This document shows positions 1 to 64,000 of a stretch of 64,000 nucleotides of DNA, piece by piece; within the stretch, counting starts at the first letter, position 1, and each line of letters begins with the position of its first letter. The stretch is taken from assembly GCF_022227765.1 (NCBI RefSeq), contig NZ_JAJMLZ010000011.1:1-64000 (forward strand). The letters run 5' to 3'. A model generated the notes under the pieces. It had not been told where the DNA came from. It did no database searches and was given only the letters and a program-made list of their open reading frames with translations. Position numbers and translations under genes: made by a program. Source of the DNA: Ectothiorhodospira shaposhnikovii. GTDB lineage: Bacteria > Pseudomonadota > Gammaproteobacteria > Ectothiorhodospirales > Ectothiorhodospiraceae.

Positions 1-1233
1 TTCTCGAATGTACAAGATGAACCGAATGTTCAGTTTTCACCTGGCAGCATTGGCTCGGCCGTAAAGTGGGTCGGCGACGACATTGATTCTTACCGCGGCC
101 TTTTAGCCGACATTAATAATTCCTCTCGAAACTATCCTCTTGTGCTAGTTAGTCCCGATAACGAGGGAAAGTACACGGTAGAGCCCCAGCGACTGCAAAA
201 CATGTTGTTTGGGTTGGCGCAGGTTGTAGGTGTTGCCCAGAGATTTAACAGCTATGACATGGCGGATATCCTTGGGCGTGAATATTCTGCATGGGCTGGC
301 GCAATTAATATTATTCGCGTGCCGCACCGAGACGGCAGAGTTTTTACTCACCGAATTCTGCCTCGGGATATTCCCGTCGATTTGGACACGTCACACAAGA
401 AAGAGTGCCTGATTTTAGGGCGAGTTAGTCACAATACCAATATTCCAAGACAGCGAAATCGAATCAGGCCAGAGGGTGTAAGAAACCTTTCGGCCAAACT
501 TAGGCTGGAAAGGCGTATCGCTGAGCTGGCAGAAAAGCCTGATGATGCGCTGCGAGATGAGTTAGGGATGGTATATGAAGAGCTGTCCCGGCTCAGTGCT
601 GAGCTAGATCAAGAACAACAGCAAAAAGAGAGCTTAGAGTTTACTCTGCTAGAAAGTGAAGAAAAAATTCAAGATTTGGAAAAGCATATTAAGCAAACCG
701 CGTATATTAATAGCCAGAGAAGCGATGCTCCCGTGGATTTGGAAGAAGACGAGGAAGTCGTCAACGAACTAATCGGCCTTGCTGCAGATTCCAAAGGGCC
801 AACGCCGGAGGAAAGCTTAAACCTGTTAGCTAAGGTATATCCGCGGCGCCTGGTAGTCCTGCCGACTGCGATTGAAAGTGCAGCGGAGGTTAGCTCGTTT
901 GCACAGAACCGGCGACTCTTGGACATGCTTAACAGGCTCGTGACTGAGTATCTGCCTGCCTACATGCAAGGAGGCGACACAGCAGCACGCTCGACATTCA
1001 CTAATAATGAATTTTCCGCAAGAGAATCCGAGACAGTTACTAATAACAAACAATATTCTGCCTACCGAAAATTCGACTTTGATGGGCAAGAAATCGAAAT
1101 GCTGAAACATCTGAAGGTTGGCGTGGCCGACGACCCAACAGCGACGATACGTGTGCATTTTGAGGTCGACCAGGGCTCAAAACGTGTGGTCATAGGACAC
1201 TGTGGTAAACACCTCCCCCTGCCAGGGAGATAA
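1..1233 (+). CDS. Coiled-coil protein of unknown function, 5' end outside the window
   Basis: The reading frame is open from base 1, so the gene starts left of the window; the first start codon inside (GTG at 142) is probably internal. A middle section (about 490-730) is rich in Glu, Leu, Lys and Gln in a pattern typical of a coiled coil. The C-terminal part has a compact segment ending in VVIGHCGKHLPLPG. I see no catalytic motif and do not recognise the family. The base composition is clearly lower in GC than the core genes to the right. It lies 110 bases upstream of the TIR/P-loop gene on the same strand, so the two may form one transcription unit. A role as sensor or partner for the TIR protein is inference only. 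Confidence 0.65.
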   Translation, partial: FSNVQDEPNVQFSPGSIGSAVKWVGDDIDSYRGLLADINNSSRNYPLVLVSPDNEGKYTVEPQRLQNMLFGLAQVVGVAQRFNSYDMADILGREYSAWAGAINIIRVPHRDGRVFTHRILPRDIPVDLDTSHKKECLILGRVSHNTNIPRQRNRIRPEGVRNLSAKLRLERRIAELAEKPDDALRDELGMVYEELSRLSAELDQEQQQKESLEFTLLESEEKIQDLEKHIKQTAYINSQRSDAPVDLEEDEEVVNELIGLAADSKGPTPEESLNLLAKVYPRRLVVLPTAIESAAEVSSFAQNRRLLDMLNRLVTEYLPAYMQGGDTAARSTFTNNEFSARESETVTNNKQYSAYRKFDFDGQEIEMLKHLKVGVADDPTATIRVHFEVDQGSKRVVIGHCGKHLPLPGR

Positions 1234-1343
1234 GCCCTGTGCTGTTGCCGCCCAACAAAACGCTGTTGTCGGACAACTTTTCCGCCGCACAGCGGCTCCA
1301 AAATTGCCGCAAAGCTTTGCGTTCGGCGTCATAGGAAATGTAA

Positions 1344-2891
1344 ATGGAAACGCAACCCAATCAGCTCCAAGAGGTCTTCGTCCTTTCGGGCGTTCCGGAG
1401 CATACGTTTGTCCAGCCTGTCGAGTATCCGCGCCTGTTGGTTGCGCTGCGAACGGCTGGCCGAAGCATCGTCGTCGAGGGTCCTTCCGGCATTGGTAAGA
1501 CTACGGCAGTGATGAAAGCCATTTCAGAAGCCGGACTGGATGAAAAGATAATTTTATTGTCCGGTCGGAAGTCCGATGACGTCGCGTTCATCAAGGATCT
1601 GCCAAATCAGCTACCACTCGGCACCGTTCTGATTGATGACTTTCACCGCTTATCTGACGGTGCAAAAAGATCGATTGCCGATCTGATGAAGACTCTGGCT
1701 GACGAAAGTGCGGCGCATAGCAAGTTAGTAGTGCTAGGAATAACGAATGCTGGCCAATCATTGCTTGCCTTTGGCAAGGATTTAGCGAATCGGATTGAAG
1801 TTATCCCCTTTGAAGCCAATCCTCAGTTTAAGATCGAACAGTTGCTTCGCCAAGGAGAGGCAGCGTTGAATGTGGATATCAACATCGTTGACGAGATCTC
1901 CAAAGCTGCGCAGGGAAGTTTCTACATTGCGCAGATGCTTGCATATCACACTTGTTTAAGGAGCAATATTTTCGAGGAGCAGGCCGAAAGGTCCACTACT
2001 GCCGAAAGCTATGAGGCGGTGAAGAATCATGTAATGGAAGCTTTGTCGCGGACCTTTCACGATACTGCGATGGCATTCGCCCGTGGTTCCAAACTGCGCC
2101 GTGAAGGGCGTGCGCCCTATCTTCACCTGCTCTACTGGGTAAGCCTGAGCAACTCTTGGTCAATTAACGTTCACCGCGAGGCCGATCGCCACCCACAGCA
2201 AAGGGGCAGCGTTTCTCAAGTGGCAACTAAGGGATTCTTGCAAGAGTTGGTCGCCGCGTCCAAGGATATTCAGAGCGTTATTCATTATGATTCAACTAAT
2301 GCGACCTTAGTAGTGCAGGATCCCCAGTTCGTTTTCTACATTAGAAATCTCTCGTGGTCCAGATTTGCCCAGGAGATTGGATATATATCTATAGAATTTC
2401 CATCGCAATACGATTTCGCATTGTCGTTCGCAGGCTCCGACCGGGATATCGCAGAAGCGATCTTTAACGAGCTATCGGAGCGTGAACTTGAAGTATTTTA
2501 TGATAAAAATGAGCAGCATCGGATATTGGCAGAGGACGTCGAAGAGTACCTCGGGCCGATCTACGCCTCTGATGCAGCACTCGTAATCTGTATATTGGGG
2601 CCAGACTATCCAAAGAGAATATGGACTAAATTTGAGTCTAATCAGTTCAAGAGCCGTTTCAGCTCGGGTGAAGTTATCCCAATCGTTCTAAACACAGCAC
2701 CCGTCGGGGTGTTTGATGACGCGGCAAAGGTGGGACACTATGGGTGGAATCGAGAAAGAGACTTCGGGGAACAGGTACAGGAGCTTGCTGAGTTGTTAGT
2801 TGGCAAGTGTCGGGAGATTCGAGCGCGGCACGCAAATGATGCCGAATCGGGTAAGGGCAGGTGTTTAGCCCGCCCTCCCCACACCACCTAG
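1344..2891 (+). CDS. P-loop NTPase with C-terminal TIR domain (candidate defence effector), 3' end altered by a group II intron
   Basis: The N-terminal half is a P-loop NTPase: Walker A GPSGIGKTT at residues 46-54 and a Walker B-like VLIDD at about 95-99, followed by a helical region. The C-terminal part from about residue 356 is a TIR domain, starting YDFALSFAGSDRDIAEAIF. It contains WTKFE at 427-431, the W-x3-E arrangement in which bacterial NADase TIR domains carry their catalytic Glu. Proteins of this design often act in anti-phage immunity by depleting NAD+ after sensing infection; that is family knowledge, not shown here. ATG 1344 has AGGAA about 7 bases upstream. The last 14 residues, from Ser at 2847, are read from inside the antisense intron, so the native C-terminus has been replaced. 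The domains themselves look intact. Confidence 0.85.
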   Translation: METQPNQLQEVFVLSGVPEHTFVQPVEYPRLLVALRTAGRSIVVEGPSGIGKTTAVMKAISEAGLDEKIILLSGRKSDDVAFIKDLPNQLPLGTVLIDDFHRLSDGAKRSIADLMKTLADESAAHSKLVVLGITNAGQSLLAFGKDLANRIEVIPFEANPQFKIEQLLRQGEAALNVDINIVDEISKAAQGSFYIAQMLAYHTCLRSNIFEEQAERSTTAESYEAVKNHVMEALSRTFHDTAMAFARGSKLRREGRAPYLHLLYWVSLSNSWSINVHREADRHPQQRGSVSQVATKGFLQELVAASKDIQSVIHYDSTNATLVVQDPQFVFYIRNLSWSRFAQEIGYISIEFPSQYDFALSFAGSDRDIAEAIFNELSERELEVFYDKNEQHRILAEDVEEYLGPIYASDAALVICILGPDYPKRIWTKFESNQFKSRFSSGEVIPIVLNTAPVGVFDDAAKVGHYGWNRERDFGEQVQELAELLVGKCREIRARHANDAESGKGRCLARPPHTT

Positions 2892-2913
2892 CATGCGGGT
2901 CCGCACTAGGCGG
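2846..2913 (-). ncRNA. Group II intron domains V and VI
   Basis: On the minus strand, bases 2913-2884 fold into a domain V-like hairpin: an outer 8-bp helix (CCGCCTAG with CTAGGTGG), a two-base TG bulge on the 3' side, an inner TGCG/CGCA helix and a GACC loop. The following GC-rich stem down to 2846 is a domain VI candidate with an unpaired A near its 3' base. This catalytic core is what supports calling a ribozyme intron and not just a stray reverse transcriptase gene. Confidence 0.75.
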
Positions 2914-3003
2914 TTCATAAGAAGGGAGCACACGACGATTTCAGGTATAACCATGCGCCTTCATCCATTGATCGCGGATGCTGATCAAGCCTTGGCATTG
3001 CAG

Positions 3004-4296
3004 CTAGTCATTGGTCATCCCGGTCTGGGTGCCGAGGGATCGGGACAGGTGCCAGTAGCTTTTGGAGCTCATGCCTGTCCAGATGGCGGCGCGTTTTGGC
3101 GTTCCCAGGGCCAGCAGGTGGCGGATACGGTTTCGCACCCCGCGCCACTGTTTCCAGTAGCACATGCGGATACGTCGTCGCAGCCAGTGGTCCAGCTCGG
3201 GAATGGGCCGATAGTAGTCCGAGATGCCGAAGTAGCCCATCCAACCACGGACATATTCCGTCAGCGTCTTGAGCCGGTGATCCATGGACACGCCCCAGCT
3301 CCGGCCGGTGAGCTTTCGCAGCCGGTGACGGAAGTCCTGATAGGCGCGCTCGGACCATCGCAGCTTGGTTCCCCGGAAGGTGAATCCCAGGAATTGGCAG
3401 TCGTTGGTCCTGACCACGCGGCTCTTGTGCGGATTGACCACCAGCTTGAGGGTGCCGGTCAGGAAGCGAGACACGCTCGCCATGACTCGTTCCCCGGCGC
3501 GGTGGCTCCGCACGAGGATCAGCAGGTCGTCCGCATACCGGACGAACCGATGCCCTCGCGCTTCCAGTTCCTTGTCCAGGTCATCCAGAAGGATATTGGC
3601 CAGCAAGGGCGACAGGGGACCACCCTGGGGTGTCCCGATCACCGTTGCCTCAAGAGTATCCCCGACCCGCACACCCGCCCGCAGATACTCGCCGATCAAC
3701 GCCAGCAGCCGTTTATCGCGCACCTTGCGGCCCACTCGGGCCATCAGGATGTCGTGCTGGACCGTGTCGAAGAACTTCGCCAGGTCAAGGTCGACGGCGA
3801 TGCGGTAGCCATCAGTGATATGGGTTTGTATCCGTCTCAGTGCTCCATGGGCGGAGCGTCCGGGTCGGAAGCCGAAACTCGAATCCGAGAATCCTGGATC
3901 GAAGATCGGCCCCAGAGCTTGCGCCATGGCCTGTTGAATGACCCGATCCGTCACCGTCGGGATGCCAAGCAGTCGCTCGCCCCCATCGGGTTTGGGAAGG
4001 GTCACTCGTCGCACCGGTTGTGGCCGGTAGGTGCCATCACGCAAGGCTTGGCGGATGACCGGAAGGTTCGAACGCGCGAACTCAGGGAAGTCCTCGATGT
4101 GCATCCCATCGACACCGGGGGCGCCCCTGTTGGCTTTCACCCGCTTCCATGCCTGTCGCATGTTCTCGCTTGCCAGCACCCGCTCCATCAGGTCGTCGTG
4201 CAAGGCTGGCTGCGTGGTATCACGCCGCGACGCGTCTCCCCCGGACGGGTTCGACGACGCGTGCGAGCAATCCACGGCTCCGCCTTGTCTTCTCAT
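3004..4296 (-). CDS. ltrA: Group II intron reverse transcriptase/maturase, truncated by an amber codon
   Basis: Intron-encoded protein that helps splicing and reverse transcribes the intron during mobility. The reverse transcriptase domain has the catalytic FVRYADDLLIL motif, the GTPQGGPLSPLL block and FGFRPGRSAHGAL; the C-terminal part is a group II maturase domain (WMGYFGISDYY). I prefer ATG 4296, which has GAAGGG upstream, over the longer frame to 4581, whose extra N-terminus is repetitive. The frame stops at TAG 3006-3004 just after TGMTND. In this family the next residues are normally WL..QGL, and the sequence continues in frame as LQCQGLISIRDQWMKAHGYT to TGA at 2943-2941, so a TGG to TAG change has removed about 21 residues. 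No endonuclease domain is visible. Maturase activity may be reduced. Confidence 0.88.
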   Translation of the reverse strand: MRRQGGAVDCSHASSNPSGGDASRRDTTQPALHDDLMERVLASENMRQAWKRVKANRGAPGVDGMHIEDFPEFARSNLPVIRQALRDGTYRPQPVRRVTLPKPDGGERLLGIPTVTDRVIQQAMAQALGPIFDPGFSDSSFGFRPGRSAHGALRRIQTHITDGYRIAVDLDLAKFFDTVQHDILMARVGRKVRDKRLLALIGEYLRAGVRVGDTLEATVIGTPQGGPLSPLLANILLDDLDKELEARGHRFVRYADDLLILVRSHRAGERVMASVSRFLTGTLKLVVNPHKSRVVRTNDCQFLGFTFRGTKLRWSERAYQDFRHRLRKLTGRSWGVSMDHRLKTLTEYVRGWMGYFGISDYYRPIPELDHWLRRRIRMCYWKQWRGVRNRIRHLLALGTPKRAAIWTGMSSKSYWHLSRSLGTQTGMTND

Positions 4297-4406
4297 GTTC
4301 GGCCCTTCACCGCGAGGCCCGTCCACGGGCGTGCGATGACTATGGCCTCGGCTGACCTCTGCTCCGTCACGTCGAACGTTGCCGTTGGACGCGCTGCCCG
4401 GGTCGC

Positions 4407-4550
4407 GGTAGGGTCCGGTGGGATGCCCAGTCCTTTCGGGCTGGCCCTCAGTCCGGCTCCCATGGCGACCACAGCCATGGTAGGGTTCGATGGCGTATCC
4501 AGTCCTTTCGGACTGGGCCTCAGTTCGACTCCCATGGCGGCACGGGCCGC
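4407..4550. repeat. 72-bp tandem duplication inside the intron
   Basis: Two adjacent 72-bp units (4407-4478 and 4479-4550) share long matching stretches such as CCAGTCCTTTCGG and CTCCCATGGCG and differ at scattered positions. They lie between the conserved 5' intron RNA and the maturase start. Because 72 is a multiple of three, the repeat is also visible in the extended maturase frame as two copies of a RHGSRTE-type peptide. It may be a duplicated RNA stem. Confidence 0.75.
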
Positions 4551-4849
4551 ATGCGGAACAGATCTCCCCGGATAAGGACATGAACTTTCAGTGCACAACC
4601 GCCGCATTTACCCTATCCCCTGCACCTGATGGGCTTTGTCACCTTGTGCTGACTCGCCCGGGGACTGAGCCTTCTATGCGGTTTCTGTCCGTCGGCTCGC
4701 ACTTTTGCGCTCGGGCTTCCTCCAGACAGACCCTCACGGGGCCGCCCTTGCCGTCGGCTAGTAGTTACGTTGGTCCACAGTGTGGACATCACAGGTACTC
4801 CTACAGGGGACTTTCACCCCATCAGTTCATGCCCATGCCGGGCGTACAC

Positions 4850-4992
4850 AAGTCGTAGCAGTTCGTGCCTGCGGCACCGGACACTCACTTCGTTCGTGCC
4901 GCTGTGCTCGGGCGTTCGGCAAGTAGAAGGGCGGTCAGGTGCAAAGCCAGAAAAGCAGTAAACTTATTAGAGTTCTCTGTGGAGTAGGTGCC
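4850..4992. other. Right flank of the intron and leader of the toxin-antitoxin pair
   Basis: This is the sequence that was joined to the 3' end of the TIR gene before the intron arrived. It contains a small perfect hairpin, GTGCC-TGC-GGCAC, at 4865-4877, and TGCCGAA (2840-2846, left flank) is repeated in inverted form as TTCGGCA at 4915-4921. No gene is evident. AT-rich sequence at 4960-4980 could hold the antitoxin promoter, but no clear -35/-10 pair was found. Confidence 0.5.
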
Positions 4993-5214
4993 ATGAAAAC
5001 AGAAGACTTGTTGCGAGAAATCGAATCACTACCTGTGGAGGAGCGTGCGCGGGTAGCCGACTCGGTGCTCAAGAGCCTGAATCCACCGGAGTCGGAAATC
5101 GACAAGAAGTGGGCGGAAGTAGCCAAGCGACGGTTGGATGAGATCCGTTCAGGTACGATCAAGCCGGTACCTGGAGAGGAGGTCTTTGAAGAGATCTGGA
5201 AGCGGTTCTCGTGA
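4993..5214 (+). CDS. Antitoxin of the addiction-module (Unstab_antitox/TIGR02574) type
   Basis: A 73-residue acidic helical protein starting MKTEDLLREIESLPVEER and ending EEIWKRF, matching the family of short antitoxins that precede ParE/RelE-like toxins. ATG 4993 is preceded by GGAG; the frame is open further upstream, but that extension looks unnatural. Its stop overlaps the toxin start, so the two are translationally coupled. The antitoxin normally wraps the toxin and represses the operon. Confidence 0.85.
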   Translation: MKTEDLLREIESLPVEERARVADSVLKSLNPPESEIDKKWAEVAKRRLDEIRSGTIKPVPGEEVFEEIWKRFS

Positions 5215-5510
5215 TGAGGTTCTCGTTCCATCCAGAAGCTCGGGAGGAGTTTCGACTCGCAATTGATTATTACGAGGAGCGAGAAACGACACTTGGGTAC
5301 CAATTCGCGGCCGAGGTATATGCGGCGATAGAGCGAACCTCAGAACATCCCAATATGTGGCCTTTTATTGAAGAAGGCATTCGCCGGTGTCTTGTCCGCC
5401 GATTCCCGTATGGAGTCATTTACCATCACGACGTAAGCGGCAACGAATTGGTGATCCTGGCGGTAATGCACCTCCATCGCGAGCCGTACTACTGGGCCCA
5501 TCGAAAGTAA
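5214..5510 (+). CDS. ParE/RelE-family toxin
   Basis: A 98-residue protein with the RelE/ParE fold pattern: FSFHPEAREEFRLAIDYYE at the start and a C-terminal LVRRFPYGVIYHHD...ILAVMHLHREP block. Members either poison DNA gyrase or cleave mRNA; the sequence alone does not decide which. ATG 5214 overlaps the antitoxin stop by one base; GTG 5211 would add one residue. The pair appears intact and could stabilise this accessory region. Confidence 0.85.
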   Translation: MRFSFHPEAREEFRLAIDYYEERETTLGYQFAAEVYAAIERTSEHPNMWPFIEEGIRRCLVRRFPYGVIYHHDVSGNELVILAVMHLHREPYYWAHRK

Positions 5511-5557
5511 TGCCGAACGGCGGCTGTCAATGAAGTTGTCGCCTGAGAGCACATCAG

Positions 5558-5728
5558 TTATGCAGCCATTTTCAGTGGCTGATCTTGAGCAACGCGCTCA
5601 GGATTCATGGTGACGGTATCGACATGCGACCAGTTACGAGTCTTTCCACTCCAGCGCTCCGGGCGAAGCTGTCGGGCTCTTTGGAATTGTTGATGACGGC
5701 GTACCAGGATCGCCTTGTCCTCCGCGAC
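5558..5728 (-). pseudogene. Transposase C-terminal remnant (IS3-like)
   Basis: On the minus strand a frame of about 56 codons reads EDKAILVRRHQQFQRARQ, then LRPERWSGKTRNW, and ends NPERVAQDQPLKMAA followed by TAA at 5560-5558. The PERWSG-TRNW and LNPE-type ending resembles the tail of IS3-family OrfB transposases. An in-frame stop lies just upstream and no integrase core is present, so this is a decayed fragment. Family assignment is from memory of the motif and is tentative. Confidence 0.55.
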
Positions 5729-5804
5729 AGGTTATCCCTCGGCGGAGGACCGGCCAAGCCGGGGCTATGGCACACTACGGACTGATCTCCACCCAGGACG
5801 CCGC

Positions 5805-6734
5805 ATGGTCAACCACCACGACACGGGCTACAAGGAACTGTTCAGCTACCCGGAGCTGGTTCGCCAGCTGATCGAGGGGTTTGCCCCGCCGGAAGTGTCG
5901 GGGATGATGGATTTCTCCACCCTGACGGACCACAGTGGCAACTACATCACGCCGCTGTTCAATGAAAAATTCGAAGACAAGGTCTGGTCGGTGGAAGTGA
6001 ACTGGGAGGGCATCAGGCAGCGGGTATTCGTGTACCTGCTGCTGGAATTCCAGTCCACGGTGGATCATCGCCTGCCGATCCGGATGTTGCATTACGTGGC
6101 CTGCTTCTACGACCACCTGATCAAGACGAAGGTCACGACGGCCCGCAAGGGGATGCCGCCGATCTTTCCGGTGGTACTGTACAACGGCTCGAAGCGCTGG
6201 ACGGCGAAGGCGGACATTTACCGGATGATCCGGCCGGAACCGCCGGTTTTCCTGCGGGTCTATCAGCCTCACCTGCGCTACTATCTGGTGAACGAATCGG
6301 CCTTCACCGAGGACGAGCTGGCGGAGCGGGATACGCCGCTGAGCGGGATTTTCGAGGTGGAGAAGGCGTCGAAGGACGTGGAGGCCCTGCAGGGCGCGGT
6401 GAAACGGCTGGCGGCGCGCATCCGGGCACACCCGGAGAAGGCCCGGCTGGACGAGGTGATCACCCGTTGGCTCAAGCGTCACCTCAGGCGGCTGGGTGCC
6501 GAGGCGGAGCAGGCGCTGGAACAGATCAACAGTTTGGTGGAGGACAATGCGATGCTGGCGGAAAATCTTCAGACGTGGGCGGAGAAGGAGCGACAGAAGG
6601 GGCGTCAGGAAGGCCAGCGTCTGGCGGCCATCAACCTGCTCAAGCTGGATCTGCTCACAGACGAGCAGATCGCCCAGACCACGGGCCTGCCCCTGGACGA
6701 GGTGAAAGTGCTGAGGTCAGACCGATCCCACTGA
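5805..6734 (+). CDS. Rpn-family recombination-promoting nuclease (PD-(D/E)XK, YhgA-like)
   Basis: A 309-residue protein beginning MVNHHDTGYKELFSYPELV, the typical opening of the Rpn/YhgA transposase-like nuclease family. The active-site strand is visible as VFVYLLLEFQS (E-x-Q version of the PD-(D/E)XK motif), followed by the conserved FPVVLYNGSKRW. The C-terminal third is helical and charged and ends in a segment (LLTDEQIAQTTGLPLDEV) seen in many members. E. coli homologues are DNA endonucleases that raise recA-independent recombination. ATG 5805 is chosen because the family homology begins there; the upstream extension to 5715 has none. It stands alone between transposon debris and the vapBC remnant. 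Confidence 0.85.
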   Translation: MVNHHDTGYKELFSYPELVRQLIEGFAPPEVSGMMDFSTLTDHSGNYITPLFNEKFEDKVWSVEVNWEGIRQRVFVYLLLEFQSTVDHRLPIRMLHYVACFYDHLIKTKVTTARKGMPPIFPVVLYNGSKRWTAKADIYRMIRPEPPVFLRVYQPHLRYYLVNESAFTEDELAERDTPLSGIFEVEKASKDVEALQGAVKRLAARIRAHPEKARLDEVITRWLKRHLRRLGAEAEQALEQINSLVEDNAMLAENLQTWAEKERQKGRQEGQRLAAINLLKLDLLTDEQIAQTTGLPLDEVKVLRSDRSH

Positions 6735-6978
6735 AGGAAATGGCCGTGCTGGTGAAGCACTGCCATCCTCCTCCGGCACCTTCTCTAGCCCGGGTGCCGT
6801 CTCGAAGCGGTCCCCATGACGGGTCTGCAGTTCGTTCAGGCGCTTTGCCGCCGCTTTCGGTCCCGGCGAGCGTCAGCGAGAGGGAGGGGAGGATGTCAAC
6901 TGTCAGTCAACTTCGCGTCTGCGGCGCTGGACGGCTTACACTACGCTCCGCTCCGTTGTAGCCTCGGTTATTGAGGCG

Positions 6979-7375
6979 TTACGTTTCCGGCAGCGCTGAG
7001 ACCAAGCCGAGATGATCAGCAAAAGGAATGAAATCGCGGTCAGTGAAAAGCAAGGGCAACTTCTGCTTAATGCAGTAGGTCGCAATAATCACGTCCGTAG
7101 TTTTTCGGATAGTTATTCCTTTTTTGCGCAGTGCTCGGTAATTCTCTGCGCACTTCTCGGGCATGTCTTTTCCAAACATTTCAAGCGGGTCCAGCGTCAT
7201 TAGGCTTTGTTTGGTCGTGCGGTATTCCCGGTCGTCCCGGATTCCCTGAAGAATTTCCAGAAATATCAAATCCCCCATGGCAACGACGCCCTCAACAATA
7301 GCAGCTAAAGAGCATCGGTATGCCGGCTCTGAGCGCCGTTAAGGTAGTCGATCCAGACACTGGTATCGACCAATA
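6979..7375 (-). pseudogene. vapC: VapC-type PIN-domain toxin, frameshifted
   Basis: The minus strand first encodes ILVDTSVWIDYLNG (PIN domain start with the first catalytic Asp) up to HTDAL, then hits TAG at about 7309-7307. One base further in frame the protein resumes as LAAIVEGVVAMGDLIFLEI and runs to the stop at 6979, including DVIIATYCI and LLFTDRDF. A single missing T in CTTTAG (normally CTTTTAG) explains the break. In addition no ATG precedes ILVDTS (ATA-ATA-TTG), so the start is also poor. VapC toxins are RNases inhibited by VapB. The first half would stop after about 23 residues, so the toxin is almost surely inactive, unless the lost base is a sequencing error. Confidence 0.8.
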
Positions 7376-7498
7376 TTATTTGCCGCCTCGCATTTCGTCG
7401 AGGTCGCCTTCCCACTTGATTCGACCCCGGAGCTTGCGAATTTCCTGCTGCTGGCTACGTCGCACCAGAAGCTTAAGCCCTTGTTCTACCAAATAGCG
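7376..7498 (-). pseudogene. vapB: VapB-type antitoxin, C-terminal fragment cut by the IS element
   Basis: Forty codons read RYLVEQGLKLLVRRSQQQEI and continue to WEGDLDEMRGGK then TAA at 7378-7376. This is the C-terminal part of VapB antitoxins, whose N-terminal DNA-binding part (about 23 residues) should lie to the right on this strand. It is missing because the IS200/IS605 element begins at about 7499. I searched the sequence beyond the other end of the element (9305-9480) and found no N-terminal piece, so further loss has occurred. The stop lies directly next to the vapC start region, the usual vapBC arrangement. Confidence 0.75.
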
Positions 7499-7516
7499 CC
7501 GCAGTGCTCCGCCTAT

Positions 7517-7531
7517 AGCCGCTCAGCGGCT
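7517..7531. repeat. Left-end subterminal hairpin of the IS element
   Basis: A perfect 6-bp stem, AGCCGC and GCGGCT around a TCA loop, lies between the vapB fragment and tnpA. In IS200/IS605 elements TnpA recognises such an imperfect or perfect subterminal hairpin in single-stranded DNA. Confidence 0.6.
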
Positions 7532-7568
7532 TAGGGGGTGGTGAAGCGGCGCATGGCGCGTAGCGCCA

Positions 7569-7985
7569 TCACTCCGGTGCTTCCTGCTGTTCGATGTATT
7601 GCTTCAGGACCGAGAGCGGCGCACCGCCGACGCTGATGATGCAGTAGCTGCGAGACCAGAACACCGGCTTGTGCCAGTAGTAGCGCCGTATGTGTTCCCC
7701 GTACTCCTTGCGGATCAGTCGCGAGGTGACGGTCTTGAGATTATTCACGAACGCAGATGGCGCGGTGCGCGGCGTCAGCTCCAGGAGCAGATGCACATGA
7801 TCCGGTTCGCCGTTGAACTCCAGAACCTCGCCTTCCCACCTTTTGGTGGTAGCACGGACGATTTCTTCCAGGCGAAAAAGCATTGGTCTCGTGATGCACT
7901 TGCGCCGGTACTTGGTGACGATAACCAAATGATACTGGAGCCGATATGTGCAATGGTAGAGCCGTTTTGGCGGTTGCGAGTCCAT
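7569..7985 (-). CDS. tnpA: IS200/IS605 TnpA, Y1 HUH transposase
   Basis: A 138-residue single-strand transposase. The metal-binding HUH motif is HVHLLL in GEPDHVHLLLELTP, and the catalytic Tyr is the one in VLKQYIEQQ near the C-terminus. The N-terminus LQYHLVIVTKYRRK is the standard opening. I start it at ATG 7985 (MDSQPPK); ATG 8009 would add eight residues, and its start codon would then interlock with the tnpB ATG at 8008. Length and motifs look intact, so the enzyme may be active. Confidence 0.88.
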   Translation of the reverse strand: MDSQPPKRLYHCTYRLQYHLVIVTKYRRKCITRPMLFRLEEIVRATTKRWEGEVLEFNGEPDHVHLLLELTPRTAPSAFVNNLKTVTSRLIRKEYGEHIRRYYWHKPVFWSRSYCIISVGGAPLSVLKQYIEQQEAPE

Positions 7986-8007
7986 AATAACCAAGTATAC
8001 TTTCAGC

Positions 8008-9282
8008 ATGGTCCAGCGCAAAGTCACATATCGGCTTTACCCCACGGCGGCCCAGCTTGCCGCCTTGGAGCACCAACGCTGGGTCCACTGCCTGTTGTGG
8101 AACGAGGCGCTGGCCGAACGACGCCAGGCTTGGAGCGAGCGGCAGGAGTCGTTGGGCTTCTCGGCCCAGTGCAAGCGGCTGACCGAGTGGCGCACCCAAT
8201 CGAAGCTCCTGCGCGATATCAACGCCCAGTCCGAACAGGTCACCCTCAAGCGTCTGGATCTGGCGTTCCAGCACTTCTTTCGCCGTATCAAAAACGGCGA
8301 AACGCCCGGTTTTCCCCGCTTCAAGCCGCTGCACCGTTTCAAGGGTTGGGGCTATAAGACCCACGGTGACGGCTGGCGTCTGATGACCAACGAGCGGATG
8401 AAGCACGGGACGCTGAGGCTCAGTGGAATCGGCAAGGTTGCCATCCGGGGCAAACCCCGCACCCCAGGCACGCCGAAGACCTGCGAGCTGTTTTGTCGCA
8501 ACGGGCGCTGGTACGCATCGGTGACGCTGAACTGCGAGCCTGCGCGTCAACGCGGCGACACACTGGGCGGTCTGGATTGGGGGCTGGAAACCTTCGCCAC
8601 CGTGGCCACGCCAGCAGGGACCGAGACCATCGATAACCCGCGCTACCTGGCCAGGACACTGGACGAAATCCGCCGGGTCCAGCGCGATATTTCCCGCAAG
8701 GAGGAGGAGGCCAGGAAAGCGTCCGGGAAGACGCGCCGGTTTCCCGTTTCCAACCGTCTCCAGAGGGCATACGAGCATTTGCGTCGCCTCCACCGCAAGG
8801 TGGCGAACCAGCGCCACGATTTTCAGCATCAGACGACAGCGCGGCTTGTTGGGCAATTCGCTGTCCTGGGCCTGGAGGCACTGAACATCCGCACCATGAC
8901 CGCTTCGGGCGGTCAGTACAAAAAGGGCTTGAACCGCAGCATCCTCGATGCCGCTGGCGGGGCCTTCCATCAATTGCTCGGGTACAAAGCGGAAGAGGCT
9001 GGGACCTGGGCGATGGAGGCTCCGACGCGGCATCTCAAGCCCTCGCAGACCTGCCACGCCTGCGGGCGGCAGGAGAAGAAGTCGCTCGGTCAGCGGCGTC
9101 ATGAGTGCCCCTGTGGCGCGTCCTGCTCGCGGGACGAAAACGCCGCTCGGGTCTTGATGAACTGGGCCAAGCAGCAGTTATCCGGTCGGGAACCTGGCCG
9201 ATGCGTGGAGGGCGGTAAGACCGAATCATCCCCGGATGATCCGGCACGCCCCGTGAAGCGCGAAACTCACGCCATAGCCTGA
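8008..9282 (+). CDS. tnpB: TnpB, RNA-guided endonuclease of the IS200/IS605 element
   Basis: A 424-residue TnpB, the compact ancestor of Cas12. RuvC-like residues are visible: Asp in GGLDWGLETFATVA, Glu in VLGLEALNI and Asp in SRDENAARVLMNWA. The zinc finger is CHAC...CPCG between the second and third RuvC pieces. The N-terminus (RKVTYRLYPTAAQLAAL) is the usual helix-turn-helix-like opening. TnpB uses an RNA from the right end of the element to cut target sites and keep the transposon. All catalytic residues seem present and length is normal. It is divergent from tnpA with about 22 bases between the chosen starts. Confidence 0.92.
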   Translation: MVQRKVTYRLYPTAAQLAALEHQRWVHCLLWNEALAERRQAWSERQESLGFSAQCKRLTEWRTQSKLLRDINAQSEQVTLKRLDLAFQHFFRRIKNGETPGFPRFKPLHRFKGWGYKTHGDGWRLMTNERMKHGTLRLSGIGKVAIRGKPRTPGTPKTCELFCRNGRWYASVTLNCEPARQRGDTLGGLDWGLETFATVATPAGTETIDNPRYLARTLDEIRRVQRDISRKEEEARKASGKTRRFPVSNRLQRAYEHLRRLHRKVANQRHDFQHQTTARLVGQFAVLGLEALNIRTMTASGGQYKKGLNRSILDAAGGAFHQLLGYKAEEAGTWAMEAPTRHLKPSQTCHACGRQEKKSLGQRRHECPCGASCSRDENAARVLMNWAKQQLSGREPGRCVEGGKTESSPDDPARPVKRETHAIA

Positions 9283-9304
9283 AAGGCTTGGCGGGAGTAG
9301 TTCA
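9200..9304 (+). ncRNA. Probable omega RNA/right end of the IS element
   Basis: In this family the guide RNA (omega RNA) overlaps the 3' end of tnpB and runs to the right end of the element, with the guide taken from the flanking DNA. Here the region includes a bulged hairpin at 9270-9293 (CGCCATAGCC with AGGCTTGGCG) and ends GGGAGTAGTTCA at about 9304. The limits are estimated from family knowledge, not from a promoter or structure calculation. Confidence 0.4.
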
Positions 9305-9408
9305 TAGCGAGTTCGAACGCCGCTATCATCCTGCGCAGCATCAATCCTTCCTGCACTGGATCGGTTTTTCGGGTGATGAAAGCCGGGCGCGAGAGTGACA
9401 GCGATAGC

Positions 9409-9429
9409 ACGCCGCGCAAAGCGCGGCGT
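9409..9429. repeat. Perfect 9-bp inverted repeat
   Basis: ACGCCGCGC-AAA-GCGCGGCGT lies between the IS element and suhB. No T-run follows on either strand, so it is not a standard intrinsic terminator, though it could still act as one for suhB on the minus strand. The remaining sequence at 9305-9529 holds no gene I can support. Confidence 0.5.
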
Positions 9430-9529
9430 ATCGAGCCATTTGGAAGTCCTGGTATGGAATTGACCGAGGATCAGGAAGATCGGGGGGTATTCGAGGAACG
9501 GGCTTCTCGGCCGATAAACCCGTGCAATT

Positions 9530-10321
9530 TCACGCCCGGTTCACTACCGGATTGAGCCGCTGCAGCATGCCCTTGAACACCTTGGGGCCGGCGGCCACCA
9601 CGTTGCCGGTGGCCAGATAGTCGGGGCCGCCCTTGAGGTCGCTCACCAGGCCGCCGGCCTCCTGTACCATCAGTACGCCGGCCGCCATGTCCCACTCGTG
9701 CAGGCCGATTTCCCAGAAACCATCCAGTCGACCGGCGGCCACATAGGCCAGATCCAGTGAAGCCGCCCCGGCGCGACGCACGCCGGCGGTGCCCGGCAGC
9801 AGGGCGCTCAGGGTGCGCAGGTAGTAGTCCAGGTTCTGGTCTTCCCGGAAGGGGATGCCGGTGCCCAGCAGGACGCCGGTCATGTCCCGGGGCTGGGTCA
9901 CGCGAATGCGTCGATTGTTGAGGGTGGCACCGGCGCCGCGGCTGGCGGCGAACAGTTCTTCCTTGACCGGATCGTAGACCACCCCGTGTTCCAGGCGTCC
10001 CTTCTGCTTGAGGGCGATGGAGACCGCGTATTGGGGGATGCCGTGGAGGTAGTTGGTGGTGCCGTCCAGGGGGTCGATCACCCACTGGAATTCCTCGTGG
10101 CTGCCCTGGGTGCCGCTTTCTTCCGCCAGGATGGCGTGACCGGGGTAGGCCCGGTGGATCACGCGTATAATCTCCCGTTCCGCCATGCGATCCACTTCGG
10201 TCACGAAGTCGTTGGGTTGCTTGTCCTGGATGGTGACGGTATCGAGCCGATCCGCATGGCGTACGATGACCTGTCCCGCGGCGCGGGCCGCCTTGACGGC
10301 GATATTGAGCAAGGGATGCAT
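9530..10321 (-). CDS. suhB: Inositol-1-monophosphatase SuhB
   Basis: A 263-residue Mg2+-dependent phosphatase of the IMPase family. Signature residues are present: the Glu pair in ILAEESG, the metal-binding WVIDPLDGTTNYLHG motif, and the C-terminal HEWDMAAG motif. SuhB hydrolyses inositol monophosphates and in enterobacteria also acts with the rRNA antitermination complex. Length is normal for SuhB. It is divergent from trmJ with 81 bases between them, and marks the switch from the accessory region to core chromosome. Confidence 0.95.
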   Translation of the reverse strand: MHPLLNIAVKAARAAGQVIVRHADRLDTVTIQDKQPNDFVTEVDRMAEREIIRVIHRAYPGHAILAEESGTQGSHEEFQWVIDPLDGTTNYLHGIPQYAVSIALKQKGRLEHGVVYDPVKEELFAASRGAGATLNNRRIRVTQPRDMTGVLLGTGIPFREDQNLDYYLRTLSALLPGTAGVRRAGAASLDLAYVAAGRLDGFWEIGLHEWDMAAGVLMVQEAGGLVSDLKGGPDYLATGNVVAAGPKVFKGMLQRLNPVVNRA

Positions 10322-10402
10322 GGAAGACTTCCGGGATGGGCTGGGAAACAGGACCGCGACCGTGCAGGCCGCGGGGAGATCAAAGAAGATACGTAGCCAT
10401 AG

Positions 10403-11167
10403 ATGATAACTGAACCCATGGAATTACTGAATCCGGTCCGGATCGTGCTCGTCAATACCTCCCATCCGGGCAATGTGGGCGGGGTGGCCCGGGCCATGAA
10501 GAACATGGGCCTGTCGGACCTTCGGCTGGTGGCCCCCCAGGATTATCCCAGTGCCGAGGCCACGGCCCGGGCTTCCGGGGCCGATGACCTGCTGGCCGGT
10601 GCCCAGGTGGTGGATGATCTGGACGAGGCGCTGGCGGGTTGTCGCCTGGTGCTGGGTACCAGTGCCCGCCAGCGCACCCTGCGCTGGCCCGAACTGGACC
10701 CCAGACAGGCGGCGGCCAGACTGCTCGAAGCCGTCCCGACGGGGCCGGTGGCCGTGCTGTTCGGGCGAGAGCGGACGGGGCTGACCAATGAGGAACTGGA
10801 TCGCTGCCAGGCCCTGATCCATATCCCTTCCAACCCGGAATACAGCTCCCTGAATCTGGCGGCCGCCGTGCAGGTGCTCAGTTACGAGCTGCGCATGGCC
10901 GCCCTGGCCCATGCCCCCGCATCGGCACCGGCGCCCACCGGTGGGGAACTGCCCGCCAGTCATGAAGAGCTGGAGCGGCTTTATGCCCATCTGGAGGAGA
11001 CGCTGTTGTTGCTGGAGTTTCTGGATCCGGACAACCCCAGGCACCTGATGCGGCGGTTGCGGCGCCTGTTTGCCAAGGCCGATCCCACCATCAACGAGGT
11101 GAACATCCTGCGGGGCATCCTGACCCAGGCGGCCAAAGGCCCACCGAAACACTCTGGCAAGCCCTGA
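10403..11167 (+). CDS. trmJ: tRNA (cytidine/uridine-2'-O-)-methyltransferase TrmJ
   Basis: A 254-residue SPOUT-class methyltransferase that modifies the ribose at position 32 of tRNAs using SAM. The deep-knot motifs are visible: IVLVNTSHPGNVGGVARAM near the start, VLFGRERTGLTNEEL in the middle and the cofactor-site NPEYSSLNLAAAVQVL. The C-terminal helical extension is as in E. coli TrmJ. It precedes cysE and the isc operon, a common arrangement in gammaproteobacteria. The 72-base gap to cysE contains a GCCGGCC/GGCCGGC inverted repeat. Confidence 0.94.
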   Translation: MITEPMELLNPVRIVLVNTSHPGNVGGVARAMKNMGLSDLRLVAPQDYPSAEATARASGADDLLAGAQVVDDLDEALAGCRLVLGTSARQRTLRWPELDPRQAAARLLEAVPTGPVAVLFGRERTGLTNEELDRCQALIHIPSNPEYSSLNLAAAVQVLSYELRMAALAHAPASAPAPTGGELPASHEELERLYAHLEETLLLLEFLDPDNPRHLMRRLRRLFAKADPTINEVNILRGILTQAAKGPPKHSGKP

Positions 11168-11239
11168 AGATCGGGGTACAATGGCCCCAAAAAGACCCAT
11201 GCCGGCCGTGTTTCCGCGGGCCGGCCATCAGGACCCTTC

Positions 11240-12043
11240 ATGTTCCAACGCCTGCGCGACGATATTCGCTGTGTCTTCGACCGGGACCCGGCCGCCCGGC
11301 ATACCTTCGAAGTGCTCACCACCTATCCGGGGCTGCATGCCCTGCTGCTGCACCGCCTGAGCCATGGGCTGTGGCGCCTGCGCCTGTGCTGGCTGGCCCG
11401 CTATCTGGCCTTTTTGGGGCGCTGGCTGACCGGAATCGAGATTCACCCGGGGGCCACCATCGGCCGACGTTTCTTCATTGACCACGGCATGGGGGTGGTG
11501 ATCGGCGAGACCGCCGAGATCGGTGACGACTGCACCCTCTACCACGGCGTGACCCTCGGCGGCACCTCGTGGGGCAAGGGCAAGCGTCATCCCACCCTGG
11601 AGAACAACGTGGTGGTGGGGGCGGGGGCCAAGATCCTCGGCCCCATCCGCATCGGCGAGGGGGCCCGGGTCGGTTCCAACGCGGTGGTGCTGCGGGACGT
11701 GCCCCCCGGGGCCACGGTGGTCGGTATTCCCGGGCGCATCATCACGCCCAGAAGTGACGAGGACCGACGCCGGGAGGACATGGCCCTGAAGATGGGGTTC
11801 GATGCCTACGGCACCACCCAGGACATGCCGGACCCGGTGGCCACGGCCATTACCCGCATCCTGGATCATCTGCATACCCTGGATCAGCGCATGGACGAGA
11901 ACTGCCATGCCCTCAAGGCCCTGGGGGCGCAGGTGGATGACTCCCACATTCAGGAGATCCAGGCGGATGAACTGGGGGATTTGGCCGGCCCGTCCGCTCA
12001 GGGGCAGGACAGTGCCGAGTCACGGCGGGGCGTTAATACTTGA
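11240..12043 (+). CDS. cysE: Serine O-acetyltransferase
   Basis: Makes O-acetylserine from serine and acetyl-CoA, the substrate of cysteine synthase; the cysteine made then feeds IscS. The protein is a left-handed beta-helix hexapeptide-repeat enzyme of the short, EpsC/CysE type: [18 protein letters not shown] and [19 protein letters not shown] are the active-site blocks, with the catalytic His in DHG and YHG. The C-terminal 60-70 residues after the helix (from about EDRRRED) are an acidic helical tail. Its 3' end overlaps the IscR-type operator of the next gene. Confidence 0.95.
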
Positions 12044-12070
12044 CCAAAAAGATAAGGTATTGTTAGCATA
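12036..12070 (+). promoter_or_regulatory. isc operon promoter with type 1 IscR site
   Basis: Bases 12036-12060 (ATACTTGAC at one end, ATAAGGTAT at the other) match 20 of 25 positions of the type 1 IscR consensus as I recall it. TTGACC at 12040-12045 can serve as -35 and TAGCAT at 12064-12069 as -10, with an 18-base spacer. The site overlaps the last codons of cysE. In E. coli, [2Fe-2S]-IscR binds such sites and represses its own operon, so the same feedback is expected here. Confidence 0.7.
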
Positions 12071-12098
12071 CCCGGACGGATCATACGGGAGAGAGGCA

Positions 12099-12602
12099 AT
12101 GAGACTGACAACGAAGGGGCGCTATGCCGTGACGGCAATGCTGGATCTGGCGATCCACAACGACCAGGGACCGATCTCCCTGGCGGATATCTCGGGCCGA
12201 CAGGGTATCTCACTATCCTATCTGGAACAACTTTTTGCGCGCCTGAGAAAGCGCGGTCTCGTGGTCAGTACCCGCGGTCCCGGCGGGGGCTATACCCTGA
12301 GCAGACCGGCGAATGAACTGGCCATTGCCGATGTCATTTCGGCGGTGGACGAGAAAGTGGATACCACCCGCTGCGGCGGCACCGTGGACTGCCAGGACAG
12401 CCATCGCTGTCTCACCCATGATCTGTGGTCCGATCTGAGCGCCCAGATCCACAATTTCCTGGCCAACATCACCCTGGCCGATGTCATGCGCCGCAACGGC
12501 GTTCAGGAAGTGGCCGCCCGTCAGGACAGCATCATGTCACGCCAGCCTTCCGGTAGCCGCAGTGGCGCCGGCGCCGGGCTTGCGTCCCAGTCCGTGGAAT
12601 GA
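12099..12602 (+). CDS. iscR: Fe-S cluster assembly regulator IscR (Rrf2 family)
   Basis: A 167-residue Rrf2-family repressor starting [18 protein letters not shown] with GAGAGG upstream of ATG 12099. A winged helix-turn-helix occupies the first 80 residues. The cluster ligands are three Cys spaced x5 and x5 (CGGTVDC, CQDSHRC) and the His of CLTHD, as in E. coli IscR. It senses the Fe-S state of the cell and should control the operon from the site just upstream. The stop overlaps a possible iscS start. The Ser/Gly/Ala-rich C-terminal tail is probably disordered. Confidence 0.96.
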
Positions 12603-12622
12603 ACAGGCCCAGGAGTGAAGCC

Positions 12623-13846
<1,224 letters not shown>

Positions 13847-13906
13847 TCCCGCGCAGTGCCTGCCCCGCGGGGCGTGAAGACATTTTATTTGGAGAGGTAA
13901 CCGGAA

Positions 13907-14311
13907 ATGGCCTACAGCGACAAAGTCATTGACCACTATGAAAATCCCCGCAACGTGGGTTCCCTGGACAAGGCGGACCCCCAGGTGGGGACCGGCATGG
14001 TGGGCGCCCCGGCCTGCGGGGATGTGATGAAGCTGCAGATCCGCGTCAACGACGCCGGGGTCATCGAGGAGGCCATGTTCAAGACCTATGGCTGCGGTTC
14101 CGCCATTGCCAGTTCCAGCCTGTTGACCGAGTGGGTCAAGGGCAAGACCCTGGAGGAGGCCGCGGCCATCAAGAACACCGAGATCGCCGAGGAACTGGCC
14201 CTGCCGCCGGTGAAGATCCATTGCTCGGTGCTGGCCGAGGATGCCATCAAGGCCGCCATTGCCGACTATCGCAAGAAATCCGGCGGCGCGATCGACGCTG
14301 AAACCGCCTGA
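13907..14311 (+). CDS. iscU: Fe-S cluster scaffold IscU
   Basis: A 134-residue scaffold on which [2Fe-2S] and [4Fe-4S] clusters are built. The three ligand Cys are in [23 protein letters not shown] and HCSVLAED. The LPPVK motif recognised by the chaperone HscA is present just before the third Cys ([10 protein letters not shown]), so it should work with the HscBA pair downstream. GGAGAGG lies upstream of ATG 13907. Confidence 0.97.
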
Positions 14312-14328
14312 TAAGGAGAGCAAGAGTC

Positions 14329-14652
14329 ATGGCCATCACATTGACCGACACCGCCGCCGACCGGGTGCGCAACTTCATGGAAAAGCGGGGCAAGGGCATC
14401 GGCCTGCGCCTGGGCGTGAAGACCACCGGGTGCTCCGGCATGGCTTACATCATGGAGTTCGTGGACGAACTGGACGAGGGTGATACCGTCTTCGAAGACA
14501 AGGGCGTGAAGGTGGTGATCAACCCCCGCAGCCTGGTCTATCTGGACGGCACCGAGCTGGATTACACCCGTGAAGGCCTTAACGAAGGGTTCCGGTTCAA
14601 GAACCCCAACGAGAACTCCCGCTGCGGTTGCGGAGAGAGCTTCAATGTCTGA
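14329..14652 (+). CDS. iscA: A-type Fe-S carrier IscA
   Basis: A 107-residue A-type carrier that receives and delivers Fe-S clusters. The three conserved Cys are found in [16 protein letters not shown] and the C-terminal CGCGESF. The start follows AAGGAG by about 10 bases, and the stop overlaps the hscB start. Confidence 0.96.
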
Positions 14653-15214
14653 GCCGGGGGCGTCCAGCGGTCCGTTGCTGGATTTCGGGCGGGATTACTT
14701 TGCCCTGCTGGGCCTGCCGAGGCAGTTTCGCATCGATCGGGAGGCCTTGTCCCGGGCCTATCGCACCTTGCAGACCGAACTGCACCCTGACCGCTTTGCC
14801 AAGGCGCCGGAGGCACAGCGCCGTCTGGCGGTGCAGGGGGCGTCCCATGTGAACGAGGCTTATGCCACCCTTCGGGACGACACCCGGCGGGCACGCTACC
14901 TGCTCGGTCTGCGGGGCGTGGCGGTGGATGACGACCGGGCCACCGCCACCGATCCCGACTTTCTCATGGACCAGATGGCGCTCCGCGAGACCCTGGAAGC
15001 GGTGCCGGATGCCGCCGATCCCTTTGCCGCCCTGGATCGGGCGGCGGCGGACATCGATGATCGTCACGATGCCCTGATCAGGGCCTTCGAGGCCGCCTGG
15101 GCCGCCGATGACCTGGAACAGGCCCGGGAGCAGGTCCTCAAGCTGCGGTTCTTCAATCGTCTGCGTGAGGAGCTGGAGCGTATCCGCGAGCGTCTGGAAG
15201 ACGACCTGCCCTGA
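14645..15214 (+). CDS. hscB: Co-chaperone HscB (J-domain)
   Basis: A 189-residue J-protein that brings IscU to HscA and stimulates its ATPase. The N-terminal J-domain includes the HPD tripeptide in [10 protein letters not shown]; the C-terminal half is the helical IscU-binding domain. ATG 14645 overlaps the end of iscA by eight bases and gives the family start [13 protein letters not shown] after a short leader; a longer frame to 14570 lies inside iscA and is not used. Confidence 0.95.
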
Positions 15215-15258
15215 ACCGGGGTATCCCCCAGAAACCATCAAGACGGATTCAACTTGCC

Positions 15259-17130
15259 ATGGCGCTATTGCAGATCTCCGAACCCGGCATGTCGCCGGAC
15301 CCCCATCAGCGACGTCTCGCGGTGGGGATCGACCTGGGGACCACCAATTCCCTGGTGGCGACCGTGCGCAACGGGGTGGCCGAAACCCTGCCCGACGAGG
15401 CCGGCCTTCACCTGCTGCCTTCGGTGGTGCATTACGGTACCGAGGGCCGGGTGCTGGTGGGGCATGAGGCCCGGCGCCTGGCCGCCCTGGACCCCCTCAA
15501 CACCCTGTCTTCGGTCAAGCGCCTGATGGGGCGCGGCGTGGCCGATCTCAAGACCCTGGCCGGGCATGTTCCCTACGATTTCGCGCCGGGCGAGGGCGGC
15601 GTGCCCCGCATCCGTACCCAGGCCGGGGAGGTGACCCCGGTGGAGGTCTCCGCCGAGATCCTCAAGGCCCTGCGTGGGCGGGCAGAAGCCTCCCTGGGTG
15701 GGGATCTGGACGGGGCCGTGATCACCGTGCCCGCCTATTTCGACGATGCCCAGCGCCAGGCCACCAAGGATGCCGCCCGCCTGGCCGGCCTGAACGTGTA
15801 TCGTCTGTTGAACGAGCCCACCGCCGCCGCCATCGCCTATGGCCTGGATCAGGGCCATGAAGGCCTGATCGCCGTGTTCGATCTGGGTGGGGGGACGTTC
15901 GACATCTCCATCCTGCGCCTGCACAAAGGAGTGTTCGAGGTCCTGGCCACCGGCGGCGACAGTGCTCTGGGAGGGGACGATTTTGACCGCGCCATCGCCG
16001 CCTGGATGATGCAGGAGGCGGGCATCGAGGGCGACGCGGGGCATCACCGCATGCGCCAGCTCATCCTGGACGCCTGCGCCGTCAAGGAAGCCCTCACCGA
16101 TCGTGACGAGGCCCAGCTGCGGGTGGCCCGCTCGGACTCCGAATACTGGACCGGCTGCATGACCTGCCACCAGATGAACTGTCTCATCGACCCCCTGATC
16201 AGCAAGGCCCTGTCCGCCTGTCGGCGGGCGATGCGGGATGCCGGGGTGAGCCGCGAGGAGATCACCGACGTGGTCATGGTGGGCGGTTCCACCCGGGTGC
16301 CGAGGGTGCGGGAGCGGGTCGGGGAGTTCTTCGGCCGCGAACCCCGGGTGGACATCGATCCGGACAAGGTGGTGGCCGTGGGGGCCGCCCTGCAGGCGGA
16401 CATCCTGGCCGGTAACAAGCCCGGCGACGAGATGCTGCTGCTGGACGTGATTCCCCTGTCCCTGGGCATCGAGACCATGGGCGGCCTGGTGGAGCATCTG
16501 ATCCCCCGCAATACCACCATCCCCGTGGCCCGCGCCCAGGAATTCACCACCTTCAAGGATGGTCAGACGGCCATGGCCCTGCATGTGGTTCAGGGCGAGC
16601 GGGATCTGGTGGACCACAACCGTTCCCTGGCCCGTTTCACCCTGTCCGGGATTCCGCCCATGGTGGCGGGGGCCGCCCGGGTGCGAGTGACCTACCAGGT
16701 GGATGCGGATGGCCTGCTCAACGTGACGGCCCGGGAAATGGTCAGCGGGGTACAGGCCGGCATCGAGGTGAAGCCGTCCTACGGTCTCACCGACGGCGAG
16801 ATCGAGTCCATGCTCACCGATTCCCGCAGCCATGCCGCCGAGGACATGCAGGCCCGTCGCCTGCGGGAACAACAGGTGGAGGCGGACCGGGTCCTGGAAG
16901 CCCTGGAATCGGCCCTGGCCGCCGATGGGCATCTGCTGGATCCGGACGAGCTGGAGGGCATCCGCGCGGCCAGTCGCACATTGCTGGAGGCGCGCCGGGG
17001 AGAGGATCACGAGGCCATCCGCCGGGCCATTGCCGAGGTGGAGAAGGCCGGCGAATCCTTCGTCGCCCGGCGCATGAACGAGAGCGTCCGCAAGGCCATG
17101 TCCGGCCATCGTGTCGAGGAATTCGAATAA
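15259..17130 (+). CDS. hscA: Fe-S assembly chaperone HscA (Hsp70 family)
   Basis: A 623-residue specialised Hsp70 that uses ATP to drive cluster release from IscU. Phosphate-binding motifs are clear: [15 protein letters not shown] near the N-terminus, [14 protein letters not shown] and [26 protein letters not shown] is the standard Hsp70 block. The substrate-binding domain and helical lid follow, and the protein lacks the DnaK-type acidic EEVD-like end. It sits between hscB and fdx in the usual order. Confidence 0.96.
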
Positions 17131-17154
17131 ACCCAGCTGGGAGTGAACGACCAC

Positions 17155-17493
17155 ATGCCGCAAATCATCTTTCTTCCCCACGAGGAGATCTGTCCCGAGG
17201 GGGCTGCCGTCGAGGTGGAGTCCGGGACCTCCATCTGCGATGCCGCCCTGGCCAACGGCATTGAGATCGAGCATGCCTGCGAGAAGTCCTGTGCCTGCAC
17301 CACCTGCCATGTCTATGTGCGGGAGGGACTGGACAGCCTCGATGAGGCCACCGAGGACGAGGAAGACCTGCTGGACCGGGCCTGGGGCCTGGAGCCGGAT
17401 TCGCGCCTCTCCTGTCAGGCCCGCGTGGGGGATCGGGATCTGGTGGTGGAGATTCCCCGTTACACCATCAATCAGGTGTCCGAGCATCACTAG
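17155..17493 (+). CDS. fdx: Isc-type [2Fe-2S] ferredoxin
   Basis: A 112-residue adrenodoxin-type ferredoxin that supplies electrons to the Isc machinery. Cluster ligands: HACEKSCACTTCHVYV (C-x5-C-x2-C) and the Cys in LSCQARVG. ATG 17155 matches the family start (MPxIxxLPH); GTG 17143 would add four residues. Confidence 0.95.
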   Translation: MPQIIFLPHEEICPEGAAVEVESGTSICDAALANGIEIEHACEKSCACTTCHVYVREGLDSLDEATEDEEDLLDRAWGLEPDSRLSCQARVGDRDLVVEIPRYTINQVSEHH

Positions 17494-17504
17494 GAGGCTG
17501 CCCC

Positions 17505-17708
17505 ATGAGCTTGAAATGGACCGATAGTCTGGACATCGCCCTGGCCCTGCAGGAGGCCCATCCGGACGTGAATCCGACCCAGGTGAATTTCGTCGACCTG
17601 CGCAACTGGATCATGGCCCTGCCGGATTTCGAGGATGATCCGGAGCGTTGCGGCGAGCGCATCCTGGAGGCCGTGCAACTGGCCTGGATGGAGGAGTACG
17701 ACGGCTAG
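17505..17708 (+). CDS. iscX: IscX (Fe-S assembly protein, DUF528)
   Basis: A 67-residue acidic protein with the IscX pattern: KWTDSLDIALAL at the start and ILEAVQLAWMEEYDG at the end. It binds IscS and modulates its activity, possibly with iron. It is the last gene of the isc operon, 11 bases after fdx. Confidence 0.95.
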   Translation: MSLKWTDSLDIALALQEAHPDVNPTQVNFVDLRNWIMALPDFEDDPERCGERILEAVQLAWMEEYDG

Positions 17709-17847
17709 GGTCGCCGTTCTCCCGCGATCGGTTTTTCCTTCCGGAGCCGGGCTTGTCCATGCCGCCTTCGGTGCCGGGTCATTGTCTGTCACCCGCCCCG
17801 CAAGGTAACATTCCCCCTCTGCATCACGATGCAATCTTCTTCCCTTG

Positions 17848-17870
17848 ACGCAGGTCATGACGGCCTGCGT
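17848..17870. repeat. Inverted repeat upstream of ndk
   Basis: ACGCAGG (17848-17854) and CCTGCGT (17864-17870) form 7-bp arms around nine bases. The 9-mer TGCAATCTT occurs on both sides, at about 17830 and 17871. The repeat lies in the 200-base gap between iscX and ndk, about 40 bases before the ndk start, so it could be an operator or a leader structure. No regulator can be named. Confidence 0.45.
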
Positions 17871-17912
17871 TGCAATCTTGCACTTCCATATCCCATATCG
17901 GAGTTCCATTCC

Positions 17913-18344
17913 ATGGCTGTTGAACGCACCATTTCCATCATCAAGCCCGATGCCGTCGCCAAGAACGTGATCGGCGAGATCTACAGCCGCTTCGAGAAGG
18001 CCGGCCTGCGCATCGTTGCCGCCCGCATGATCCAGCTCAGCCGCGAACAGGCGGAAGGCTTCTATGCCGTGCACAAGGAGCGCCCCTTCTTCAATGATCT
18101 GGTGAGCTTCATGATCAGCGGTCCGGTGATGGTGCAGGTTCTGGAAGGCGAAGACGCCGTTGCCAAGAACCGTGAACTGATGGGTGCCACCAATCCCAAG
18201 GATGCCGCCCCCGGCACCATCCGCGCCGATTTCGCCGACAGCATCGACGAGAACGCCGTGCACGGCTCCGATGGCGCCGACACCGCCGCCCAGGAAATCG
18301 CTTTCTTCTTCAAGCCCGAAGAACTCTGCCAGCGCACCCGCTGA
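17913..18344 (+). CDS. ndk: Nucleoside diphosphate kinase
   Basis: A 143-residue NDP kinase that moves the gamma phosphate from ATP to nucleoside diphosphates through a phosphohistidine. The active-site motif NAVHGSDG and the opening [12 protein letters not shown] are present. ATG 17913 gives the standard length; an upstream in-frame start adds unrelated sequence. Confidence 0.97.
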
Positions 18345-18363
18345 CGGACGGCGTCACGCCGAA

Positions 18364-18389
18364 CCGGGGGCGGGTTTGCCCGCCCCCGG
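18364..18389 (+). terminator. Strong hairpin between ndk and rlmN
   Basis: A perfect 11-bp stem, CCGGGGGCGGG and its complement around TTTG, starts 20 bases after the ndk stop. There is no T-run, so it may attenuate or stabilise mRNA ends and not fully terminate. Confidence 0.5.
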
Positions 18390-18437
18390 CAGGGGCTTGC
18401 CCCACAGCTTTTCCGGCCACCGCCGGTGGACAGATCC

Positions 18438-19559
18438 ATGAATGAAAGTACCAAGACCAATCTGATGGGCATGACGCGGGAGGAACTGGCCGGGTTCTTC
18501 GTCGCTCACGGCGAAAAGCCCTTCCGTGCCGTGCAGGTGCTCAAGTGGATCCACCAGCGGGGCATCACTGATTTCGCCGCCATGACGGACCTGACCAAGG
18601 GTCTGCGGGCCTGGCTGTCCGAACATGCCGAGGTCCGTGCCCCCGAAATCGTCATGACCCAGGCCGCCCGCGACGGCACCCACAAGTGGTTGCTGCGGCT
18701 GGACGACGGCAATTGCATCGAGACCGTGTTCATTCCCGAGGAAGGTCGCGGCACCCTGTGCGTGTCCTCCCAGGTGGGCTGCGCCCTGGACTGCAGCTTC
18801 TGTTCCACCGCCCGTCAGGGTTTCAACCGCAACCTGACCGCCGCCGAGATCATCGGCCAGCTCCATGCCGCCCGCGGCCATCTGCAACCGGAAGAGGGGC
18901 AGAGCCGGGTGGTGAGCAACGTGGTGCTTATGGGCATGGGCGAACCCCTGCTCAATTTCGAACCCGTGGTGGCGGCCATGTCCCTGATGCTGGAGGACAA
19001 CGCCTACGGCCTGAGCAAGCGCCGTGTCACCCTCAGCACCGCCGGCGTGGTGCCGGCCCTGGACCGGCTGCGCGAGACCGGTCTGCAGGTGGCCCTGGCC
19101 CTGAGCCTGCATGCGCCCAATGACGCCCTGCGCGACCAATTGGTGCCCCTGAACCGCAAGTACCCCATCGCCGACGTGCTGGCGGCCTGCCGTCGTTATG
19201 TGGGCAACGGGGGTCATCACAGCCGGGTCACGGTGGAATATGTCCTGCTCGACGGGATCAACGACAGCCAGGCCCAGGCCCGGGAACTGGCGGCCCTGTT
19301 GCGGGACGTGCCCTGCAAGGTCAATCTGATCCCTTTCAATCCCTTTCCGGAAAGCCGTTACCGCCGCTCCAGCGGTGCCGCCATCGACCGGTTCCGGGAC
19401 ATCCTGGTGCAGGCCGGTTACACCACCATCACGCGCCGTCCCCGCGGCGACGACATCGACGCCGCCTGCGGTCAGCTGGTGGGATGGGTGGAAGACCGGA
19501 GTCGCCGTGTGATGCGCTTTGCCGCGTTGGAGAACCCGCCGGGAGCCGCGCCACCATGA
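18438..19559 (+). CDS. rlmN: Dual-specificity 23S rRNA/tRNA m2A methyltransferase RlmN
   Basis: Radical-SAM enzyme that methylates C2 of A2503 in 23S rRNA and A37 in some tRNAs. The cluster-binding CxxxCxxC is CALDCSFCS, followed by [28 protein letters not shown] and [10 protein letters not shown] are family motifs, and a further conserved Cys lies near the C-terminus. ATG 18438 is used; GTG 18426 would add four residues. Its stop overlaps the pilF start (ATGA). Confidence 0.96.
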
Positions 19560-20323
19560 AGCCGACCCTTGTTCTGCCCGGTCTGATGCTCTGTACCGGC
19601 CTGTTGCTGGCCGGTTGCGCCGTCACGCCCCAGGTCCAGGAGCGTGAACAGCGTGCCGCCCAGGTGAACATGGAACTGGGTCTGCACTACATGCGCAACA
19701 ATCAACTGGAGCAGGCCAAGGGCAATCTGGATCGTGCCCTGTCCCAGGATCCCGGGTCCGCCCAGGTTCACGCCGCCTACGCCCTGCTGCAGGAGCGGCT
19801 GCGTGATCCCCGGCTGGCGGATCGTCACTTCCGGCGCGCCCTGGATCTTGAACCGGGGAATGCCTTGGTACAGAACAACTACGGGACCTTCCTGTGCCGG
19901 CAGGATCGCCTGGACGAGGCCGATCGGGCGTTTCGCGCCGCGGCGGACAATCCTCTTTACGCCACGCCCGAGGTGGCCTGGACCAACGCGGGCATCTGCA
20001 TCCTGAAAAAGCCGGACGAGGAGCAGGCGGAGCGCTATTTCCGGCGGGCGCTGGAAAGCAATCCGCGCCATGTCCCCGCCTTGTATGAGATGATGCGCCT
20101 GACTTTCGAGCGCGGACGCTATCTTCAGACCCGTGCCTATCTGCAGCGCCTGACGGAACAGATGCCCCACACCCCGGAGACCCTCTGGATCTGCTATCGG
20201 GCCGAACTGGAATTGGGCAACCGGGATGCCTCCGGGGTCTGCGCCCTGCGCTTGAAGAACGATTTCCCGGACTCAGAACAGACCACACGATTGCTGGAAA
20301 CCGAATCCCGTGGCAGAAGATAG
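19556..20323 (+). CDS. pilF: Type IV pilus biogenesis lipoprotein PilF/PilW
   Basis: A 255-residue outer-membrane lipoprotein with tetratricopeptide repeats; in Pseudomonas and Neisseria it is the pilotin that places the PilQ secretin. The signal peptide ends in lipobox [12 protein letters not shown] units run from about residue 35 ([18 protein letters not shown]) onwards. ATG 19556 overlaps the rlmN stop and immediately precedes the signal peptide. Gene order rlmN-pilF-rodZ is common in this class. Confidence 0.92.
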
Positions 20324-21287
20324 AATGCAACAAGAAGACTGGGGTACGCACTCGCCCGCGGCGGCTTCGCCGGGTACGTTGCTGCGGGCCGCCCGCGAGC
20401 AGGCCCGCATGGCTCGGGAGGATCTGGCGGCGCGCCTGCATCTGCCGCTGCGAACCCTGGAAGCCCTGGAAGAGGATCGTTTCGAACAACTGCCCGAACC
20501 GCCTTATGTGCGGGGCTATCTGCGCGGCTGCGCCAAGATCCTGGAAGTGGATGCGGAGCCCATGATCAGCGCCCTGGAGCAGGCCACCGGCGCCCTTCGG
20601 GAGCGACTGGAGATCGCGCCCTCGCTCGCCTCCGGCGACGACAGGAGCACGGCGCGCACCACGGCGGCCGCGGCTCCCGCCGCTTCGGGTGGCGCGGGCC
20701 CCTGGGTCATCATCATCGGGGTGGTGCTGCTGGCGGCATTGATCCTCGGCCTGTTCCTGTTCTCCGGCGACCTGTTCCGTGATCCGGCGCAACCGGAGGC
20801 CGGTGGCGAGGCAACCGCGCCGGTAAGCGCCGAGCCCTCGGTTCCGTCGCTTCCCGCCCGGATCGTACCGACCCTGGAAGCGCCGGATTCGGAGTCCCCG
20901 GTCGTCGAGTCCGGCGCCCCCGCCCCGGCAACCCCGGAACCGCCTCTGGCGCCGCCCGCCGCAACCCAGGCGGCGCCGGCAGCGCCTGCGCCCGAAGCCG
21001 TGACTGCGCCCGTCGCCACCGAGCCGCCGCCACCGGCGGGGCAGGGGCGCCTGGTATTGCGCTTCGAGGAAGACTCCTGGGTGGAGATCACCGATGCGGG
21101 AGGGAATCGGCTTCTGGTGGGTCTGATGCGCAAGGGGTCCGAGCGTCGCATCGAGGGGGCCGTGCCCATCCGGGTATTCCTGGGTAACGCCCCGGGGGTT
21201 CGTCTGACCTTCAATGGTCAGTCCATGGACATGTCCGGAGATACCCGGGCCGACAACACCGCCCGTTTCACCGTGGGGCGGCGCTGA
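20310..21287 (+). CDS. rodZ: Cytoskeletal/cell-shape protein RodZ
   Basis: Links the MreB cytoskeleton to the inner membrane and wall machinery. A Xre-type helix-turn-helix at about residues 22-90 (LRAAREQARMAREDLAARL) precedes one transmembrane segment (VIIIGVVLLAALILGLFLF, about 132-150). A long Pro/Ala-rich linker and the C-terminal DUF4115 domain (FEEDSWVEITDAGGNRL) follow. GTG 20310 overlaps pilF by 14 bases; ATG 20325 is an equally possible start. The usual neighbour ispG does not follow here; hisS does. Confidence 0.9.
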   Translation: MAEDRMQQEDWGTHSPAAASPGTLLRAAREQARMAREDLAARLHLPLRTLEALEEDRFEQLPEPPYVRGYLRGCAKILEVDAEPMISALEQATGALRERLEIAPSLASGDDRSTARTTAAAAPAASGGAGPWVIIIGVVLLAALILGLFLFSGDLFRDPAQPEAGGEATAPVSAEPSVPSLPARIVPTLEAPDSESPVVESGAPAPATPEPPLAPPAATQAAPAAPAPEAVTAPVATEPPPPAGQGRLVLRFEEDSWVEITDAGGNRLLVGLMRKGSERRIEGAVPIRVFLGNAPGVRLTFNGQSMDMSGDTRADNTARFTVGRR

Positions 21288-21353
21288 TAGCGTCGTCCGC
21301 CGTCGGCGTCATCCGCGCCGCCGTTCCGACCGTTTGACACAGATCCGAGATTG

Positions 21354-22649
21354 ATGAGCAGGCAGATTAGATCCATCCGGGGGATGCACGACATCCTGCC
21401 CGAGTACACAGGCGCCTGGCAGTGGCTGGAATCCCGCATTCGGGATACCTTGAGCAGTTACGGCTATCAGGAGATCCGCCTTCCCATCGTGGAGAGCACG
21501 GACCTGTTCGCCCGTTCCATCGGCGAGGTGACGGATATCGTCTCCAAGGAGATGTACACCTTCGAGGATCGCAACGGCGACAGCCTGACCCTGCGTCCCG
21601 AGGGTACGGCGGGTTGTGTCCGGGCCGGAGTGGAGCATGGGCTGTTGCACAATCAGCAGCAGCGACTCTGGTACATGGGTCCCATGTTCCGTCACGAGCG
21701 GCCCCAGAAGGGCCGCTACCGCCAGTTTCATCAGATCGGTGTTGAAGCCTTCGGCATGGAAGGCCCCGACATCGATGCCGAACTGATCCTTATGACCGCG
21801 CGCATGTGGCAATCCCTCGGGCTTCGGCAGGTGCGCCTGGAGCTGAACAGCCTGGGATCCGCGGAGGCCCGCGCCGCCTATCGCGAGCACCTGGTGGCCT
21901 ATTTCCAGGCCCATCAGGACCAGTTGGACGAGGAATCCCGCCAGCGGCTACACACCAACCCCCTGCGCATTCTGGACAGCAAGAATCCGGACCTGCGGCC
22001 GCTGATCCAGGCGGCCCCGAGCCTGCTGGACCATCTGGACGAGGCTTCAAGAACCCACTTCGAGACCCTGCAGGCCATCCTGACCCGGGCCGGCGTCGAA
22101 TTCACCATCAATCCCCGTCTGGTTCGCGGTCTGGACTACTACGGCCGGACCGTGTTCGAGTGGATCACCGATGCCCTGGGCGCCCAGGGTACGGTCTGCG
22201 CCGGTGGCCGCTATGATGGTCTGGTGTCCCAGCTCGGCGGTCGGGCCACGCCGGCGGCCGGCTTTGCCATGGGCGTGGAACGTCTGCTCAGCCTGCTGGA
22301 AGACGATGGCGGCCTGCCTCGGGCCGCGCCGCCCCAGGCGTATCTGGTCCTGGCGGGGGAGGAGACCGTGACGGCGGGCATGGCCCTGGCCGAGGCCTTG
22401 CGCTCGGCCGTTCCGGAGCTTCGGTTGCTGGTCAATTGCGGCGGCGGCAGTATCAAGGCCCAGCTCAAGCGTGCCGATCGCAGCGGCGCGGCGGTGGCGC
22501 TGATCCTGGGTGAGGCGGAACTGGCGGCCGGACAGGTGTCCGTCAAACCGTTGCGCGACCCGGAGCGTCCCCAGGTCACGGTCTCCATGACCGACCTGAG
22601 TGAACGTCTCCCCGAACTGCTGGGGCTGTCGGGCCACATCGATTTCTGA
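21354..22649 (+). CDS. hisS: Histidyl-tRNA synthetase
   Basis: Class II aminoacyl-tRNA synthetase charging tRNA-His. Opening [12 protein letters not shown], class II motif 2 ([20 protein letters not shown]) and the histidine-specific [14 protein letters not shown] and AGGRYDGLV blocks are present, with a C-terminal anticodon-binding domain. ATG 21354 is used; TTG 21351 is just before it. Length of 431 residues is normal. Confidence 0.97.
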
Positions 22650-22677
22650 ATCCGCACAATCTTAAGGAGAATGATCC

Positions 22678-23313
22678 ATGTCCTACGCGACCGACGAGGA
22701 ACGCGTCGAGGCCATCAAGCGATGGTGGAAGGAGAACGGTACCGCCGTGATCCTGGGTCTGGTGGTGGGCCTCGGCGGTGTCGTGGGCTGGCGTCTGTGG
22801 ACGGGCCATGTGGAGTCTCGCGCCGTGGATGCCTCGGAGATCTACATGGCCATGGTGTCCGCCGCCCGGCAGGGCAGCGAGATCGCCCACGACCATGGCA
22901 CGACCCTGATGGAAGGCTATCGCAAGACACCCTATGCGGCCCTGGCGGCCCTGGAGCTGGCACGGCTGGCGGTGGAGCGGGATGACCTGGTGCTGGCGGA
23001 AGGGCGTCTGCGCTGGGCCATGGCCCAGGCCCGCACTCCGGAAATGGTTCAGGTGGCACGGACCCGTCTGGCTCGGGTCCTGATTGTCGACGGCCGTGCC
23101 CAGGATGCCCTGAAACTGCTGGAGGATCCGGTGCCCGAAGGTTTCCTGGCCCTGGTGGAAGAGCTGCGGGGGGATGCCCATCGCGCCCTTGGGGATCATG
23201 CCCGGGCCCGGGCCGCCTATGACCGCGCCATGCTGATTTCGGGTGGACTTTCCGACTATCTGCAGATGAAGCGGGATGCGCTCAACACCCCGGTCGAGGT
23301 GACTGGTTCATGA
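22678..23313 (+). CDS. yfgM: YfgM/ancillary SecYEG translocon subunit-like protein
   Basis: A 211-residue inner-membrane protein with one transmembrane segment (TAVILGLVVGLGGVVGWRLW, residues 22-41) and a periplasmic helical, TPR-like domain (DUF2133). In E. coli YfgM associates with SecYEG and PpiD and hands over secreted proteins. AAGGAG lies upstream of ATG 22678. It sits between hisS and bamB, its usual place, and overlaps bamB by four bases. Confidence 0.93.
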   Translation: MSYATDEERVEAIKRWWKENGTAVILGLVVGLGGVVGWRLWTGHVESRAVDASEIYMAMVSAARQGSEIAHDHGTTLMEGYRKTPYAALAALELARLAVERDDLVLAEGRLRWAMAQARTPEMVQVARTRLARVLIVDGRAQDALKLLEDPVPEGFLALVEELRGDAHRALGDHARARAAYDRAMLISGGLSDYLQMKRDALNTPVEVTGS

Positions 23314-24467
23314 TGCCGCGACTGCTGGCCGTACTGCTCGTCACCACCTTGGTCAGCGGCTGCGGGCTGTGGAGCCGGGATACCGCGGAACCGCCCGCGC
23401 CATTGCCCCGGATCGAAGCGGAGGTGACGCCCCGGGTGTTGTGGAGCCGCAATACCGGCTCCGGCGCGGGCAAGTCCTATCTCCAGCTTTCCCCCTACCT
23501 GGGCCGGGATCGCATTATCGTTGCCGATGCCGACGGGCGGGTTTCCGCCTGGAATCTGGAAGACGGCGCCAGCCTGTGGCGGACGAACCTGCGGGTACCC
23601 GTCACCGGCGGGGTCAACGGCGGCAGCCAGGTGGTGGTGGTGGGCACCGGGCGCGGGGAGGCCATCGCCCTGAGCCCGGAGGATGGCCAGGAACTGTGGC
23701 GCCGGATGCTTTCCAGCGAGGTCATGGCCGTGTCCGAGGTGGAACAGGGGCTGGTGGTCGTGCGGACCAACGACGGCCGCCTCCATGCTCTGGATGTCCT
23801 GACCGGCGAACCGCGCTGGCTGGCGGGACGCAGTACCCCGGCCTTGAGCCTGCGGGGAGCCGGTACCCCCTTGATGCTGTCCGGGCGTGTCCTGGCGGGA
23901 TTCGACAATGGTCGGCTCGCCATGTTCGGTCTGGCCCGCGGTAACGTGATCTGGGAAACGGCCCTGGCCATCCCCAGCGGTCGTTCCGAACTGGAACGCA
24001 TGGTGGATGTGGACGGCGAGCTGGACCTGGCCGGCGGGGTGGTTTACGGCGCGGCCTATCAGGGCCGGGTGGCCGCCTTCAGCGTGGCCGATGGACGTAC
24101 CCTTTGGCAGCGGGATCTGTCCTCCTATCGCGGTGTCACGGTGGCGGGCGACCTGTTGCTGCTCACCGATGCCTTTGGCCATGTCTGGGCCCTGGACCGC
24201 CGCAACGGCGCCACCCTCTGGCAGCAGGATCTTCTGCGGCTGCGGGGGGTGACCCTGCCGGTGCCGGTGGACAGCCATGTGGTGGTGGGTGATTACGAGG
24301 GCTACCTGCACTGGCTGGCCCCCGAGGACGGTACCCTGGAGGGCCGCATCCGTACCGACCGTAACGGCATCATGGGGGTACCCCAGGTGCGTGCCGGTGT
24401 CGTCTACGTCCTGGGGCGGGGGGGCAACCTGAGTGCCGTCACCCTGCGTTCCCGGGATGATTCTTAA
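23310..24467 (+). CDS. bamB: Outer-membrane assembly lipoprotein BamB
   Basis: A PQQ-like beta-propeller lipoprotein of the BAM complex that helps fold outer-membrane proteins. The signal peptide ends with lipobox LVSGCGLW. Propeller repeats are visible as recurring GxxLWRT, GQELWRR, GRTLWQRDL and GATLWQQDL tryptophan docking motifs. The start overlaps the yfgM stop (ATGA); a second ATG follows directly at 23313. Length of about 385 is normal. Confidence 0.95.
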   Translation: MMPRLLAVLLVTTLVSGCGLWSRDTAEPPAPLPRIEAEVTPRVLWSRNTGSGAGKSYLQLSPYLGRDRIIVADADGRVSAWNLEDGASLWRTNLRVPVTGGVNGGSQVVVVGTGRGEAIALSPEDGQELWRRMLSSEVMAVSEVEQGLVVVRTNDGRLHALDVLTGEPRWLAGRSTPALSLRGAGTPLMLSGRVLAGFDNGRLAMFGLARGNVIWETALAIPSGRSELERMVDVDGELDLAGGVVYGAAYQGRVAAFSVADGRTLWQRDLSSYRGVTVAGDLLLLTDAFGHVWALDRRNGATLWQQDLLRLRGVTLPVPVDSHVVVGDYEGYLHWLAPEDGTLEGRIRTDRNGIMGVPQVRAGVVYVLGRGGNLSAVTLRSRDDS

Positions 24468-24492
24468 TTTTTCATAACATCGGTATGTCCCA

Positions 24493-25893
24493 ATGAAGCC
24501 CGTCATTGCCCTGGTAGGGCGCCCCAATGTGGGAAAATCCACCCTTTTCAATCAGCTCACCCGTTCCCGCGACGCCCTGGTGGCGGACCTGCCCGGACTC
24601 ACCCGTGACCGTCAGTACGGCACCGGTCGCGTCGGCGGCTACGGCTACATGGTGGTGGATACCGGCGGTCTCAGCGGCGAGAGCGATACCCTGGATACAC
24701 TGATGGCTCAGCAGACTCGCCAGGCCATCCGTGAAGCGGATCTGGTGATGTTTCTGGTGGATGGCCGCGCCGGCCTGTGCGGCGCGGACGAGACCATTGC
24801 CCAGGAGTTGAGAGGCTTCAACAAGCCGATCGTGCTGGTGGTCAACAAGACCGACGGCGTGGACCCGCAGGCGGTCACCGTCGAATTTCACCGCCTGGGT
24901 TTGGGCGAACCTCGTTCCATTGCCGCTTCTCATGGTCGTGGTATCCAGGCTCTGATGGCTTCGGTCCGATCCCTGCTGCCCGAAGCCATGGATGACGAGG
25001 ACGAGGGTGAGCGCTGGCCGGGCATTCGCATTGCCTTTGTCGGGCGTCCCAACGCGGGCAAGTCCACCCTCATCAACCGCATCCTCGGCGAGGAGCGGAT
25101 GGTGGCCACGGACATCCCCGGCACCACCCGTGACAGCGTTTTCGTGCCCTTTGAACGGGATGGCCAGGTCTATACCCTGATCGATACCGCCGGTGTGCGG
25201 CGTCGTTCCAGGGTCAAGGAGACGGTGGAAAAGTTCAGCGTGGTGAAGACCATCCAGGCCATCGACGCCGCCCATGTGGTGATCTTCCTGCTGGATGCCC
25301 GGGAGGGCATTGCCGAACAGGATGCCCATCTGCTGGGAATGGTGATGGACGCCGGTCGGGCGCTGGTGGTGGCCATCAACAAGTGGGACGGCCTGACCCC
25401 GGATCAGCGGGATCGGGTGAAGACCGACCTGCTGCTCAAGCTGCCCTTCCTGGACTTTGCCGAACGGCGGTTCATTTCCGCCCTTCACGGCACCGGGGTC
25501 GGCGACCTGTTCGGCGCCGTTCAGCGGGCCCATGAGTCCGCCTTCCGGGACATGGGTACCAGTGTCCTGACCCGTCTGCTGGAAAGCGCCGTGGTGGCGC
25601 ATCAGCCGCCCTTGGTGCGGGGACGGCGGATCAAGCTGCGCTATGCCCATCAGGGGGGGCGCAATCCACCGGTGATCGTCATCCACGGCAACCAGACCGA
25701 CGAGCTGCCGGGGGCCTACAAGCGTTACCTCACCAACCACTTCCGCGAACACCTGCAACTGGTGGGTACTCCCATCCGGCTGGAGTTCAAGAGCGGCGAG
25801 AACCCTTACGAGGGCAAGCGCAATACCCTCACACCCCGCCAGATCCACAAGCGCAAGCGCCTGATGCGGCACATCAAAAAGAAGGGACGATGA
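24493..25893 (+). CDS. der: Ribosome assembly GTPase Der (EngA)
   Basis: Double-GTPase required for 50S assembly. Two full G domains: G1 motifs [12 protein letters not shown] at the start and [12 protein letters not shown] at about residue 183, with NKTD and NKWD specificity motifs, then a KH-like C-terminal domain ending in the basic [14 protein letters not shown]. The G2 switch regions TRDRQYG and TTRDSVF are intact. It ends the run of genes that began with rlmN. Confidence 0.97.
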
Positions 25894-25906
25894 AGGCCCG
25901 GTCGGA

Positions 25907-26062
25907 TCAGACGAGCCGCAGGTAGCCGGCCACGAACAGCACCCCCATGATCCCGGCGGTGATGTACAGGGCGTTGGAGAGTTTCCTGTTGCCGGGGCGG
26001 CTGAAGTAGGCCGCCCACAGCATGAGCAGGATCACGACGAACAGAAAGAACAGAAAACGCAC
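25907..26062 (-). CDS. Small two-helix membrane protein (51 aa), unknown function
   Basis: The minus strand has a GTG at 26062 with GGGAG eight bases upstream, and a 51-codon frame. It begins MRFLFFLFVVILLMLWAAYF, has a short SRPGNRKLSN loop and continues with a second hydrophobic stretch to GYLRLV. Two transmembrane segments and a positively charged loop are evident. It sits convergent to der (13 bases from its stop) and downstream of ygfZ on the same strand (33 bases after the ygfZ-side boundary). I do not recognise the family; the coding signal rests on the ribosome-binding site and hydrophobicity. Confidence 0.55.
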   Translation of the reverse strand: MRFLFFLFVVILLMLWAAYFSRPGNRKLSNALYITAGIMGVLFVAGYLRLV

Positions 26063-26095
26063 GGTGATGGCTCCCGAAAGGTCATCGCTCCATCA

Positions 26096-27154
26096 TCAGG
26101 GGGCTGCCGCCAGGTCAAAGGCGTAGGGGAGGGCCTCCACCCGGGTCGGGGTACCTTCCGGCCCCTCCAGGCGGGGTTCCCCGGCTTCCGCGCTGACGAC
26201 CTGCATCACTGCCAGGGCGGCGGCGCCGCCATCGGGATGGAGCTGGGCATCGACGATGGTGCCGGCGGGCTGATCGGATGGCTGGGCCGGATCGACGAGG
26301 ATGTCTCCGGGCCGTGGTGGTGTTTCCACCGGCAGGTGGATCAGATACATGCGGCGTTTGAGCTTGCCCAGGTACTGCATCCGGGCCACCACTTCCTGTC
26401 CCGGATAACAGCCCTTCTTGAAGCTCACGCCGTCCAGCAGATGCAGGTTGGTCATCTGCGGCACGAAGGCCTCGGCCGTGGCCGGATAGAGATTGGGTAT
26501 CCCCGCCAGGATGTCCATCAAGGCCCATTGCGCCGCGCCCACCGGGGCGCAATGGACATTGAGGGCCTGCCAGAGTCGCTGCATGGATTCCAGGTCGCCG
26601 TACAGCTCGAAGCGGGGATGGCGACCGGGGATGCGAATGATCGTGATGCCGTCATGACGGGTACAGGCGTTCGCTTCGGCGGGGATGTCGCCACCCACGG
26701 CGTCCCTGAGCAGGGTCTCCGCATGTGGGCCGGACAGCCCCAGGGGGATGAAGGCGCCACCGGCGTCTTCCAGGCTCACCTTGGCCCGCAACACGTACAG
26801 GGAAAGACGCTTGAGCACCGCTTCCACCTGTTCCCTGGGCAGGCGCAGGTAGAAGGCATCACCGCGGTTGAACAGGCGGAATGTACAGATCATGCGGCCC
26901 TTGGCGGTGCACCAGGCACCCGGAAGGCTTCGCCCGGGACCGACCTCGCCCACATCGCAGGTGAACTGCCCCTGCAGGAAGGCGGAGGCCTCCTCGCCGT
27001 GGGCACTGATCAATCCCAGGTGTGACAGATCGCAGATCACGTCGCCGGTGACGGCCACGCTGCGTTCACGCTCCGGGTTGCCGTAGTGGGATACCCGGTC
27101 GTTGTCCATCTCGGCACCGGCGTCGAGCAGGAAGGCTTTCCACTCGGGTTTCAT
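26096..27154 (-). CDS. ygfZ: Folate-binding Fe-S repair/assembly protein YgfZ
   Basis: A 352-residue tetrahydrofolate-dependent protein of the GcvT-like fold that helps make or repair certain Fe-S enzymes. The signature KGCYPGQEVVARMQYLGK motif, with the functional Cys, is present. The N-terminal CDLSHLGLISAHGEEASAFL and LQGQFTCDV segments are typical. It fits the Fe-S theme of the neighbourhood. Confidence 0.93.
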   Translation of the reverse strand: MKPEWKAFLLDAGAEMDNDRVSHYGNPERERSVAVTGDVICDLSHLGLISAHGEEASAFLQGQFTCDVGEVGPGRSLPGAWCTAKGRMICTFRLFNRGDAFYLRLPREQVEAVLKRLSLYVLRAKVSLEDAGGAFIPLGLSGPHAETLLRDAVGGDIPAEANACTRHDGITIIRIPGRHPRFELYGDLESMQRLWQALNVHCAPVGAAQWALMDILAGIPNLYPATAEAFVPQMTNLHLLDGVSFKKGCYPGQEVVARMQYLGKLKRRMYLIHLPVETPPRPGDILVDPAQPSDQPAGTIVDAQLHPDGGAAALAVMQVVSAEAGEPRLEGPEGTPTRVEALPYAFDLAAAP

Positions 27155-27244
27155 CAGTTCGCACCTTTGGGGATGTCTCGATATCCGAACGCCATCTTAG
27201 ACCAAAGTTCGATACAAGGGGAGAAAGGGCAAGGCGCCATAAAC

Positions 27245-27273
27245 GCACATCCCGGCACGAGGCCGGGATGTGC
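27245..27273 (-). terminator. Intrinsic-terminator-like hairpin after the zapG-like gene
   Basis: GCACATCCCGGC and its complement pair as a 12-bp stem around a five-base loop. On the minus strand it lies about 60 bases past the end of the 27335-28090 gene, and is followed by GTTTAT, a weak T tract. It probably separates that gene from ygfZ. Confidence 0.6.
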
Positions 27274-27334
27274 ATGCGGGACCTGCCTGTCCCTCGGGGA
27301 GAGAACCCCGGTGCTCGTCCTGGGTCTGAAGCGC

Positions 27335-28090
27335 TTACTTCTTGGTGGCTTCCAGGTCCTTGGCGGCCAGGCGGATGCGATCAGGCTGGCCGGGGGCCTT
27401 GACGGAAGTGGCGCCGGGCATGGTCTTGGCGGACTCGGCAGCCTTGGGCTTGATGTCGCGCTTCAGCGCCGTGGCGCCACGGGGATCGGGGCGGCTCTGG
27501 GGCTTGGGCTGAGGTGCGGCGGCAGCGGCGGGCTTCTGCGGGGCCGGAGCAGCCTTGGGTGCCGGTGCGGGAGCAGCGGCCTTGGGAGCGGCAGCCGGAG
27601 CAGGGGCAGCCTTGGGAGCCGCGGGGGCGGCCTTGGGTGCTTCAGGCTTGGCGGCGGCGGGAGCCTTGGCGGCGGGAGCGGCAGCCTGAGCCGGCTTGGC
27701 GGCGGCGGGGATGGCGCGTCTCTGTTCTTCCTTGGACAGTTCCAGCAGCGCGGAGGCGCGGCGGGGCAGGAAGCGGTTGGAGGGGCCGTCACCCAGGCGA
27801 TCGTAGCTGTCTACCAGGTGATCATAGAGTTCACGGTAGGAGTGGGCCATGCCCGTGAACAGGGTGGCGGTCTTCTCGAAGTGACGGTTGACCTGGGATC
27901 GATAGTTGTTGATCTTGCGCTGCTGGTTGTCCAGTTCCTTTTCCAGGTCCCGTACCCGACCGGCGTCCCCTTGCTGCCGACCGAACCAGAAGCCCAGCAA
28001 GCCCGCGCCCACAAAACCCAGGACCGTGAGCATGCTGTCCCCAACCATCAAGAACTCCCGCATATTCGCGGCTATTTCTGTCGATGACAT
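27335..28090 (-). CDS. ZapG/YhcB-like (DUF1043) membrane protein with long Ala/Pro/Lys tail
   Basis: The N-terminal 130 residues match the DUF1043 family: one transmembrane segment (LTVLGFVGAGLLGFWFGR), then a coiled coil with VRDLEKELDNQQRKINNYR and the conserved HFEKTATLFTGMAHSYREL. E. coli YhcB/ZapG links division, elongation and envelope growth. ATG 28090 has AGGAG seven bases upstream; TTG 28105 is less likely. Unlike E. coli (about 130 residues), this protein carries a further 110 residues of low-complexity Ala-Pro-Lys repeats ending in LAAKDLEATKK, probably a disordered cytoplasmic tail. Confidence 0.85.
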   Translation of the reverse strand: MSSTEIAANMREFLMVGDSMLTVLGFVGAGLLGFWFGRQQGDAGRVRDLEKELDNQQRKINNYRSQVNRHFEKTATLFTGMAHSYRELYDHLVDSYDRLGDGPSNRFLPRRASALLELSKEEQRRAIPAAAKPAQAAAPAAKAPAAAKPEAPKAAPAAPKAAPAPAAAPKAAAPAPAPKAAPAPQKPAAAAAPQPKPQSRPDPRGATALKRDIKPKAAESAKTMPGATSVKAPGQPDRIRLAAKDLEATKK

Positions 28091-28419
28091 ACCTATCTCC
28101 TGCAAGTTTGCCGCCGTTGGCCCCCGCGACCATACGGGTCTTTGTGGCGGCGGTTAGCCCGCGGTGTCTTTAGGTGACGACCGCATGTTGATGACTCCGG
28201 TGAGTCGAAAATTCCGTTGATGCTATCCAGCCCGAACATTATGCACAATAACAGCAAGGTATGCTGCCATGAATTCGGGATTAAGTCGTTGTTTTCCCAC
28301 TTTAATAGTCGGTTATGGGCGGTAAACCCGGAGGGCGTGTCCGGGTCATGTCACATGATGCTGAATGATGGTTTTGAAGGCCTAAGGATGACAGGGATAT
28401 TTTGCAGGGAGCTTTGACC
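28091..28419. other. Intergenic region, AT-rich, no gene seen
   Basis: About 330 bases between the divergent zapG-like and ygfX-like genes. It is richer in A and T than the neighbours and likely holds promoters for both. I could pick out only isolated hexamers (for example TTTAAT near 28303) and no convincing -35/-10 pair, hairpin or small coding frame. Confidence 0.5.
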
Positions 28420-28887
28420 GTGGTCATGGTGACGAACAGTCGTGGGTATTTTGTGCGCTTGAAGTCCTCCGCGAAGGTCCTGGGAGGGCTGTTTCTGGTT
28501 CATATGGCCGCGCTGGCATCCGTCTGGAGCAGCGGCCTGCCGTTCTGGGGGCAGGTATCGGCCACCCTGGGCGGCCTGTGCAGTCTGGTGCTGATGGTGC
28601 GCCGGGTGGGTGTGGGGCCATTTCCCGGACAGTGGCGTGCCGTGGGTTGGGATGCCGATGGGACATGCTGGCTGGAGTCACGGGACGGTCGGCGGGTGAT
28701 GGCGCGGATCCTGCCCGAGTCGGTGGTATTGCCGGGGTTGATCCTGTTGTTGCTGCGGGATGAGACGGGGCGCCGCCTGCAACTGCCGCTGATCCGGGAT
28801 GCGGTGGTCGGCGGGGATCTGCGGCCGCTGCGTCTGCGCTTGCGCCGGGCAGCCAGGGACAGGCAGACTGCGGGGCCGGAGCCGTGA
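28420..28887 (+). CDS. YgfX (CptA)-like inner-membrane protein
   Basis: A small protein of the YgfX family: SRGYFVRLKSSAKVLGGLF, two membrane segments (to about residue 50), then a cytoplasmic domain with WRAVGWDADGTCWLES and LPLIRDA. In E. coli YgfX is encoded with SdhE and has been described as a membrane partner (earlier called the CptA toxin, acting on MreB and FtsZ). Here sdhE is 450 bases away on the other strand. GTG 28420 follows AGGGAG by eight bases; ATG 28426 is the alternative. Its stop overlaps a GTG of the next gene. Confidence 0.7.
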   Translation: MVMVTNSRGYFVRLKSSAKVLGGLFLVHMAALASVWSSGLPFWGQVSATLGGLCSLVLMVRRVGVGPFPGQWRAVGWDADGTCWLESRDGRRVMARILPESVVLPGLILLLLRDETGRRLQLPLIRDAVVGGDLRPLRLRLRRAARDRQTAGPEP

Positions 28888-28910
28888 TCACGGGCAGGAG
28901 CATGACCGTC

Positions 28911-29309
28911 ATGACCGAAACCAGAACCGACCTGGACTCGCTGCTGAGTCCTGATGCCCACCATGTTTATTCCGAGGCGGAACTGGATGCCATCGAGGCC
29001 GTGGACCCCGAGTTGGCATTGAGGTTGGATCGCGCCCAGACCCTGGCCGCCCGGATGCGGGAGGACGCACCGGCCCGGGGTGACATCGACGAGGCGGCCG
29101 TGCGGGCCGCGGTGGAGGAGGCGCGTCGGGTGCTGATGCAGGATGGCGGCGATATCGAGTATCTGCACCTGGAGGGACGGACGGTGATCGTCCGTCTCAA
29201 AGGGGCCTGCGTGGGGTGTCCCCGCTCGGCGCTGGATCTGCGCAACATCGTCGAGCGCTTGGTCAAGGCCCGTTGCCCCGGGGTGGAGGCGGTAGTCAAC
29301 CGTTTTTGA
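28911..29309 (+). CDS. Nfu/NifU C-terminal-domain Fe-S scaffold protein
   Basis: A 133-residue protein whose C-terminal 75 residues form an NifU-like (Nfu) domain with the cluster-binding CxxC in LKGACVGCPRSALDLRN and the family start VRAAVEEARRVLMQDGGDIE. Nfu proteins carry [4Fe-4S] clusters to target enzymes. The N-terminal 50 residues have no recognised fold. ATG 28911 follows AGGAG by ten bases; GTG 28884 (coupled to the ygfX stop) and ATG 28902 are alternatives. Being next to sdhB, whose three clusters need delivery, suggests but does not prove a link. Confidence 0.82.
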   Translation: MTETRTDLDSLLSPDAHHVYSEAELDAIEAVDPELALRLDRAQTLAARMREDAPARGDIDEAAVRAAVEEARRVLMQDGGDIEYLHLEGRTVIVRLKGACVGCPRSALDLRNIVERLVKARCPGVEAVVNRF

Positions 29310-29330
29310 TGTTGCGCAACAAAGGCGGGC

Positions 29331-29579
29331 TCAGCGCTCGATGAAGTGACGCCTGACGCGGTCGATCATCGTGGCCAGTTCGGCCTTTTCCACCGGCTCG
29401 CCGTAGAGGAGCCAGCGCTGGAGGTCGTCATCTTCCTGCTTGAGGATTTGCTCGAAGGTCTGCAGTTCCGCGGCATCCAGGTGTTCACCCTGGGCGAGCA
29501 GGAACCCCTCCAGCATGAGATCCAGCTCCTTGGTGCCGCGTCGGCAGTGCCAGCGTAATCGGGCGATATCGCTCATCAT
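29331..29579 (-). CDS. sdhE: FAD assembly factor SdhE
   Basis: An 82-residue protein of the SdhE/YgfY/SDHAF2 family that promotes covalent attachment of FAD to SdhA. The RGxxE motif is present in CRRGTKELDLML, followed by the typical FEQILKQEDDDLQRWLL. It is the last gene of the minus-strand sdh region, separated from sdhB by a 128-base gap with a strong hairpin. Confidence 0.95.
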   Translation of the reverse strand: MMSDIARLRWHCRRGTKELDLMLEGFLLAQGEHLDAAELQTFEQILKQEDDDLQRWLLYGEPVEKAELATMIDRVRRHFIER

Positions 29580-29642
29580 TCAGGACTCATGGACAGGCAG
29601 GAACGAAGTCCGTGGGGCAGGTCCGCCTGCGAACGGCGGCGC

Positions 29643-29684
29643 GGAAATCCCCGGCCGGATGCCATCGCGGCCGGGGGTATTTCC
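29643..29684 (-). terminator. Long hairpin between sdhB and sdhE
   Basis: GGAAAT-CCCCGGCC (29643-29656) pairs with GGCCGGGG-(GT)ATTTCC (29669-29684), giving a stem of 13-14 bp with a small bulge. It starts about 24 bases after the sdhB stop on the minus strand. No long T-run follows, so partial termination or mRNA protection between sdhB and sdhE is likely. Confidence 0.55.
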
Positions 29685-29707
29685 TGGGACGGGGATATCC
29701 AGCGGAC

Positions 29708-30484
29708 TCAGCGCCGGATCACCATCAGCTTCTTGATCTCCGCAATCGCCTTGGCCGGGTTCAGGCCCTTGGGGCAGGTGCGGGTGCAGTTCATGATGGT
29801 GTGGCAGCGGTACAGCTTGAACGGGTCCTCCAGGGCGTCCAGACGCTCACCGGTGGCCTCGTCACGGCTGTCCGCGATCCAGCGGTAGGCCTGCAGCAGG
29901 ATGGCCGGACCCAGATAGCGGTCGCCGTTCCACCAGTAACTGGGGCAGCTGGTGGAGCAGCAGGCGCAGAGGATGCACTCGTACAGGCCGTCCAGCTTGG
30001 CGCGCTCTTCCTTGGACTGCAGCCGCTCGGAATCCGGCGGCGGCGGGGTCTGGGTCTGGATCCAGGGCTTGATGGACGCATACTGGGCATAGAAGTGGGT
30101 CATTTCCGGAATCAGGTCCTTGACCACCTTCATGTGCGGCAGCGGGTAGATGTTCACATCTCCCTTGATCTCGTCGATGGCCTTGGTGCACGCCAGGGTA
30201 TTGGTGCCGTCGATGTTCATGGCGCAGGACCCGCAGATCCCCTCCCGGCAGGAGCGCCGGAAGGAGAGGGTGGAGTCCATCTCGTCCTTGATCTTGATGA
30301 CGGCGTCCAGCACCATCGGCCCGCAGGTGTCCAGGTCCACCTCGTAGGTGTCGATGCGCGGGTTTTCACCGCTGTCCGGGTCCCAGCGATAGATGTTGAA
30401 GCGCTTGACGTGGGTGGCACCCTCGGCCTTGAAGGTCTTGCCCTTCTTGATCCGGGAATTGATTGGCAATACAAACTGGGCCAT
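29708..30484 (-). CDS. sdhB: Succinate dehydrogenase iron-sulfur subunit
   Basis: Carries the three Fe-S clusters that pass electrons from SdhA flavin to quinone. [2Fe-2S] ligands: [16 protein letters not shown] plus the Cys in TLACT. The [4Fe-4S] and [3Fe-4S] ligands: [17 protein letters not shown] and [17 protein letters not shown]. Length of 258 is normal, with a slightly longer N-terminus. A 26-base gap separates it from sdhA. Confidence 0.97.
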
Positions 30485-30510
30485 GGTCTTGCGTTCTCCT
30501 GAATCTGCGC

Positions 30511-32304
30511 TCAGTAGACCCGTGCCTTGGGCGGCACGACTTCCACGTCATCGCTGAGGGTGTACATGTGCACCGGGCGGTAGTCGAGCCTGACCTTGCC
30601 CTGTGCGTCGACCCAGGACAGGGTGTGCTTCATCCAGTTCTCGTCGTCGCGCTCCGGGAAGTCCTCGCGGGCGTGGGCGCCGCGGCTTTCCTGACGATTC
30701 ACCGCCGAGCGGATGGTGGCCACGGCGCTGCCCAGCAGGTTTTCCAGTTCCAGGGTTTCCACCAGATCCGAGTTCCAGACCAGGGAGCGGTCAGTGACCC
30801 GCACGTCGCCGAAGGACTGGAACACCTCATCCATGCGCTCGCAGCCCTTCTGCAGGGTCTCGCCGGTACGGAACACGGCGGCATAGCGCTGCATGCATTC
30901 CTGCATGTCGCCGCGGATGGAGGCGGTGGAGCGGCCGCCGTTGGCGTAGCGCAGGCGGTCCAGACGCTCAAGAGCAGCGTCACTGGCGCCGGCCGGCAGG
31001 TCGGGCACGGAGGCGCCGATGTCCTTGACGATCTCGGCGGCGCGGATGGCGGCGGAACGACCGAACACCACCAGGTCCAGCAGGGAGTTGGAGCCCAGAC
31101 GGTTGGCGCCATGGACGGACACGCAGGCCGCCTCGCCGATGGCCATCAGGCCCGGCACGATGTGGTCCGGATTGCCGTCCTTGAGGGTGACCACTTCGCC
31201 ACGGTAGTTGGTGGGGACGCCGCCCATGTTGTAGTGCACCGTGGGCAGCACGGGGATGGGTTCCTTGGTGACATCCACGCCGGCGAAGATCTTGGCGGTT
31301 TCGGCGATCCCCGGCAGGCGCTCGTTGATCACTTCCGGACCCAGGTGCTCCAGATGCAGGTGGATGTGGTCCTGTTTCGGACCCACGCCGCGACCTTCGT
31401 TGATCTCGATGGTCATGGAGCGGGAGACCACGTCGCGGGAGGCCAGGTCCTTGGCGTTGGGGGCATAGCGTTCCATGAAGCGCTCGCCCTTGGAATTGGT
31501 CAGGTAGCCGCCTTCGCCGCGCACCCCTTCGGTGATCAGGCAGCCGGCACCGTAGATGCCGGTGGGGTGGAACTGGACGAACTCCATGTCCTGCAGGGGC
31601 AGGCCGGCGCGCAGCGCCATGCCCATGCCATCGCCGGTACAGGTGTGGGCGGAGGTGCAGGAGAAGTAACTGCGGCCGTAGCCGCCGGTGGCCAGGACCA
31701 CCAGATGGGCGCGGAAGCGGTGCAGGGTGCCGTCTACCAGGTTCAGGGCCATCACGCCGCGGCAGGTCTCGCCGTCCATGATCAGGTCGGTGGCGAAGTA
31801 TTCGATGAAGAATTCCGCCTGGTGCTTGAGGGCCTGCTGGTACAAGGTGTGCAGGATGGCGTGGCCGGTACGGTCGGCGGCGGCACAGGTGCGCTGGGCG
31901 CGGCCTTCACCGAAGCGGGTGGTCATGCCGCCGAAGGGCCGCTGATAGATCTTGCCGTCTTCGGTACGGGAGAAGGGCACGCCGTAGTGTTCCAGCTCGA
32001 TGATGGCGGGCACGGCCTCGCGGCACATGTATTCGATGGCATCCTGGTCGCCGAGCCAGTCGGAGCCCTTGACGGTGTCGTACATGTGCCAGCGCCAGTC
32101 ATCTTCGCCCATGTTGCCCAGCGCCGCGGAGATGCCGCCCTGGGCGGCCACGGTGTGGCTGCGGGTGGGGAATACCTTGGTCACGCAGGCCGTCTTGAGA
32201 CCCTTTTCCGCCATGCCGAAGGTGGCTCTCAGGCCGGCGCCACCGGCGCCCACCACCACCACGTCATAGGCATGGTCGACAATCTTGTAGTCGCCCTTCA
32301 TCAA
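30511..32304 (-). CDS. sdhA: Succinate dehydrogenase flavoprotein subunit
   Basis: Oxidises succinate to fumarate with covalent FAD. The N-terminal dinucleotide fold is [19 protein letters not shown], the FAD-linked His lies in [11 protein letters not shown], and active-site blocks [23 protein letters not shown] and [13 protein letters not shown] are present. 597 residues is the normal length. The start abuts the sdhD stop. Confidence 0.97.
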
Positions 32305-32685
32305 TCAGCTCCCGAAAGCAATGCGCAAAATGGCGACGATCCCGATGATCGCCAGCAGCCACGCGAGAAACGTCATGGCAATGAGCACGGTGAATTTCTT
32401 GCCTTCACTGTGCACGTAATCTTCGATCACGGTGTGCAGGCCCATCTGGATGTGGTGGAACATCACCCCGACGCCGAGGATCAACAGGACCGTGTTCAGG
32501 GGTTTGGCGGCCCAGGCCAGGGTGGCCTCGTAGCCCGCGCCGGCCAGGGTGGCCAGGCTGAAGATCAGCCACAGCATCAGCGGTACCAGGGCGATGGAGG
32601 ACAGACGCATCACCCACCAGTGGTGGGTGCCGTCCTTGGCGGAACCGAGGCCGCGGGCCCGGCCGAGTGGTGTACGAAGGCTCAT
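32305..32685 (-). CDS. sdhD: Succinate dehydrogenase membrane anchor subunit SdhD
   Basis: A 126-residue membrane anchor with three transmembrane segments and the heme-region His in MFHHIQMGLHTVIEDYVHSE. Together with SdhC it holds heme b and the quinone site. It ends immediately before sdhA. Confidence 0.93.
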   Translation of the reverse strand: MSLRTPLGRARGLGSAKDGTHHWWVMRLSSIALVPLMLWLIFSLATLAGAGYEATLAWAAKPLNTVLLILGVGVMFHHIQMGLHTVIEDYVHSEGKKFTVLIAMTFLAWLLAIIGIVAILRIAFGS

Positions 32686-32698
32686 GTGGATATCCCCG

Positions 32699-33076
32699 TC
32701 AGATCACGACGACCCAGAAGATCAGGGTCAGAAGCAGTGTGGTGGCCAGGGCGGTCCAGCCGGTGACGTAGACGCCCTTGATGGTCAGTGCGACACCCGC
32801 GTCCCAGACGAGATGGCGAATGCCGGCGCACAGGTGATAGAACAGCGCCAAGGTGACGGGGATCAGGATCGCGATCCCGATCCAGCCATGCAGCAGGGCC
32901 TCGGCCCGAGCGAACGCCTCGGGGCCGGCGGCCAGGGCGGCCAGCCAGTAGACCAGGATCAGGCTGGCGACGCTCAGGATCACGCCGGTGATCCGGTGCA
33001 GGATCGAGAGTACCGAGGTCATCTGCGGCCGATAGACCTGCAGATGGGGTGACAGCGGCCGGTTGTCGTTTGGCAT
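32699..33076 (-). CDS. sdhC: Succinate dehydrogenase cytochrome b556 subunit SdhC
   Basis: A 125-residue protein with three transmembrane helices. It has the SdhC signature RPLSPHLQVYRPQMTSVLSI, with SILHRITG, and the heme-ligand segment FYHLCAGIRHLVWD. Thirteen bases separate it from sdhD. It follows the SDHAF4-like gene by about 160 bases. Confidence 0.95.
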   Translation of the reverse strand: MPNDNRPLSPHLQVYRPQMTSVLSILHRITGVILSVASLILVYWLAALAAGPEAFARAEALLHGWIGIAILIPVTLALFYHLCAGIRHLVWDAGVALTIKGVYVTGWTALATTLLLTLIFWVVVI

Positions 33077-33237
33077 GGCTTGGAAGGCTCCGCTTGAAGA
33101 ATCCGCAGTGTGCGGGTGTTGACGGTCTGCGGCCCCGAACCCGTGATACGCATGACGCTCCGGGGCGGGGCAGGTCGTTCAGTCGTGCAATACTCGAGGA
33201 TAGCGGGTGCAAGAGTGCCCGGTGGTCCGGGCTGCTT

Positions 33238-33414
33238 TCAGAAGTCGGTGCAACGTCCGCGCTGTTCCCAGTCACCGTAGCGGGTGGGCTCGGGACCCTG
33301 GTAGCCCCCGATCTCGCGGGTGGACTCGGCTGTGACGGATGAAGGGGTATCTGTATCGTCCGCCTTCGACGCCCGGTCATCATCGGGCGTCGATGTGTGA
33401 TCTTTCTCGCTCAT
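33238..33414 (-). CDS. SDHAF4/DUF1674-family succinate dehydrogenase assembly factor (58 aa)
   Basis: The minus strand from ATG 33414 encodes 58 residues ending GPEPTRYGDWEQRGRCTDF then TGA. The block EIGGYQGPEPTRYGDWE, with the closing GRC-DF, is the hallmark of DUF1674, the family of mitochondrial SDHAF4, which binds free flavinylated SdhA and protects it before it joins SdhB. The acidic N-terminal 30 residues look disordered. Its place directly upstream of sdhC in the same direction supports the assignment. It was found by reading the strand; it is short but motif-rich. Confidence 0.85.
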   Translation of the reverse strand: MSEKDHTSTPDDDRASKADDTDTPSSVTAESTREIGGYQGPEPTRYGDWEQRGRCTDF

Positions 33415-33560
33415 GGATGTTCTCTATTATTCGCCACGATAGGGGCGTCCGGGTGCTTGCGGCGGCCGATGGTGATGTGAAGACACCGGCTGCGCCCCCC
33501 GTGATATGGCTGCCGCGCATGACGCGGCGCATCAAATCCGAGTATAAATAGCAGTTCTGC

Positions 33561-33582
33561 GCCGGACCCGCAAGGGTCCGGC
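33561..33582 (-). terminator. Hairpin downstream of psd
   Basis: GCCGGACCC and GGGTCCGGC form a perfect 9-bp stem around GCAA, starting seven bases past the psd stop on the minus strand. No clean T-run follows (TATTTATA occurs about 15 bases later), so termination efficiency is uncertain. Confidence 0.55.
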
Positions 33583-33588
33583 CTCGCC

Positions 33589-34455
33589 TCAGCGTCGCGC
33601 CAGGGCCTGGCCCATGCGCACCGCCTGCCCAGGCGCCAGTGCCGGCAGCCAGCCGGAGACCTGTTCGGGGAGTAGCAGGATGACGGTGGAGCCTAGGTTG
33701 AATCGCCCCATTTCCTCACCCCGCGCCAGGGTCGGCGGGTTGTCCCGGTGGTCCCATCGGCACGGTGTCCGGGGGCTGCGCGGCGTGACCTCGCCGGCCC
33801 AGACCGTCTCGATGGAAGCCACGTTGATGGCACCCACCAGCACCATGGCCATGGGGCCGAAATCCGTCTCGAACAGGCAGGCCAGGCGCTCGTTGCGGGC
33901 GAACAGGCCGGGTACGGTCTTGACCGTGAAGGGCGCCACCGAGAACAGGCGACCGGGCACGTATACCGATTCCCGCAGGGAGCCGTTCCAGGGCATGTGG
34001 ATGCGGTGATAGTCCCGAGGGGACAGGTAGAGGGTGATGAAGTGTCCGTCGGCAAAGGGCGCCGCCAGGTCTGCGTCCCCGCCCAGCAGGGCAGTGGCCG
34101 AGTAGGCGTGTCCCTTGGCCTGGATCAACTGCCCGTCGCGAATGCGGCCGAGCTGGCTGACGCGGCTGTCCGCCGGGCTGATCAGGGTGTCCGGGGCGGG
34201 GTCCAGCGGCCGGGCGCCGGGCTTGAGGGCGCGGGTGAACAGGTCGTTGAAGCTGGCGTAGCGGCTCGGATCCGATTCGACGGCCTCGGACATGTCCAGG
34301 CCATAGCGGCGAATGAACCACCGTGCCACCGGGTCCTTGTGCCGGGTTTCCCAGCGCGACAGACGGTAGACCAGCCGCGAGATCCCATGATGGGGCAGCA
34401 GATACAGGGGCAGGGCCTTGAGCCAGTCCTGCCAGTTGGCCACTTGATCGTTCAT
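33589..34455 (-). CDS. psd: Phosphatidylserine decarboxylase
   Basis: Converts phosphatidylserine to phosphatidylethanolamine at the inner membrane. The proenzyme cuts itself at the LGST motif ([14 protein letters not shown]) to form the pyruvoyl cofactor. [16 protein letters not shown] is the family block with the catalytic His. ATG 34455 ([20 protein letters not shown]) is the natural start; the frame stays open far upstream, but that part is antisense to prmB and hemN and is not coding. Confidence 0.95.
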
Positions 34456-34497
34456 GGGCGTATTATTCCACACCCTGAACCGCACTGGCTGATTTCC

Positions 34498-35403
34498 ATG
34501 ACCGATTCCACCGCTACCGACGGGCTGCTGACCGTCCGTGACTTCATTCGCTACGGCATGAGTCGTTTCACCGCCGCGGGCCTGAGTTTCGGCCATGGCA
34601 CCGACAATGCCCTGGACGAGGCCGCCTGGCTGGTGCTTCACGCCCTGCACATGCCCCATGACATGACCGGTCCCTGGCTGGAATGCCGTCTCACCCGGGA
34701 CGAACGGGCGCGGGTGACGGAACTGCTGGAGCAACGGGTGCAGACCCGCAAGCCCGCCGCCTACCTGACCGGTCAGGCCTGGTTCATGGGGCTGGAATTC
34801 TTCGTCGACGAGCGGGTGTTGGTGCCCCGCTCCCCCTTGGCGGAACTGATCCAGCAGGGTTTTGCGCCCTGGATCGAGGCCGGGGCGGTGCATCGGGTAC
34901 TGGACCTGTGCACCGGCAGCGGCTGCATCGGCATTGCCTGCGCCCATGTGTTTGACGAGGCGAAGGTGGATCTGGGCGACATTTCCCCCGATGCCCTGGT
35001 GGTGGCGCGGGAGAATATCCGTCGTCACGGCCTGGAAGGGCGGGTGGAAGCGGTGCAGTCCGATCTTTTCAAGGGTCTGGGCGGGCGCCGCTATGACATC
35101 ATCGTCAGCAATCCTCCCTATGTGGACGCCCGGGACATGGCGGCCCTGACTCCGGAGTTCCGTCATGAGCCGGTGCTGGGACTGGCCTCGGGGCCGGACG
35201 GCCTGGATGCGGCCCTGGAGATCCTGCGGGGCGCGGCGGATCACCTCAACCCCGGCGGCATCCTGGTGGTGGAGGTGGGCAACAGCGCCCCGGCCCTGGA
35301 AGCGCGCCTGCCCGACGTGCCGTTCACCTGGCTGGAATTCGAGTCGGGCGGGGAGGGGGTATTCCTGCTGACCGCCGAGCAATTGCAGGCGCTGGATCTG
35401 TAG
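34498..35403 (+). CDS. prmB: Ribosomal protein uL3 glutamine methyltransferase PrmB
   Basis: A SAM-dependent N5-glutamine methyltransferase acting on ribosomal protein L3. The SAM site is [15 protein letters not shown], and the catalytic NPPY motif is [24 protein letters not shown] matches the family's substrate-pocket region. ATG 34498 starts just after a short divergent gap to psd; the longer open frame upstream overlaps psd and is rejected. 301 residues is the usual size. Confidence 0.94.
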
Positions 35404-35538
35404 GGGTGAACCGTAAAACCGTCCCGGGATGGCCGTCGACTTGGCACAAGTCACCAAAATCCCCCAATACGTTCGGCACATCCGTCCCGAGCGGTTACAA
35501 TAGACAGTTACATTCCTAGACCGGGTACCAATGCCGTC

Positions 35539-36927
35539 ATGAGCTTGTCGCAGACCATCGATTTCGATCTGGACCTGATCAACCGTTACAACACGGCGGG
35601 TCCCCGCTACACCTCCTATCCCACCGCCGTGCAGTTCCACGAAGGTCTGGATGCCGATCGCTATGCGGAGATCGCCCGGGGCACCAACGCCAGCGGCCGT
35701 CCCCTGTCCCTGTATTTCCACATCCCCTTCTGCGACACCGTGTGTTTCTACTGTGCCTGCAACAAGGTGGTGACCAAGGACCGCGCGAAGGCCCGCCCCT
35801 ACCTGGATCGGCTCTACAAGGAAATGGCCCTGCAGGGCGAACTGTTCGACCGCAGCCGCCCGGTGACCCAGTTGCACTGGGGGGGTGGCACCCCCACCTT
35901 CATCTCCCATGACGAGATGATCGAGTTGATGGACAAGACCCGTGAGCACTTCAGGCTGCTGGATGACGATACCGGCGAGTATTCCATCGAGATCGACCCC
36001 CGCGAGGTGCATGACGACACCCTCGCGCTGTTGCGCAAGCTGGGTTTCAACCGCATCAGCCTCGGGGTGCAGGACTTTGACGAGACCGTGCAGAAGGCCG
36101 TCAACCGGGTCCAGACCGAAGCCCAGGTGATGAGCGTGCTGGACGAGGCCCGGCGTCTGGGCTTCCGCTCCACCAGCGTGGACCTGATCTACGGTCTGCC
36201 GCATCAGACTCCGGACACTTTCGGCGACACCGTGCGCAGGATCATCGAAGTGAACCCGGCTCGGATATCCGTATTCAACTACGCCCACCTGCCGGACCGC
36301 TTCAAGCCCCAGCGCCGCATCGACGAGGATGCCCTGCCCAATCCCGCCGACAAGCTCACCATCCTGCAGCAGACCATCCAGCAGCTCACCGAGGCCGGGT
36401 ATGTCTACATCGGCATGGACCACTTCGCCCGTCCCGACGACGAACTGGCCGTGGCCCAGCGTGACCACACCCTGTACCGCAACTTCCAGGGGTATTCCAC
36501 CCACTCCAACTGCGATCTGATCGGCCTGGGTTCCACCAGCGTGGGCGTGGTGGGCAACAGCTACAGCCAGAACCACCACGACCTGGAGAAGTATTACCAG
36601 TGCCTGGATGAGAACCGCCTGGCCGTGTTCCGGGGCGTGGAACTGGATACGGACGACCTGCTGCGCCGGGATGTCATCACCCGTCTGATCTGCCACTTCG
36701 AACTGGCGTTCGCAGACGTGGAGCGGGCCCACGGCATCGTTTTCGGTGACTATTTCGCCCAGGAACTGGAAGGACTCAAGCCCATGGAGGCCGATGGCCT
36801 GCTCAAGGTCACCAGCAACGCCATCACCGTGCAGCCCGCCGGCCGCCTGCTGATCCGGAACATCTGCATGGTGTTTGACCGTTACCTGCGCCAGGCCACC
36901 GAACAGCGCTATTCCAAGGTGATCTGA
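35539..36927 (+). CDS. hemN: Oxygen-independent coproporphyrinogen III dehydrogenase HemN
   Basis: Radical-SAM enzyme making protoporphyrinogen for heme without oxygen. The cluster motif [13 protein letters not shown] (CxxxCxxC plus the extra Cys) and GGGTPTFI are present. The N-terminus [20 protein letters not shown] is that of true HemN and not of HemW. 462 residues is normal. The 135-base leader has no convincing FNR box, although the enzyme type suggests use under low oxygen. Confidence 0.96.
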
Positions 36928-36929
36928 AC

Positions 36930-38030
36930 GTGTCGGGCAACACCATCGGCAAGCTGTTCACGGTCACCGGCTTCGGTGAGAGCCACGGGCCGGCCATCGG
37001 CTGCATCGTCGATGGCTGTCCGCCCGGACTGGCCCTGTGCGAGGCCGACCTGCAGCAGGACCTGGAGCGGCGGCGGCCGGGCAAGACCCGGCACACCACC
37101 CAGCGTCGGGAACCGGACCAGGTGAAGATCCTCTCCGGGGTGTTCGATGGGCGCACCACCGGCACGCCCATCGCCCTGATGATCGAGAATACCGATCAGC
37201 GCTCCAAGGACTATGCCGACATCGCCCGGCAGTTCCGGCCGGGCCATGCGGACTATACCTACCACAAGAAATACGGCCTGCGGGATTACCGGGGCGGCGG
37301 CCGCAGTTCCGCCCGGGAGACCGCCATGCGGGTGGCGGCCGGTGCCATTGCCAAGAAATACCTCCGGGAACGTTTCGGTGTCCAGGTGCGGGGCTATCTG
37401 GCCCAGCTCGGCCCCATCCGCGCCCGGCAGGTGGACTGGTCCGTGGTGGAGACCAATCCCTTCTTCTGCCCGGACCCGGACCGGGTGCCGGAGATGGAGG
37501 CCTACATGGATGAGCTGCGCAAGTCCGGCGACTCCATCGGCGCCCGCATCAACGTGGTGGCCACCGGGCTGCCCCCCGGCTGGGGCGAGCCCATCTTCGA
37601 TCGCCTGGACGCGGACATTGCCCATGCCATGATGGGCATCAACGCGGTCAAGGCGGTGGAGATCGGTGACGGCTTCGCCTGCGTGGAGCAGAAGGGCACT
37701 GAGCACCGGGACGAGATGCTGCCCGAGGGCTTTGCCTCCAACCATGCCGGAGGCGTGCTGGGAGGTATCTCCAGCGGCCAGGACATTCGCGTCAGCATCG
37801 CCCTGAAACCGACGTCCAGCCTGCGCATCCCGGGGCGCTCCCTGGACGTGGACGGACAGCCGATCGAGGTGATCACCACCGGACGTCATGACCCCTGCGT
37901 GGGCATTCGCGCCACCCCCATTGCCGAGGCCATGCTGGCCATCGTCCTGATGGACCATGCCCTGCGGCATCGGGGACAGAACGGCGATGTGTCGGTGACC
38001 ATGGCGGACATTCCCGCGGGACAGCCCTGA
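36930..38030 (+). CDS. aroC: Chorismate synthase
   Basis: Last step of the shikimate pathway (EPSP to chorismate), requiring reduced FMN. Signatures: [14 protein letters not shown], the [19 protein letters not shown] block and [18 protein letters not shown] 36930 starts two bases after the hemN stop and matches the family N-terminus ([19 protein letters not shown]). Confidence 0.96.
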
Positions 38031-38064
38031 GCGGCCATCCCGCCGCGCCATCATGTAAAACCCC

Positions 38065-39243
38065 ATGCCTGCCGCCTACTGGAAACTTTCCAGCTTCTAT
38101 TTTTTCTATTTCGCCAGTATCGGCGCCTTCATGCCCTACTGGGGGCTGTATCTGAACGAGCAGGGGTTCTCCGCCGGACAGATCGGTGAGCTGATGGCCA
38201 TCGTGCTGGCCACCAAGATCATCGCCCCCAATGTCTGGGGCTGGGTGGCGGATCATACGGGGCGTCGCACCCTAGTCATCCGCATCGCCGCCGCCCTGGC
38301 CATGCTGTGCTTTTCCGGGCTGCTGTTCTACAGCGGCTACTGGTGGATTGCCGTGGTGATGGCCTTGTTCAGCTTCTTCTGGAACGCGGCCTTGCCCCAG
38401 TTCGAGGCCACCACCATGAACCACCTGGGCAAGAGCACCCATGCCTACAGCCGCATCCGGCTCTGGGGGTCCATCGGTTTCGTGCTCTCCGTGGGTTCCC
38501 TGGGGGCGGTGTTCGAGCGGGTGGATGTGGCTGTCCTGCCCTGGATCGTGCTGGCGCTGCTGGGCTTCATGTGGCTGAGCACCCTGCAGGTCCGTGACGG
38601 TCAGGCGCCGGTGCACGAGTCTGCCCCCGTCTCTATCTGGTCCACCCTGTCCAGTCCGGCGGTGATCCTGCTGCTGGTGGCCTGTTTCCTGATGCAGGCC
38701 AGTCATGGCCCCTATTACGCCTTCTTCACCCTGTATCTGGAACTCCACGGCTACACCCGGACCATGGCCGGTTATCTCTGGGCCCTGGGGGTGCTGGCGG
38801 AGGTGGGCGTGTTCCTCATGATGCACCGGTGGCTGCCCCGTTTCGGTGCCTGGCCGTTGCTGGCGGTGGCCATGTTCGTCACCATGGTGCGCTGGGCTCT
38901 GCTGCCGCTGTTCGTGGACAGCCTGCCCATCATCATCCTGGTGCAGCTCATGCACGCGGCCAGTTATGGGCTCTATCACGCGGCCGCCATCTCTCTGGTG
39001 CACCAGTTCTTCGTGGGGCGCCAGCAGGGCCGGGGGCAGGCCTTGTATTCCTCCCTGAGCTTCGGCATGGGCGGGGCCATCGGTGCCCTGATCAGCGGCT
39101 ATGTCTGGGATGGCCTGGGGCCGGCCTGGGTCTATGTGATGGCCTCGGTGATGGCGGGTCTGGGCTGGCTGGCCGCCATGGCCGGCAGCCGGGCCTGGAA
39201 GGCCGCCTGGGGGCGTGCCCCATCTTCCCGAAGTAATCATTAG
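38065..39243 (+). CDS. MFS transporter, MFS_1-like/HcaT type
   Basis: A 392-residue major facilitator with about 12 transmembrane segments. FYFFYFASIGAFMPYWGLYL at the start and VWGWVADHTGRR (loop 2-3 signature) match the nucleoside/3-phenylpropionate permease branch (PF12832). The substrate cannot be told from sequence. It follows aroC by 34 bases and may be cotranscribed. Beyond its stop lie 144 bases (39244-39387) with no gene seen. Confidence 0.85.
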   Translation: MPAAYWKLSSFYFFYFASIGAFMPYWGLYLNEQGFSAGQIGELMAIVLATKIIAPNVWGWVADHTGRRTLVIRIAAALAMLCFSGLLFYSGYWWIAVVMALFSFFWNAALPQFEATTMNHLGKSTHAYSRIRLWGSIGFVLSVGSLGAVFERVDVAVLPWIVLALLGFMWLSTLQVRDGQAPVHESAPVSIWSTLSSPAVILLLVACFLMQASHGPYYAFFTLYLELHGYTRTMAGYLWALGVLAEVGVFLMMHRWLPRFGAWPLLAVAMFVTMVRWALLPLFVDSLPIIILVQLMHAASYGLYHAAAISLVHQFFVGRQQGRGQALYSSLSFGMGGAIGALISGYVWDGLGPAWVYVMASVMAGLGWLAAMAGSRAWKAAWGRAPSSRSNH

Positions 39244-39387
39244 CACTAGAGCCGCAACTGAATAAAACCGCAGTGTCTGTGATTGATGTATAAGCCATCA
39301 CAGGGTGAATGATGCAAGGCTGGATCTTTCCGTCTCAGCATGGATGGCGGCTTGCTGGCGTTGCGGCGGGTCCTCTCAACCTTGGAC

Positions 39388-41028
39388 TCATCGAAACAAC
39401 GTGGGGCCCGCAAAGAGCGCCGCCCCGATAAGAAGGGTCAGCACCAGCAGCGACACGCCCGCGGTAGGCCAGTCGCACAGGCGACGTTCCACGCGTTCGA
39501 TCACGTTTGCGATGACGCGGCCGGCGCGTGCGGTTACGCTCCCGAGCACCAGGATATCCCCTTCCGGCACGCGCGGCAGGGCCGCGCCGAAACGGCGCAG
39601 GGCGAGTACAAGGACGCTACCAAGCAATACCGGCCAGGCGGCGGCCCAGAGCGCCTTGGGGACGAGGCTCTGCGCGGCGGTAACACCCACGAGTGTGGGG
39701 GCCAGCGCCCAGGGCAGGGCCACGGCCAGGAAAGCCATCAGTAGCCAGGGGATCAGCAGACCAGCCTTGGCCCGGGCCACCGGGGACCCGGCGCGGGTGT
39801 CGGCGAGCCGGAACAGGAAATGCAGCATCAACAGGGTACTGCCCGCCGCCGCCACGGTGACGAGGGTCGCAACGAGCCCGTCCCCCAGCGGCGTCTTGGC
39901 GGCGAGTTTGGCCAGGGCCCCTCCCGTGAGCGGCAGACCGCCCAGCGCGAGCGCCAATAGCCCCGCGGGAAGCACCAGTGTCCAGGCGCGTCGCCCCCCC
40001 GAATGGGCGGCAACGCCGACGGAAAGAAACAACGCCCCCTTGACCAGCACGTGATGCGCGGCGAGGAAGGCGGCCGCCATGGTAGCCGAGGCATTGCCCG
40101 TCGCCAGACCCATGCCGAGCACCGTCGCCACGCCGCCCATCTGGCTCACGCTGGAGTAAGCCAGCACCGTCTTCGGGTTCTGTTGGGTGATGCCGACGAG
40201 CACGGCGTAGAAGGCGGTCAGCAGCCCGATCACGGTCAGCGCCGTGCCCCAGCCGGTCAGGCCCGGGTCGAGAGGCAGGAACAGAATCAACCCGATCACG
40301 CCCGCCTTGATGATCGCACCACTGAGAACCGCCGAGGCCGGCATGGGGGCCGCGGGGTGTGCGATCGGCAACCAGACGTGTAGAGGCAGCAGGCCTGCCT
40401 TCAAACCGAAGCCCGTGATCAGCAGCCCGACGATGTAATGTCGGGCGGGATTTTCGGGCAGTGCCGCGACGACGTCCTGAATCGCGATGCTGGAACCCGG
40501 CGCATACGCGGCGAGCAGCGCGAAGGCAAGCAACAGGCAAACCTCCCCGAATACCGCGAGGCCGATATAGAGCACGCCGGCCCTGCGAGCCGGGGGGGTA
40601 TCGTCGTGGGCGACCAGGCCCCAGGCGGCCAGGCTCACGATGGCAAAGGCGATGTAGAAGGTCAGCAGATCGCCCGCAACGAATACCCCGAGGCTGCCCA
40701 CCTGCGTCAGCAGCCACCACTGGGCAAAACGCGCGGCGTTTGGACCCTTGCCCATGTAGCTTCGTGTATAGATCCCCGCGATCATCCAGAGCAGCGAGGC
40801 TGCGCCGAGCAGCACGGCTGCAATGGGATCGAGTGAAAAGGTCAGATTGAGGCGGGAATCGTCCAGCACCAGCGGTGTGGCGTCGTGGGCCAGCAGGGCC
40901 GCGGCCAGGCCGGGCAGCGGAGCCAGTCCGAGCAGCGCCGGCATGCGGGCGCGAACGCGCGGGGACAGGCAGGCCGCCAGCATCGCGAGCGGGACGGCCC
41001 AGGTGGCGATCAGCAGCAGGCTATTCAC
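39388..41028 (-). CDS. Proton-conducting antiporter-like membrane subunit (MrpD/NuoL family), second copy
   Basis: A 546-residue polytopic protein of the proton-conducting transporter family (PF00361). The conserved transmembrane Lys sites are visible: FGLKAGLLPLHVWLP, AIIKAGVIGLILF and HHVLVKGALFL. In contrast, the helix that normally holds the conserved Glu reads LLTFYIAFAIVSLAAWGLVA, with no Glu, so its ion pathway may differ. Its start overlaps the stop of the preceding subunit (ATGA). It is the last gene of the seven-gene run. Confidence 0.8.
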   Translation of the reverse strand: MNSLLLIATWAVPLAMLAACLSPRVRARMPALLGLAPLPGLAAALLAHDATPLVLDDSRLNLTFSLDPIAAVLLGAASLLWMIAGIYTRSYMGKGPNAARFAQWWLLTQVGSLGVFVAGDLLTFYIAFAIVSLAAWGLVAHDDTPPARRAGVLYIGLAVFGEVCLLLAFALLAAYAPGSSIAIQDVVAALPENPARHYIVGLLITGFGLKAGLLPLHVWLPIAHPAAPMPASAVLSGAIIKAGVIGLILFLPLDPGLTGWGTALTVIGLLTAFYAVLVGITQQNPKTVLAYSSVSQMGGVATVLGMGLATGNASATMAAAFLAAHHVLVKGALFLSVGVAAHSGGRRAWTLVLPAGLLALALGGLPLTGGALAKLAAKTPLGDGLVATLVTVAAAGSTLLMLHFLFRLADTRAGSPVARAKAGLLIPWLLMAFLAVALPWALAPTLVGVTAAQSLVPKALWAAAWPVLLGSVLVLALRRFGAALPRVPEGDILVLGSVTARAGRVIANVIERVERRLCDWPTAGVSLLVLTLLIGAALFAGPTLFR

Positions 41029-42509
41029 AGGGCGCGTCCGATGTGGACGATGGACAGGGAGGCCAGCGGCACCAGGCCGACGCCGATCGAGAGCAGCGCG
41101 AGGCCGAGCACTAGAACTTCCCCGCGCCGGTCCACCGGGGCGCGCAGGGGCAGCGCCCTATCCGTCTGGGCCAGGGCACGGGAAAGTACGCGGAACAGGT
41201 AACCACCGGTCAGCAGCCCCCCCGAGACGATGATCAGGACCCACCACCACTGCGCACCCTCGATGGCGGCTCGCAGCAGCAGCCACTTGGCCATGAAGCC
41301 GCCGCTTGGCGGCAGACCCATCAGCGAAAGGCCGGCCAGCCCGAACGCAAACAGGGGGATGGGCAGTACGCGTCCGATGCCCTCCATGTCCAGGATGCGG
41401 TCATGTCCGATCGTCTTCGTGATCAGACCCGCCGCCAGACACATCGAGGCCTTGGCCAGCGCATGCGACACCGCTTGCAGGATCCCGCCCGTCCAGGCCG
41501 CGGTACCGAGTTGGGTGGCACTTGCCAGCGGGAAGGCCAGAAACAGATAGCCGATCTGCGCCACCGTCGAGTAGGCGATCAGCATCTTCAGTCGCACCTG
41601 CCTGAGGGCAAGCACACTTCCCACCAGGATCGCGGCCGCCCCCAGGGCCCCGAGCAGTTGAGCCGCCATCGGCGTCGCCACGCCGGGTAGCGCATCCACC
41701 CACACCCGGATGATGAGCACGAAGGAGCCCTTCACCACCAGTCCCGAGATCAACGCGCTGGCGGCCGCCGGGGCACCGGCATGGGCGGCGGGCAGCCAGA
41801 TGTGCAGGGGGAACAGGGCGGTCTTCGTGAGTAGCCCCACCGTCATCAGTGCGGCTGCCAGCTGGGTCGTGGGTTCGACACGGACGCGCTCGGCGAGCAG
41901 GGCGATATCGAGCGTGCCGTAGGACCCGTAGAGCAGCGCCACGCCCAGCAGGAACAGGGCGGAGCCCAGCAGCGAGAAGAGGAGATAACGCAGGGCGGCG
42001 GTCAGGGCCTCCGCGCGTCCGCTCAGACCGACCAGCGGGACGGCACCGAGGGTGAGCAGTTCCAGTGCCACGAACAGGGTGAACAAATCCGAAGCGAGAA
42101 AGACCGCGTTGAGTGCGGCCCAGATCGTCAGCAACAGGGTCCAGAACACCCGCGGTGCCCTGGTCTCGGGTATTCCACGTGGCATGCCGAAATCGGAACG
42201 GGCATAGAGTCCGGCCGCGCCGATCACGACCGCGGTGGTGGCCAGCATCACGATGGAGAGCCCGTCGGCACGTAGCAGCACACCCAGGGGGGGCGCCCAG
42301 CCGCCCAGCACATATTCCAGTGCATCGCCGCGACGGATCACGGTGGCGGCGATGGCGACGACAATGCCGAGTTCGAGCGCCAGCAGCACGAGCCCGATCC
42401 GTTCCGCATGCCGCCCCCCCAGTACCAGCAGCAGCGGGATGCCGAGTACCGGCCCGAAGATCGCAAGGACCAGCAGGAAACCCTCGGGTGTCGCGGTCAC
42501 GGGACTCAC
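41025..42509 (-). CDS. Mrp-type antiporter subunit D-like membrane protein
   Basis: A 494-residue polytopic protein of the MrpD/MnhD/NuoM-N family. The conserved Glu lies in FTLFVALELLTLGAVPLVG; the Lys residues in LLTKTALFPLHIWLPAAH and HALAKASMCLAAG are present, so the full proton path seems kept. The start overlaps the end of the MrpC-like gene by four bases. It presumably forms one membrane complex with the three flanking small and large subunits, exporting a monovalent cation against protons or capturing proton force; the ion is unknown. Confidence 0.85.
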   Translation of the reverse strand: MSPVTATPEGFLLVLAIFGPVLGIPLLLVLGGRHAERIGLVLLALELGIVVAIAATVIRRGDALEYVLGGWAPPLGVLLRADGLSIVMLATTAVVIGAAGLYARSDFGMPRGIPETRAPRVFWTLLLTIWAALNAVFLASDLFTLFVALELLTLGAVPLVGLSGRAEALTAALRYLLFSLLGSALFLLGVALLYGSYGTLDIALLAERVRVEPTTQLAAALMTVGLLTKTALFPLHIWLPAAHAGAPAAASALISGLVVKGSFVLIIRVWVDALPGVATPMAAQLLGALGAAAILVGSVLALRQVRLKMLIAYSTVAQIGYLFLAFPLASATQLGTAAWTGGILQAVSHALAKASMCLAAGLITKTIGHDRILDMEGIGRVLPIPLFAFGLAGLSLMGLPPSGGFMAKWLLLRAAIEGAQWWWVLIIVSGGLLTGGYLFRVLSRALAQTDRALPLRAPVDRRGEVLVLGLALLSIGVGLVPLASLSIVHIGRAL

Positions 42510-42853
42510 GAATCAGCGTCCTTGCCCTTGCCGGAGTCTTTTGGCTCGGGGCGTAGTGTCACCCGGCCGGTCTCGGCGAACAGCCGAAGCATGATCGCCA
42601 CGGCGAGTGCGGTGCCGGCGAGTGCCACGACGATGGCGATGATCACGAAGGCCTGGGCCACCGGGTCCGCGGGGAACCCGGCTGTCGCTCCTCGTTGGGT
42701 GACCACGCCGAACACGAGAAACAGGCCACCGCCCAGCACGTTGAATGCGAGGATCTTGCGTAGTGGATGGGGCTGCACCACAAGCCCGTAGAGGCCCACG
42801 CCCACCAGCGCGGCGGCGAGCAACCCATACAGCGTGGTGATGGTCGGCGTCAC
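42506..42853 (-). CDS. Mrp-type antiporter subunit C-like protein (NuoK family)
   Basis: A 115-residue three-helix membrane protein of the MnhC/MrpC/NuoK family: VGLYGLVVQPHPLRKILAFN, then GGGLFLVFGVVTQRG and DPVAQAFVIIAIVVALAGTA are family blocks. GTG 42853 overlaps the preceding stop (GTGA). A charged cytoplasmic tail follows the last helix. Confidence 0.87.
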   Translation of the reverse strand: MTPTITTLYGLLAAALVGVGLYGLVVQPHPLRKILAFNVLGGGLFLVFGVVTQRGATAGFPADPVAQAFVIIAIVVALAGTALAVAIMLRLFAETGRVTLRPEPKDSGKGKDADS

Positions 42854-43269
42854 CGTTCGGCACGCTTCGCGTCTTGCGCCGCGGACATGCCGGCCGGGAG
42901 CGGAGAGGGCGACTGCCTCGGCGGACCCTCCAGCAGCATGGCGAGCGCGACCGTCATCGAAACCGCGATGCAAAGCACTGCGATCAGACTGCGCATGGCC
43001 GGTCCGGGACGCTCCAGAACGGCGGCTTCCTCACCGGCACGCATGCGGGCGGCGACAGATAGCAGCAACACGCCGGTCACGACGGCCACCGCTGCCTGGG
43101 TCAGGGCCACCCCCACTGCGCCCAGGCGCACCCAGACCAGCCCCAGCAACAGGCCGAAGGCGATAAAGCCCACCGCCGCCGCAAAAGTGGCCCGCGCGAC
43201 ATGGATCCAGATGGCGGCAACCAGCACCCACATGATCAGTCCGAGCTCGATGAACCCCGGACCGGTCAT
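42850..43269 (-). CDS. MbhD/MrpA-C-terminal-like (DUF4040) membrane subunit
   Basis: A membrane protein of about 139 residues. The segment RLGAVGVALTQAAVAVVTGV resembles the conserved APDVAxTEAAVGAG block of the MbhD domain (PF13244), which in standard Mrp systems is part of the C-terminal end of MrpA. A further helix (LIAVLCIAVSMTVALAML) follows, as in MbhE. ATG 43269 (MTGPGFIELGLIM) is used; GTG 43284 adds five residues. Here the module is free-standing, and no full MrpA is present. Confidence 0.7.
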   Translation of the reverse strand: MTGPGFIELGLIMWVLVAAIWIHVARATFAAAVGFIAFGLLLGLVWVRLGAVGVALTQAAVAVVTGVLLLSVAARMRAGEEAAVLERPGPAMRSLIAVLCIAVSMTVALAMLLEGPPRQSPSPLPAGMSAAQDAKRAER

Positions 43270-43291
43270 GCGGCGCAGGACCACTGACGTG

Positions 43292-44365
43292 TCATTGACT
43301 CAACATCCCGGTGCGATAGGGGCTGATCACCATGCCGGCCTGTAGCCGGCCGACACCCGCGGAGACGATCCTCTGGCCACCGTGCAGCCCCTCCAGCACG
43401 ATCACCGTGTCGCGGTCGGCCTCGCCCAGGGTCACCACTTGGCGCTCGATGACGTAGGTCTCCGGATCGACCGCCCAGACGAAAGCATCCCCCGCCTCGG
43501 TTTCGCCCACCGCGCTCAGGGGAACACGTAATACGGACCGAAGGTAGACGGTGGGGCGCGCGTGGACGGTCGCGGTCATGCCGGGCAGCAGATTGATGTC
43601 CTCGGGCCGGTCGATTGCCAGGGTCACCCGGAAGCTCTGGGTGACGGCGTCGGCCCGGGTGGCGATCTCGGTGACCCGGGCGGGAAATGCCCGGTCGGGG
43701 GCCGCGGCGAAGACGGCCTCGGCGACAGGCCTATCGCGCGGCAGTTCGCTCAAACGTCCCAACACCCGTTCAGGGAGATCGACGACGACCTCCAGTGCCT
43801 CGGATGCTTCCAGCAGCAGTACCGGTTGATCGGCCCGAACCCTCTGGTGGTTTTCGATCAGTGTGGCGGCGACGATGCCGTCGAAGGGGGCTGTGAGCGT
43901 TGCGTCCTCAAGGATCTTGCGCGCCTGCGCGGTGCGCAGCGTCGCGATCTCGAATTCGGCCCGCTTCCGGTCCACTTCGGCCGGGGTCACCGGCGACACG
44001 GGCGAGCCGGCCAGTCTGGAGAAGCGCAGGAAATCCGCTTCCGCAAGCGCCAGCCGGGCTTCCTCCAGGGCAACGCGGTTTTGCAGGTCGCGCGGATCGA
44101 GCTGAGCCAGCAGTTCGCCGGTGGCGACCCGTTGCCCGGCGACTACCGGCCGTTCGCTCAGCAGCCCGGACACGGGGAAGGCCAGCGCCGAACGCCGGGT
44201 CGCCTGTACCCGTCCCGGCAGTTCCAGGATTTCCGCGTCAACCCCTACCACAAGCGTCTGCACCAGGGGCGCCCGCCCGGTCTCATCCAGGAGGGTCCGG
44301 GCGGCGGTCTGCGCCTGGGCCGCCCCGGCGTGCAGCAATACCAACACCAGCAGGATCATTCTCAT
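43292..44365 (-). CDS. RND efflux periplasmic adaptor (HlyD/MFP family), second copy
   Basis: A 357-residue periplasmic adaptor with a cleavable signal peptide (MRMILLVLVLLHAGAAQAQ). The split lipoyl/biotinyl halves are seen as GRVQATRRSALAFPVSGLL...GQRVATGELLAQLDP and ATLTAPFDGIVAATLIE, around an alpha-hairpin, with beta-barrel and membrane-proximal parts after. ATG 44365 has GAGGAG upstream and sits ten bases after the RND gene. It should join the pump to an outer-membrane channel not encoded here. Confidence 0.9.
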   Translation of the reverse strand: MRMILLVLVLLHAGAAQAQTAARTLLDETGRAPLVQTLVVGVDAEILELPGRVQATRRSALAFPVSGLLSERPVVAGQRVATGELLAQLDPRDLQNRVALEEARLALAEADFLRFSRLAGSPVSPVTPAEVDRKRAEFEIATLRTAQARKILEDATLTAPFDGIVAATLIENHQRVRADQPVLLLEASEALEVVVDLPERVLGRLSELPRDRPVAEAVFAAAPDRAFPARVTEIATRADAVTQSFRVTLAIDRPEDINLLPGMTATVHARPTVYLRSVLRVPLSAVGETEAGDAFVWAVDPETYVIERQVVTLGEADRDTVIVLEGLHGGQRIVSAGVGRLQAGMVISPYRTGMLSQ

Positions 44366-44375
44366 GTTCCTCTCC

Positions 44376-47300
44376 TCAGGACGCCGGCACCGCGGGACCG
44401 GGGTCGACGGGCTCGTCCTTGGATCGCGACGGCACCCGGTACAGGGTTGCGTACAGCACCGGCACCACGACCAGCGTGAGTACCGTGGCAAAGCTGAGTC
44501 CGCCGATGATGGTCACGGCCATGCCGACGAAGAAGGGATCCTGGAACAGGGGCAGCATGCCCAGCACCGTGGTACCCGCGGCCATCACCACCGGTCGGAT
44601 ACGGCTGACACCGGCGTTGAGCACCGCATCCAGGGGCATCCTTCCTTCGCGCAGTTCCAGGTTGATCTCATCCATCAACACGATGGCGTTCTTGATCAAC
44701 ATGCCGGACAGTGCGAGGAAGCCCAGCAGCGCCATGAAGCCGAACGGCTCGTTGGCCAGGAGAAGCCCGACGGTGACACCGATCACGGCGAGCGGCACCG
44801 TGAGCATGATCGCCAGCGGCTGGCGCAGGTTATTGAACAGCAGCACCAGGATCAGGACCATCAGCAGTAGCGGCACCGGGATGCCGGCGGCAATGTAACG
44901 TTGGGCACGGGCCGAGTCCTCGAACTCGCCGCCCCACTCCAGGCGGTAGTCCGGCGGAAGTTCCAGCGCGTCGATCCGGGGCTTGACCGCGGCCAGCAGG
45001 GTACTGGCCAACTCGCCGGGAAAGGCGTCGGCTCGCACTTCAATGGTGCGCACGCGATCGCGCCGCATGATGATCGGGTTGTCCCACTCCACCTCGAAAC
45101 CACTGACGACCTGCCGTAGCGGGATCGCCTGTTCGGCTGCCGGACTCCAGATCTGCACGTCGCCGAGACTGGCGACGTCTCGACGTTCATCCTCCGGCGC
45201 CCGGGAGATGATGGGAATCAGGTCGTCACCCTCGCGATAGAGACCGATCATGTTGCCCTCGGTCGCGCGCTGCAGGGCACGCGCCAGCTGGGGCCGATCG
45301 ATGCCGGTAAGCCGTGCCTGCGCCTCGGAGAACTGCGGCGCGAGCACCATCGTCTGCTGACGCCAGTCCGTGGTTGCGATCTGTGCCAGTCCGGAATCAG
45401 CGATGATCCGTTCGGCCTGCGCCGCCAGGTCACGCAAGACCTCCGGGTCCGGACCACTGAACCGCGCGCGGACCTTGAATGTGCCGCCGGGTCCCAGCTG
45501 GAACAGGTTCACGACCGGCTCGCCGTTTGGAAGCGTGTCCCGGATGAAGTCGTAGACATCGAGTGTGAGGTCACCGATCCTGCGCCGGTCATCCACCTCG
45601 ACAATCAGCTGACCGTAGCTGCGGTTGGGGTCTTCCGGGGTGTAGGTCAGCTGGAAGCGCTGGGCGCCGCTGCCGACGAAGCTGGAGACGGCGACCACCT
45701 CTTCCCGGGAGAGCAGGTAGTCCTCGATGACCTTCATGTCCGCCGAGGTGGCGTGGATGTCGGCCCCCTGCGGCAGGTAGTAGTTGACCATGAACTGGGG
45801 CTGGGTCGATGGCGGGAAGAACCCTTCCCGAAGCATGCCGAAGCCGATGATGGCCAGGACGAGGAGGCCGACCGTCGCGGCCAGGGTCAGGTAACGGACC
45901 CGGATGCAGAGCACCAGGAATCTGCGATAGGTTTGGTAGAACCGGCTTTCACCGCCGGAGGACGCCTTTTCCGGCTTCAGGAACAGGTGGCAGAGCAGCG
46001 GGGTCAGGGTCAGGGCCGTGATCCAGCTCAGCAGCAGCGAAACCAGCATCACCACGAACAGGGAACGGGTGTACTCACCGGTGTTGTCGGCGGAGAAGCC
46101 GATGGGGACGAAGGCGAGCACCGCGATGCCGGTCGCGCCGAGCAGGGGCATGGCCGTCTGCGCGACGATCTCCTTTGCGGCCTTGATCCGGTCCATGCCC
46201 CGGGTAATGCGCACCAGGATCCCGTCCGTGACGACGATGGCATTGTCCACCAGCATGCCCAGCGCGATGATCAGTGCACCCAGCGAGATGCGTTGCAGGG
46301 TGATGTCCAGCGCATACATCACGATCAGCGTGCCAAGGATGGTCACCAGGAGCACGACGCCGATGATGAGGCCGGAGCGCAGCCCCATGAATACCAGCAA
46401 CACGACGATGACGATGGCCACGGCCTGGGCGAGGCTGACGATGAAGTTGTTGATGGCCTCGGTCACCGCGCGGGCCTGGAAGGCGATCACGTCGATCTCC
46501 ATGCCGACGGGTGTGAGCGGCGCAAGCTCCGCCAGTCGCTGTTCCACCAGTTCACCCATCACCACCACGTTCCCGCCCGAGACGGTGGAGATGCCCAGTC
46601 CGATCGCCGGCTTGCCGTTGAAGCGCATCAGGGCCGTGGGCGGGTCCTGGTAGCCGCGGGTGACGGTCGCCAGGTCACGTACCCGGATCAGCCGCCCCTG
46701 GCCGGTGGGATCCGGAATCAGTACATTGGAGATGGCCTCCACGGAATCGAACTCGCCGGTGGGCCGCACGACGATCCGGCTACCCCCGACGCTGACCCGT
46801 CCGGCATCGGTCACCGTGTTCTGTTCGCCGATGGTCCGGTACACGAGTTCCAGCGGGATGCCCAGTTGGGCCATTCGGGCGCGTGAAACCTCCAGGAAGA
46901 TGTGCTCGCGCTGAACGCCGTTCAGCGCGACGCTCGCAACACCGGGGACTTGCAGGAGTTCGCGGCGCAACAGGTCGGCGTAATCCTTCAGCGCCGAGTA
47001 CGTGAAGCCCTCTCCGGTGATGGCCAGGTACACACCAAAGACATCCCCGAAATTGTCGTTCACGACGGAGGGGAGCACCCCGGGTGGCAGGCGGGATTGA
47101 GCGTCGCCGACCTGGCGTCGGAGTTCGTCCCAGATCTGCGGCATTTCCGCGGCCGTATAGGCCTGCTGGATCTCCGGTGTGATGATGGACAGCCCGTCCG
47201 TGGACTGGGAGGTAATCCGCCATAGCTGCGGCATCTGCTGGATTGCGGTCTCCAGCACGTCCGTCACCTCGCGTTGGACCTCCTCGGCGCTGGCACCCGG

Positions 47301-47456
47301 ATAATGGGTCACGACCTTGGCCACCTTGATCGTGAACTCGGGGTCCTCCAGCCGCCCCATGTTCTCGTAGGCGAAGATGCCGCCGCCGATGGTCAGGAAG
47401 GTGATGAACAGGACGATGACTTTCTTGTGAATCGACAACTCGGCGATGTTCATCAT
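44376..47456 (-). CDS. RND-family efflux pump inner-membrane transporter
   Basis: A 1026-residue hydrophobe/amphiphile efflux-type RND permease: one N-terminal helix (KKVIVLFITFLTIGGGIFA), two large periplasmic loops and two sets of membrane helices. The helix-4 region GALIIALGMLVDNAIVVTDGI carries the proton-relay Asp position (usual DD reads LVDNAIVV here, as in the MexK/AcrB-distant subgroup). It begins at a start overlapping the upstream adaptor stop. Likely exports drugs, dyes or other amphiphiles; the substrate is unknown. Confidence 0.92.
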   Translation of the reverse strand: MMNIAELSIHKKVIVLFITFLTIGGGIFAYENMGRLEDPEFTIKVAKVVTHYPGASAEEVQREVTDVLETAIQQMPQLWRITSQSTDGLSIITPEIQQAYTAAEMPQIWDELRRQVGDAQSRLPPGVLPSVVNDNFGDVFGVYLAITGEGFTYSALKDYADLLRRELLQVPGVASVALNGVQREHIFLEVSRARMAQLGIPLELVYRTIGEQNTVTDAGRVSVGGSRIVVRPTGEFDSVEAISNVLIPDPTGQGRLIRVRDLATVTRGYQDPPTALMRFNGKPAIGLGISTVSGGNVVVMGELVEQRLAELAPLTPVGMEIDVIAFQARAVTEAINNFIVSLAQAVAIVIVVLLVFMGLRSGLIIGVVLLVTILGTLIVMYALDITLQRISLGALIIALGMLVDNAIVVTDGILVRITRGMDRIKAAKEIVAQTAMPLLGATGIAVLAFVPIGFSADNTGEYTRSLFVVMLVSLLLSWITALTLTPLLCHLFLKPEKASSGGESRFYQTYRRFLVLCIRVRYLTLAATVGLLVLAIIGFGMLREGFFPPSTQPQFMVNYYLPQGADIHATSADMKVIEDYLLSREEVVAVSSFVGSGAQRFQLTYTPEDPNRSYGQLIVEVDDRRRIGDLTLDVYDFIRDTLPNGEPVVNLFQLGPGGTFKVRARFSGPDPEVLRDLAAQAERIIADSGLAQIATTDWRQQTMVLAPQFSEAQARLTGIDRPQLARALQRATEGNMIGLYREGDDLIPIISRAPEDERRDVASLGDVQIWSPAAEQAIPLRQVVSGFEVEWDNPIIMRRDRVRTIEVRADAFPGELASTLLAAVKPRIDALELPPDYRLEWGGEFEDSARAQRYIAAGIPVPLLLMVLILVLLFNNLRQPLAIMLTVPLAVIGVTVGLLLANEPFGFMALLGFLALSGMLIKNAIVLMDEINLELREGRMPLDAVLNAGVSRIRPVVMAAGTTVLGMLPLFQDPFFVGMAVTIIGGLSFATVLTLVVVPVLYATLYRVPSRSKDEPVDPGPAVPAS

Positions 47457-48595
47457 CAGTCCCTCGTCCGGACTCGTTCGCCGTCGGCGAGATAGGCGGC
47501 ACCGGCGGTGACCACCCGATCACCCTCCGACAGGCCCTCCAGCACCTGAACGGTACGGCCGCTCAGGCTCCCGATCCGCACGAACCTTCGCTGCACCGTG
47601 GACTGCTCAGGGTCCAGCAGCCAGACGAAGGATCTGCGATCGGATGTGGCCTGGAGTGCCTCCACCGGGAGAAAGTGCATGGAACGGATATCCACGATCT
47701 CGTCATGGGGCACGAAGCTCGCACTCATGCCGGGGAGGATGTTGGCCCCTTCCGGAGCGGGCAGGCCGAGGACCACGCGGTAGGTGTTGGTGCGGGGATC
47801 CGCGCGCGTTTCCAGCTCTTTCACCGAGACCGGGAACTGTCTCCCCGGCAGTACTTCGAAGCTGACCGTTCCGACCTCGGTGCCGAGCAGGGATCGGCCG
47901 GCCGGCGGCAACCGCACCACGTCGAGTTCGGGTAGCTGGATGCGAACCTCAAGCCGGCTGATGTCTTCGAGCAGCAGGATGGGTTCGCCGGCTTGCACGG
48001 TCTGAAAATTGTCGATGAGGCGGCGGGCGACGCGGCCCGGGAACGGGGCCAGGAGTTCGGTATCCTCCAGGCGCTTTTGCGCCAGCGCCAGTTCGGCGTC
48101 GGCCACCTGGAAGCGCGCGCGGGCCTGGTCCCGCTCCGCCGCCGTCACTACCCCGGATACGAAGGCTCTTTCGATGCGGTCCAACCGGGATCGGGCCTCG
48201 TTCCGGTCCGCCCGTCGCCCGTCGCGCTCGTTCACGAAATCGCGGGGGTCGATCCGGGCCAGCAGCGTTCCCGCCTCGACGAACTGTCCCTCCTGGATGG
48301 GGAGATCGATCAGCGGTCCGGAGACGATGAAGGCGAGTTCGGCACGCTGATCCGCGCGCACCTCACCGGGAAACTGTCGGCGCGCCGGCAGTTCGGGAGG
48401 CCCCAGCAGTACCGAATCCACCAATCGCGGAGGCGCCCCCGTCAGGTCCTCGGGGGGACCTCCGCAGGCGGTAAGCAGGACCAGTGCCGCAAGCGCCGGA
48501 ACCAGAGCCCATCCGATCCTTGCGGAAGACTCCGGTACCTGACCAAGGGTCGGAGTGAACCTGACGATCCGCCACCATACTGAACGCAAGCGCAC
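47456..48595 (-). CDS. RND efflux adaptor lipoprotein (HlyD/MFP family), first copy
   Basis: An adaptor with a lipoprotein signal ending LVLLTACGGPPEDL. It has the family blocks RRQFPGEVRADQRAELAFIV, FVEAGTLLARIDPRDF and LEDTELLAPFPGRVARRLID. GTG 48595 with GGGAGG upstream gives a plausible signal sequence; the frame is open to ATG 48661, and which is used is uncertain. The stop overlaps the start of the RND gene, so the two are coupled. It is the first gene of the seven-gene minus-strand unit. Confidence 0.85.
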   Translation of the reverse strand: MRLRSVWWRIVRFTPTLGQVPESSARIGWALVPALAALVLLTACGGPPEDLTGAPPRLVDSVLLGPPELPARRQFPGEVRADQRAELAFIVSGPLIDLPIQEGQFVEAGTLLARIDPRDFVNERDGRRADRNEARSRLDRIERAFVSGVVTAAERDQARARFQVADAELALAQKRLEDTELLAPFPGRVARRLIDNFQTVQAGEPILLLEDISRLEVRIQLPELDVVRLPPAGRSLLGTEVGTVSFEVLPGRQFPVSVKELETRADPRTNTYRVVLGLPAPEGANILPGMSASFVPHDEIVDIRSMHFLPVEALQATSDRRSFVWLLDPEQSTVQRRFVRIGSLSGRTVQVLEGLSEGDRVVTAGAAYLADGERVRTRD

Positions 48596-48744
48596 AGCAC
48601 CCTCCCTCGGCCCGCCGAGCGGTTTTCCCCTTCCCGGAATGTCGCACAACCGATGCCGCAATGATAGTCTCCCGCTTCAGAAAAGGGCGGGCATTTGAAC
48701 GTGAAATCCGTCCAGCCCACATCCCGTTCCGGCGCGAGACCGAC

Positions 48745-50724
48745 GTGACTCTGATCCGGCTGATGGTCGTGTACATAACGCTGTTCGCATTGGCGGGATG
48801 CGCCACGGTCCGCATCGATGACGCCGATCCGCGGGCCGCCTTCGCGGAGCGGCGCGGCGACTACCTGACGACCGGCGTCTTCAGTGTGGAAACGCGCAGC
48901 GTCCTGTTCTTGTTGGGGAGCGAAGCACCACGCTGCGAGCGCTCGCCGTCCGATTGCATCTCACTGCTCTACCAGGTGGGTGACCAGGACACGGAGAGCA
49001 TTCTGGCGGTGCTGTCCGAGTTGTCCCTCGCGAAGGCCCTGCGGACCGAACAGGCGGCCAGGGGCGCAGATTCCGACGAGGTCATCGCGGACTACCTGGA
49101 TGCAGCACGTTTCGCGTACGCCTTCCTGTTTCTCGACGCCCGTCCACCGGAGGAGCGCGCGCTGGAAAACCGCCAGACGCGGGTGCGTGACTACTATAAT
49201 TTCAGCGTCGAACGTGTCGCTACATTGGTATTTCAGCGCACGCGAAGGGCGGATGCACCCGTGATGCCGGTGGAGGGTACGGTCCGGGATATCGGTCAGT
49301 GGAGCCTCACGATCGGGCGGGTCGAGCCGCGGTTGCAGAGAGGCACGGAACGTCTCGCATCCATCGTCTCGCCCACGCGCCTGCAGATCCGCGGCCTCCA
49401 GAACACCTACCGGAGAGATGGCCTGGGCGGCGAACTGGTCGCCGTGTGGACCCCGGACATCTCCGGCCAGCATGATCTCCCGATGAGGGATATCGGCTTT
49501 TCTCCCGCCACGGTCCTGCTGGAGTTCGAGGGCGAAGGACTGGATCAGGTGCTGTCCCGACGGGAGGCACGACTTCTCATCCTGGACCCCAACCGGAGCA
49601 GGACCACGTGGGTCCGTGGTCAGCATGTGCCGGTGGCCGCGAATTTCAGCGCCTCTTATGCCCTGTGGCTGTCCCGTGCGGGTTTCCGTCGCCAGGGCCT
49701 GCTCAGCACGCTCGGTCGCGATACGTCTCTGATGCACCCGCGTATCCATCTCATGCAGCCCTATGACCCCGATCGGTTTACCGTGATCATGCTGCATGGG
49801 TTGGCGAGCAGTCCGGAGGCCTGGGCCAATCTTGCGAACGAAGTGCTTGGTGACGCGACCCTGCGCGACCATTTCCAGATCTGGCAGGTGCATTACCCGA
49901 CCAATCTGCCCATCGCGATCAACCATCTCGAGATCCGGTACGCCCTGGAACGGACCCTGGCGGCGGTCGATGCCCGGGGGCAGGCCAGGGCCGGTCGGGA
50001 CATGATCCTGATCGGACACAGCATGGGTGGGGTGATTGCGCGTTTATTGATCCTGGAGGGCAGCGAGGATATCTGGATGGAGACGCTGGGGGTCCCCGAG
50101 GATTCCGACAGGCGCGCGGCGCTGGCGCCCCTGGAACCCTACATTCGCTTCGAGCCGCTGGAAGGCGTCAGCCGTTCCGTCTTCCTCGCCAGCCCGCATG
50201 CCGGCACGCCGTTCGCCGGCAATTGGCTCAGCCGATTCGTCACCAGGCTGGTGCGCCTGCCGGCCGATGTGATCCTCCGTATCGCGGCGGTTGCGGAGGC
50301 GATTGCACAGGATCTGCCGGAGAGCGCCGAGAGGTTGAGGGGCACGCCAACCTCGATCCATCAACTCGATGCCGCAAATCCCTTCCTGCAAGCGACGTCA
50401 CGGCTCGGCATCGCCCCCGGCATCGACTACCACTCCATCATCGCCCGCAACGATCCCTCGGACCCGCCCGAGAATTCCAGCGACGGCGTGGTCCCGTTCG
50501 CCAGCGCCTATCTTCCCGGCGCGGCCAGCACGCTGCTCGTGAATGCGGGGCACAGTGTGCAGCAGACCCCCGAGGCCATCGTCGAGATCCGCCGCATTCT
50601 CCATCTCCATCTTGTGGAGCACGGTCTCATCAAGCCCCCGGAAGTACGACATCTCCACCTGGAGGGACCGGAACGGGGCCCACGGCCGACACGGGATCCG
50701 GATACCGGTATCCCGGTGCGATAA
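48745..50724 (+). CDS. Lipoprotein alpha/beta hydrolase (lipase-like)
   Basis: A protein of about 659 residues with a lipoprotein signal (VVYITLFALAGCATVR). The C-terminal half is an alpha/beta hydrolase: oxyanion region FTVIMLHGLASSPEAWANL, nucleophile elbow LIGHSMGGVIARLL, an Asp candidate in DGVVPFASAYL and a catalytic His in NAGHSVQQTPEA. The N-terminal 300 residues are unassigned. GTG 48745 places the start just before the signal; ATG 48661 would add 28 basic residues. It is divergent from the efflux unit and about 170 bases before the patatin gene. Confidence 0.85.
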   Translation: MTLIRLMVVYITLFALAGCATVRIDDADPRAAFAERRGDYLTTGVFSVETRSVLFLLGSEAPRCERSPSDCISLLYQVGDQDTESILAVLSELSLAKALRTEQAARGADSDEVIADYLDAARFAYAFLFLDARPPEERALENRQTRVRDYYNFSVERVATLVFQRTRRADAPVMPVEGTVRDIGQWSLTIGRVEPRLQRGTERLASIVSPTRLQIRGLQNTYRRDGLGGELVAVWTPDISGQHDLPMRDIGFSPATVLLEFEGEGLDQVLSRREARLLILDPNRSRTTWVRGQHVPVAANFSASYALWLSRAGFRRQGLLSTLGRDTSLMHPRIHLMQPYDPDRFTVIMLHGLASSPEAWANLANEVLGDATLRDHFQIWQVHYPTNLPIAINHLEIRYALERTLAAVDARGQARAGRDMILIGHSMGGVIARLLILEGSEDIWMETLGVPEDSDRRAALAPLEPYIRFEPLEGVSRSVFLASPHAGTPFAGNWLSRFVTRLVRLPADVILRIAAVAEAIAQDLPESAERLRGTPTSIHQLDAANPFLQATSRLGIAPGIDYHSIIARNDPSDPPENSSDGVVPFASAYLPGAASTLLVNAGHSVQQTPEAIVEIRRILHLHLVEHGLIKPPEVRHLHLEGPERGPRPTRDPDTGIPVR

Positions 50725-50893
50725 CTCCTTGCGAAGCCGTTCTCTCGCCCCCGGGCGGGAATCGCTCCGCAATGCTTCCGGGGCATTCACCAGAGGCAAG
50801 TGTCGATCCGGTCCGGTTTTCTGTATCCGACGCTGGACACGGTGCCCATGTTGCGGTATTAGCCAGAGCTTCGGGGGTCAAGGGAGACTTCGG

Positions 50894-51988
50894 ATGAGAA
50901 GGGCCGGGAAGGATATAAAAACGGTGGATCTCGCCTTGCAGGGGGGCGGCGCTCACGGCGCACTCACCTGGGGGGTGCTGGACCGGCTCTTGACGGATGA
51001 GCGAATCGAGATCGCCACCATCAGCGGCACCAGCGCGGGTGCCATGAACGCGGTGGTCATGGCCGATGGCCTGGATCAGGGGGGGCGCGAGGGAGCGAGG
51101 GAAGCGCTTGCCGGATTCTGGAAGGCGGTCAGCGACGCGGCGCGGCTCTCCCCGATACAGCGGTCGCTTTGGGACCGAATGACCAACCGCTACAGCCTGG
51201 ATCACTCGCCCGGTTACCTCTTTTTCGAACATCTCACCCGGCAGTTCTCGCCCTACGAACTGAATCCCCTGAACATCAATCCGTTGCGTGACCTCGTCGC
51301 TTCGCGGGTGGATTTCGAACGGGTCAACCACTGCAAGGATCTCAAGGTCTTCGTGACCGCCACCAATGTGCGCACCGGCCGCGGCCGCACCTTCACCCAG
51401 CCGGATCTCACGGTGGACTCGGTGATGGCTTCCGCCTGCCTGCCCTTCATGTATCAGGCCGTGGAGATCGACGGTGAGGCGTATTGGGACGGCGGCTATA
51501 TCGGGAACCCCGCGCTCTACCCGCTGGTCGAGGATCGCGCCACGCGCGATCTGATCGTGGTTCAGATCAATCCACTGGTAAGGGAAGAACTACCGCGCAC
51601 CGGCCGCGAGATCATCAATCGACTCAACGAGATTACCTTCAACGCCAGCCTCATCAAGGAACTTCGCTCCATCGAACTCCTGCACCAGTTGATCGAGGTC
51701 GAGCAACTCGAATCCGAGCGTTACCGCGACATCTACGTGCATCTGATCCATGCCCACGAAGAACTCAAGAATCTGGATGCCTCAAGCAAGATGAACGCCG
51801 AATGGGGCTATCTGACCCATCTCAAGGAACGCGGCCAGGCCTGGGCCGGGAGCTTCCTGGAACGTCATTTCGATGATCTGGGCAAGCGTTCCACCTTCGA
51901 TCTGAAGAGCCTTTTTACCGACAGCTTCAGGCCACCGAGCCTCGACACATCCACCTCATCCGACCAGCCAACGGAGCCGAAGCCATGA
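50894..51988 (+). CDS. Patatin-like phospholipase
   Basis: A 364-residue lipid acyl hydrolase. Oxyanion motif LQGGGAHGALTWGVL, nucleophile motif ISGTSAGAMNA (GxSxG) and catalytic Asp in YWDGGYIGNP are all present. ATG 50894 has GGGAG six bases upstream. It has no signal peptide, so it acts in the cytoplasm, on phospholipid or possibly polyhydroxyalkanoate granules. Its stop overlaps the permease start, so the two are translationally coupled. The preceding 169-base gap has no gene. Confidence 0.9.
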   Translation: MRRAGKDIKTVDLALQGGGAHGALTWGVLDRLLTDERIEIATISGTSAGAMNAVVMADGLDQGGREGAREALAGFWKAVSDAARLSPIQRSLWDRMTNRYSLDHSPGYLFFEHLTRQFSPYELNPLNINPLRDLVASRVDFERVNHCKDLKVFVTATNVRTGRGRTFTQPDLTVDSVMASACLPFMYQAVEIDGEAYWDGGYIGNPALYPLVEDRATRDLIVVQINPLVREELPRTGREIINRLNEITFNASLIKELRSIELLHQLIEVEQLESERYRDIYVHLIHAHEELKNLDASSKMNAEWGYLTHLKERGQAWAGSFLERHFDDLGKRSTFDLKSLFTDSFRPPSLDTSTSSDQPTEPKP

Positions 51989-53430
51989 TGGGGATCCTGG
52001 TTATCGTCATCGCACTGGGCCTGCTGATGTATTTGGCCTATCGAGGCGTCAGCCTCCTGATCCTTGCGCCGGCGCTGGCCACCTTCGCGGTGGTGGCAAC
52101 GATGGATGGCCCGGTGCTTGCGAGTTACACGCAGATTTTCATGGGCTCGGCGGGCGGCTTCATCACACTGTATTTCCCCGTATTCCTGCTCGGCGCCGTG
52201 TTCGGCAAGTTGATGGAGGATTCCGGCAGCGCCCGGGTGCTTGCCGACGCCATCATCGCCAAACTGGGCAGCGGCCAGGCGATCCTGGCCGTGGTCCTGT
52301 CCTGTGCCGTCATGACCTACGGCGGGGTGTCCCTGTTCGTGGTGGCCTTTGCGGTCTACCCGATTGCGGCGGCCCTGTTCCGGCAGGCCGATATCCCCAA
52401 GCGATTGATTCCCGCAACCATCGCCCTGGGCGCCTTCACCTTTACCATGACGGCGCTGCCGGGTACGCCCGCCATCCAGAACGCCATCCCGATGCCGTTC
52501 TTCGGGACCTCTCCCTTCGCGGCACCGGGGCTTGGAATCATCACGGCGCTGGTGATGTTCAGCCTCGGCATGCTCTGGCTCAATTACCGCGCGCGCAAGC
52601 TGGCCGCGGAAGGCTACGGCAACCACCCGGACGCGGAATTCGTCCCGAACAAGGCGTTGCGGGAGCGCGCGGCGGGTGAGGGTTTCGACCTGATGGAACT
52701 TCCGGTGGAGGAGCGTCCTGTGAGTCGGCCACCGGTATTCGTCGCCGTTCTGCCGCTGGTGCTGGTGATCGCGATCAACCTGTTGTTCACTTTTGTGATC
52801 ATCCCGAACATGGACACGGACTTCCTGGCCCTGCCGCTGTACGGCGAGACCAGCATTGATGAGGTGCGCGGGATCTGGTCGGTGACCGCGGCCCTGGTGC
52901 TTTCCCTGTTGGCGGTGATCGCCCTGAACTGGAAGCGGCTGCCCAAGCTCACGCAGTCCGTCGACAATGGTGCCAACGCCTCACTCCTGCCGATCTTTAA
53001 CACCGCCAGTCTGGTGGGCTTTGGGGCCGTGATCGCCTCGCTGGGTGCCTTCGTGCTGATTCGTGATGCGGTCGTCGGCCTTGGGGGCGATAACCCGCTG
53101 ATCTCGCTCGCGATCGCCGTGAACGTGCTGGCGGGAATGACCGGCTCGGCCTCGGGCGGGATGAGTATCGCGCTCTCGACCCTCGGTGATACCTATCTGG
53201 AGATGGCTTACGCCCAAGGGATCAGTCCGGAATTGCTGCACCGCGTTACTGCAGTGGCTACGGGTGGACTGGATACGCTACCGCACAACGGCGCGGTCAT
53301 CACCCTGCTGGCCATCTGCGGCCTCACACACCGCCAGGCCTATTTCGATCTGGCGATGGCCGCGATGGTGGCGCCCTTCCTCTCGCTGATTGTGCTGATC
53401 ACCTTGGGGACGTTGTTCGGGAGTTTCTGA
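51985..53430 (+). CDS. GntP-family permease (hydroxybutyrate/gluconate type)
   Basis: A 481-residue membrane protein with about 12-14 helices in the GntP/anion-symporter family. ILVIVIALGLLMYLAYRG opens it, YFPVFLLGAVFGKLMEDSG is the family block, and MTGSASGGMSIAL and DTLPHNGAVITLL lie near the C-terminus. The branch commonly occurs beside 3-hydroxybutyrate or short-chain acid metabolism genes; the substrate is inferred and not shown. It starts four bases inside the patatin gene and ends before a strong terminator. Confidence 0.87.
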   Translation: MMGILVIVIALGLLMYLAYRGVSLLILAPALATFAVVATMDGPVLASYTQIFMGSAGGFITLYFPVFLLGAVFGKLMEDSGSARVLADAIIAKLGSGQAILAVVLSCAVMTYGGVSLFVVAFAVYPIAAALFRQADIPKRLIPATIALGAFTFTMTALPGTPAIQNAIPMPFFGTSPFAAPGLGIITALVMFSLGMLWLNYRARKLAAEGYGNHPDAEFVPNKALRERAAGEGFDLMELPVEERPVSRPPVFVAVLPLVLVIAINLLFTFVIIPNMDTDFLALPLYGETSIDEVRGIWSVTAALVLSLLAVIALNWKRLPKLTQSVDNGANASLLPIFNTASLVGFGAVIASLGAFVLIRDAVVGLGGDNPLISLAIAVNVLAGMTGSASGGMSIALSTLGDTYLEMAYAQGISPELLHRVTAVATGGLDTLPHNGAVITLLAICGLTHRQAYFDLAMAAMVAPFLSLIVLITLGTLFGSF

Positions 53431-53449
53431 ACCCCAAAGACCTCTCTCC

Positions 53450-53491
53450 CAGTCTCCGGAAGCCTGTCACAGGCTTCCGGAGACTGTCTTT
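53450..53491 (+). terminator. Intrinsic terminator after the permease gene
   Basis: A perfect 17-bp stem (CAGTCTCCGGAAGCCTG and its complement) around TCA, followed by TCTTTT. It lies 20 bases after the permease stop and directly before the convergent hydrolase stop. One of the clearest terminators in the window. Confidence 0.9.
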
Positions 53492-55098
53492 TAGTCAAAC
53501 AGTGCGAGCAGGCGTTGCAGTTCGGACTCGCTCCAGCCCTCGGGTTCGGTTAGCGCCAGCCAGGCGTGGATGTAGTCGGTCGGGGCGTACTCGTGCCCGA
53601 ATCCCTTGGGTGCGGTGCCCACCATCATGTCGGCGGCCAGTTGCAGCATGGTCACGATGGGAAACCAGCGCAGATCCGGGGAGACATCCGGGCCGCGTGG
53701 CTCGCGCATCCACTCCGGCTCCTTCCAGGCGGACTCGGGGCTGAAGAAGGTGATCGGATCGCTGGCATACTGCAGAAAGACGATTCGGAATGTTCCCCAT
53801 TCTTCTTTGCCGTGATTGAGCCTCTGTTCCTGATTCATGAACCGGACGACCGACCCGCCTCGGAACTCGGGCAGCCAGGCCGGGGAGCCTGGATCGCGCT
53901 CAGCCGTTACCCTGCGCCATGTCTCGTTGCGAAACGGTGGTCCGCTCCACAGGGCACCGTCGAAGGGATCATTGATGATGTCGAAGAGGTCGAAGGAGAG
54001 ATCGGAGTTGAGCGAACCCAGGCTCAGGCCACGCAGGAACAGCCGCGGCCGGGATTCCGGGGGCAGGGTGCGCCAGTGATGATAGATCTCCGTAAACAGG
54101 GCACGGGCATTCTCCGCCCCATAACCCTGGTCGGTCAGCAAGGTGAGCGGGCTGTTTAAATAGGAGTACTGTGCCACGACCGTGGCGATATCCCCTCGGT
54201 GCAGGTACTCCACCGTGTTCTGTGATGAGGGATCCACCCAGCCCGTGCCGGTGGGTGTCACCAGCAACAGTATGGAGCGATCGAAGCCCCCCGCCCGTTT
54301 CAGTTCTTCCAGTGCCAGGCGGGCCCGTTGCTCCGGGGTATCCGCTGAATTGAGGCCCACGTAAACCCGAATCGGGGGCGGTACCGGTGTGTCGAAGAAA
54401 TCGCTGAGTTCCTCGGCGGTGGGGCCGCCGGCAACAAAACTGCGCCCCTGTCGGCCCAGATCCTTCCAGTTGATCAGCGACTCTTGACTGCCCGTCTGCC
54501 AGGCATGCACGGGATGTGGCAGGTCGGCGTCGATCAGTGCATCCAGTTGCTGGAAGGAACGATCCAAGACACGCAGCGTTGAACTGACCAGCACGCCGTT
54601 GATCACCGTCCAGAACAGAAACACGGCGGCGGTGATGCTGAAGATCTGGGATATGCGGCGCGGGACGTACCGGTGGAGCCTGATGGACAGTGTACGAAAG
54701 ACCCACTTGAACAGACGAGCCAAAGAAAGCATCAGTACAAACACCAGCGCGGCGATGACGCCCAACAGCACCGGCTGAACACCCGCGAGTTCTTCGATTC
54801 CCATCAGTGCGCGGAGGGAGTTCTGCCATTCCGATGCCTGCCAAATGAAGCTGAACGTGATCAGCACGCAGAGCAGGCCCGCAACGACCTGGGTGAATCG
54901 GACCGTCCGCTTGCTCGGGGTTGGCAATTCCAGGTACTTCCAGAACCATACGCCGGCGACACCCAGACCATAACCCGCGGCGAAAGAAAGTCCGGAGATC
55001 ACGCCCTGGATCAGGAACGGGCGTGGTAGCAGGGAGGGCGTCAGCGAAAAGGCAAAGAAGACGGTTCCGACGAGTAGACCCACGACGCTTAGGTACAT
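53491..55098 (-). CDS. Membrane alpha/beta hydrolase family protein (Abhydrolase_9 type)
   Basis: A protein of about 535 residues. The N-terminal third has four to five transmembrane helices (YLSVVGLLVGTVFFAFSLTP, with a SLLPRP motif). The remainder is a periplasmic or cytoplasmic catalytic domain with LFLRGLSLGSLNSDLSF as the likely nucleophile segment, LLVTPTGTGWVDP and FLQYASDPITFFSPE. This matches PF15420/PF10081 from memory. The start is set at ATG 55098 in front of the first helix; the frame extends to 55197 without a better site. No substrate can be proposed. Confidence 0.8.
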   Translation of the reverse strand: MYLSVVGLLVGTVFFAFSLTPSLLPRPFLIQGVISGLSFAAGYGLGVAGVWFWKYLELPTPSKRTVRFTQVVAGLLCVLITFSFIWQASEWQNSLRALMGIEELAGVQPVLLGVIAALVFVLMLSLARLFKWVFRTLSIRLHRYVPRRISQIFSITAAVFLFWTVINGVLVSSTLRVLDRSFQQLDALIDADLPHPVHAWQTGSQESLINWKDLGRQGRSFVAGGPTAEELSDFFDTPVPPPIRVYVGLNSADTPEQRARLALEELKRAGGFDRSILLLVTPTGTGWVDPSSQNTVEYLHRGDIATVVAQYSYLNSPLTLLTDQGYGAENARALFTEIYHHWRTLPPESRPRLFLRGLSLGSLNSDLSFDLFDIINDPFDGALWSGPPFRNETWRRVTAERDPGSPAWLPEFRGGSVVRFMNQEQRLNHGKEEWGTFRIVFLQYASDPITFFSPESAWKEPEWMREPRGPDVSPDLRWFPIVTMLQLAADMMVGTAPKGFGHEYAPTDYIHAWLALTEPEGWSESELQRLLALFD

Positions 55099-55326
55099 TT
55101 GCGGTCTCGCTGAATAGGCAGGGAAAGGGGGCAAGCTGCTTCGACAGCGGTAGTATGCTGTCGGAACGCAGGCAAGCCAACGCCGACTCCATGGCACTCA
55201 ACCTACTCAATGGCGGGTCTGGGGGGCGCTGCTTTACAGCATGCTCGATGATGCAAGCAGTATGACGATCAATCGGGCGAAAGTGGCTCATGGTCGGTAC
55301 AGGAACATTGCATTGCGGGAATGCTC

Positions 55327-56229
55327 TCATCCCATGGGCGGAAACTCCGACAGTCTGCCGGACATTGCCCGCTGAGCTTCCAGCAGTCGGATCAGGGCGG
55401 TGGCGGCGTTGGAACGGGTGCGTTCCCGGTGGGTGACCCAGCCCAGTGACCGTCCCATGGTCAACCCCTCCAGCGCCAGCCGTTGCAGGGATTCCCCCAT
55501 GGACAGGGGTAATACCCCCCAGCCCAGCCCGATCCCGACCATCATCTGAATGGTCTCCAGATAATTGGTCTCAAGAATCCGGGCGGGGGCGATACCCAGG
55601 GGCAGGAAGGCCCGCTCCACCAGACCCCGGGTGAAGGTACCCGCCGGCGGCAGGATGGCGGCATGGGCATTGAGCCGTTGCGGGGTGACATCCCCCCGGG
55701 TCAGATCATGATCCGGCGCGGCCATGGGCACCAGCGGGTCATCCCAGATCACCCGGCAGCTCAGCAGGGGAGAGGGCCTCTCCGGCAGCGTCACCACCGC
55801 CAGATCCACCAGCCCCTGTTCCGCAAACCGGCAGGCATCCTCGGAATCCATGAAGCGGATGTCCAGCTCCACGGCGGGATATTGCCGGGCGAAGGCCTTG
55901 AGCACCGGCGGCAGACGCCGCAGGCCGATGTGATGGGAGGTGGCCAGCACCAGGGGGCCTTCCACCCGGTCCGACAGACTGTCCAGGAGCCGACGGGTCT
56001 CTTCCAGGTCCAGCAGGATGCGCCGGGCCTGGGGCAGCAATACGCGACCCGCCTCGGTCAGGCTGACCTGGCGGCCGATGCGGTCGAACAGCCGGCGTCC
56101 CAGTTCTTCCTCCAGGGCGGCCACCCGCTTGCTCACCGCTGGTTGGGTCAGGTGCAGCATTTCCGCGGCCCGGGAAAAGGAGCCGGCGGTGGCAACGGCG
56201 GTGAAGGCTTTCAGGTTATCGATCAGCAT
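55327..56229 (-). CDS. LysR-family transcriptional regulator, divergent from leuC
   Basis: A 300-residue LysR regulator. The N-terminal winged helix reads LKAFTAVATAGSFSRAAEML and LTQPAVSKRVAALEEELG; a substrate-binding domain follows. The gene is divergent from leuCDB with a 190-base gap that contains an inverted repeat typical of LysR boxes, so control of leucine synthesis is likely. The inducer may be a pathway intermediate, as in other LysR-regulated leu genes. Confidence 0.9.
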   Translation of the reverse strand: MLIDNLKAFTAVATAGSFSRAAEMLHLTQPAVSKRVAALEEELGRRLFDRIGRQVSLTEAGRVLLPQARRILLDLEETRRLLDSLSDRVEGPLVLATSHHIGLRRLPPVLKAFARQYPAVELDIRFMDSEDACRFAEQGLVDLAVVTLPERPSPLLSCRVIWDDPLVPMAAPDHDLTRGDVTPQRLNAHAAILPPAGTFTRGLVERAFLPLGIAPARILETNYLETIQMMVGIGLGWGVLPLSMGESLQRLALEGLTMGRSLGWVTHRERTRSNAATALIRLLEAQRAMSGRLSEFPPMG

Positions 56230-56269
56230 GGAGAATCATCATGGCAGAGTGGCTGAGACTGATCTTGAT

Positions 56270-56303
56270 CCTTCTCCCCGCCTGGGAGAAGGGCCGGGGA
56301 TGA
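56270..56303. repeat. Intergenic palindromic repeat, copy A
   Basis: CCTTCTCCC and GGGAGAAGG form a 9-bp stem around five bases (56270-56292), followed by CCGGGGATGA. Bases 56284-56303 are the exact reverse complement of 20 bases at 58492-58511, where copy B lies. The two copies flank leuC and leuD. Confidence 0.75.
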
Positions 56304-56345
56304 AGGGCCTCATGATCGGGATATGCATTCTTTATGGGAATCTCA

Positions 56346-56392
56346 TTCATGAATAACATGAATTTGTGTTATCAAACAGATCGGCCTATCCT
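56346..56392 (+). promoter_or_regulatory. leuC promoter with candidate LysR-binding repeat
   Basis: TTCATG-AATAA-CATGAA at 56346-56362 is a perfect inverted repeat with a T-N11-A-like layout. TTGTGT (56364-56369) and TATCCT (56387-56392), 17 bases apart, are candidate -35 and -10 boxes for leuC, about 27 bases before its start. The overlap suggests the divergent LysR protein acts here. Confidence 0.55.
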
Positions 56393-56418
56393 CATTCCCA
56401 GCGTACACCGAGGTAAGC

Positions 56419-57828
56419 GTGATGACTGCAAAGACCCTTTACGACAAGCTCTGGGATGCCCACGTGGTCCGTACCGAAGAGGACGGCACCGCGCTCCTGT
56501 ATATCGACCGGCATCTGGTCCACGAGGTGACCTCGCCCCAGGCCTTCGAGGGCCTGCGACTGGCTGGCCGCAAGCCCTGGCGCAGCCACTCCGTGGTGGC
56601 GGTCCCCGACCACAACGTACCCACCCGTGATCGGGATCAGGGCATCGCCGATCCGGTCTCCCGCACCCAGGTGGAGACCCTGCAGCAGAACGTGCGGCAT
56701 TTCGGGCTCACCTTTTTCCCCATGGGGGACATCCGCCAGGGCATCGTCCATGTGATTGGACCGGAGCAGGGGGCCACCCTGCCGGGCATGACCGTGGTCT
56801 GTGGCGATTCCCACACCTCCACCCACGGCGCCTTCGGTGCCCTGGCCATGGGCATCGGCACCTCCGAGGTGGAGCATGTGCTGGCCACCCAGTGCCTGTT
56901 GCAGAAGAAAATGAAGAGCATGCTCATCTCCGTGGACGGGCAGGTGGGTCCCGGTGTCACCGCCAAGGACATCGTGCTGGCCATCATCGGCGAGATCGGC
57001 ACCGCCGGTGGTACCGGCTATGCCATTGAGTTCGGGGGAGACGCTATCCGCGCCCTGTCCATGGAAGGACGCATGACCGTCTGCAACATGGCCATCGAGG
57101 CCGGTGCCCGTGCCGGCATGGTGGCGGTGGACGACACCACCATCGATTACGTCAAGGGTCGTCCCTTTGCACCCAAGGGGGCCTACTGGCACCAGGCGGT
57201 GGCGGCCTGGCGCGAACTCCATTCCGATCCCGATGCCCGGTTCGACCGGGTGGTGCATATCGACGCCGCCGGCATCGAACCCCAGGTGACCTGGGGCACC
57301 TCTCCCGAAATGGTGTTGCCGGTCTCCGGCAAGGTCCCCAACCCGGACGCGGTGGCCGACGAGGTGAAGGCCAACGGCATGCGCCGGGCTCTGGAGTACA
57401 TGGGCCTGACCGCCGGCATGCCGGTGTCCGACATCACCGTGGACAAGATTTTCATCGGTTCCTGTACCAATGCCCGCCTGGAGGATATCCGCGCCGCCGC
57501 CGAGGTGGTCAAGGGACGTCGCGTGGCCGGGAACGTGAAGCTGGCCCTGGTGGTGCCCGGTTCCGGGTTGGTGAAGCAGCAGGCGGAACAGGAGGGGCTG
57601 GATCGCATCTTCCTGGATGCCGGGTTCGAATGGCGTGAACCGGGCTGTTCCATGTGCCTGGCCATGAATGCGGACCGGCTTGAGCCCGGCGAGCGTTGCG
57701 CCTCCACCTCCAACCGTAATTTCGAGAGTCGTCAGGGCTTGGGTGGCCGCACCCATCTGGTGAGTCCGGCCATGGCCGCGGCGGCGGCGGTGACGGGCCG
57801 ATTCGTGGACGTGCGTGAGCTCAACTGA
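56419..57828 (+). CDS. leuC: 3-isopropylmalate dehydratase large subunit
   Basis: Aconitase-family [4Fe-4S] enzyme that isomerises 2- to 3-isopropylmalate in leucine synthesis. Substrate motif [17 protein letters not shown] and cluster Cys in [13 protein letters not shown] and [10 protein letters not shown] are present. The first residues [15 protein letters not shown] match the family start. It is followed within 20 bases by leuD. Confidence 0.97.
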
Positions 57829-57845
57829 CAAAAGGTACCGCAGTG

Positions 57846-58481
57846 ATGGAAAAATTCGAGACACTCAACGCCCTGGTCTGTCCGCTGGACCGCTCCAACG
57901 TGGATACGGACGCCATCATCCCCAAGCAGTACCTCAAGTCCGTGAAACGCACCGGTTTCGGCCCCAACCTGTTCGATGACTGGCGCTACCTGGACCCGGG
58001 TGAGCCGGGCATGGACCACAGCCGGCGTCGGGTGAACCCCGACTTCGTACTCAACCAGCCTCGCTACGAGGGGGCGCGGATCCTGCTGGCGCGCAAGAAC
58101 TTCGGTTGCGGTTCCTCTCGCGAACACGCGGTATGGGCCCTGACCAACTACGGTTTTCGCGTGGTCATCGCGCCGAGCTTTGCGGACATCTTCTTCAACA
58201 ACAGCTTCAAGAACGGCCTGCTGCCCCTGATTCTGGACGAGGCCATTGTCGATCAACTGTTCCGCGAGGCCGAGGCCTCGCCGGGCTACAGGCTGACCGT
58301 GGACCTTCAGGCCCAGACCGTGGTGACGCCATCCGGGGCATCCTTCCCGTTCCAGGTGGACCCCTTCCGCCGCCACTGCCTGCTCAATGGTCTGGATGAC
58401 ATCGGCCTGACCTTGCAGCACGGGGAGGATATCCGGGCCTACGAGGCCCGTCGTCGGACCGAGGCGCCCTGGCTGTTCTGA
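57846..58481 (+). CDS. leuD: 3-isopropylmalate dehydratase small subunit
   Basis: Partner of LeuC. Signature motifs: [18 protein letters not shown] and [20 protein letters not shown] 57846 is used; GTG 57843 is adjacent. 211 residues is normal. Confidence 0.96.
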
Positions 58482-58491
58482 GCCTTTCCCC

Positions 58492-58527
58492 TCATCCCCG
58501 GCCCTTCTCCCCCAAGGGGGAGAAGGG
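58492..58527. repeat. Intergenic palindromic repeat, copy B
   Basis: CCCTTCTCCCCC-AA-GGGGGAGAAGGG (58502-58527) is a perfect 12-bp hairpin just after leuD, preceded by TCATCCCCGG. The first 20 bases match copy A at 56284-56303 in reverse orientation. Such clusters are widespread REP-like intergenic repeats; the hairpin could also stabilise the leuCD transcript. Confidence 0.75.
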
Positions 58528-58582
58528 AGCCCCATGCAAAGCCCCTCTCTCCAATTCCATTCATCGCGGAGAATCGACATTC

Positions 58583-59662
58583 ATGACCCAGAACATTCTC
58601 ATCCTGCCCGGTGACGGCATCGGCCCGGAAATCGTTGCCGAGGCCACTCGTCTTCTCAACGCGCTCAAGGACCGTTTCGGCCTGGCCGTGGAACTGGAAG
58701 AGGCCCCCATCGGCGGCGCGGGCTATGATGCCGCCGGCAAGCCGCTGCCCGACGAGACCCTAGCCCTGGCCCGGGCTGCCGATGCGATCCTGCTGGGTGC
58801 TGTGGGCGGCCCCCGCTATGACCAGCTGGCCTGGGAACTGCGCCCCGAACGGGGGCTGCTGGCCATCCGCTCCGAGCTGGCCCTGTTCTCCAACCTGCGC
58901 CCGGCCATCCTCTATCCGCAGCTGGCATCCGCCTCGGCCCTGAAGCCGGAGATCGTTGGCGGCCTGGACATCATGATCCTGCGCGAGCTGACCGGCGGTG
59001 CCTACTTCGGCAAGCCCCGCGGCATCCAGACCCGCGAGGACGGGGTGCGGGAAGGCTTCAACACCATCATCTATTCCGAGCCGGAAATCGAACGCATCGT
59101 ACGCAGTGGTTTCGAGATCGCCATGAAACGTGATCGCCGCCTGTGTTCGGTGGACAAGGCCAATGTGCTGGAAGTCTCCCAGCTCTGGCGCGAGGTGGCC
59201 GAGCGGGTGGCCAAGGAGTACCCGGAGGTGGCCCTGTCCCACATGTACGTGGACAATGCGGCCATGCAGCTGGTGCGGGCACCCAAGCAGTTCGACGTGA
59301 TCGTGACGGAAAACATGTTCGGCGATATCCTCTCCGATGCCGCCGCCATGCTCACCGGTTCCATCGGTATGCTGCCTTCCGCCTCCCTGGACGCCGGAGG
59401 CAAGGGCATGTACGAGCCCATTCACGGCTCCGCCCCGGACATCGCCGGCCAGGGCGTGGCCAATCCGCTGGCCACCTTGCTGTCGGTGGCCATGATGCTG
59501 CGCTACACCCTGAACGAAGAGGCCCAGGCCGCCCGCGTGGAAGCCGCGGTGGGCCGGGTGCTGGATCAGGGGCTGCGCACCGCCGACATCTGGACCGAAG
59601 GCTGCCGCAAGGTGGGAACCCGAGAGATGGGCGAGGCCGTGGTGGCCGCGCTGGCGGACTGA
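58583..59662 (+). CDS. leuB: 3-isopropylmalate dehydrogenase
   Basis: NAD-dependent oxidative decarboxylation of 3-isopropylmalate. [18 protein letters not shown] at the start, the substrate-binding [13 protein letters not shown] and the [19 protein letters not shown] block are present. It follows leuD after 101 bases holding a palindromic repeat. Confidence 0.97.
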
Positions 59663-59780
59663 CGGGCAAGGCAGACGATGGCCGGTATCCGGGATTTTCG
59701 TGCGGATACCGGCGTACCTGTTAGACTGATACACAACGCAGTTCGAACGACAGATACCGAATCCAAGGAATTATTGAGCG

Positions 59781-60803
59781 ATGAGCAAAACCTATGATGT
59801 GGCCGTGGTCGGCGCCACCGGCGCCGTGGGCGAGACCATGTTGTCCATCCTGGCGGAACGCAAGTTCCCGGTAGGCAATGTCCATGCCGTGGCCAGCAGC
59901 CGCTCCGCCGGCAGCCGGGTGGCCTTCGGTAACAAGCAACTGGTGGTGGAAGACCTGGCCACCTTCGATTTCTCCAAGGTGCAGATCGGCCTGTTTTCAC
60001 CCGGTGCCTCCGTGTCCAAGGAGTATGCACCCAAGGCCGCTGCCGCCGGTTGCGTGGTGATCGACAACACCTCCCAGTTCCGTTACGACGACGACATCCC
60101 GCTGGTGGTACCGGAGGTCAACCCCCATGCGGTGGCCGGGTACAAGAACCGCGGCATCATCGCCAACCCCAACTGCTCCACCATTCAGATGCTGGTGGCC
60201 CTCAAGCCCCTGCACGATGCCGCCGGCATCGAGCGCATCAACGTGGCCACCTACCAGGCCGTGTCCGGCACCGGCAAGGAGGCCATCGAGGAACTGGCTA
60301 CCCAGACCGCTCAGTTGCTCAACGGCAAGCCGGTGGAATGCAAGGTCTATCCCAAGCAGATCGCCTTCAACGTACTGCCGCACATCGACGTCTTCATGGA
60401 GAATGGCTACACCAAGGAAGAAATGAAGATGGTCTGGGAGACCCGTAAGATCATGGAGGATGACCGGATCCAGGTGAACCCCACCACGGTGCGCGTGCCC
60501 GTGTTCTACGGTCATTCCGAAGCGGTGCACATCGAGACCCGCGACAAGCTCACCGCCGAACAGGCCCGTGAACTGCTGTCCAGGGCGCCCGGCGTGGTGG
60601 TCATGGACGAACGCCGTGACGGCGGTTATCCCACGGCGGTTACGGAAAGTGCCTCCCAGGATCCGGTGTTTGTCGGGCGCATCCGGGAAGACATCTCCCA
60701 TCCCCGCGGCCTGAACCTGTGGGTGGTGGCGGACAATGTCCGCAAGGGCGCGGCCTTGAACAGTATTCAAATCGCGGAAGTTTTGATAAAAGATTTTCTT
60801 TAA
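59781..60803 (+). CDS. asd: Aspartate-semialdehyde dehydrogenase
   Basis: Reduces aspartyl phosphate to the semialdehyde feeding lysine, threonine and methionine synthesis. NADP site VAVVGATGAVGETMLSIL; catalytic Cys in NPNCSTIQMLVAL; His in the later VFYGHSEAVHIET block. 340 residues is normal. Order leuB-asd-fimV is conserved in many gammaproteobacteria. Confidence 0.97.
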   Translation: MSKTYDVAVVGATGAVGETMLSILAERKFPVGNVHAVASSRSAGSRVAFGNKQLVVEDLATFDFSKVQIGLFSPGASVSKEYAPKAAAAGCVVIDNTSQFRYDDDIPLVVPEVNPHAVAGYKNRGIIANPNCSTIQMLVALKPLHDAAGIERINVATYQAVSGTGKEAIEELATQTAQLLNGKPVECKVYPKQIAFNVLPHIDVFMENGYTKEEMKMVWETRKIMEDDRIQVNPTTVRVPVFYGHSEAVHIETRDKLTAEQARELLSRAPGVVVMDERRDGGYPTAVTESASQDPVFVGRIREDISHPRGLNLWVVADNVRKGAALNSIQIAEVLIKDFL

Positions 60804-60920
60804 GCATAGGTCCTGACCTGTCCCTGCACCTGACCGGCAATGCAGTTCCGCCGGTCCGGATGCAGGGCGCGTCACATCGGCAGGGGACTTGGCCGGACCG
60901 TTTCAGAAAGGGGACATGCC

Positions 60921-63677
60921 GTGCGCAGACTGGCTTTGGGAACCGCCTTGTGGGCACTCATGGCGCCGGGGGCGTCCGTGGCCCTTGGCTTGGGGGAGAT
61001 CGATACCCGTTCGGCACTGAATCAGCCCCTGCGGGCGGAGATCCACCTCTTGTCCGTGCGCCCCGGGGAGATGGAAGACCTGGTGGTCAGGCTGGCCCCC
61101 GATGCCCTGTTTCAGCGTCTGGGCATTGATCGCGCCCACCTGCTCTCCGATCTTCAGTTCGAGCCGGTCACCACGTCGGATGGACGTCATGTGATTCGGG
61201 TCACCTCCCGTAACCCCATCCGCGAACCCTTCCTGAATTTCCTGATTGAAGCCAGCTGGCCCGGTGGTCGACTGGTCCGTGAGTACACCGTGCTCCTGGA
61301 TCCGCCCACCATGTTCGAACGGGCACAGCCGCCGGCCCCCGCCGTGACCGCTCCCGCTCCGGTCGACCGCCGTCCGCCGCCGCCTGGTACGCCCCGCCCG
61401 GATGCCGCGACCCCCCCCCCGTCCACCTACCGGGTCAGGGGAGGGGACACCATGTGGGACCTGGGCACGCGACTGCGTCCGGATGCCGGTATCTCGGTCG
61501 AACAGATGATGATGGCCCTGTTGCGCGCCAATCCCGAGGCGTTCCCCGACGACAACATCAACAATGTCCGCAGCGGTAGCGTGCTGCGGGTGCCCGGGCG
61601 TGACGAGATCATGGCCCTGAGCGCGGCGGAGGCCCGTCGCGAGGTGGCCGCTCAGCACCGTCTGTGGCGGGAGTATCGGGCCCGTGCCGCCGAACAGCCG
61701 CCCAGGCCCCAGGTTCCGGCCGCGCCGGATGCACCGCCCGCGCCCCCCGCCGTGGCACTGCCGGATCCGGCGCCGAGGACGGCGGAGGAGGGACGCCTGG
61801 AGATCGTGGCCGAACCCGATGCCCGGACGGCCGATCGGGCGGCACGCCTGGAACAGGAACTGACCCTGCTGCGGGAGACCAGTGAAACTCGGCGCCAGGA
61901 AAGTCTCGAACTGCGGGACCGCATCCGCGAACTGGAAGACCTGCTGGAACGTCAGGGTCGCCTGCTGGCACTGAACAATCAGCAACTGGCACAGTTGCAA
62001 CGGCAACTGGCCCTTGCCCAGGGCGAGGACATGGATGCCATGCCCGCGCCGGTGCCGCCCTCGGCACCGATGATCCCCGAACCCCTGCCGCCCGCGGTGC
62101 CTGAGGTCCCACCGGAGGCCCCGGCACCGGCTGCGCCTGCCGCTCCCCAGCCTCCCGTCACCGTACCGGCACCTCAGCCCCAGACGACCGGCTTCCTGGC
62201 CGAGCTGTTGCGCAGCCCGTCCCTGCTGATCGGCGGGGGCTTCGGTATCCTTCTCATCCTTGCCCTGATCCTGCTGACCCTGCGGCGTCTGCGTGGTCAG
62301 TCCGATGAGGCCGGGGAGGCGACCGCCCCGCCGATGCGTTCGTTCCGTGAGCAGGAGACGCCGGCTTCCGCAGTCGGTACCGGTACCGCCACCCTGACCA
62401 CCGGGGCCGCGGCGGCGGGTGCCGGTCTGGCCGCGACGGCGACCAGACCCGCTTCGTCCGGGACCATGACGGGCAGTGAAACCGCGCAGGTTGACCTGAC
62501 TTCCACGGCCATGATGGATACCGTGGAGACCCCATTGCCCCAGATCTCCGTGTCCGCTGCTGACGGTACACCTTCCGAGGCGGGCAGCTGGGATGAAGTG
62601 ATCAATGACGACACCATCGCCGAAGCCGATGTCTATCTGGCCTACGGCCTCTACCAGCAGGCCGAGGATTTGCTCAAGGAGGCCCTGGTCCGTGAGCCCG
62701 AGCGTCCCGATTACCAGTTCAAGCTGGCGGAAACCTACTTTGCCACCGGCAACCAGGGCGCCTTCGACGAGACGGCGGCACGGATGTCCGAACTCAAGGG
62801 AGACCGTGCTTCCGCCCTGTGGGATCGACTGGTGACCATGGGACAGGAACTGAGCCCGGGTAACAGCCTCTATCAGGGCATGGGCAAGGCATCTTCCCCA
62901 GTGTCTTCGGCGGGCAGCGACGACAGCGATCTCCTGAGTACGCAGGATCTGGATGTATCCCTGGGCGATGTGGATTTTGATATCCACGATGACCTGGATA
63001 CCCTGGTGAAGGACCGTTCCGATGCCTCCGGTATTGATGAGGAAGCACCGACGGCACTGCAGCCAGGGAGTGAAGAAGAAGCGCCGACCCGTATGCAGGA
63101 TGCCGCGGCGCCGACCGAGCCAACCCGGGATGCCGGGAGGGTTCGGGACGAGGAGGAGGACACCCTCCAGTTCAGCCTGGGGGACCTGGATTTCGACATT
63201 GACGCGTTGGAGTCGGAGTCCGCCAAACCTCCGGCGCCGGCGGATCAGGGGGATGAGACGGTCAATCTCGACCGGCCTGAGCGGCACCCCGCCTCGACGC
63301 CTGATCGGCCGGCGGAACCGCCGTCCCCTGAGGACGAGGCAACGCTGGAAATCGATCTCAAGGATCTGGACTGGGCGGATGAAGACGCCACCCTCAAGGT
63401 GTCCGAGTCCTCCAGGAAGGACGATGCGGACGATACGGTACGTCTGTTGGAGGACTCCTTTACCGAAGATGATCTGAGAAATCTGGAGGACGACACCCAG
63501 AGTCTGGAAGATGCCTTCGGCCTCGGCGATGAAGTCAGCACCAAGCTGGACCTGGCCCGCGCCTACATCGACATGGGCGACGCGGAAGGTGCCCGCGCCA
63601 CCCTGGAAGAAGTCCTGGCGGAAGGTGATGCCCTGCAGCAGCAGGAGGCTCGGGAACTGCTGGATCAGATCCGCTGA
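60921..63677 (+). CDS. fimV: Pilus assembly/motility hub protein FimV
   Basis: A 918-residue inner-membrane protein that recruits type IV pilus and polar factors in Pseudomonas. A signal peptide and the FimV N-terminal domain (LGLGEIDTRSALNQPLRAEI) come first. A LysM peptidoglycan-binding domain follows (TYRVRGGDTMWDLGTRLRP), then a Pro-rich and coiled-coil stretch and one transmembrane helix (LLIGGGFGILLILALILLTL). The acidic cytoplasmic part ends in the C-terminal TPR-like motif (KLDLARAYIDMGDAEGARA). GTG 60921 with AAGGGG upstream fits the signal peptide; the frame opens earlier at 60840. Confidence 0.92.
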   Translation: MRRLALGTALWALMAPGASVALGLGEIDTRSALNQPLRAEIHLLSVRPGEMEDLVVRLAPDALFQRLGIDRAHLLSDLQFEPVTTSDGRHVIRVTSRNPIREPFLNFLIEASWPGGRLVREYTVLLDPPTMFERAQPPAPAVTAPAPVDRRPPPPGTPRPDAATPPPSTYRVRGGDTMWDLGTRLRPDAGISVEQMMMALLRANPEAFPDDNINNVRSGSVLRVPGRDEIMALSAAEARREVAAQHRLWREYRARAAEQPPRPQVPAAPDAPPAPPAVALPDPAPRTAEEGRLEIVAEPDARTADRAARLEQELTLLRETSETRRQESLELRDRIRELEDLLERQGRLLALNNQQLAQLQRQLALAQGEDMDAMPAPVPPSAPMIPEPLPPAVPEVPPEAPAPAAPAAPQPPVTVPAPQPQTTGFLAELLRSPSLLIGGGFGILLILALILLTLRRLRGQSDEAGEATAPPMRSFREQETPASAVGTGTATLTTGAAAAGAGLAATATRPASSGTMTGSETAQVDLTSTAMMDTVETPLPQISVSAADGTPSEAGSWDEVINDDTIAEADVYLAYGLYQQAEDLLKEALVREPERPDYQFKLAETYFATGNQGAFDETAARMSELKGDRASALWDRLVTMGQELSPGNSLYQGMGKASSPVSSAGSDDSDLLSTQDLDVSLGDVDFDIHDDLDTLVKDRSDASGIDEEAPTALQPGSEEEAPTRMQDAAAPTEPTRDAGRVRDEEEDTLQFSLGDLDFDIDALESESAKPPAPADQGDETVNLDRPERHPASTPDRPAEPPSPEDEATLEIDLKDLDWADEDATLKVSESSRKDDADDTVRLLEDSFTEDDLRNLEDDTQSLEDAFGLGDEVSTKLDLARAYIDMGDAEGARATLEEVLAEGDALQQQEARELLDQIR

Positions 63678-63711
63678 CCCTGCTCCGGCGTGATGTTGAG
63701 TGTCTGAGCGG

Positions 63712-64000
63712 ATGCACCCGGCCCTGAAGATTCTGGGTGTCGTCCTGTTCATCCTGTGCGTGGCCCAGGCCGGCTGGGCCGTGCTGGCGGTGGGCGGTCT
63801 ACTGGCCGCCGTCGCGCTGGCGGCCACCGGCGCCGAGGGCGTGGGGCGGTTCCTGGCGATGTCCCGCCGCCTCAAGTGGTTCTTTCTTTCCATCATCCTG
63901 ATCTTTGGCTGGTTCACCCCCGGTACGCCGTTGCTGGAATGGATGGGGGCCTGGTCTCCGGGGCGGGAAGGTCTGGTGATGGGCCTGCAGCGGACCCTGG
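63712..64000 (+). CDS. Membrane protein, EcfT/CbiQ-like, 3' end outside the window
   Basis: ATG 63712 opens a frame that runs to the window edge (96 codons). It starts MHPALKILGVVLFILCVAQA and contains two or more hydrophobic helices (AVLAVGGLLAAVALAATGAE, WFFLSIILIFGWF) and SRRLKWFF, resembling the transmembrane component of ECF-type transporters. The assignment is tentative because only the N-terminus is visible. It lies 34 bases after fimV; the truA gene often found there is not seen. Confidence 0.6.
   Translation, partial: MHPALKILGVVLFILCVAQAGWAVLAVGGLLAAVALAATGAEGVGRFLAMSRRLKWFFLSIILIFGWFTPGTPLLEWMGAWSPGREGLVMGLQRTL

Follow-up and report, generated by a model that had tools for sequence, protein, structure and literature searches.

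What does an Mrp-type module do when it shares an operon with a proton-driven efflux pump? Complex I is held to derive from Mrp-type modules, and the way in which the proton half of such a module is coupled to its cation or redox half is still debated. We analysed a 64,000-nucleotide stretch of the genome of the purple sulfur bacterium Ectothiorhodospira shaposhnikovii (the window; NZ_JAJMLZ010000011.1, positions 1 to 64,000), in which genes for an RND pump run directly into Mrp-like genes. The features of the locus are as follows.

47456..48595, minus strand: periplasmic adaptor 1, an RND membrane-fusion lipoprotein (TIGR01730, 205 bits; HlyD_3; lipobox LLTAC)
44376..47456, minus strand: RND permease, MexK/TriC-like (ACR_tran, 537 bits)
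43292..44365, minus strand: periplasmic adaptor 2 (TIGR01730, 213 bits; 42% identical to adaptor 1)
43285..43291, no strand: junction between the RND and Mrp halves (7 bp in the window)
42850..43284 (or start 43269), minus strand: MbhD domain plus one helix (PF13244, 40 bits; alignment with the sister species)
42506..42853, minus strand: MrpC/NuoK-like subunit, C (PF00420, 60 bits)
41025..42509, minus strand: MrpD-like antiporter subunit, D (PF00361, 193 bits)
39388..41028, minus strand: NuoL/MrpA-N-like subunit, L (PF00361, 127 bits)
50873..51988, plus strand: patatin-like phospholipase gene, divergent from the operon (PF01734, 82 bits)
51985..53430, plus strand: GntP-like permease gene, overlapping the patatin gene (weak GntP match)

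The initial annotation had described a seven-gene operon on one strand with touching or overlapping start and stop codons. Open reading frames, the sequence and Pfam/NCBIfam matches confirmed all seven head-to-tail genes on the minus strand, from 48595 to 39388, and every junction was an overlap or a gap of at most 22 bp. The stop codon of adaptor 1 overlaps the start of the RND gene (TGATG at 47456), 10 bp separate RND from adaptor 2, the gap between adaptor 2 and MbhD is 7 bp with a GTG start or 22 bp with an ATG start, and the MbhD/C, C/D and D/L junctions are GTGA four-base overlaps. A promoter scan, which has little power in GC-rich DNA, found no sigma-70-like site within the operon, and terminator-like sites inside it did not exceed the shuffled expectation in a scan that is likewise weak in such DNA. 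The seven genes probably form one transcription unit, in which both halves would be co-transcribed. The downstream neighbour (38065-39243) is convergent with the operon, and a divergent plus-strand block of lipase-like, patatin and GntP-like genes lies upstream. The composite operon was found in 3 of the 10 genomes of the genus, its five large genes being 90-99% identical.

The ACR_tran match of the permease spans residues 4-1004, its full length, and the proton-relay residues Asp404 and Lys922 are present together with the motifs GMLVDN, LIKN and RIRP. The nearest solved chains were MexK (9xwg, E=1e-192) and 6vej (E=5e-180), the latter of which we take to be TriC. Two periplasmic adaptor genes (TIGR01730) accompany the permease, and a search of the seven-gene operon revealed no outer-membrane factor gene.

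The Mrp set of the window belongs to a distinct subtype, E-F-G-[MbhD-B fused]-C-D-L, which is without the third antiporter subunit D'. Across 84,980 scanned genomes, this D'-less subtype turned up in Competibacteraceae, Acetobacteraceae, a Thiodictyon MAG, Bosea and other Hyphomicrobiales, where L is 49-61% identical to that of the window. The subtype is uncommon: there were 3 high-scoring genomes among 398 sampled Proteobacteria (window genome excluded), and it occurred in 10/103 genomes of one family (f131) and about 13/149 of another (f95). Further MbhD-bearing loci of the window genome lie on three contigs (C38, C39 and C1), and only that on C38 was shown to be complete, a nine-gene cluster ordered E-F-G-MbhD-B-C-D-D'-L. 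The D' subunit of the window genome is 95% identical to that in a record of Ectothiorhodospira lacustris A-7Y (NZ_JAJNQN010000004.1). A duplication of the C38 cluster was rejected as the origin of the window set, as the two are about 40-50% identical and C38 is of the D'-containing subtype.

No MrpE, MrpF, MrpG or MrpB was found in the window operon, as the initial annotation had noted for E, F and G, and remnants of B in the operon and of G in the sister species show that these genes were lost. In E. lacustris (G004) the MbhD gene encodes a 331-aa MbhD-MrpB fusion, and alignment with the sister species revealed an in-frame deletion of the middle of this fusion in the window and in a second sister species (G002). 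The gene first labelled MbhD-like thus carries an MbhD domain but is in fact the deletion product of the fusion. The spacer between adaptor 2 and MbhD is about 115 bp longer in G002 and G004, where it contains a 39-codon open reading frame, and this stretch was lost in the window. The frame matches the last helix of MrpG; the G004 copy scored z 4.9-13 against MrpG proteins, with the E, F, B and C controls all giving z <1.5, and the G002 copy is more eroded. The main body of MrpA, which had been listed as lacking, is not truly missing, because the last gene, L, is its N-domain equivalent; NuoL corresponds to the MrpA N-domain (PMC7419157). As these relatives show, the Mrp half of the window descends from a complete Mrp cluster.

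In Mrp antiporters, the proton path lies in MrpA-N and MrpD and the cation (sodium) path in MrpBCEFG plus MrpA-C (PMC7419157); Glu687 and Glu780 of MrpA are loading sites, Phe41 of MrpB is a gate, and Asp38 of MrpF also takes part (PMC9568556). A family-invariant glutamate of MbhD (motif PDVALTE) aligns one helical turn from Glu687 and corresponds, by count, to E69 of MbhD in 6cfw. It is Glu in 41/41 complete D'-less and 48/49 D'-containing clusters, and is replaced by Gln in the window, G002 and the alphaproteobacterium Dankookia rubra, and by Ala in G004. A second glutamate (DTxxE), conserved in 41/41 complete clusters, occurs in 0/4 of the reduced ones: the window and G002 have lost it by deletion, G004 has Val in its place and Dankookia has Ala. 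The MrpB gate Phe is likewise present in 41/41 complete clusters and absent from 3/4 reduced ones, and MrpF is absent from all four. In the window D, the TM5 Glu and the TM7, TM8 and TM12 Lys are intact, and the nearest solved chains are 6cfw_H, 6u8y_H and 7qru_D. L as a class (alignment A3) keeps the lysines and has no TM5 Glu, a central residue of MrpD/NuoM; the missing Glu was rejected as a sign of decay, since all class members are without it. The cation-translocating parts have been lost and the proton-path subunits D and L retained. The suggestion that a cation/proton antiporter operates at this locus was not supported, all tested elements of the cation path (E, F, G, B and both Glu) being gone. 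Sodium-coupled transport was unsupported for the same loss, with the proton-path D and L kept, and seems unlikely here.

A nearly identical reduction was found in D. rubra. Its locus L115 reads MFP-RND-MbhD-C-D-L, with only a few bases between RND and MbhD, and E, F, G and the MrpB domain are gone. It shares with the window these gene losses and the Glu-to-Gln change, yet its RND is of a different clade and it has a single adaptor. D. rubra did not group with the window and its two sister species (p = 0.017 for a single clade of reduced sets), and its reduction is independent of that in the window. A part-way stage was seen in G901 (L306), in which E and F are gone, MrpG is cut to 62 codons directly after the RND gene (7101-7289), the gate Phe is Val, and the TM7 Lys of D (8541-10046) is Arg. 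Because its RND is 80-81% identical both to that of Dankookia and to the complete Paeniroseomonas copy, this reduction was probably, not certainly, a separate event.

In the most likely reading, to which we give about an even chance, the operon joins a proton-driven RND pump to a module that conducts protons but has ceased to be a cation antiporter. An assembly of L, D, C and MbhD would then no longer exchange Na+/K+ for H+, would conduct or relay protons, perhaps for the control of pH, and might serve the pump under pH or envelope stress, while tight translational coupling would keep the parts co-expressed. Pump and module may be coupled in function, and they may be in physical contact. A bolder version casts the assembly as a partner dedicated to handling protons, docked with the RND protein or coupled to it energetically. 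It would then be a new member of the complex I superfamily in which an efflux pump replaces the redox or sodium module, and it would have arisen on at least two occasions; this we regard as improbable.

The main alternative is slow decay, in which the Mrp half became dispensable once the RND genes lay directly upstream and was lost piecemeal, so that only the pump matters now. Selection bears on both readings. Across three Ectothiorhodospira genomes, the dN/dS ranges of the operon were 0.06-0.10 (RND), 0.13-0.20 (both adaptors), 0.35-0.66 (MbhD), 0.32-0.45 (C), 0.26-0.29 (D) and 0.23-0.25 (L). The corresponding ranges in the complete C38 cluster of the same species were 0.15-0.24 (MbhD), 0.16-0.24 (C), 0.10-0.25 (D) and 0.12-0.24 (L). 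The Mrp half thus evolves faster than RND (0.23-0.66 vs 0.06-0.10) and its small subunits are weakly constrained, which counts against the proton-module reading, as does the cost that an uncoupled proton path would impose. The higher values of the small subunits favour decay. So do the stepwise losses that the window genus, Dankookia and G901 display, with remnants of G and B and replacement of Glu by Gln or Ala, and the three other MbhD-bearing loci in the genome, one of them a full Mrp cluster. D and L, however, are free of stops and frameshifts in all three species, and their nonsynonymous change is far below neutral (p = 6e-11 and 2e-14, respectively); both are under purifying selection. 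Their key Lys and Glu residues are intact, and the number of invariant sites broken in L is no higher than in complete relatives. D departs from 5-9 of about 80 otherwise invariant positions, a count that no complete relative reaches and a further point against the proton-module reading. Decay of the whole Mrp half is somewhat unlikely in our judgement.

A second alternative is that the two halves are passengers on a stress island moved between species, their nearness reflecting shared regulation or transfer rather than a joint pump-antiporter mechanism. The co-conservation survey proposed in the initial annotation was carried out on loci of at least 14 kb (40 D'-less, 44 D'-containing). RND genes adjoined 30/40 D'-less and 1/44 D'-containing loci (p = 4e-13), although such p-values overstate independence, many of the loci being from species related to each other; about six families show the pairing. 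These counts rule out chance adjacency. Patatin (19/40 vs 0/44), AI-2E permease (18/40 vs 0/44) and GntP-like permease (14/40 vs 0/44) genes showed the same bias. MFP-RND was the commonest neighbour, often overlapping or touching directly before E or the MbhD-B gene, and in many loci it immediately precedes E in the same orientation (L097-L106, L112, L263-L267, L305-L323). In other D'-less loci RND is divergent or follows L, and since the halves have separate orientations in many loci, strict co-transcription is not universal. On a D+L tree, the arrangement with RND directly upstream requires at least five changes. Separate occurrence of the two halves in relatives, which would have counted against the initial annotation, was borne out only in part: unlinked arrangements do occur, but in f131, the best-sampled family, the pump (at least 60% identity) was present in 10/10 genomes with a D'-less L, including a fragmented copy in G573, vs 6/93 others. 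In the RND maximum-likelihood tree, the window pump grouped with gammaproteobacterial pumps not linked to Mrp (G078, G070, G091), and the Mrp-linked alphaproteobacterial pumps formed a separate clade. A single origin from one orthologous RND, represented by a joint clade, was rejected (AU p = 1.4e-7); because the linked pumps fall in different clades, the pairing arose more than once. Window-type RND relatives with Mrp elsewhere were also sought, and none was found in L045-L057. The RND-Mrp pairing is thus real, recurrent and highly non-random.

Passenger linkage is favoured by the recurrence of the same neighbours in shuffled order and orientation, by the patchiness of the module (3/10 species of the genus) and by amino-acid cassettes at such loci. 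A glutaminase and an MFS transporter, often with an asparaginase, lie beside eight D'-less clusters (L093, L099, L100, L101, L104, L106, L264, L277), and arginine deiminase with an amino-acid antiporter-like gene lies at others (L265, L273-L276); both cassettes are absent at D'-containing loci. These ammonia-releasing enzymes look like an acid or nitrogen stress island. The acid-stress role is a lead only, because the glutaminase and arginine deiminase genes are absent near the window and the genus Ectothiorhodospira appears alkaliphilic. Near the window itself, the GntP-like gene has a dN/dS of 0.06-0.08 among Ectothiorhodospira genomes. An alpha/beta-hydrolase gene with a lipoprotein-like start (PGAP1/Abhydrolase_6; 48661-50724, plus strand) lies between the RND operon and patatin and, judged by spacing, is absent from G002 and G004; an Abhydrolase_9 family gene (53491-55197, minus strand) adjoins GntP and is common to G002, G004 and the Bosea D'-less locus L108. 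Against mere linkage stand the place of RND-MFP as the commonest and often overlapping neighbour and the origin of the pairing with two RND clades, and we hold this explanation, like decay, to be rather doubtful.

Finally, a working cation/proton antiporter with its missing subunits supplied from other Mrp clusters would fit the complete cluster at C38 and the two other MbhD-bearing loci, but it is highly improbable: identity between the C38 set and that of the window is only about 40-50%, and because both cation-site Glu were lost within the window's own MbhD-B protein, subunits in trans could not restore the site unless they replaced MbhD-B. The complete D'-less relatives are likely still antiporters; therefore the earlier idea that an antiporter tunes the proton force near the pump may hold for them.

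Natural clusters that shed the cation half and kept the proton half, in parallel and beside a proton-driven pump, offer a ready test of whether a proton half is able to function by itself or to be coupled anew. The repeated co-occurrence of RND, Mrp, patatin and GntP genes further points to a stress module, so far undescribed, in several proteobacterial families, and we found no mention of an RND-Mrp link in the open-licence literature.

Among known systems, the D'-less clusters of Acetobacteraceae, Hyphomicrobiales and Competibacteraceae (L093-L112, L259-L282) share the gene order and the RND, patatin and GntP neighbours of the window, and their L is mostly 46-61% identical to its L; unlike it, they retain the full E-F-G-MbhD-B set, and the RND linked to them is of another clade, 34-35% identical. 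TriABC-OpmH and MexJK provide the nearest solved permeases, and TriABC likewise comes with a pair of adaptor genes (PMC8277102), whereas these pumps have no known Mrp linkage and the window operon is without an outer-membrane factor gene. With Mrp (CPA3, Mnh/Pha) antiporters, which a review divides into groups 1-3 with no mention of RND (PMC5703873), the window shares MrpC, MrpD, an MrpA-N-like subunit and an MbhD domain that corresponds to a portion of MrpA-C, but it is without E, F, G and B, has lost both cation-site Glu, and is joined to an RND pump. D and L best match 6cfw_H and 6u8y_H, and MbhD matches 6cfw_D, as in MBH/MBS and the membrane arm of complex I; in contrast to these, the seven-gene operon carries no redox (hydrogenase or quinone-module) subunits and has a pump beside its proton-path subunits.
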